Shown here: piece after piece, positions 1 through 26,783 of the stretch
Numbering within the stretch: position 1 is the stretch's first letter
Layout: every line of letters begins with the position of its first letter
From: a virus
Strand: one strand, 5' to 3'
IMG/VR virus record: IMGVR_UViG_3300030090_005147
Span: 1-26,783 of that record
DNA: 26,783 nt
Made by a program: the position numbers and the translations under genes
Notes under the pieces: model-generated
What the model was told of the DNA's origin: nothing
Databases searched by the model: none
Seen by the model: the letters and a program-made list of their open reading frames with translations, nothing else

Positions 1-37
1 TTTTCTTCCAATCACTATTAATGTTTCTGATATCCAT
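1..37 (-). CDS. Partial gene, N-terminus only, runs off left edge
   Basis: An ATG on the minus strand at 37-35 overlaps the stop of the DUF932-like gene in a TAATG junction, the arrangement typical of translational coupling. Twelve codons are visible (MDIRNINSDWKK) and the frame is open to the window edge. The upstream sequence GAGGTGGC could act as a weak ribosome binding site inside the preceding gene. Too little is present to assign a function; it is probably the next gene of the same minus-strand operon. Confidence 0.55.
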   Translation of the reverse strand, partial: MDIRNINSDWKK

Positions 38-885
38 TAAGCCACCTCAATTAATTCTTTATTTGCAAAGTCAATCATTCTATCTGTGACATAAGCATTG
101 TTAGTAAAGTCTGCTTTTGTCTGAGTAGGATTGTGCCACAATACATTAGTGCAGGCATTATAGAAATCCCATACAGTAGCATTGTTATTACCTTTAGTTT
201 CTTTAGAAAAGTTTCTATAGATTTTACCAAATGTACTATCTGATATATTAGGAATAACATTTGTAGCTATTTGTCTAAGCATAGCCTCATCTAAGATTGA
301 TCTATCCATTTCAGAGAATGCACTCATCATATTAGATACTTGATTATCGCTTGAATCAATCAATCCTAAAATCTTTTCTACATCATTTTCCCATTTAGCA
401 TTAGACTTGTCATGTAATATTCTTACACTACCTAATCCATGGTTAGTAACCATACCATTGGTACAGATTAGTCTTTCAAGATGTAATCCTGCTGTAAGAG
501 CTTTACTTCCGTCATAACTATTTAAGAAGTGGAGTCCTAATGCAACAGTATCTCCTAACTTGACACCATTTTCTGAATCAATAGTTTTAGTTTGGTCTTC
601 TGCTGTAGTATACAATCCATACTGTTTACCATTAAAGAATTCTTTCTTTATAGTAAACTTGATTTTTGATTGTGCATTGATATGATTAAACATATCAAAG
701 ACTTGCTGATTACTGACTAACAAGTAGTCACTTCTGACAACACCAACTTCATTCCACTTACCTTTCCCACTCTTACCTGTATCGGTTTGAATAGCAAATG
801 CAGAAGAGCTAGTGCCGTCTGTACCTTGTAAAGATACTTTCCTTATATCAGCATAAGGATTTAATTTAGGTTTTACTTTTTCCAT
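37..885 (-). CDS. DUF932 / phage-plasmid-like protein
   Basis: A 282-residue protein on the minus strand. The middle of the protein (about residues 110-155) reads LHFLNSYDGSKALTAG, then LERLICTNGMVTNH, which matches the signature of the DUF932 (phage/plasmid-like, TIGR03299-type) family: an NS-x-DGS-x-A strand followed by an R-hydrophobic-C-x-N turn. The biochemical role of that family is not established; it occurs in many phages and plasmids, often in early regions. The start at 885 is supported by GGGAGC about 8 nt upstream. The gene follows hairpin 924-960 and its stop overlaps the start of the next minus-strand gene. Family assignment is by pattern recall rather than a profile search, so I am fairly but not fully sure. 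Confidence 0.8.
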   Translation of the reverse strand: MEKVKPKLNPYADIRKVSLQGTDGTSSSAFAIQTDTGKSGKGKWNEVGVVRSDYLLVSNQQVFDMFNHINAQSKIKFTIKKEFFNGKQYGLYTTAEDQTKTIDSENGVKLGDTVALGLHFLNSYDGSKALTAGLHLERLICTNGMVTNHGLGSVRILHDKSNAKWENDVEKILGLIDSSDNQVSNMMSAFSEMDRSILDEAMLRQIATNVIPNISDSTFGKIYRNFSKETKGNNNATVWDFYNACTNVLWHNPTQTKADFTNNAYVTDRMIDFANKELIEVA

Positions 886-923
886 AAGTAATTTGCTCCC
901 TGAATTAATAAATAAATATAAGA

Positions 924-960
924 GTATTAATCTCTCTCACTTGTTTAGAGAGATTAATAC
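924..960. promoter_or_regulatory. Conserved-loop intergenic hairpin 1
   Basis: Perfect 14-bp inverted repeat: left arm GTATTAATCTCTCT (924-937), right arm AGAGAGATTAATAC (947-960), loop CACTTGTTT (938-946). It lies between the 57-aa gene ending at 965 and the start of the DUF932-like gene at 885, about 39 nt before that start. The loop plus closing T-A pair is identical in three other intergenic hairpins of the minus-strand region, whereas the stems differ. No U tract follows on either strand, so a simple intrinsic terminator is unlikely. Confidence 0.85.
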
Positions 961-964
961 GAAC

Positions 965-1138
965 TTAACTACATTTTTTATGTTCTGTATACCATTTAGG
1001 CAACATCACTTTAGGTATGTTTTCTGTACCTAGAATAATCATTGACTGATCCTTGTTTGTGGTTTTTTCTCCACATTTCCTACATATAGGATATTCTTTT
1101 ATCATTGACTCTCGCCATTTTTTAAATGATTTACTCAT
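965..1138 (-). CDS. Small CxxC protein, 57 aa
   Basis: A short gene of 57 codons plus stop. Its ATG (1138-1136) overlaps the TGA of the upstream gene as ATGA, so it is probably translated by coupling. The product starts MSKSFKKWRESMIKEYPICR and contains a CRKCGEK knuckle at residues 19-25 and a further Cys near the C-terminus (HKKCS). A single CxxC with a distant third Cys could bind zinc, but a fourth ligand is not obvious. Function is not recognised. Its stop lies 5 nt from the edge of hairpin 924-960. Confidence 0.72.
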   Translation of the reverse strand: MSKSFKKWRESMIKEYPICRKCGEKTTNKDQSMIILGTENIPKVMLPKWYTEHKKCS

Positions 1139-1425
1139 AAATCTAACCTCATTTGATTTAAGTGAAACTCTTTAGCTTGTTCATGGTTTTCTTGTACCCA
1201 TATTTGTGCTCTTACAGGATCTACTTTAAACCATTGATGAACTAATTCTTCTACAACACCGGGGTATAAGCTAGTGTCTTCGCTTTCATCAAAGTAATCT
1301 GTTATGTCGTATACTAAATCTCTTATTGTTTCTTCAAATTTCTTTTTGCTATTGTCTTGATCTTCTCGCATTTGTTGTTCTGCGATATCTAATTCAATAT
1401 CAAATGTTATTTTTTCGTCATTCAT
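1135..1425 (-). CDS. Hypothetical acidic protein, 96 aa
   Basis: A strongly acidic, mostly helical 96-residue protein (MNDEKITFDIELDIAEQQ at the N-terminus). Residues 26-50 are rich in charged residues, followed by a Trp-containing segment VHQWFKVDPVRAQIWVQENH. The ATG at 1425 is preceded by AAGGAGTAAAT, a good ribosome binding site that overlaps the end of the upstream gene. It is the middle gene of a tightly packed trio (1428-1607, 1135-1425, 965-1138), so these are likely co-translated. No family is recognised; small acidic early phage proteins are often host-takeover factors or inhibitors, but that is only a general expectation. Confidence 0.8.
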   Translation of the reverse strand: MNDEKITFDIELDIAEQQMREDQDNSKKKFEETIRDLVYDITDYFDESEDTSLYPGVVEELVHQWFKVDPVRAQIWVQENHEQAKEFHLNQMRLDL

Positions 1426-1427
1426 AT

Positions 1428-1607
1428 TTACTCCTTATTTAATTCGTATTGATTATCTCTTTCTTCTTCTGTTTTGTACCACATTACATCATCTACTTCT
1501 TCATCAGTAAAAGTTAAAAAGTATATGCCATGTATGTAACCATTGTTATTCCCTTCTAATCCTTCATCATGCCAATTAACTTTTATCATTTTGTGTGACT
1601 GATTCAT
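1428..1607 (-). CDS. Hypothetical small acidic protein, 59 aa
   Basis: A 59-codon gene. ATG at 1607-1605 follows AAAGGAG with 7 nt spacing. The product begins MNQSHKMIKVNWHDEGLE and ends in an acidic stretch (TDEEVDDVMWYKTEEERDNQ). Its stop TAA at 1430-1428 lies inside the ribosome binding site of the next gene (1135-1425). It is the first gene after the intergenic region that contains the terminator at 1902-1942 and hairpin 1638-1676, so it heads its own transcription or processing unit. Function unknown. Confidence 0.72.
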   Translation of the reverse strand: MNQSHKMIKVNWHDEGLEGNNNGYIHGIYFLTFTDEEVDDVMWYKTEEERDNQYELNKE

Positions 1608-1637
1608 TTATTTACTCCTTTATTAATGAATACAAGA

Positions 1638-1676
1638 ATATAAAACTTCTCTCACTTGTTTAGAGAAGTTTTATAT
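1638..1676. promoter_or_regulatory. Conserved-loop intergenic hairpin 2
   Basis: Perfect 15-bp inverted repeat: ATATAAAACTTCTCT (1638-1652) and AGAGAAGTTTTATAT (1662-1676) around the same CACTTGTTT loop (1653-1661) as hairpins 924-960, 2618-2663 and 2907-2945. It lies 31 nt upstream of the 59-aa gene starting at 1607 and downstream (in minus-strand reading) of the terminator at 1902-1942, so it cannot simply be the end of the preceding transcript. A TATAAA box on the minus strand overlaps its outer arm, but no good -35 box accompanies it. Confidence 0.85.
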
Positions 1677-1901
1677 GACAATCATCACGACTGAAATGTT
1701 GGGTCGTTACTTTCCCAATAAAAATTTGCCTGAGCTTGCGAAGGCAAATTTTGATATAAGGGGGGTGGGGTAATTTCGCATTGTCGGTTGCGATACCGAC
1801 CAAAAATTTTTTTATAAAATTGCTAGATTTTATCAAAATGTTTTTGTATTTTGAGGTGGTGATGTTGGGCATGGGGTGATTCCTTTACTGAGCTAAATAA
1901 A
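1677..1901. other. Gene-free spacer with three hairpins
   Basis: No credible gene. An 11-bp hairpin, AAAATTTGCCT (1721-1731) with AGGCAAATTTT (1742-1752), has T runs on both sides and could stop transcription in either direction. A 6-bp GTCGGT/ACCGAC hairpin lies at 1783-1800 and a 7-bp ATAAAAT/ATTTTAT hairpin at 1814-1833. G6 followed by TGGGG occurs at 1760-1770. The loop and right arm of the first hairpin include GCTTGCGAAGGC (1734-1745), repeated exactly at 4114-4125 in the large intergenic region. The motif TTGCGA appears at 1736, 1788 and, just beyond, 1926. Confidence 0.6.
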
Positions 1902-1942
1902 AAAAAACCTAATCGCAAATAACTTTTGCGATTAGGTTTTTT
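1902..1942. terminator. Bidirectional intrinsic terminator
   Basis: Stem CCTAATCGCAAA (1908-1919) pairs with TTTGCGATTAGG (1925-1936) around a 5-nt loop. It is flanked by an A run on the left (1899-1907) and six T on the right (1937-1942), so it works on either strand. It begins 8 nt past the stop of the minus-strand gene 1950-2579 and on that strand ends in a long U run, the classic rho-independent form. Confidence 0.92.
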
Positions 1943-1949
1943 AAGGAAG

Positions 1950-2579
1950 TTATCTTCCTTCTTCTAAGGTTGTTGGTTGTTCTTTTATACTAGCTATTGA
2001 TTTACTGCTTACAGCTTGTTGTTCTTTGTCTGCATTAGCTTGTATCCCAATAGTACCAAAGTATCCTTTTTCTTTTGCGAACATTGCATCTTTTCTATTT
2101 TTATAGATATTAGATTCTTCTGTTCTTTCTTTGATTTCGTTTGGTGACAAGTTTTGTCTTTCTTTCCAAGCGAATGGTACCTTTAGCTCAAGGTATTTAT
2201 CTTTAGCTTTTTGATACTCTCCATTAGTTTTAAAGTCTGTTTGGCTACCTTTTGCAATGGTAGGTTCTACTCTAGCTAACATTTTAAGTGTGTCAGGGTG
2301 TTCAATGTATGTAAAATAGTCGAATGTATATTTGTCATAAGGCTCAATACTTTCTTCAGGTAATTTACCTGCATAGTTTACTAATCTCCTAGTATTACCA
2401 AATCCTACATATACATTATAGAATTCTTCTTCATGTACCTTACCAAGTTCTCCATTAGCTTTTAGCCAATAATGTTTACCTTCTACTTCTTTGGTAGCAG
2501 GTACCCAACCAACAGTCACTTTTTCTCCACGTGCTACTGCTCTGATAGGTCGTTTGAATTTTGTTTCTGAGTTACTCAT
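1950..2579 (-). CDS. Hypothetical protein, 209 aa
   Basis: A 209-residue protein with a strong ribosome binding site (AAGGAG, 8 nt before the ATG at 2579). The first 125 residues look like a folded alpha/beta domain with many aromatic residues (HYWLKANGELGKV, YNVYVGFGNTRRLVNYAG, FDYFTYIEHPD). The C-terminal third is charged and Gln/Ser rich, likely a flexible helical tail. No motif allows a confident family. It is the last gene before the terminator at 1902-1942 and is preceded by hairpin 2618-2663. Base composition matches its neighbours. Confidence 0.85.
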   Translation of the reverse strand: MSNSETKFKRPIRAVARGEKVTVGWVPATKEVEGKHYWLKANGELGKVHEEEFYNVYVGFGNTRRLVNYAGKLPEESIEPYDKYTFDYFTYIEHPDTLKMLARVEPTIAKGSQTDFKTNGEYQKAKDKYLELKVPFAWKERQNLSPNEIKERTEESNIYKNRKDAMFAKEKGYFGTIGIQANADKEQQAVSSKSIASIKEQPTTLEEGR

Positions 2580-2617
2580 ATTTTTTCTCCTTATTTTTTT
2601 AATTAATAATAACCCAT

Positions 2618-2663
2618 GAAAGTAATAGTAACTTTCACTTGTTTATAAGTTACTATTACTTTC
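2618..2663. promoter_or_regulatory. Conserved-loop intergenic hairpin 3
   Basis: Perfect 17-bp inverted repeat: GAAAGTAATAGTAACTT (2618-2634) and AAGTTACTATTACTTTC (2647-2663). Between them lies T-CACTTGTTT-A plus one extra T, so the conserved 11-nt core TCACTTGTTTA is intact (2635-2645). The hairpin sits between genes 2679-2894 and 1950-2579, 39 nt upstream of the latter's start, the same spacing as for hairpin 924-960. Confidence 0.85.
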
Positions 2664-2678
2664 TTTTTAATCATCACT

Positions 2679-2894
2679 TTAGTTATTCTTTTTACTAAGT
2701 TGAACAGGGTACCTTTCATCATGTACCCAACAATTTTGTGAGTAACATAAGTTACAGGTATCGATTAGTAATTCATGTTTACTATAATCTGTATAGTATG
2801 ATTTCTCTATTTCCCAATCAGTTAGTAAAGGTTTTTGATTGACATGATGCTGATTGCTTTCAGTTATGTCTATATAATCTCTAATTGTTTTCAT
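2679..2894 (-). CDS. Small Cys-containing protein, 71 aa
   Basis: A 71-residue protein (MKTIRDYIDITESNQHHVNQ at the start). Near residues 46-55 it carries TCNLCYSQNCW, a C-x2-C-x4-C arrangement, with several His residues nearby (HH at 16-17, HE and HD later), so a small zinc knuckle is possible. The ATG at 2894 follows AAGGAGAT. The gene is flanked by conserved-loop hairpins on both sides (2907-2945 upstream, 2618-2663 downstream) and so forms a single-gene unit. Function not recognised. Confidence 0.78.
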   Translation of the reverse strand: MKTIRDYIDITESNQHHVNQKPLLTDWEIEKSYYTDYSKHELLIDTCNLCYSQNCWVHDERYPVQLSKKNN

Positions 2895-2906
2895 TTTATC
2901 TCCTTA

Positions 2907-2945
2907 GAATTAAATTATTGTCACTTGTTTATAATAATTTAATTC
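2907..2945. promoter_or_regulatory. Conserved-loop intergenic hairpin 4
   Basis: GAATTAAATTATT (2907-2919) pairs perfectly with AATAATTTAATTC (2933-2945). The stem continues through one G-T pair (2920/2932) and one T-A pair (2921/2931) to the invariant CACTTGTTT loop (2922-2930). The right arm contains the stop codon of gene 2939-3229, and the hairpin ends 13 nt upstream of the start of gene 2679-2894. The G-T pair would be an A-C mismatch in the minus-strand RNA. Confidence 0.82.
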
Positions 2946-3229
2946 GTTTTTGAATTAACTTTATTTAAAAACACTTGAATCTTTTTCAAGTAGAATTGGT
3001 ACCAATAAGATTTCTTGAATGTTTCTAGGTACCATTTGTTGTCTGCATAAGGGGGGTTATCCCTAGTCCACTTACCTTCTTCGTCAAGTAGTTTGTAGAG
3101 TAATTTGGGGGTGAGTGGGTCATTCTGAATATCCTTACACATTTGACATTGTATAAATGTTGCTTTAGGATATTCAGGAAAACAGGCACAATTACCTAAT
3201 ACTCCGTAGTATGATTTTTGTTCAGTCAT
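2939..3229 (-). CDS. Small zinc-ribbon-like protein, 96 aa (paralogue of 3622-3849)
   Basis: I chose the start at 3229 (MTEQKSYYGVLGNC) because GGAGTTAAAA lies directly upstream; an in-frame extension to 3340 has no ribosome binding site and would overlap the upstream gene heavily. The protein carries NCACF at residues 13-17 and FIQCQMCKD at about 25-33, i.e. C-x-C followed by C-x2-C, enough ligands for one zinc. The same order (NCxC, then FIxCxxCK) occurs in the product of 3622-3849, which suggests a duplicated family. The C-terminal part is rich in aromatic and basic residues (WYLETFKKSYWYQFYLKK). Role unknown. Confidence 0.8.
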   Translation of the reverse strand: MTEQKSYYGVLGNCACFPEYPKATFIQCQMCKDIQNDPLTPKLLYKLLDEEGKWTRDNPPYADNKWYLETFKKSYWYQFYLKKIQVFLNKVNSKTN

Positions 3230-3629
3230 TTTTAACTCCTTTGTAATATGTACTTTTAAATTCTCCATTGTATTCAGTACAAGCAATACAGGTATAAACT
3301 TCTGCAATTTCATTGACCATGTCGTCATGATCAAAGCCACAGTTTATACCATTGTTCATGCCATACTCACAGCCGTATTCTTCGTAATGAAGTTCGTCTG
3401 ACGTGTATATTTCACACTTACAATTTTCATTGATTGGTACCCATACTATGTAAGTTGATTCATCTATAATTTGGTATTCATAGAAGTCCATTGCTATTGC
3501 ACATTCAAGGTCAGTAGCATATTTACCATATATTTTATTAGTTTCATCAACCATTTTTTGATACTTTTTTATTTCAGTTTCAGTTAGGAATCTTTTTTCT
3601 AACATCACGCCATTAATTTTCTTAGTCAT
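3222..3629 (-). CDS. Hypothetical Cys-rich acidic protein, 135 aa
   Basis: A 135-residue protein starting MTKKINGVMLEKRFLTETEI, with the ATG at 3629 preceded by TTTAGGAGAATTAA. Cysteines cluster in the second half: NCKCEIY (about 73-79), GCEYG and NCGFDHDD, then YTCIACTEYNG near the C-terminus, so one or two metal sites are possible. Its stop overlaps the start of 2939-3229 by 8 nt, and its own start overlaps the stop of 3622-3849 by 8 nt, giving a coupled three-gene cassette. No family recognised. Confidence 0.83.
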   Translation of the reverse strand: MTKKINGVMLEKRFLTETEIKKYQKMVDETNKIYGKYATDLECAIAMDFYEYQIIDESTYIVWVPINENCKCEIYTSDELHYEEYGCEYGMNNGINCGFDHDDMVNEIAEVYTCIACTEYNGEFKSTYYKGVKND

Positions 3630-3849
3630 TTAATTCTCCTAAATTGAATAAGGTTAATATTTCATCTTGTTCGGATTTACTTGCTTGCTTAAATTCTTCT
3701 GAATTCATAAGTAAGAATAGTTCGTCAGCGTCTTTACACTTGCATGACTCACATTTTATAAAGTCAGGCATATAGACATTTTCTTCAGGGTGCCACTCAC
3801 TATCCCAATAGCAATTACAATTATTAATAGTTCTCAGTTTGTTGTTCAT
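3622..3849 (-). CDS. Small zinc-ribbon-like protein, 75 aa
   Basis: A 75-residue protein and the first gene of the minus-strand set. ATG at 3849 follows AAAGGAGGAAGAT, one of the best ribosome binding sites in the window. It reads INNCNCYWDSEWHPE near the N-terminus and FIKCESCKCKDADELF at about residues 31-46: C-x-C plus C-x2-C-x-C. The spacing of motifs and the flanking residues mirror the product of 2939-3229, so the two are probably paralogues. The C-terminal half is helical and acidic. Role unknown; a nucleic-acid or protein-binding zinc knuckle is the simplest inference. Confidence 0.82.
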   Translation of the reverse strand: MNNKLRTINNCNCYWDSEWHPEENVYMPDFIKCESCKCKDADELFLLMNSEEFKQASKSEQDEILTLFNLGELND

Positions 3850-4020
3850 ATCTTCCTCCTTTAGGAATTTTATTTTTAATAAAACAAAAACTTAATTTTT
3901 TAAGAAGCAACGAGGGGGGTGGAGTGGAAGAGTTAAGACATTGCGATATTAAGCCTATGGTGGGGAAATGGAAAGGTTGAGTTTTGCTTATGGATTTAGC
4001 CTACCATGGAGCATAGACAG

Positions 4021-4076
4021 ACCTTCATTCTCAGACCATCTTACGCGAATGCGTTAGAAGGTAAGAGATTGAAGGT
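4021..4076 (+). repeat. Long imperfect hairpin, 24-nt arms, GAAT loop
   Basis: ACCTTCATTCTC (4021-4032) pairs with GAGATTGAAGGT (4065-4076) with one T-T mismatch. After a 2x2 internal loop, ACCATCTTACGC (4035-4046) pairs with GCGTTAGAAGGT (4051-4062) with two mismatches. The apical loop is GAAT (4047-4050). A GAC/GTC helix (4016-4018/4079-4081) and an 8-bp GTTTTGCT/AGCAAAAC helix (3981-3988/4085-4092) continue the stem outward. Confidence 0.8.
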
Positions 4077-4173
4077 AAGTCATTAGCAAAACCTTCCATT
4101 TGAAGGCCTTCCTGCTTGCGAAGGCCATCATAGGATAGCAATCCTGTGGATTGGCTCCATTCCATTTTCGGCT

Positions 4174-4308
4174 CTGACAAATTTAAATTGCACAAAGATG
4201 GAAGTAGTAAAATGTGCAATTCGTGTCAGGAAATCCTACTTACAGGATAAGCCTGACGCGAACTTGTACATTTTATCTGCTTAGCTCGACTGCAATTTAA
4301 ATTTTCAG
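4174..4308 (+). repeat. 135-nt palindromic element with three stacked stems
   Basis: The outer stem is CTGACAAATTTAAATTGCA (4174-4192) with TGCAATTTAAATTTTCAG (4291-4308): 18 bp with one bulged C. Fifteen-nt internal loops on each side follow. The second stem is TAAAATGTGCAA (4208-4219) with TTGTACATTTTA (4264-4275), and the third is TTCGTGTCAGG (4220-4230) with CCTGACGCGAA (4252-4262), separated by one bulged C at 4263. The apex is ATCCT/AGGAT (4233-4237/4244-4248) with loop ACTTAC. Both imperfect pairs in the long arms are G-T on the plus strand. Such a structure is far beyond chance; it may be an RNA domain, a cruciform or a replication-related site. Confidence 0.85.
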
Positions 4309-4738
4309 ATGCTATTCTGTGAGCACGTTACTGCGAACTCTTCGCGATTTTTACCAAAAACCCCCTTCAGGGGGCCGAGGAACTCGTGTCGCGTCCAATT
4401 GCCATCAAGGGGGGCTTGGGGTTTTCCATATGCCTTTAAATCTATAGTGGTGGGGTTTGAAGGCAATAGGTGGGGTTAATAATTCATTCCAAAAATACTA
4501 TTGAATTTTAAGCCTTGCGAATCCAATTCGTTTTTTTTGTTTCTTTTTTTTGCGAATAGGTATCGCGATAAATCTCCAAAAAAAAGAAAATTGATTTAAG
4601 AATCGCTTTAGCGATATAGGAAAGTGTTTTCCGTAAGAGTCTAGCTTACATATAGCTACGCTTGTTGCTTTTAGCTTTAAATAATATATAGCAAACAATT
4701 CAAACACTATAAAAAATAGTGCAACCGATGTTGCTGTG

Positions 4739-4762
4739 AATAGCTAAAGTGGTTTAGCTATT
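4739..4762 (+). repeat. Perfect 10-bp hairpin with GTGG loop
   Basis: AATAGCTAAA (4739-4748) and TTTAGCTATT (4753-4762) around GTGG. It directly follows a two-hairpin junction (CACTAT/ATAGTG at 4705-4721, GCAAC/GTTGC at 4721-4734 with CGAT loop) closed by ATTCA/TGAAT (4698-4702/4737-4741). The last helix competes with this hairpin for 4739-4741, so alternative folds are possible. Confidence 0.75.
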
Positions 4763-4801
4763 TAATCAATCAACCATGCAACAAAGAAACAAGAGAGAGG
4801 G

Positions 4802-4857
4802 GGTATGTCTTAACAAATCTGCAAATGGGCTATACATACCTATGACAGATTTTTTTT
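4802..4857 (+). terminator. Pseudoknot or attenuator-like structure ending in T8
   Basis: GGTATGT (4802-4808) is complementary to ACATACC (4834-4840), and AAATCTG (4815-4821) to CAGATTT (4846-4852). The segments interleave a-b-a'-b', so they form either an H-type pseudoknot or two mutually exclusive hairpins. The second is followed by the rest of a run of eight T (4850-4857), as in an intrinsic terminator with a large loop. This is the best plus-strand transcript end in the gene-free region. Confidence 0.55.
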
Positions 4858-4880
4858 GCAAAGTGGACTTGCTATGGCTG

Positions 4881-4967
4881 TAGCTATTATATAGCTAATT
4901 GCTCTCCCTCTTATGGGGAGAGCAAAGCTAATTATGGTATTCTTCTCTCGCTATAGCATTATATAGC
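4881..4967. repeat. AGCTA-rich hairpin cluster
   Basis: Three hairpins in 87 nt: TAGCTAT/ATAGCTA (4881-4897, loop TAT); TTGCTCTCCC/GGGAGAGCAA (4899-4925), extended by TAGCT/AGCTA (4892-4896/4926-4930) with a bulged AA; and GCTATA/TATAGC (4950-4967). AGCTA or TAGCT recurs many times between 4650 and 4970, and the palindrome TAGCTA occurs at 4881 and 4892. Iteron-like binding sites or an RNA junction are both possible; no U run follows. Confidence 0.6.
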
Positions 4968-5013
4968 TATATTGCAAAGCGTGTCAATACAAGGAAGGCT
5001 TGAAAAATGAACG

Positions 5014-5075
5014 GATAGGGGGGAATTGTTTAGAATAGATAATTATATGTGAATATTTATTATGTTCCCCCTATC
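5014..5075. repeat. G/C-run inverted repeat flanking a 39-nt AT-rich core
   Basis: GATAGGGGGGAA (5014-5025) is complementary to TTCCCCCTATC (5065-5075) apart from one extra G. The 39 nt between are almost entirely A and T except for isolated G. It sits immediately upstream of the late promoter. GC clamps around an easily melted segment fit a DNA-unwinding or regulatory site, but function is inferred only. Confidence 0.65.
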
Positions 5076-5088
5076 ACGAGAGAAAGAG

Positions 5089-5117
5089 TTGACTATGTGA
5101 GTCAACAATATTATTAT
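5089..5117 (+). promoter_or_regulatory. Sigma-70-type late promoter with overlapping operator-like palindrome
   Basis: TTGACT (5089-5094), a 17-nt spacer and TATTAT (5112-5117) match the bacterial sigma-70 consensus at 5 of 6 positions in each box with ideal spacing, predicting a start near 5124. A perfect hairpin GTTGACT-ATGTG-AGTCAAC (5088-5106) covers the -35 box and could be a repressor or activator operator. AGGAGG at 5127-5132 then leads into terS at 5141. This promoter would drive the packaging and head genes. Confidence 0.75.
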
Positions 5118-5140
5118 ATTGTAAGTAGGAGGACAGGTCA

Positions 5141-5581
5141 ATGGCGTTTAGTGACAAAGAAAAAGTAGAATTAAAGAAGAAATTTTTAAAGGCATTTGGT
5201 AAATCTAGAACAATATCGAGTGCTGTTAGTGGGTTACCTGTAGGCAGGAACTCAATATATGAATGGTTCAAGGAAGATTCAGACTTTAAGCAGGAATTTG
5301 ACGATGCAAAGCTAGCAGTTGGGGAAAGTTTAGAGAGTACAGCTTTTACTTTGATAGACAAGATGTTACAAAGTGGAGATTATTCTAGACCCTTACTGTT
5401 AATAACCATGTTAAATGCCCACTTACCTGAAAGATATAAAGCAGGTGACAACACAGGTGATGATTCTAGACAACTTATTTCTGAATTTAGGAAGATGGCT
5501 AAGAGTAATAAGGAAAAAAAGCCTAAAACTAAAGTTGAAAAAGAAGCCGAGGACATAATTAATGACTCAACCACAAAATGA
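5141..5581 (+). CDS. terS: Terminase small subunit
   Basis: A 146-residue protein at the head of the late operon. The N-terminal half shows the helix-turn-helix layout of phage small terminases: a basic helix (KEKVELKKKFLKAFGK), then LPVGRNSIYEWFKEDSDF, the recognition-helix pattern with a conserved Trp, then EFDDAKLAVGESLES. The middle (LIDKMLQSGDYSRPLLLITMLNAHLPERYK) resembles the oligomerisation region. The C-terminus is Lys/Glu rich and likely disordered. TerS binds the packaging site on phage DNA and regulates the large subunit. ATG at 5141 has an AGGAGG site 8 nt upstream. Its last 20 nt overlap terL. Identification rests on motif pattern and on position immediately before terL. Confidence 0.85.
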   Translation: MAFSDKEKVELKKKFLKAFGKSRTISSAVSGLPVGRNSIYEWFKEDSDFKQEFDDAKLAVGESLESTAFTLIDKMLQSGDYSRPLLLITMLNAHLPERYKAGDNTGDDSRQLISEFRKMAKSNKEKKPKTKVEKEAEDIINDSTTK

Positions 5582-6902
5582 ATTAACTGATTTCCTTTAC
5601 GAGAAAGTAGGGTTTGAACCTACTGACGAGCAAAGGGTAATATTAGATTCAGATAAAAGGTTTACACTTGTAGCAGGTGGGGAACAAGCAGGAAAAAGCA
5701 TGATCGCTAGTAAATTTCTGCTTAGAAAGATATTTGAAACAGAAGAACCGGGGTTATATTGGCTAGTTGCTGCTGATTACGGCAGAACTAGAGCAGAATT
5801 TGAATATTTAATAGAAGATTTTGCTAAATTAAACCTATTAAAGAAGGCATCTAAGAGAGTAGATCCGGGCAGAATAGAACTTGCTGATGGAACAGTTATT
5901 GAAACTAAGTCTGCTAAAGATCCTCGTACTCTAGCTATGAGAGCACCCAATGGAATTGTAGGTTGTGAGGCTAGTCAGCTAGATTTAGAAAGTTATTACA
6001 GAGTAAGAGGTAGATGTGCACCTAGAAGTGCATGGTTATTTTTAGCAGGAACATTTGAAGGTAGCCTTGGTTGGTACCCTTCGTTGTTTCAGGCATGGAA
6101 ATACGGAGATAAAGACGAGAAATCTTTTTCCCTGCCCTCTTATACGAATAAACATTTATATCCGGGAGGCAAAAATGACCCTGAAATACAAAAGCTTAAA
6201 AATGAAGCTAGTGATGATTTCTTTATGGAAAGGATTGAAGGTATTCCTTCTCCACCTACGGGAATCGTATTCCAAGAATTCAGAAGTGATAGACATATAT
6301 CAGAAAAAGCTAGCTATGTACCGAATGAACCCGTCCACTTGTGGATCGACCCGGGTTATGCAGGCGGCTATGCTATCGAGGCGATACAGATCAGCGATGA
6401 TCAAGTTAGACTTATCGACGAAGTCTACGAAAAGTCCCTCATTACAGAAGAAATGATTAACATTTGTCAGAATAGAGAATGGTGGAGTGATGTACAATTT
6501 GGGGTAATTGATGTGGCAGGGTATCAGCATCAGGCTATGGCTGCTCCTGCAGAAGTTTGGTTAAATGAAACAGGCTTGTACCTTGATTCTCAGAAAGTTA
6601 AGATCAATGATGGTACAGAAAAATTAAAATCTATGTTAAAATTAGCTCCAAACGGAGAACCTAGATTAATAATTAACCCTAAATGCAAGGGAATCTTATC
6701 AGAGTTTGGTGCAGCTCCAAATCCATTTAATGGACAGACACTTGTGTACAAGTGGAAGACAGATAGAGATGGAAATATAGTTGGCAATCAGCCTGAAGAT
6801 AAGTATAATCATGGAATAAAAGCCGTAATCTATGGTTTGATAAACCATTTTGGTTATGCACATATAGAAAATAGAACATCAATCCGTGTAAGGAGATGGT
6901 AA
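5562..6902 (+). CDS. terL: Terminase large subunit (packaging ATPase-nuclease)
   Basis: A 446-residue DNA-packaging motor. The ATPase domain has a Walker A loop GGEQAGKS at residues 39-46, a strand ending LYWLVAADYGR (65-75), a GIVGCEAS strand (131-138) in the Walker B area, and LFLAGTFEG (159-167) as the coupling motif. The C-terminal RNase H-like nuclease domain shows WIDPGYAGGYAI (261-272), with catalytic Asp263, and VIDVAGYQ (315-322), with Asp317. A third acid is probably Asp413 in DKYNHGIKAVIYGL. Length is at the short end of the usual 430-600 residues. The ATG at 5562 lies within terS, so the genes are translationally coupled. TerL docks on the portal encoded next door. Confidence 0.95.
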   Translation: MTQPQNELTDFLYEKVGFEPTDEQRVILDSDKRFTLVAGGEQAGKSMIASKFLLRKIFETEEPGLYWLVAADYGRTRAEFEYLIEDFAKLNLLKKASKRVDPGRIELADGTVIETKSAKDPRTLAMRAPNGIVGCEASQLDLESYYRVRGRCAPRSAWLFLAGTFEGSLGWYPSLFQAWKYGDKDEKSFSLPSYTNKHLYPGGKNDPEIQKLKNEASDDFFMERIEGIPSPPTGIVFQEFRSDRHISEKASYVPNEPVHLWIDPGYAGGYAIEAIQISDDQVRLIDEVYEKSLITEEMINICQNREWWSDVQFGVIDVAGYQHQAMAAPAEVWLNETGLYLDSQKVKINDGTEKLKSMLKLAPNGEPRLIINPKCKGILSEFGAAPNPFNGQTLVYKWKTDRDGNIVGNQPEDKYNHGIKAVIYGLINHFGYAHIENRTSIRVRRW

Positions 6903-8714
6903 ATGGCAAAAGCTAGTTATAAACCTGAAAGAATAATAGATAAAGTAGAGAGTCACTATGATGCTACTGAACCATTAAGAAACAGAATGGACAGAGATTT
7001 TTCTCTTTACAGATTAGACCCATATGATGCAGGTGACGGCTACCAATCCTACACATCTAACGAACCTTCTACTTATGCAGATAAAATAATTTCATTTGTT
7101 ACAGGAAGTGAAATGGTAGCAAGGATTCCCAATGTTTCTGAAAAAGAAGAAGACAGGGAAAAGAATAATAAAAAAGAAAAATTCTTTCTAGGCATCTTAA
7201 AAAGTGCTGACGAAAGAATCAAACGACATTCTATGCCTTCGATTAAAAACCAACTAGCTTGGTATATTACATTAAGAGGTTGGTATGCAGGTAGAGCTTT
7301 ACTTGTAAAAGACAAAGATGAAGATACTTATGTAGATATTACACCTTGGGATCCAATGCACACATATTGGGGACTTGGCAGCGAAGGGCTAGAGTGGGCT
7401 TGTTATAAAGTTAAAAAATCTAAAGACTTAGTTGAAAGCCAATACAATATCAGACTTCCAAGAAACGAAGATTATGATGACGAAGATTGGATAGATGTAT
7501 ATGATTATTACGATAAAGAAATGAACACAGTAGTTCTTTCTAACGGAAGAGTAGCTAAGAAACCTACTCCTCACGGAGCAGACGAGGTGCCTGTATTTTT
7601 GGGGCCTGTGGGGTCAGCTCCCATGATACAGGCTCTCAATGATATGACTCCTATTGATGACACGATTGCTGATTATGGAGAATCTATTTATAAACATAAT
7701 AGAGAAAATTACGAAAAGAATAATCAGATAATGTCTATTATGCTAGAGTTAACTTCCCGTGCTAGAAGACAAGGATTAAAAATTACTTCTAGAGATGGAA
7801 CTAAAACTTTAGATGAGGATCCTTACAAGGAAGGTACAGAAATATCCTTGGCACAAGGCGAGAATGTAGAACCATTAGGATTAATGGAAGTAGCTAGAGA
7901 AACAGGATCCTTTATGGGATTAATCTCAGGAGAAATGCAAAGAGGTGGAGTACCACATACACTTTACGGAGATATACAATTTCAATTATCAGGATTTGCA
8001 ATTAATACTTTAAGGCAAGGTATTGATTCTATTATATCTCCTAGAATAGAAGCACTTGAAAATGCTTATAAAAAAATATGTATGATAATATTTGATCAGT
8101 ATATGTCTGAATCCTTTGACAGCATGGAGTTGTCAGGTCAGGATATGAACAGACAATACTTTAAAGAAAAAATAAGTCCTAAAGATATAGAAGGCACAGG
8201 TGATATTGAAATAACATTTGTAGGACAACTACCTCAAGATGATTTGACTAAGATGAATATGGCTCAAATAGCTAGAGATGGTGAAAGTCCATTGTTACCT
8301 GATATATTTATTAGAGATAAAATTCTTGGATTACAAGATACAGATATGATAGATGACGCTATTAAAGAACAAACAGCAGAAAGGATATTACCTGAAGCTG
8401 CACTTTGGACTTTACTACAATCAGCAGAAGATAGAGGCAGACCCGACCTTGCTCAGTTCTACTATGGTGAACTTATTACTATGATGAACGAAAAGCAAAC
8501 AAAACGATTACAATCAGAACAACAGTTGCAACAAGCAGCCCAACCTCCACAGCCACAACAGCCTAGAGGCATGGATCCTAGAGTAATGCCTAATGCAATG
8601 GCAGGTGCACCTCCACCACAACCCACACCTCCTCAAGGAATGGTAGCACCCGGAACTCCAAGACCCGGAGCAATGAGTGATGAAGAACGAATTAGAAGAC
8701 AAGCATTAAGATAG
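6903..8714 (+). CDS. Portal protein
   Basis: A 603-residue protein immediately after terL; its ATG abuts the terL stop and GGAGATGG precedes it. The N-terminus (residues 1-65) has the helical, DxY-rich opening usual for portals (RMDRDFSLYRLDPYDAGDGY). A long central region contains wing and stem-type helices, including IADYGESIYKHNRENYEKNN and the segment GEMQRGGVPHTLYGDIQFQL, typical of podovirus-type portals. The last 70 residues are Pro/Gln rich (PPQPQQPRG, PPPQPTPPQG) and probably disordered. The portal forms the dodecameric DNA gate that binds terminase and later the tail. The assignment relies on position, size and sequence style, not a profile match. Confidence 0.85.
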   Translation: MAKASYKPERIIDKVESHYDATEPLRNRMDRDFSLYRLDPYDAGDGYQSYTSNEPSTYADKIISFVTGSEMVARIPNVSEKEEDREKNNKKEKFFLGILKSADERIKRHSMPSIKNQLAWYITLRGWYAGRALLVKDKDEDTYVDITPWDPMHTYWGLGSEGLEWACYKVKKSKDLVESQYNIRLPRNEDYDDEDWIDVYDYYDKEMNTVVLSNGRVAKKPTPHGADEVPVFLGPVGSAPMIQALNDMTPIDDTIADYGESIYKHNRENYEKNNQIMSIMLELTSRARRQGLKITSRDGTKTLDEDPYKEGTEISLAQGENVEPLGLMEVARETGSFMGLISGEMQRGGVPHTLYGDIQFQLSGFAINTLRQGIDSIISPRIEALENAYKKICMIIFDQYMSESFDSMELSGQDMNRQYFKEKISPKDIEGTGDIEITFVGQLPQDDLTKMNMAQIARDGESPLLPDIFIRDKILGLQDTDMIDDAIKEQTAERILPEAALWTLLQSAEDRGRPDLAQFYYGELITMMNEKQTKRLQSEQQLQQAAQPPQPQQPRGMDPRVMPNAMAGAPPPQPTPPQGMVAPGTPRPGAMSDEERIRRQALR

Positions 8715-8723
8715 GAGAAATTA

Positions 8724-11700
8724 ATGGATCCAAATAGTTATTATGAAGTACAACCATCAGGATTAGGAACAACAGCAGGACTAGGAGCTTCCGATTTAGG
8801 AGTTGATTCTAATGCTTTAGTTACATTAATTAAAGCAGGATCTAGAGCTTTCTTGCCGGCATTATTTCCGGGAGCCGTAGATTCCCCGGGACTTGATCCC
8901 AAAGGTTTTGAATTAAAAGGAGCAAGCCTTCCTGTAGTAATAAAATTCCCTTCAGATTTCACAGCTCAAGATAGATATAATTGGTATCAAAAATATAATT
9001 TTGCTAATATAAATGGAGCTGCTCAAGGGCAATTTAAAACAGACATTGAAAATGCTTACAGACAATTAGGGTGGAGTACAGATTACGGAAGAAAATGGGA
9101 AATGGGAAGTGGCAAAAACGAAATTCCTGTTATTGATGCAATGACACTAAAAATAGCAACAACAGAAGAAGTTCAAGATGATCGAGGCAGAATAGTACAA
9201 AAAGCTATTCCCGAAACAATAAAACGAGGCGAGTCTGTTAATTGGGGAGCTACTTTAGCTCAAGGCGATCCTCAGGAATGGCCTGTAGGAGCTATGATAA
9301 AAAAAGAATTACCCAAAATGTTTGGGAAATCTCCTTCTACTTCAGATATGGGATCAAGATATGTTTCAGATGATAAAGACCAACAAATTCCTGCATTAGT
9401 AGATCTTACTCAACATATGCCATATGGCCCCAACCTTGGATCTTTAGTTCTTCCTTTTGGAAAAAAAGCAACACCATCTATTAGTGCTGCTCCTGCAGAT
9501 ATGCCACCAACACCATTAGGTGGAATGTCCCCTGCTACTTTTGCTGAAGGAACTGAAATGATTACAGAAAGGCCAAGTCAAGTTTTTTCAGATGCTCTTC
9601 GAAATCCGTATACTCAGCGAATTGAAACAGAATTAGGATTGCCACAATATCAATCGCAACAAGCTTACATGGATCAAAACAGAGATCTTGTAAAACAATT
9701 TTTAATGTCTTCTGCAGAGGAGGGTGGTTATAACCTTAAGGGAATAGATGACGGAACTATAGACTTTGATTTTGAAATGGACGAAAACGGAAGACTTATT
9801 ACTTTAGATGTTTATAGAGTTAAAGATGGAGTAAGAGATTCAAAACCTTACTTACAAAATATTACAAGTGAAGGAACTGCAGATACAGTAAACGAAAAAT
9901 TTACTACATTTAAACAATTTGCATTAACACAAGACCCAACTAAACCTGCAGATGGATTGCCGTCAGGAACATTTTCTGCAACAGGAGCATGGGCAGTTCC
10001 CGGATTTCCACAAACAAAAGTTCCAACAACATTTGGAGCAACAGGTGCAGCAGGAATGCCAACTCCCGGAATTATTACAGGGTCTGAGCAACAACAGTTA
10101 TTAGCAAGAATGTACCCTAGTGAATATGCTGCAGCTTTACCTGCATCATTGCAGGGAGGTGCATCATCTGCAATAAGAGATTTGTATAGCACTCCAATTT
10201 CTATGGCACAACGAGGATATAATTTAGCAACAATGACAGGAGCTTTTCAACCTCAACAAATTGCAGGAGGATTGGGAGGATTTGGTTTTCAACAATATTT
10301 AGGAAGTCAGCCTAATTACATACAAGACTTGCAAAGAGGCATACAAGCTATTGATCAAGTACGGCAAAAATATTTGGCTCAAGGACAAAGCACACAAGGA
10401 TTTAGTCTTCCTGAATTGAGTATATTTGAAAACTATATTGATAAGCCTGAAGAAGAATTAAAACTAAGACAAAGTTTATCTGCTTTATTGCCTTACCAAA
10501 TGAGAACTGCATATTCAAGAAATTTGCAAAATATGTATGATAGAGCAAGGCTACAAAATCCTTCTTCTATTGCAAGAAGGCAATTTGATTTTAATATGGG
10601 ATTTAATCCGTTTGGATCTATAAGTCCTATGCAAATGCAAGCACCTACTCCACAAAGACCTACTGCAGAAATCCCAATAGGGCAAAGTGTAAATATGGAC
10701 ACTTCAACTGACAATACTGCAGTTACAGGAACAGGGGTTACAAAAACTACAGCTTCAGATGGATCAACGATTACATTTACTCCTAGTGGAGATGGAGTAA
10801 CATCTACTGCTACAGTTAGTCAAACCGAACCTAAATCTTTAGGAGGAACAAGAAGAGAACTTTATGGTGACGGATATGCTATGGTGCAAAGAGATAACAA
10901 CGGAAACATAATTCAAGTGTATCAAATAGAAGCAGATGGCAGTAAAAAAATTATTAGAGATATAAAAACAGATGTTGCGGGAGCTGATGCACAAAAAACA
11001 GCATCTGATCTTGAAGCAAAATTAGCAAAAGAACCTAAAAGTTCTTTTACAGGAGATCCCGGAAAAAGATTCCCAACAGGAGCTCCGCCAACAGAAGTTC
11101 CAAAAGTATTTGGAGATGTATCTAAATATACTAAAACCCCTTCTCCTGCCCCTGCTAAAACTCCTATGTATCAAGGGCAAAAGAATTTGCCTGCAAATTA
11201 TATGGACTTTATAACAGGAGGAAGATCGGGAACTACTCCAACTTCTACAATGGAAAATATAGGAGCTGCAGATATGCCACAAGGCTTAGGTGTAAGTGCT
11301 ATGGAAGGAATAGGACTTGGATCACCTACTATGAAAGTAGCTTCACCAATGGTTGCTCCGCCCGGAGTCGTTGGGTCAAGGGTTTCAGATGTAGGAAGTA
11401 TAGGAGCACTTGTTAAATCTCCTTATGCTAATCAATTTACAGGCCCCACACAAATGATTCCTGAAAATATACCTATGCCTCCACCTCCAAGAGTTGATAA
11501 AACAGCACTAGAGTTAGATGCAATGAGGCGAAAAGCATTAGAAGATATGACTCGAATGCCTGTAGGAGCTTACAAAGGATCTCCGTATATAATAGGAGGA
11601 GTAAGTAATCCTAATGCACTTGCAATACAAGCACAGTTAGCAAAAGAAAAGTTAAGACAAGATTTTGAAACAGGTAATTTAAATTTTCCAATGAAAAAAC

Positions 11701-11774
11701 CATTTGAATTACAAGGAATAGGAATAGTACCTGAATGGTATGCACCACAAAACAATAGAATATTAATGAGATAA
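8724..11774 (+). CDS. Large putative virion protein, 1016 aa
   Basis: A 1016-residue protein 9 nt after the portal stop with an AGGAG site. No known domain is recognised. Residues 1-130 look ordered (SRAFLPALFPGAVDSPG, then DFTAQDRYNWYQKYNF). Much of the rest is rich in Pro, Gly, Ala, Gln and Thr with low-complexity stretches (GTFSATGAWAVPGFPQTK, APTPQRPTAEIPIGQ), as in extended or flexible virion proteins. A short beta-like segment near 745-785 (ELYGDGYAMVQRDNNGNIIQ) resembles repeat modules found in structural proteins. It belongs to the 10-kb block between portal and scaffold and is co-directional with the structural genes, so a minor head, internal virion or ejection protein is the best guess. 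Glycine is mostly GGA here, unlike the GGT-rich capsid gene. Confidence 0.85.
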   Translation: MDPNSYYEVQPSGLGTTAGLGASDLGVDSNALVTLIKAGSRAFLPALFPGAVDSPGLDPKGFELKGASLPVVIKFPSDFTAQDRYNWYQKYNFANINGAAQGQFKTDIENAYRQLGWSTDYGRKWEMGSGKNEIPVIDAMTLKIATTEEVQDDRGRIVQKAIPETIKRGESVNWGATLAQGDPQEWPVGAMIKKELPKMFGKSPSTSDMGSRYVSDDKDQQIPALVDLTQHMPYGPNLGSLVLPFGKKATPSISAAPADMPPTPLGGMSPATFAEGTEMITERPSQVFSDALRNPYTQRIETELGLPQYQSQQAYMDQNRDLVKQFLMSSAEEGGYNLKGIDDGTIDFDFEMDENGRLITLDVYRVKDGVRDSKPYLQNITSEGTADTVNEKFTTFKQFALTQDPTKPADGLPSGTFSATGAWAVPGFPQTKVPTTFGATGAAGMPTPGIITGSEQQQLLARMYPSEYAAALPASLQGGASSAIRDLYSTPISMAQRGYNLATMTGAFQPQQIAGGLGGFGFQQYLGSQPNYIQDLQRGIQAIDQVRQKYLAQGQSTQGFSLPELSIFENYIDKPEEELKLRQSLSALLPYQMRTAYSRNLQNMYDRARLQNPSSIARRQFDFNMGFNPFGSISPMQMQAPTPQRPTAEIPIGQSVNMDTSTDNTAVTGTGVTKTTASDGSTITFTPSGDGVTSTATVSQTEPKSLGGTRRELYGDGYAMVQRDNNGNIIQVYQIEADGSKKIIRDIKTDVAGADAQKTASDLEAKLAKEPKSSFTGDPGKRFPTGAPPTEVPKVFGDVSKYTKTPSPAPAKTPMYQGQKNLPANYMDFITGGRSGTTPTSTMENIGAADMPQGLGVSAMEGIGLGSPTMKVASPMVAPPGVVGSRVSDVGSIGALVKSPYANQFTGPTQMIPENIPMPPPPRVDKTALELDAMRRKALEDMTRMPVGAYKGSPYIIGGVSNPNALAIQAQLAKEKLRQDFETGNLNFPMKKPFELQGIGIVPEWYAPQNNRILMR

Positions 11775-11788
11775 TAAGGAGAATTATT

Positions 11789-12733
11789 ATGACAATGATG
11801 GAAGACTTTAATCAATACATACCTAATGAAGGTATTAGTTTAGGATCGCCAACACGGCCTACTAGAACTTTGCCGACGACTGCAGGTGAGGTAAGTGGAG
11901 TACCCTTAAATTTATTTGGTAGTTTTAATTCTTCACAACGACTGCAAACTGACCCTGTTTCTCCACCATTTAGTATTAGACCGGCACAATTTGACAATGA
12001 AAAAGGGTATTGGGATGCAGCAGGAGAAATGCTACAGGAAAGAATGGCTGATAGACAAGCAGGGCCTTTAATGCCCGGAGGAGAAGCATACATAACAGGA
12101 GAATTAGTAAGCCTAGCCAACCAACTTGGTATTGACCCTCGATTTGGTGTTACGAGCCCAATGGGGACAGGATGGGATTGGACTAGTCCGGAAGCAGCAT
12201 CATCAATGATAAATTTTCCTAGCATAGCATCTCAAACTGATATGCAAGATATAACAAGAAGAGGAGGAAGTCCTGATTTTGCAGATTTTGCAAGAACTAC
12301 AACAATGGGAACAGGGTATCAACCTTCTGTATATGAACCTATACAAAGAGTAGGAACTCCTATAGGAAGTATGGGAATACAAAATCAACCTATGGTAGCA
12401 CCTGTAGTAGACCCTGTCGTAGCTCCTGTATTTGACCCTTCTTCGTTTGCTAATACTTTATTACCACCTGCAAATGAAGAGATGTTGTATGGTAACAGAC
12501 AAGATTGGACAGGCCCTTTGGTTGATCCTTTTATGAATCCATGGACATTAGGAGCTCAAAACCCTAATTCTATACAGTATAATTTATCTCACCCTAATTG
12601 GTATGATGCTTCTAGGTATTTAGCTCAACAAAGATTAAATGATGCGATAAATTTTGGGCAGGAATATGGGGCTTATGCACTTAATCCTATGGCTTATCTA
12701 ACAAATAATTTATTTGATCGATTTATTAGATAG
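11789..12733 (+). CDS. Putative virion protein, 314 aa, Pro/Gly-rich
   Basis: A 314-residue protein, ATG at 11789 with AAGGAGAATT upstream. The composition is like its upstream neighbour: Pro, Gly, Asn, Gln and Met rich, with short patterned stretches (TRPTRTLPTTAGEVSG; QPMVAPVVDPVVAPVFDP, a repeated VVDP/VFDP unit near residues 200-217). The C-terminal 90 residues carry aromatic/Asn-rich segments (NPWTLGAQNPNSIQYNLSHP, YLAQQRLNDAINFGQ). No family recognised. It may be a flexible partner of the adjacent large proteins within the capsid or core. Confidence 0.8.
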   Translation: MTMMEDFNQYIPNEGISLGSPTRPTRTLPTTAGEVSGVPLNLFGSFNSSQRLQTDPVSPPFSIRPAQFDNEKGYWDAAGEMLQERMADRQAGPLMPGGEAYITGELVSLANQLGIDPRFGVTSPMGTGWDWTSPEAASSMINFPSIASQTDMQDITRRGGSPDFADFARTTTMGTGYQPSVYEPIQRVGTPIGSMGIQNQPMVAPVVDPVVAPVFDPSSFANTLLPPANEEMLYGNRQDWTGPLVDPFMNPWTLGAQNPNSIQYNLSHPNWYDASRYLAQQRLNDAINFGQEYGAYALNPMAYLTNNLFDRFIR

Positions 12734-12742
12734 GAAAATAAT

Positions 12743-13273
12743 ATGGCAAAAATATTTTATGAAGCAGGAGCAACTCCATACCAACAAGGAACAACTTGGG
12801 GAGCAACAAATCCTGATACAGGAAAACCTTGGGGGTGGAAGCCGCCTGTTAAAAAGAAAAACACGGGGTTTAATATTGGATTAGATACTTATTCTGATGC
12901 CTCTAATATATCTGATATATCCACAGACATAGGAAATCCTTTTAAAGATTATTTACCACAAGAGTTTTTAGAAACATCTCCTAGTGCTGCATACTACAGT
13001 TCACCCGGAGCAGCAGAATTTTACACTAGACCATCAGGACAAGTAGATCCTACAAGAAAAAAGTTTTATCAAGAATCCTTTCAAGATATCTACAATGAAT
13101 ATCTTGGAAGATTAGGAACTATGGCTAGAAAAGGAGATGTGCCTGACTTAAGATTTTCAGATTATTTATCTTCTGCAGATCCTTTTACAGAAAGATTTGA
13201 AAGACAAACTCCTTATCAAAGAGGAATAAGCAATAGAGCTTATTCTCCGTCAACTAGGTTTATATACTATTAA
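12743..13273 (+). CDS. Putative virion protein, 176 aa
   Basis: A 176-residue protein starting MAKIFYEAGATPYQQG, with AGGAAA before the ATG. The N-terminal third is Gly/Trp/Lys rich (WGATNPDTGKPWGWKPPVKK), the rest Tyr/Ser/Pro rich with an amphipathic segment (KKFYQESFQDIYNEYLGRL). Its TAA overlaps the ATG of the 1824-residue gene (TAATG), so the two are coupled and their products may be made in fixed ratio. No known family. Confidence 0.8.
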   Translation: MAKIFYEAGATPYQQGTTWGATNPDTGKPWGWKPPVKKKNTGFNIGLDTYSDASNISDISTDIGNPFKDYLPQEFLETSPSAAYYSSPGAAEFYTRPSGQVDPTRKKFYQESFQDIYNEYLGRLGTMARKGDVPDLRFSDYLSSADPFTERFERQTPYQRGISNRAYSPSTRFIYY

Positions 13274-16200
13274 TGAATAATAATAATTTACCAAAAACAA
13301 GTCGTTATATTCCTAACCCTTATCCAAGTTTGACTACAGAGCAAATTCCTAAATCAAGTATACAAGGCTTTAATATGCCTGAACCTGCACCTGCTCAATT
13401 ACCTCCCCCACCTTTACCGCCACCAATTCCTGATCAAGGAAATTTTTGGTTTAGACCAATGGTATCTAAGGAAGCAGTAGCAGGTGCTCCTGATTGGATA
13501 AGACCTGTAGCAGAATTTGCAACTGAGTTAACTACACCTTTTGATGTAGCTTTAACATTAGGTACTGCAGGATTTGGAGGAGTTGCTGCAACAGCATTAA
13601 GAGGAGGAACTAAAGCAATACAAGCAGGAACAAAAGCTAATATTGGCAGAAGAGCTTTAGCAGGATTAGTAGACCCTATGGGAGGAGCTAGAGCTGCTTT
13701 ACCTGCAAGAGTAATTGCTGAAACAGGATTAACTGCAGGGGGACATTACGGAGCTAAAAAAGGAGAAGAAATAGGAGGGTTGCCCGGAGCTGTAGTAGGA
13801 GCACTTGGAGTAGGACTTGCAGGAGGAATGACAGGAATAGGTTTAGCAAAAGGCATGGGCAAAGGATTGCAAAAAGCTCCCGGCACTAGAATATTATTTG
13901 AAGATCCTTGGGGAAGAGAAAAACATATTAATCCTGAAAGCCCTACTGAAACTCACAGCTATGATCCTAGTAAATTAAACGATGCAGAAAGTCCTGAAGA
14001 TTTAGAATTTTTATTTGGAAACAAAAACGAAAACTCTCCATACGGATATGAAACTCAGTTTATGGATCCCGTCAAAGGAGGAACTCCTGCTAAAAACGAA
14101 ACATTAGATTCTGTTATAGGTAGACGATTAAACCAAATACAATCTCCTTTAAAAAGAACTATGCACAAAATCGGAAGAATTATAGCCCCTAATTATTATG
14201 TCAGAACTTTCTTAGAAGATTCTTTAAACAGACTTTATAGAGCAGAAGGAGAAGCTGCTAAAGATGCAAAAGTATTAATGGATTGGGTAGGAATGGAAAG
14301 ATGGGAAAGAGTATTCGGAGTAACAGAAGAGGAAATAGGAAAGCGAGGATATAGCTTTCTTAAACTTTACGATGACAATGGAAATATTATAAAAGACCAC
14401 CCTTTATTTACAGAAGCTAATATTAAAAAAATAGAAGAAGCTAGAGGAGTAATTGGCAAAGATAAAGATGGAAAAAATATAATAGGAAAACTAGTTCCTA
14501 ATATAGAAGAATTAAATATATTAAGAATACTAGAAGAAACAAAACCATTGGAAGATAATTGGCATTTAAGAGAAGCAAAGCCTGAAACAAGAATTGTTTA
14601 TGACGGAATAACAAAAGAAGGAAAAAAAATAAAAACAGGCAGGATTATATATGGAGATTCTGTTGGGGTTAATTGGGGAGAAATTTTAAATGATGAACAA
14701 AAACGAATGTTAAAAAGATTAGCACAAGTTAATAAATGGACAGGAGAAAGGGGATTGGAAAATGGGATAGATTTTTTTAATAGAGCAGCTAAAGGAAAGA
14801 ATGCTAGGCAAGATTCTGAAATGTCTGACTTGCTAGGTTTTACTAAAAAAGAACTAAATGAAATGGCAGACGAAGCTGTTAATGATGGGACAATGACAGC
14901 AGCCGACAGAGCTTTGTTTGGAGAAGGATTAACTTCTCCAACAGGTTATGCTAACAGAAAGTTTATGTACAGAGAGTTAGATCCTGACAATGTTAATCCT
15001 CACGGAGAGGTGATTATAGTTGGCAATAACGGAACAGCTTGGAAAGTAGATGCAAGAATAGGAGCTGAAAATAAAAGAGTGTTTACTAAAGTAAACTTAG
15101 CACAACAAGAAGGCTATAGGTATATGCCACTAGACAAAGCTTTTATATTATCAACACAACAAAGACTAAGAAGAGTTGCAACTGCTGCACATGAAAAATG
15201 GAAAAAGAAAATGATAAGTGGAGGTACTTATATAGATCCTGACACAGGAGAAGTAGTTGAGTTTGCAGGAGTGTTTGGAAAAAATGTAAAAGTTGAATCA
15301 GCTACTGAAAGAGCTCTTAGAATTCTTTATAGAGGTGATGTAAAAGATTTAGGAATTACTCCTGAACAAGCAGAAATTAATATTAGAAAATGGGAAGCAG
15401 GAGAAAAAGTTGCTGACCCACATATTATTACTAAAGAAATAGAAATTGCAAATTTACAGTCTTATTTAAATGACATACTTTTTGACCCTGAAACTAACAC
15501 ATTAAGAGAAGAAATTACTTTGACAGAAACAGACATTAGGCAATTAAAAAATATAGTTAATTATTTAGACGATACAAAAGACGAGGTATTGCAAGAAGCT
15601 GCAGAACAAATAAGAGCTATATGGGCAAATGCTGATGGAGATGACATTATTCCTACATTAGAAAGTATAAGAGCCGATGGATTAGGCAATAAAACATTTA
15701 CTACAATATTAAGAAACCTTCCTATGTTTGATCGATGGAATGAAACATTAGGTAAAGAACAAATAAACTTTGCCATTGTGCTTGCTCATGCAAGAAGGTT
15801 AATGGGAACAGATTATGTTAATAATTTGCCTACCACTCAAGGAGTAGGAGATCAAGGGTTTGATTACAAAGGAGCTACTAATGCTTTGAAATCTGTGATT
15901 AATGATTACAAATTAAATGTTAACAAACAAATTGACACCGAAATTGTAAACTTAGAAATGCAAATTAAAGATTTAAATGACAATTACCAAAATGTGTTAA
16001 GGCAACAAGAAATTTCAGGAGTATACTTAGAAGACCCCTTAGATGAAATTACAGCACAAATTACTTTTTTGCAAGGTAAACAAGATAATTTATATGGATT
16101 AAAAGCTTTATATAAACAGAGAGGGAAACCTAAAAGTTTAAATTTTGACGGGCAAGATTATATAAGAGGATTAAGTTACGGGGTTAATGGGTGGAACCCT

Positions 16201-18747
16201 ACAGGAAGAGGATATACAGACGGAAGCTCTTTAGATAGTGTGTTTCAATTATTAAAAGAAACAAACATTCCTGATTCAGTATTAGATGATTTAAAATTTG
16301 CTGAAGATATAATGGAAAAAGCTTATCACACTAAAGTTAATCCCTTTGATAATAAAACTATAACAAGAGGGTTACAAGCAATACGAGATCAGTTGATTCA
16401 TGAAAGAAAAGTAATAAGAACAAGAATTGACGAAGCAATGAAACAAGCCTTAATAAAACAAAACAATCAAGAATTAATGTTTAAAACTCAAAGAGATTTT
16501 ATTACCAAATCTCAAATAAACGAAGGGTTTGCTAGGGCTGCTTTTACTTTAAGAGAGCTTCCTGATGTAAATAGTCCTAAGTTTTTTAGATGGTTAAGAG
16601 ATCAACCTGATGTAGATCCAAAAGCTCCTTATAGAAAAGACATAGCTTCTGAAAGAACTATAGCTCAAAGATTAGGTCTTGAAGAAGGATATATGGACGG
16701 ATTTCCTGTTGGCTCTGATGAGCAAACTTGGTTTGTTACATTAGATAGAAGTGCGGCAGCTTTAGATAGTGCTGCAGACAGAAATCCCATGAGTGCTTTT
16801 AGAGAAGCCATAGAGTTTAAAAATGAAATGGATAATGCAATGGAACGAGGTGACTTAGGTAAAATGCAAAGAGCATGGTTAAGAGCTAATGCTACACAAA
16901 GAATGATAGCTTTAGGTTTTGATGCTTCTGTATTTAACATTCATTTATTACCTACTTGGTTTAATCACCCTCAAGCTCCTGCAAGAGCTTGGAAAGGTTT
17001 TTGGAAAGCTATGTTTGGAGGATTATCAGAAAGTAGTGAGATGGTACAAAAATATAAAATAACAGGAGAAGCTAGAGCAGTTAGAGATTTCTTTGGCCCC
17101 GAACTTTTAATGTCAGATAGCCAAGAAGTTTTTGAACAAAATGCAAGAAACGGAACCTTTAAACGTTTTACTAAATTAACTAAACGATTAGAAAATGCTT
17201 TTGGACATTCTTTAGATATAGCAGGAATAGAAATGGGTAAAGCATTAATGTATTTAGTAGACATGAATGCTAGTCCTCAAGTAATAGCAAGGCAGAAAAA
17301 ACAAATAGCTCAATATATAAATAACATGAGAGGGTTAAGTGATTCTAGCTTGGCAGGAATATCTCCTAACCAACAAAACATAGAAGCTATGGGATTCCTT
17401 GCAGCTAGATATAGAAGAGCAACAGCAGCAATATGGGTTAAAGCTTTTAATGGAGAGCCACTAGAAAAATATATGGCACAAAAAGCTTTAATTAATTTAT
17501 TTACAGGAGTTTTTATGGCTACAGTAGGATTGCAAATAGGATCTTCAGCCTTAAGAGGAGATAGCCCTGAAGAAACTTTAGAAAAGTTAGAAAGAATGAC
17601 AGATCCTTCTAGTAGCGAGTTTCTTTTATTTAGTTTAAATAATCAAAAAGTCGGCCCCGGATCTAAGTTTGTATCTGATGCAAGAATACTTTCTAAAGCA
17701 ATGAATTTTTTCTATAAAACAGGAACACAAGAAGATATGGAAGATTGGGAAAATTTTATGGCTTTGCATGATGATAATCCCGGACTAAGATGGGTAAGAA
17801 GTCAATTAGCTTGGGCACCATCTACTGCTTGGGATTTTCTTGTAGGAGAAAATTACATAGGAGAACCACAATTTAGAGAAGGTGATAGTGGGTTTGATAC
17901 TCTTACAAACTTTGTTGAACCTTTTGGAGATATGGTAATACCAATGTGGTTATCAGGGTCTGTGCTTGAAAATACTCAAGGAGGATTAGAATGGGGAGAA
18001 AGACTTACAGGAATGGGAACAAGAGGTGTTTCTGAATTTGTAGGATTAAGAGCACACCCACAAAGTGCAGCAGGAATATTAAGAGAGTCATCTTGGGATA
18101 TTTTAAATACTCCTTATAAAAACTTAGAGCCTTTTCAAAAAGATATTTTACGATATAGCCTTATGGATCAATTAACTCCTTTGCAAGAGCAACAAGTAAA
18201 AAGAGGAACAAATGATTTTGCTTTATATTTTAATGATATAGAAAGAATTGAAAAAGAATTTCAAAATGAATTATTGTACATGACCAAAGTATACCCTAAC
18301 ACTCCTGAAGGAAATAGAAATATGTATGACAGATACAGGCAATTAAAAAGTTATACAAGAGGAAGAAAGCATGAATTAGGTTATGATATAGACTTCGACG
18401 AACCTGATCCCAATGTAACTGATCCCAAAAAAATAGCTTTAAATAAATATTATGCTTTGTTTGATAAAACAAGAATACCCGGCACACAAATGCAAGATTG
18501 GGATATGTGGGAAATAGAGTATGAACAATTAATGAATTCTTTATCAGTAGAACAACAAGCTGTTATAGCAAGGAATACTTCTAGAACATCTATTCCTTAT
18601 CAATTCTTAGAAAGAATAAAATATCTTGGAGAAGCAAGAGAATACAAAAGAATCATGAAGGCTCAACAATTAAGAGAACTTTATCTAGGGGCACAAGAAA
18701 GAGATGATTTAATACAAACTTCTAGAAAATTATATTTAATGGAATAG
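13273..18747 (+). CDS. Giant putative internal virion / ejection protein, 1824 aa
   Basis: The largest gene in the window. Residues 36-53 form a Pro tract. Two Gly/Ala-rich hydrophobic stretches (about 88-110, FDVALTLGTAGFGGV; 168-192, GGLPGAVVGALGVGLAGG) look like membrane-inserting segments, and a third lies near 1405-1425 (LINLFTGVFMATVGLQIG). Central regions are long charged helices. Around 1300-1440 the pattern with MRGLSDSSLAGISPNQQNIE and FLAARYRRATAAIW resembles the C-terminal large polyvalent protein-associated (LPD-type) region of many phage giant proteins. That family is linked to proteins delivered with the genome, so a core or DNA-ejection role is the best inference. I see no polymerase, lysozyme or protease signature. 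It starts by TAATG overlap with the upstream gene. Confidence 0.85.
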   Translation: MNNNNLPKTSRYIPNPYPSLTTEQIPKSSIQGFNMPEPAPAQLPPPPLPPPIPDQGNFWFRPMVSKEAVAGAPDWIRPVAEFATELTTPFDVALTLGTAGFGGVAATALRGGTKAIQAGTKANIGRRALAGLVDPMGGARAALPARVIAETGLTAGGHYGAKKGEEIGGLPGAVVGALGVGLAGGMTGIGLAKGMGKGLQKAPGTRILFEDPWGREKHINPESPTETHSYDPSKLNDAESPEDLEFLFGNKNENSPYGYETQFMDPVKGGTPAKNETLDSVIGRRLNQIQSPLKRTMHKIGRIIAPNYYVRTFLEDSLNRLYRAEGEAAKDAKVLMDWVGMERWERVFGVTEEEIGKRGYSFLKLYDDNGNIIKDHPLFTEANIKKIEEARGVIGKDKDGKNIIGKLVPNIEELNILRILEETKPLEDNWHLREAKPETRIVYDGITKEGKKIKTGRIIYGDSVGVNWGEILNDEQKRMLKRLAQVNKWTGERGLENGIDFFNRAAKGKNARQDSEMSDLLGFTKKELNEMADEAVNDGTMTAADRALFGEGLTSPTGYANRKFMYRELDPDNVNPHGEVIIVGNNGTAWKVDARIGAENKRVFTKVNLAQQEGYRYMPLDKAFILSTQQRLRRVATAAHEKWKKKMISGGTYIDPDTGEVVEFAGVFGKNVKVESATERALRILYRGDVKDLGITPEQAEINIRKWEAGEKVADPHIITKEIEIANLQSYLNDILFDPETNTLREEITLTETDIRQLKNIVNYLDDTKDEVLQEAAEQIRAIWANADGDDIIPTLESIRADGLGNKTFTTILRNLPMFDRWNETLGKEQINFAIVLAHARRLMGTDYVNNLPTTQGVGDQGFDYKGATNALKSVINDYKLNVNKQIDTEIVNLEMQIKDLNDNYQNVLRQQEISGVYLEDPLDEITAQITFLQGKQDNLYGLKALYKQRGKPKSLNFDGQDYIRGLSYGVNGWNPTGRGYTDGSSLDSVFQLLKETNIPDSVLDDLKFAEDIMEKAYHTKVNPFDNKTITRGLQAIRDQLIHERKVIRTRIDEAMKQALIKQNNQELMFKTQRDFITKSQINEGFARAAFTLRELPDVNSPKFFRWLRDQPDVDPKAPYRKDIASERTIAQRLGLEEGYMDGFPVGSDEQTWFVTLDRSAAALDSAADRNPMSAFREAIEFKNEMDNAMERGDLGKMQRAWLRANATQRMIALGFDASVFNIHLLPTWFNHPQAPARAWKGFWKAMFGGLSESSEMVQKYKITGEARAVRDFFGPELLMSDSQEVFEQNARNGTFKRFTKLTKRLENAFGHSLDIAGIEMGKALMYLVDMNASPQVIARQKKQIAQYINNMRGLSDSSLAGISPNQQNIEAMGFLAARYRRATAAIWVKAFNGEPLEKYMAQKALINLFTGVFMATVGLQIGSSALRGDSPEETLEKLERMTDPSSSEFLLFSLNNQKVGPGSKFVSDARILSKAMNFFYKTGTQEDMEDWENFMALHDDNPGLRWVRSQLAWAPSTAWDFLVGENYIGEPQFREGDSGFDTLTNFVEPFGDMVIPMWLSGSVLENTQGGLEWGERLTGMGTRGVSEFVGLRAHPQSAAGILRESSWDILNTPYKNLEPFQKDILRYSLMDQLTPLQEQQVKRGTNDFALYFNDIERIEKEFQNELLYMTKVYPNTPEGNRNMYDRYRQLKSYTRGRKHELGYDIDFDEPDPNVTDPKKIALNKYYALFDKTRIPGTQMQDWDMWEIEYEQLMNSLSVEQQAVIARNTSRTSIPYQFLERIKYLGEAREYKRIMKAQQLRELYLGAQERDDLIQTSRKLYLME

Positions 18748-18749
18748 GA

Positions 18750-18778
18750 TTGACGAATTTTATTTATTTTGTTATTTT
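18750..18778 (+). promoter_or_regulatory. Probable sigma-70-type promoter for scaffold/capsid genes
   Basis: TTGACG (18750-18755), a 17-nt spacer and TATTTT (18773-18778) lie in the 47-nt gap between the giant virion gene and the scaffold gene, followed by AAGGAGG before the ATG at 18795. Spacing equals that of the late promoter at 5089-5117. The -10 box matches 4 of 6, so this is weaker evidence. A separate promoter would allow more capsid and scaffold transcript than upstream genes. Confidence 0.5.
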
Positions 18779-18794
18779 TATATAAGGAGGACAA

Positions 18795-19553
18795 ATGGTA
18801 AACGAAAATGAAAATACACAACCTGAATTAAATATGGTATCTGAAGAGAGTACAGCTCCTGTAGCTGAACCTCAAGCAGAGCCTGCAGTAGAACCTGCAA
18901 CAGAACCTGTGGCAGAACCACAGACAGAAACTGCACCATCTACTGAAACTAATTCTACTACAGAAACTACAGCACCTAAAGCTGAAGAAAATGTAGGGAC
19001 TTATCCTAGTTCTGTTCAGCCTGATAATGATGTGCAACAAACACTTCAGCAAACACAACAAAGATTACAACAAGTAGAACAACAAAACTTGCAAAATCAA
19101 ATGTTGTACGAAACTGAAAATTATAAACAACAGTTAGCACAACAAGGTTACAGTAATGAACAGATACAATACGCTGCTGATACTTACTATCAAAATAGAT
19201 TACAGCAAGTACAAGTAGAGCAGAATTATAAAAGAGGATTAGAGTTTAAGGAAGGTCAATTTAAGGCATCTTTACAATTTGGTAAAAAATACAATGTAGA
19301 TCCTGAAGTACTATTAAAGTACCAAACACCTCAAGAAATGGAAACTGCAGCAAAGCATATGTCTGAAGTCAGAGCATTAAAAGAAGAGAATGCTAGACTA
19401 AAGCAAGGCAAAGTTCCTACACAGAACTTTGACAACAATACTGCTCCCGCAGAAGCCACGACAAGTGAGGAAAGATTATTGGATCTTTACAACTCAGGAG
19501 TTCGCAATCCTGAAACCGAAGCAGCAGCTCGAAGGGCTGCAGGCATCGGATAA
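18795..19553 (+). CDS. Capsid scaffolding protein
   Basis: A 252-residue acidic protein directly before the capsid gene, the usual place of a scaffold. Residues 15-60 are a repetitive Pro/Glu/Ala/Thr region built on variants of AEPQAEPAVEPATEPVAEPQ, likely disordered. Residues 75-160 are Gln-rich and predicted coiled coil (QQTLQQTQQRLQQVEQQN). The C-terminal part (TAAKHMSEVRALKEENARLK, then ARRAAGIG) is helical and charged and would contact the coat protein. Scaffolds nucleate procapsid assembly and leave before maturation. The ATG has a strong AAGGAGG site. Assignment is from composition and synteny, without a family match. Confidence 0.82.
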   Translation: MVNENENTQPELNMVSEESTAPVAEPQAEPAVEPATEPVAEPQTETAPSTETNSTTETTAPKAEENVGTYPSSVQPDNDVQQTLQQTQQRLQQVEQQNLQNQMLYETENYKQQLAQQGYSNEQIQYAADTYYQNRLQQVQVEQNYKRGLEFKEGQFKASLQFGKKYNVDPEVLLKYQTPQEMETAAKHMSEVRALKEENARLKQGKVPTQNFDNNTAPAEATTSEERLLDLYNSGVRNPETEAAARRAAGIG

Positions 19554-19582
19554 TTTATTTACCTTAATTTAAGGAGGTCGTA

Positions 19583-20458
19583 ATGGCACAGACAGCGACA
19601 ACCGGAAATCTAGAGAATGCGAGTAAGATAATTATCGCAGCAGCTAGATACACGGAAGAACACAACGCACCTGCTATGGCATTAATTGAGCAATTTAACC
19701 TACCTAAAGGAGCTAAACAGGTAACTGTTCCTAAAGTAGGACAAATGCAAGTTGATGACTTGACAGATGGCGTTGACATTATTGACGATCAAGAAATTGG
19801 TATGACTACTGTTGACTTAACAGCAGCAGAAGTTGGAGCCAAAGTTATCTTAACTGATAAACTTGTTCGTGAACAACAAAACAATGTATTCACTATAATT
19901 GGTAAACAATTAGGTGATGCAATGGCAAGAAAGAAAGATACAGATGTTCATTCATTGTATGGTTCTTTAAATGGTGGTACCACTCTTGGTGCTGCAACTA
20001 AATTTATGAAAGCAAGTAATGTACAGGGAGCAATCACTTACGCAAAAGCTAATAAATTTGGTAGTCAAATTTACATTTTACATCACCCTAACTCAGTAGC
20101 TTATCTTTCTAAAGAAGCTGCAACAGTTGCTTCATCAGGTACGCATGAACTATCAAGTGGTTGGTCTGCAGATCTATTGAAAGACTTTTGGAGTGGACTA
20201 AGACCTATGAATGGTGTATCAATATTTGAAGATGGTAACTTAGCAGTTGACTCTTCAGATGATGCAACAGGTGTTATTGCTGATAAAACAGCTATGGCAG
20301 TTCTTAAGTCTGTAGACACTAGAACAGAGAGGCAGAGAGATGCTAGTTTGAGAGCCACAGAAGTGGTTATTACTTCAGACTATGGTGTTTTTGAGTTAGA
20401 TGATACTAGAGGTGCAGGACTTATATTTGATGCTGCAGCTTTAGCAACTAATAACTAA
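19583..20458 (+). CDS. Major capsid protein, HK97-like fold
   Basis: A 291-residue protein with AAGGAGG 7 nt before the ATG. Features expected of short HK97-fold coat proteins: an N-terminal arm; a strand region LPKGAKQVTVPKVGQM (about residues 40-55); a spine-helix-like stretch (NNVFTIIGKQLGDAMARKKD); the diagnostic P-domain segment IYILHHPNSVAYLSKEA; and a C-terminal EVVITSDYGVFELDDTRG strand followed by an Ala-rich end. Codon use shifts here: glycine is mainly GGT and there are few rare codons, consistent with the highest expression in the operon. Position after the scaffold supports the call. The family name is inferred, not matched by profile. Confidence 0.88.
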   Translation: MAQTATTGNLENASKIIIAAARYTEEHNAPAMALIEQFNLPKGAKQVTVPKVGQMQVDDLTDGVDIIDDQEIGMTTVDLTAAEVGAKVILTDKLVREQQNNVFTIIGKQLGDAMARKKDTDVHSLYGSLNGGTTLGAATKFMKASNVQGAITYAKANKFGSQIYILHHPNSVAYLSKEAATVASSGTHELSSGWSADLLKDFWSGLRPMNGVSIFEDGNLAVDSSDDATGVIADKTAMAVLKSVDTRTERQRDASLRATEVVITSDYGVFELDDTRGAGLIFDAAALATNN

Positions 20459-20475
20459 TAGTATGGAGGCATTAA

Positions 20476-20838
20476 TTGGTTAATCATTATTATGGACACA
20501 ATAAAAAGCAACAAAAAAAAGAAATCGATAAACAGAGGAAAGACATGGGAATAGATCAGTTTGACGGATTACTGCCTGATTGGCAAAGTAAAACAACATA
20601 CTATAATCATATTCCTAAGTTTAATGCTGAAGGAGATTTAGCAAAACCTTGTGGATCAGAATATCCGAATCAGCCAAGTGATGCAAACACACAGCAAAGA
20701 CGAGGAGCTATAGGCTTATTTCCTATAGCATGGGACGGCAAGTGTAGACTTGAAGCTAAAGGTGACAAGTGTATATGCAATCCTAAAAAAGAAAAAGCAA
20801 AGGAAGAGGTTAAACAAGAGAAGAAATCCTCTATTTAA
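20476..20838 (+). CDS. Hypothetical Lys- and Cys-containing protein, 120 aa
   Basis: A 120-residue protein that appears to start at TTG (20476), since GGAGG lies 6 nt upstream; the nearby ATG at 20492 is out of frame, and the next in-frame Met is at about residue 24 without a site. The termini are very basic (GHNKKQQKKEIDKQRKD; KKEKAKEEVKQEKK). The core contains KPCGSEYPNQPSD and WDGKCRLEAKGDKCICNPKK: four cysteines (C-x(n)-C-x7-C-x-C) that could bind zinc. It lies right after the coat gene, the usual site of decoration or accessory head proteins, but a nucleic-acid-binding role is also possible. Confidence 0.72.
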   Translation: MVNHYYGHNKKQQKKEIDKQRKDMGIDQFDGLLPDWQSKTTYYNHIPKFNAEGDLAKPCGSEYPNQPSDANTQQRRGAIGLFPIAWDGKCRLEAKGDKCICNPKKEKAKEEVKQEKKSSI

Positions 20839-20945
20839 CCTCTCCTTCTTTTAGTATAAGTGTAACGATTGACCGAGCTTATACGAAATTTAACAATCGG
20901 TTGGTCGTAGGGGTTCGTCCCCTACTTTATAAATAGGAGGGAATC
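20839..20945 (+). promoter_or_regulatory. Structured intergenic leader with pseudoknot potential
   Basis: GTATAAG (20854-20860) pairs with CTTATAC (20878-20884). Interleaved with it, CGATTGACCG (20866-20875) pairs with CGGTTGGTCG (20898-20907) using three G-U pairs on the plus strand, so an H-type pseudoknot is possible. A 7-bp GC-rich hairpin GTAGGGG/CCCCTAC (20907-20925) follows, ending 7 nt before the ribosome binding region. Upstream, AGAGGTTAAA (20805-20814) pairs with TTTAACCTCT (20834-20843) across the stop codon of the previous gene, followed by a T-rich stretch. A mRNA processing, attenuation or translational control element is likely. A weak TTGACC-17-AACAAT promoter could also be read here. 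Confidence 0.5.
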
Positions 20946-21719
20946 ATGGCATTTCCGGTTACAATACAAGGCTCTTTTGGTGACGAGAAAGTTACTTCTT
21001 CAACAAAGAAGAACAGAATCGGAGCTAGAATGGTACTTCCTGATGGTAGTGCTTTCGTTTATGCTTATGCAGGCGAAGCTATTACAGCAGGTAAAGTTAC
21101 TATGCAAGCTCAAACAGCATCAGACCACATTAAAGACTTAGCAGTTGCATCAGCAGCATCTGCAGGAGCTACTCAAATAGTATTAACTAATGGTGGCTCA
21201 ACAGCAGTTACTGCATCTAGTTCTTATACAGGAGTAGGTACAACTGTTGGAGATTATGAAGACGGATATGTTTTCATAAACGATGTTGATGGTGAAGGTC
21301 AAATGTGGAGTATTAAAAATCACTCTGCAGCAGCCACAGGAGCATCACTTACAATAAACCTACATGATACTGACAAAGTAGCAACAGCTCTTACAACTTC
21401 TTCGCAAGCAGGTATTCTAAAGAATCCTCACAATGGAGTAGAAGTATGGGACACTAACGACATTGATGGTATCGCAGCAGGTGTTCCAAGATGTGATGTT
21501 ACAGCTAACTATTACTTTTGGAACCAAGTGTACGGCCCCGCAGCAGTACTAACAAATGGTACAGTTGTATTAGGTAAAAATGTAATGACAGGATCTACTA
21601 CTGATGGTTCCGTAGATGTTGTAGCAGACGACTCTAGTGCTGAGTTTATACTTGGTGGAGTTATGGCTGTTGGAGCAACTACTGAATATTCAGCAGTATT
21701 CTTAAACATTGGTGCTTAA
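20946..21719 (+). CDS. Putative head decoration / cement protein
   Basis: A 257-residue, nearly all-beta protein rich in Ala, Thr, Ser, Gly and Val, starting MAFPVTIQGSFGDEKVTSST after a strong GGAGG site. Short strands and turns dominate (EAITAGKVTMQAQTAS, YEDGYVFINDVDGEGQMWSI), and a notable NYYFWNQVYGPAAVLTNG segment occurs near residues 188-205. Size, beta content, Ala/Thr-rich composition and location two genes after the coat gene suggest a capsid-stabilising or decoration protein. GGT-rich codons similar to the coat gene suggest high expression. No family is confirmed; a tail tube-type protein is a less likely alternative. Confidence 0.72.
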   Translation: MAFPVTIQGSFGDEKVTSSTKKNRIGARMVLPDGSAFVYAYAGEAITAGKVTMQAQTASDHIKDLAVASAASAGATQIVLTNGGSTAVTASSSYTGVGTTVGDYEDGYVFINDVDGEGQMWSIKNHSAAATGASLTINLHDTDKVATALTTSSQAGILKNPHNGVEVWDTNDIDGIAAGVPRCDVTANYYFWNQVYGPAAVLTNGTVVLGKNVMTGSTTDGSVDVVADDSSAEFILGGVMAVGATTEYSAVFLNIGA

Positions 21720-21721
21720 TA

Positions 21722-22156
21722 GTGCAGGTCGTAGGCTCAGAAACTTACGATAGAAGGTTAATACTACCTGTTGGTGTCACCCTTATAGGTGAATACGGGA
21801 CAGGTAGTATTAAATCTTTATCATTTAGTTTTTACGATTCAGTTACAGAAAGGAGATCGGTACTTCACAATGTGCCTTATACTCCTAGCGACCCTTACTC
21901 TCATAATGCTATCGAAACTATGATAGGAGAAGCTCATGAAACATGGGTAACACAAGTAAGAGCACAAGGTAAAAAGAAACCTAAGATGACACTTGATCAA
22001 AGAAAAGAAGCAGGTAAGATATTAGATGAAATAAGGGTAAATAAAGAAAAAAGAAACGAAAGTACTACAGGAAAAATTTATTTTGAAGGAACAAAAATTG
22101 ACAGAAAGAAACTTAACAGAAAATTTAAACGGAAAGCAAGAGCATCTCGCAGATAA
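21722..22156 (+). CDS. Hypothetical small head/connector-region protein, 144 aa
   Basis: A 144-residue reading frame that appears to start with GTG at 21722, directly after the previous stop (TAATAGTG). There is no good ribosome binding site, so reinitiation by coupling is assumed. The N-terminal half looks like a small beta domain (RRLILPVGVTLIGEYG, IKSLSFSFYDSVTERR). The C-terminal 50 residues are strongly basic (KKKPKMTLDQRK, then KKLNRKFKRKARASRR) and probably touch DNA or RNA. It lies between decoration-type and adaptor genes. Function unknown; the exact start is uncertain. Confidence 0.65.
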   Translation: MQVVGSETYDRRLILPVGVTLIGEYGTGSIKSLSFSFYDSVTERRSVLHNVPYTPSDPYSHNAIETMIGEAHETWVTQVRAQGKKKPKMTLDQRKEAGKILDEIRVNKEKRNESTTGKIYFEGTKIDRKKLNRKFKRKARASRR

Positions 22157-22337
22157 TGTAGTTGTACTACAAAGTGACATAGAAGAAACTATGAGAGAAG
22201 ACGAGATGTTTAGACTTAAGGTTGTAAACAAAGCTCTCTCTAGAGAAAACAAACATTTAAAAGAACAAATTAAAATAATGGGCGAAGCTCAAGTTAAAAA
22301 AGCAATTAAGGAGGAAAAAAATGCCACCAATGGGTAA
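22083..22337 (+). CDS. Small coiled-coil protein, up to 84 aa
   Basis: The frame is open from a TTG at 22083 with AGGA about 10 nt upstream, overlapping the preceding gene by 74 nt; an ATG at 22188 (MREDEMFRLKV) would give 49 residues and is an equally possible start. The product is a charged heptad-like helix (VVNKALSRENKHLKEQIKIM), so a small coiled coil is likely. It is followed by a Lys/Glu tail. The 3' end contains the ribosome binding site and start of the 28-residue basic peptide. Function unknown; perhaps a chaperone or minor head component. Confidence 0.6.
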   Translation: MKEQKLTERNLTENLNGKQEHLADNVVVLQSDIEETMREDEMFRLKVVNKALSRENKHLKEQIKIMGEAQVKKAIKEEKNATNG

Positions 22338-22407
22338 AGGTACATACGGAACTAAAAGAGGTAGACCACCTAAAAAGAAAAAAGCAATGAAAAGAAAGAA
22401 GAAATAA
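22321..22407 (+). CDS. 28-aa Lys/Arg-rich peptide with AT-hook-like core
   Basis: A very short gene: MPPMGKGTYGTKRGRPPKKK, followed by KAMKRKKK. The strong AAGGAGGAAAAA site directly upstream and tight packing (it overlaps the previous stop and ends 3 nt before the next ATG) support translation. KRGRPPKK is a good AT-hook-like motif, which binds the minor groove of AT-rich DNA. Half of the residues are Lys or Arg. Similar tiny basic peptides sit in the structural clusters of many marine phages, so a DNA-condensing or capsid-internal role is inferred. Confidence 0.7.
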   Translation: MPPMGKGTYGTKRGRPPKKKKAMKRKKK

Positions 22408-22410
22408 ACT

Positions 22411-23679
22411 ATGGCAATAACACACGGCAAAACATTAGAAGATTTAAGAAAAGCAATAGGCAGAAACTTAGGTAAAATGATTACCGGTACTACATCAGGT
22501 AGTGGTTCTACTACTACTGCGTTAGATACTACATTGTTTGGTGGAGATGACGAATATATAGGAAGTTATATAAGATTTACTTCAGGTACTTATGATGGTA
22601 CTACTAGAAGAATAACAGATTATACAGCATCTACAGGTACAATAACATTTGCAGCAGTAGCAGGTACTATTGCAGGTAGTGTGACTTACGAAATATGGAA
22701 AGACGGATTTGATCCTGTTGTTATAGATGAGTTTATTAATCAATCTATACTAGCTATTACAGGAAAAATATATGATCCCGTAGAAAACCTTGATATACAC
22801 ACAGATAAAGTAAATGCTAGGTGGGAAATACCTAGTGGCATAGAGATGATACAAGATGTTTTTTACAGAGATAAATTTACTTCTGAAGTTTTGCACGATT
22901 GCAATTCTGCATTTGATGAATCGGTAGATTCTGATTTTACTATAACAGCAGACACAGAAGATTACAAAACAGGATCTGCTTCTAATAAAATTGTAATTGC
23001 AGCAGGTGCTTCAGCAGGAGATACTGCTTCAGATACCATCACTTCAGTCAACATATCTAAATATGATTACATAGAATTTTGGATTAAATCTTCAGTAGCT
23101 ACAAGTGCAGGTAATTTAAAAATACATTTGGTAGATGCAGATGGCATAGAAGAATCATTAGATGTACCTGCTTTAACAGCTAATGTATGGAAATATTGCA
23201 GAGTAGCATTGGTTGCTCCTTATGATAATACAGCTATTACACAGGTAAGATTTGAATACGATTCTGATTTAGGAGCTTGTGTGGTTCATTTAGATGATAT
23301 TAAAGTAGTAAAAAATGATACAGCAACATGGGAAAAACTTGCTAGAAACACATGGAGAATAGACAAAGAAGGTACTTTACAGGGAGCTAGTACTGCTGAC
23401 TTAGTATTGTCAGACAGAGGCAGAGCATTAGCTTCTTATAGATTAATCAAACTAACAGGTGGTGACAAACCTGCTGAGTTAAGTTCAGATTCTAGTACTA
23501 CAGAAGTTCCCGAAGATTATATTATTTCCTATGCTACAGCTTTGGCAGCACAGGCAGGATCTGTAAGACCTGATATTGATATTGATGGAATGAGAAATCT
23601 TGCAGCATTTTGGTTTGCCAAATCAGAACAAGCTAGAAACAATATGCCATTTTTATCAAATGTCAGGACAGTTAGGTAA
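22411..23679 (+). CDS. Head-tail adaptor with inserted jelly-roll / carbohydrate-binding-like domain
   Basis: A 422-residue protein. Residues 1-155 and 302-422 appear to form one unit: an N-terminal helix (LEDLRKAIGRNLGKM), a beta barrel (YIGSYIRFTSGTYDGTTRR), a helix starting FDPVVIDEFINQSI, and a C-terminal helical region (PEDYIISYATALAAQAGS, FWFAKSEQARNN). This is the style of adaptor/connector proteins in podovirus-like phages. Between them, residues about 160-301 read as an independent beta sandwich: CNSAFDESVDSDFTI, KIVIAAGASAGDTASD, YDYIEFWIKSS, LKIHLVDADG, FEYDSDLGACVVHLDDIKVV. The last is the closing strand typical of CBM/galactose-binding folds. It would project from the neck. Position between head and tail genes fits. 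Confidence 0.75.
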   Translation: MAITHGKTLEDLRKAIGRNLGKMITGTTSGSGSTTTALDTTLFGGDDEYIGSYIRFTSGTYDGTTRRITDYTASTGTITFAAVAGTIAGSVTYEIWKDGFDPVVIDEFINQSILAITGKIYDPVENLDIHTDKVNARWEIPSGIEMIQDVFYRDKFTSEVLHDCNSAFDESVDSDFTITADTEDYKTGSASNKIVIAAGASAGDTASDTITSVNISKYDYIEFWIKSSVATSAGNLKIHLVDADGIEESLDVPALTANVWKYCRVALVAPYDNTAITQVRFEYDSDLGACVVHLDDIKVVKNDTATWEKLARNTWRIDKEGTLQGASTADLVLSDRGRALASYRLIKLTGGDKPAELSSDSSTTEVPEDYIISYATALAAQAGSVRPDIDIDGMRNLAAFWFAKSEQARNNMPFLSNVRTVR

Positions 23680-25550
23680 TGGCCAATAAAGTTATAAAGA
23701 AAAATGAGGTTTACCTTAATGGAAATTATTATCCAATAACTAGACCCGTGCAGCAGGTGTTAGCCTCCATCTATCCTGCAAAGGTTACTATTGGTGATAC
23801 CACTCGTGATTCACAAGCTAGAACAAGTGTAATATCTTGGGCTGATTTCAGGGGTGGTATAGGTGTAGAGAGAATGGAAGGAGCTACAGATGTAGATCGT
23901 TCTTGGTTCAGTACCTGTAGCCTTCGCTACAAAAGGCACCTAGTATTACCTGCCAAAACTAATTCTGTAAGTAACTCAGATGCTACAGGAGAATCCTTAG
24001 ACATACTACAAGAATTTGATGGGGCACTATATGGTATATGGTCAAATCAAAAAGTATATAAATATAATTCAGGATCAGACACATTTACTTCTGCGTTAGA
24101 TACATTGCCTGCAGTAGCAACAGATGCTTTAGAAGTAAGAATGGGAGGCACATTATACCTAGTTATAGCTCACACAGGAGGATATACTTACACATCTAAT
24201 GGCACAGATTTTACTGACGACACTACAGATACAAAGTTTCTTGCTTGGTGGGACGAAAAACTATGGGGAATAGATAATACAGGACAACTTTGGTACGCAA
24301 CTACTATAGGAACTGAGGCAAATGATGCTAAGTTACCATTGCCTGATGGCCATGTAACTGATTTGTTTGTAGCTAGAAATGCTAGTGGTGATCCTATTTT
24401 ATATGCTATGACTAAAGAAGGATTGTTTGCACATGATTTTGCAAACGGAAGATTTGTAGAAACACAACTAGCTTTACCATTTCACAATGACAATGGTAAA
24501 GGTTCTGTTAGATGGAGAGATTCTGTATATATACCTGCAGGATTAAGTATATATAAATATATTAATGGTAGTAACTCTGCTGTTGTAACAGTAGTGGGGC
24601 CTGACAGAGACGATGGATTACCTTCTGATTACAGAGGTAAGATATCTAAGCTTATAGGAACTCACAATGATTTAATTGCAATGGTAGACGGAACACTAAC
24701 TCCCGGAACTGTAGATATGTTTGCCACAGGAGAATCTTCTGTAATAGATGCAAGCACAGGTTACAGTACAATATTAGGGTATAACGAAGTAGGTTGGGAA
24801 GTTAGGTGGTCAGCAGCAGGAGCTGATAGAGGTAAAAAAATAACAGCAGGGTTTGTATCTGATGTAGGTGGAACTTTAACAGCAACTAATCCTTATAGAA
24901 TGTATTGGGGATTTGATGGAAAACTATATTACCAACAACTACAATCAGATGTTATTAACCCAACACAAGTAACAAATTATAGGTACGAAGATAGTGTAGA
25001 TGGTATACATTACACTCCATGGTTTAGTGCAGATCAAGTTGAAGTAGACAAATTAGCATTAAAACTTAAAGCAGAAACAGCAGATTGTAACTCTAATCAA
25101 ACTGTAAAAATAGAATATGCTTTAGATTATGTTGAAAGTTATACTACTATGGGAACAATTACTTCAAATGGGATAACAACTTATACTTTTGGAAGTAATA
25201 TAGGAACAACATTTAGATCAATACAATTTAAAATAACTCTTGCTACTAATACTATAGCAGTTTCTCCTGATTTAATTAGTTTAACTTTAGAGTATAGAAA
25301 AAAATTAGATACAAAATTTGGTTGGTCTGTAAATATAGATTTGAATAAAGGATATAAAGGATCAACTTCTAAATCTATGAGAGCTAATATATTATCTGCT
25401 ATACAAAGCAATACTTTATTAGAGTTTACTTACAGAGATGACTCTTCTACTAACAGAAACTACTATGTTGACATAACGAATGCACAAGGATTAGAAGAAA
25501 CAGCATATGACGAAAGAGGAACAACTCAATTATTATTAACGGAGCCGTGA
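23679..25550 (+). CDS. Tail protein with beta-propeller-like repeats
   Basis: A 623-residue protein whose ATG overlaps the adaptor stop by one base (TAATG). Residues about 100-330 contain recurring short beta units with aromatic/Gly turns: FDGALYGIWSNQKVYKYNSG, LYLVIAHTGGYTY, FLAWWDEKLWGIDNTGQLWY, ILYAMTKEGLFAHDF, VRWRDSVYIPAGLSIYKYI, a pattern typical of a beta-propeller. The C-terminal 200 residues are another beta domain (NVNIDLNKGY-like strands and SLTLEYRKK). The N-terminus has WADFRGGIGVERMEG, common in tail proteins that anchor propellers. Placed after the adaptor and before the fibre, it is probably a tail hub, nozzle or tubular protein. Exact role is inferred. Confidence 0.78.
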   Translation: MANKVIKKNEVYLNGNYYPITRPVQQVLASIYPAKVTIGDTTRDSQARTSVISWADFRGGIGVERMEGATDVDRSWFSTCSLRYKRHLVLPAKTNSVSNSDATGESLDILQEFDGALYGIWSNQKVYKYNSGSDTFTSALDTLPAVATDALEVRMGGTLYLVIAHTGGYTYTSNGTDFTDDTTDTKFLAWWDEKLWGIDNTGQLWYATTIGTEANDAKLPLPDGHVTDLFVARNASGDPILYAMTKEGLFAHDFANGRFVETQLALPFHNDNGKGSVRWRDSVYIPAGLSIYKYINGSNSAVVTVVGPDRDDGLPSDYRGKISKLIGTHNDLIAMVDGTLTPGTVDMFATGESSVIDASTGYSTILGYNEVGWEVRWSAAGADRGKKITAGFVSDVGGTLTATNPYRMYWGFDGKLYYQQLQSDVINPTQVTNYRYEDSVDGIHYTPWFSADQVEVDKLALKLKAETADCNSNQTVKIEYALDYVESYTTMGTITSNGITTYTFGSNIGTTFRSIQFKITLATNTIAVSPDLISLTLEYRKKLDTKFGWSVNIDLNKGYKGSTSKSMRANILSAIQSNTLLEFTYRDDSSTNRNYYVDITNAQGLEETAYDERGTTQLLLTEP

Positions 25551-25954
25551 TGACCACTCAATCAAGTCAGTTACAAGCACCACCTAATTGGGAAGGAAGT
25601 TTACCCGAATATTTAGTTTACAGATCTTTAATAGAAAGTTTTGGAAAAGAAGAAGGTATTGATTTTACTTATCAATCTTCTCTCTTAGGAGGAAGATTGT
25701 TTAAAGGGGGAGTAATATTAGATTTCTTTTTTAACAACCCACCTGACCTTGCAATTAATGTGCAAGGTGAGTATTATCATTATGGTATGGGTGCAACTTA
25801 CTTGCAAAATGACATAATGGTAAGACAGCAAATGGCAGGAGAAGGGATTAATTTAATATTTATAGATGAAAGTGATATACTTAATGATGTAGACTATTAT
25901 GTTAGAGAGGCATTAAATTATAAAGATCATTCTAGATTAGGAGCAGGAAGATAA
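25550..25954 (+). CDS. Small PD-(D/E)XK / DUF559-like fold protein, possibly inactive
   Basis: ATG at 25550 overlaps the preceding stop (TGATGA); GGAG lies 5 nt upstream. About 134 residues. The core GVILDFFFNNPPDLAINVQG, then EYYHYG, parallels the VDF-x(n)-LAIEVDG-x-x-H signature of DUF559/Vsr-type endonuclease folds. The Asp of LDF is kept, but the usual Glu and Asp of IEVDG are replaced by Asn and Gln. Later features fit the same fold: ND near residue 88, then a helix, then INLIFIDESDIL as the final strand. If the fold is right, catalytic residues are altered, so a structural or DNA-binding role in the virion is likely. The assignment is by motif resemblance. Confidence 0.7.
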   Translation: MTTQSSQLQAPPNWEGSLPEYLVYRSLIESFGKEEGIDFTYQSSLLGGRLFKGGVILDFFFNNPPDLAINVQGEYYHYGMGATYLQNDIMVRQQMAGEGINLIFIDESDILNDVDYYVREALNYKDHSRLGAGR

Positions 25955-26783
25955 TGGCAACAATATATCAAGCAGGATATGTGTTTAAAGACGATGGTAC
26001 TGCTGTAGAAGGAGCAACAGTTCAGTTGTATCAAGCTGATACTACTACTACTGAAGGCAGTTCTACTACTACCAACTCTTCAGGATATTGGTCTTTAAGC
26101 ACTACCACAGAACATACTTCAGGATATGACGCAAAAATAACTTCAGGTTCTTCTATCAGATATAGAAGAGGTAACGACAAGTTACAGCTTGAAGAATTAG
26201 ATATACGAAATGATACAGGTAATGGCCAAGGTGGATTACTTGTGGCTAATACAACTAACAATGCTAGTAATAAAGTAGCAACATTTGCAGGAAGAAATAG
26301 TACAAGAGCAGACGGAGATGAGATATACATTTCGTTTGAACTTAATGACGATGGTGGAAACATACACGAATTTGCTCGTATGACAGCAGAGGCAGTAGAT
26401 GTTTCCAATGGTAACGAAGATGGACAAATTAGATTTGGAGTATCTGTGGCAGGTACTATGACAGATGTCTTTACTATCAATGCTACCACAGCAGGTGTAA
26501 CAGACATGACACTTGATGTGTCGGGTGATATATCTTTAGATGCTGACGGAGCAGATATATTCTTTAAAGATGGTGGTACTACATTTGGTTCAGCTACTAA
26601 CAATAGTGGTAACTTAATAATTAAGTCAGGCACTACAACAGCCCTTACTTTTAGTGGGGCTAATGTAACCTTGGGAGGTACTGCAACTGTAACAACCTTG
26701 GCAGAAGTAGGAAGTGATACTGATAAAATAATAATGTCAGATAGTGGAGTTCTTAAATATGTAACAGGAGCTAACTTAAGAAG
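25954..26783 (+). CDS. Tail fibre protein, N-terminal part (cut by right edge)
   Basis: ATG at 25954 overlaps the previous TAA (TAATG), and the frame stays open to the window end (about 276 codons). The N-terminus, YVFKDDGTAVEGATVQLYQA, followed by TTTNSSGYWSLSTTTE, looks like a carboxypeptidase-regulatory/Ig-like beta module that often anchors fibres. The rest is Thr/Asn/Gly/Asp rich with short repeated strands (FELNDDGGNIHEF, ISLDADGADIFFKDGG, NNSGNLIIKSGTTTALTFSG), like trimeric beta-helical fibre shafts of marine phages. It probably mediates host binding. The receptor-binding tip lies outside the window. Confidence 0.8.
   Translation, partial: MATIYQAGYVFKDDGTAVEGATVQLYQADTTTTEGSSTTTNSSGYWSLSTTTEHTSGYDAKITSGSSIRYRRGNDKLQLEELDIRNDTGNGQGGLLVANTTNNASNKVATFAGRNSTRADGDEIYISFELNDDGGNIHEFARMTAEAVDVSNGNEDGQIRFGVSVAGTMTDVFTINATTAGVTDMTLDVSGDISLDADGADIFFKDGGTTFGSATNNSGNLIIKSGTTTALTFSGANVTLGGTATVTTLAEVGSDTDKIIMSDSGVLKYVTGANLR

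Follow-up and report, generated by a model that had tools for sequence, protein, structure and literature searches.

Constant-Loop Hairpins on Variable Stems at Early Gene Junctions of an Uncultured Tailed Phage

The Locus and Its Genes

The window, by which we mean the whole stretch of DNA that was analysed, is the 26,783-base record of an uncultured virus. Its plus strand carries a late module and its minus strand small early genes. The late module is that of a tailed phage, with the small and large terminase and the major head protein recognized using PHROGs; searches with the 1824-aa virion protein gave no match, and a search for tRNA genes returned none. No cultured relative of the lineage was found. 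Naming a host via terminase relatives in three Chloroflexota MAGs (39–40% identity) was tried and abandoned, as these are too distant and too GC-rich. The related contigs used for comparison, 80 in number, were gathered by terminase search.

Table 1. Features of the early region (positions in the window)
Feature	Position	Strand	Remarks
DUF932 gene	37..885	-	Downstream of J1; Pfam PF06067, E 2.4e-19
Hairpin J1	924..960	-	14-bp stem, loop AAACAAGTG; 38 nt before the DUF932 start and 4 nt past the upstream stop codon
Hairpin J2	1638..1676	-	15-bp stem, loop AAACAAGTG; 30 nt before the start of the 59-aa gene
Terminator-like stem and U-tract	1902..1942	-	After the 209-aa gene; from the terminator scan; unrelated to the hairpin family
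209-aa protein gene	1950..2579	-	Downstream of J3; function not assigned
Hairpin J3	2618..2663	-	17-bp stem with a bulged A, loop AAACAAGTG; 38 nt before the start of the 209-aa gene
71-aa gene	2679..2894	-	Downstream of J4
Hairpin J4	2907..2945	-	13-bp stem, one A-C defect beside the loop, AAACAAGTG; 12 nt before the 71-aa start
GCGAGAGA at the predicted +1	4944..4951	-	Resembles the J1/J2 loop end and 3' arm (GTGAGAGA)
Sigma70-type early promoter, TTGACA-18-TATAAT	4958..4987	-	Consensus; conserved in relatives
Second sigma70-type promoter, TTGACC-17-TATAAT	5113..5141	-	Toward the early genes; conserved in relatives

Four Hairpins in the Window

A sequence-only reading of this DNA had described four intergenic hairpins with a shared core, perfect or almost perfect stems of 13–17 bp, and positions close before gene starts. 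Its coordinates and core were exact, and the stems and distances that we found bear it out (Table 1); the stems are free of mismatches, the small defects in J3 and J4 adjoining the loop, and the J4 hairpin overlaps the upstream stop codon. RNA folding of J1 gives -16.4 kcal/mol with a z score of -5.8, the scores for J2, J3, and J4 being -6.1, -7.1, and -3.8.

Across the whole window, only five perfect stems reach 12 bp with a loop of at most 15 nt, namely J1–J4 and the terminator-like element, and 200 dinucleotide shuffles of positions 1–5140 contained a mean of 0.005 stems of at least 13 bp. All four copies of the 9-mer AAACAAGTG in the window lie inside the hairpins, and the loops keep a single orientation, on the gene (minus) strand. 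The stems of J1–J4 are unrelated to each other, for which reason a copied repeat was rejected. The further claim that every true gap is occupied is correct for the four that separate minus-strand genes; the hairpins are restricted to early same-strand gaps, and the large divergent region at 3850–5140 has none.

The Same Junctions in Related Contigs

The constant loop is shared at five orthologous gene junctions. It is present at J1 (before the DUF932 gene) and J2 (before a 96-aa gene) in the window, G001, G010, and L118; at J3 (before the 209-aa gene) in the window, G001, L044, G010, and L026; and at J4 (before the 71-aa gene) in the window, G001, L044, and L006. The fifth junction, J5, lies beyond the window before a 75-aa gene whose start is about 190 nt from the hairpin; it is seen in G001 (27541–27583, with AAACAAGTA), as well as in L118 and L178/L205. 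The 47-kb contig G021, in which a 99% identical early end is joined to a 72–76% identical remainder, was used for J5 junction claims only.

The proposed search for the 11-mer with flanking inverted repeats was fruitful: across 780 kb of related contigs, window included, all 12 copies of TAAACAAGTGA fall within hairpins. The shared core of 11 nt is correct for the window, but the constant part is 9 nt, since the flanking T/A varies among relatives. A pattern scan of viral contigs (11-mer plus AAGGAG) yielded 97 stretches, the hairpin-bearing ones belonging to this clade only, and outside the clade the 9-mer was never within such a hairpin in the contigs searched. A covariance model scan of 521 kb found no further sites beyond reverse-strand echoes and one chance hit.

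Other relatives have hairpins with other loops. Contig L201 (the same record as L100), with a DUF932 protein 93% identical to that of the window and a 375-aa ATPase identical to that of G001, has perfect 15–19 bp hairpins at four of these junctions; their loops are GTAAAACG, ATATTGC, ATTAAAATG, and TTATCGTG. Three early-gap hairpins in L020 have loops CGACATAGCGA, TAGC, and ACATGGTG, and L014 has one at J2 with loop AATT. The position of the hairpin is therefore more widely kept than its loop, and relatives such as L201 and L020 appear to have retained the hairpins with the loop altered. Invariance of the loop, as first described, is thus true of the four copies in the window but does not extend to L201 or to J5 of G001. 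Conservation at equivalent junctions is likewise partial: J1–J5 recur in relatives, but another group is without hairpins at its early junctions. No such hairpin was found at J1 in L018, L010, L013, L019, or L024; J2 is occupied in several relatives by a different conserved structured element of 66 nt; and the hairpins of L010, L013, and L019 lie in the long leader region or elsewhere, not at gene junctions.

With hairpins 12–38 nt ahead of start codons and the ribosome-binding site falling between hairpin and start codon in J1–J4, one could think of a translational operator, in which a phage regulator would bind the loop hairpin and control ribosome access, thereby co-timing several early genes. 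Wherever a constant-loop contig covers the region, the 209-aa protein is present; it was not found in the other-loop contig L201. However, the ribosome-binding sites are outside the stems, J5 is far from its gene, and profile searches recognized no RNA-binding domain in the 209-aa protein, whose AlphaFold model is poor (low confidence, pLDDT 58). We consider an operator unlikely.

The junctions are also places where genes have been exchanged, and the hairpins could mark or promote such exchange, as has been described for the promoter early stem-loops (PeSLs) of T4-like phages. At J4, the window, G001, and L044/L006 have upstream genes that bear no relation to each other, with homology setting in no more than ~10 nt from the edge of the hairpin; L044 diverges at J3 from ~20 nt upstream; and at J2 the 59-aa gene has been inserted between the leader and the 96-aa gene. 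Exchange would be tolerated at any gene border or intergenic point, however, and ordinary homologous recombination needs more than 9 shared nucleotides. We found no recombinase that has such a site, and a border role would leave the conserved loop near ribosome-binding sites unexplained, making it highly improbable as the function of the family.

Covariation and Watson-Crick Stems

When 11 distinct hairpins, paralogous and orthologous mixed, are placed in register, 96.8% of the pairs are standard and 13 of 14 pairs have changed on both sides. Their covariation score is 0.906, compared with 0.259 for shuffled sets and at most 0.167 for slid registers. Among orthologues, the clearest example is J3 in G010 versus L026, where five stem pairs are compensated and the loop is unchanged in leader and coding sequence that is 88% identical. 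One A-T pair, nine positions off the loop, is invariant, and the loop-proximal part of the 5' arm is rich in pyrimidines; these features may contribute to recognition or may be due to a common origin of some stems. A palindromic DNA operator was rejected because conserved bases would be expected in its arms, yet it is the arms that vary and the loop that is constant.

Orthologous junctions thus keep a hairpin whose stem changes on both sides, and the earlier view of a selected family rather than a copied repeat is supported by these comparisons. A constant loop on compensating stems had been taken as the mark of selection in itself. Compensation alone is weaker evidence than that, because template switching can repair both arms at once, rewriting them in one step and so giving double changes (PMC8794818).

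The pairs are strictly Watson-Crick. None of the 149 paired cells of the constant-loop set is G-U, versus 17 of 173 on the gene strand in two neighbouring structured elements, one downstream of J5 and the other the 66-nt J2 element (Fisher p ~2e-5, the cells being non-independent). Zero G-U pairs are odd for an element that acts purely at the RNA level; their absence may point to a DNA-level function or to template-switch repair of short inverted repeats.

The former would have a protein recognize an extruded cruciform or single-stranded DNA hairpin as the place to initiate, in the manner of the early promoters of phage N4. It would account for 149/149 Watson-Crick cells, unlike the neighbouring RNA structures, and for a constant loop in one orientation. 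Against this, stems of 13–18 bp with a 9-nt loop are unlike the short stem and 3-base loop of N4 (PMC4496689), normal sigma70 promoters are present, and template switching explains perfect stems with no need of a DNA-level function (PMC8794818). A search for a phage RNA polymerase gave no Pfam match in 10 records, although the same family gave none in control genomes. We regard a DNA-level signal as very unlikely.

If template switching, a documented mechanism (PMC8794818), made and maintained perfect inverted repeats at gaps, then the hairpin itself could be an unselected mutational by-product. Perfect stems, the lack of G-U intermediates, new stems in close relatives, and a possible loop inversion between L010 and L013 would all be consistent with this. 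Left unexplained would be why five unrelated junctions share one invariant loop in the same orientation, and why the hairpins are restricted to early leaders. Template switching also inverts spacers (PMC8604942), so such repair would invert loops too, and loop inversion was never seen in the constant-loop set. The loops that are never inverted argue for orientation-dependent selection on the loop, and among the explanations considered here we give that of an unselected by-product the lowest probability.

Promoters and the Early Transcript

One or both of the tandem sigma70-type promoters occur in all 14 contigs listed. Junction hairpins are present in 8/8 contigs that have this promoter type and an early region of at least 1.7 kb, and contigs with the other promoter type have no hairpins at gene junctions. 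On the terminase tree the promoter labels need three changes; the tree is compatible with a single origin, and the link between promoter and hairpin may therefore be one of common descent.

At J1–J4 no promoter-like site scoring at least 9/12 accounts for the downstream genes. Nor is there a U-tract directly after the stem in the sequences downstream of J1–J4, and the terminator scan lists 1902–1942 and none of the four, so that intrinsic terminators were rejected. Two consensus promoters, the lack of U-tracts, and no recognized phage RNA polymerase make both the promoter and the terminator reading of the hairpins weak.

The position of the -10 element places the predicted start at G4951, within GCGAGAGAAG. 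This predicted 5' end of the early transcript resembles the loop end and 3' arm of the hairpins (GYGAGAGA in several), the resemblance being weak in J3 (GTGAAAG), J4 (GTGACAA), and J5 (GTAGAGA). Five copies of the 8-mer RYGAGAGA were counted in the window. Besides the predicted start, J1 and J2 each have one, another lies on the plus strand at 5076, upstream of the late promoter, and the fifth falls in coding sequence. A hairpin loop/arm of L020 shares the 11-mer ATAGCGAGAGA with the region predicted to hold the early start.

A strong terminator (1902–1942) lies inside the operon with no recognizable promoter behind it, as might be expected if the hairpins were antitermination sites. The nascent-RNA hairpin would then load a factor onto host RNA polymerase for read-through of the early operon, as in lambda nut boxB, HK022 put, and LoaP. 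A constant loop on a variable stem is the plan of boxB-like sites. Leader hairpins do serve in this role for LoaP (PMC12691694). However, a single terminator was seen among four or five hairpins, no boxA stands at a constant position, the stems measure 13–18 bp, and there is a hairpin at every block when one loading site would not need repeats. We doubt that antitermination is their function. A boxA likeness of CTCTCTAAACA was dismissed, being confined to J1/J2 and absent from J3, J4, and G010.

An sRNA partner for the loop was also considered and discarded: the gene strands of the window and G001 hold no full loop complement (CACTTGTTT) at any other place. Complements of 7 nt are only scattered; one that falls in the early leader, CTTGTTT at 4793 on the minus strand, has not been retained in G010.

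Proposed Role

Our preferred reading is that the hairpins are cis-acting RNA leader or intercistronic elements, read through the loop, that would serve 5'-end definition or stability. Host RNA polymerase would start at the two upstream sigma70-type promoters and read through several early gene blocks, as the arrangement of the sequence suggests. The RNA of each block would be headed by a hairpin, and a putative factor, phage or host, protein or RNA, whose existence the constancy of the loop points to, would bind the loop AAACAAGUG together with the purine-rich start of the 3' arm. As a likely outcome, each downstream message would gain a 5' end that is defined and protected, through processing or a block to decay. 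Stems could change freely as long as pairing holds, which would keep the copies within one genome dissimilar.

Defined or protected 5' ends are proposed because the loop end and 3' arm (GUGAGAGA) resemble the 5' end that the early transcript is predicted to have naturally. Since that resemblance is weak in J3–J5, we put the probability of this reading at roughly 0.38. The four unlike loops on the hairpins kept by L201 would also speak against an element read through its loop.

A more elaborate version, which we think decidedly unlikely, is a DNA/RNA hairpin code. The fixed loop and 3' arm would imitate the start of the primary transcript, and one phage-specific factor would treat each block as having its own 5' start; stems would be kept unlike and genes exchanged at the borders, and loops would differ between relatives as if the key had been changed.

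If the RNA element is real, then a small phage with no recognized RNA polymerase of its own would have a compact, repeatable signal with which to fix the ends of many early messages or their output. The separation of loop from stem offers clean designs for testing loop recognition. The set shows perfect stems being rewritten quickly while one loop is held, and it bears directly on whether template switching or selection keeps hairpins perfect.

Comparison with Known Systems

The sequence-only reading had offered RNase III sites and N4 promoters as parallels, and both turned out to be weak. The early region of T7 has intercistronic RNase III sites in a host-transcribed operon. As in T7, the stem-loops described here lie between genes of a predicted polycistronic early transcript and would be expected to define RNA ends. 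An RNase III site needs no constant loop, however, and the T7 sites do not have one over unrelated stems; the stems here are short and perfect with no internal bulges. A search for a phage-encoded RNase III found none, its control being positive.

The hairpin promoters of N4 likewise form a small family with conserved loop bases before early genes and stems that may vary if paired, but they have a stem of at most 7 bp and require the virion RNA polymerase (PMC4496689). The present family differs in its 13–18 bp stem and 9-nt loop, its sigma70-type promoters, and the lack of a recognized polymerase.

PeSLs of T4-like phages, as cited in PMC4503421, are early intergenic stem-loops at the borders of exchanged genes. 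In this small sample our hairpins similarly coincide with such borders at J4, J3, and J2; going by that citation, PeSLs carry a strong sigma70 promoter and a terminator, neither of which accompanies the hairpins here.

Lambda nut boxB, HK022 put, and LoaP are, like the proposed element, RNA hairpins that are read by loop or structure and act on an operon. They differ in their much shorter stems or other architecture and in having few copies per operon, and no boxA or NusG paralogue was identified here.

Rfam gave no match over the gathering score for the window and five related loci, and in the open-licence literature we found no description of such a constant-loop family. The kind of element is already known, that of phage early-operon stem-loops, and what distinguishes this one is a constant loop on free stems.

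Structured RNAs and Hairpins in Relatives

Immediately after J5, the hairpin junction before the 75-aa gene, G001 (a relative with the constant-loop hairpins) carries an 86-nt structured RNA composed of a 14-bp outer stem and two inner helices. The structure covaries in L201, whose junction hairpins have other loops, and in L118, which has the constant loop; its G-U pairs are those of the gene strand, and Rfam returned no match. Relatives that do not have these hairpins carry a 66-nt element in the gap preceding the 96-aa gene or the gene that stands in its position; the 12-bp outer stem of this element encloses a nearly invariant interior. Rfam gave no match to this element either, when queried with L101 (the same copy).

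Table. Positions of features in the window and in related contigs
Feature	Contig	Position	Strand	Remarks
Structured RNA, 86 nt	L086 (G001)	7587-7672		Immediately follows hairpin J5
66-nt element	L018	2403-2468	-	Further copies in L013, L019, L010, L024, L206
Orthologous hairpin	L010	8386-8432		Stem identical to L013
Orthologous hairpin	L013	8537-8582		Stem identical to L010
Tandem hairpins, two	L019	6296-6333, 6364-6399		Leader region, not gene junction
Tandem consensus sigma70-type promoters, two	Window	4958-4987, 5113-5141	-	Directed at early genes
ACGAGAGAAAGAG	Window	5076-5083	+	Adjoins late promoter -35, upstream side
1016-aa protein	Window	8724-11774	+
1824-aa protein	Window	13273-18747	+

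The loops of the orthologous hairpins in L010 and L013 appear to be inverted relative to each other, apart from one change (CTAAGTG versus CACTAAG); template switching may have inverted the spacer. Both tandem hairpins of L019 have the loop ATACAGTC, on differing stems.

Promoters and Late Genes

The tandem early promoters are kept in relatives, where their sequence is of either the TTTGCWATATAGCTATATAAT or the TTTTTGCTATTGCAGTATAAT type. Also kept, in G010 and L020, is ACGAGAGAAAGAG upstream of the late promoter, a sequence that resembles some of the hairpin arms as well as the region of the early start. The 1824-aa and 1016-aa proteins, neither of which matched Pfam, PHROGs, or PDB sequences, are encoded in the interval that separates the large terminase from the predicted major head protein.

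Record G021 and Possible Hosts

The first 7.4 kb of the 47-kb record G021 (L276-L278), when reversed, are 99% identical to G001, and the remainder is 72-76% identical; the record is either a recombinant or a chimeric assembly. Among bacterial genomes, the sole matches to the terminase alignment were three Chloroflexota MAGs (L273, L274, and L275; 39-40% identity), a weak hint as to what the phage hosts might be.
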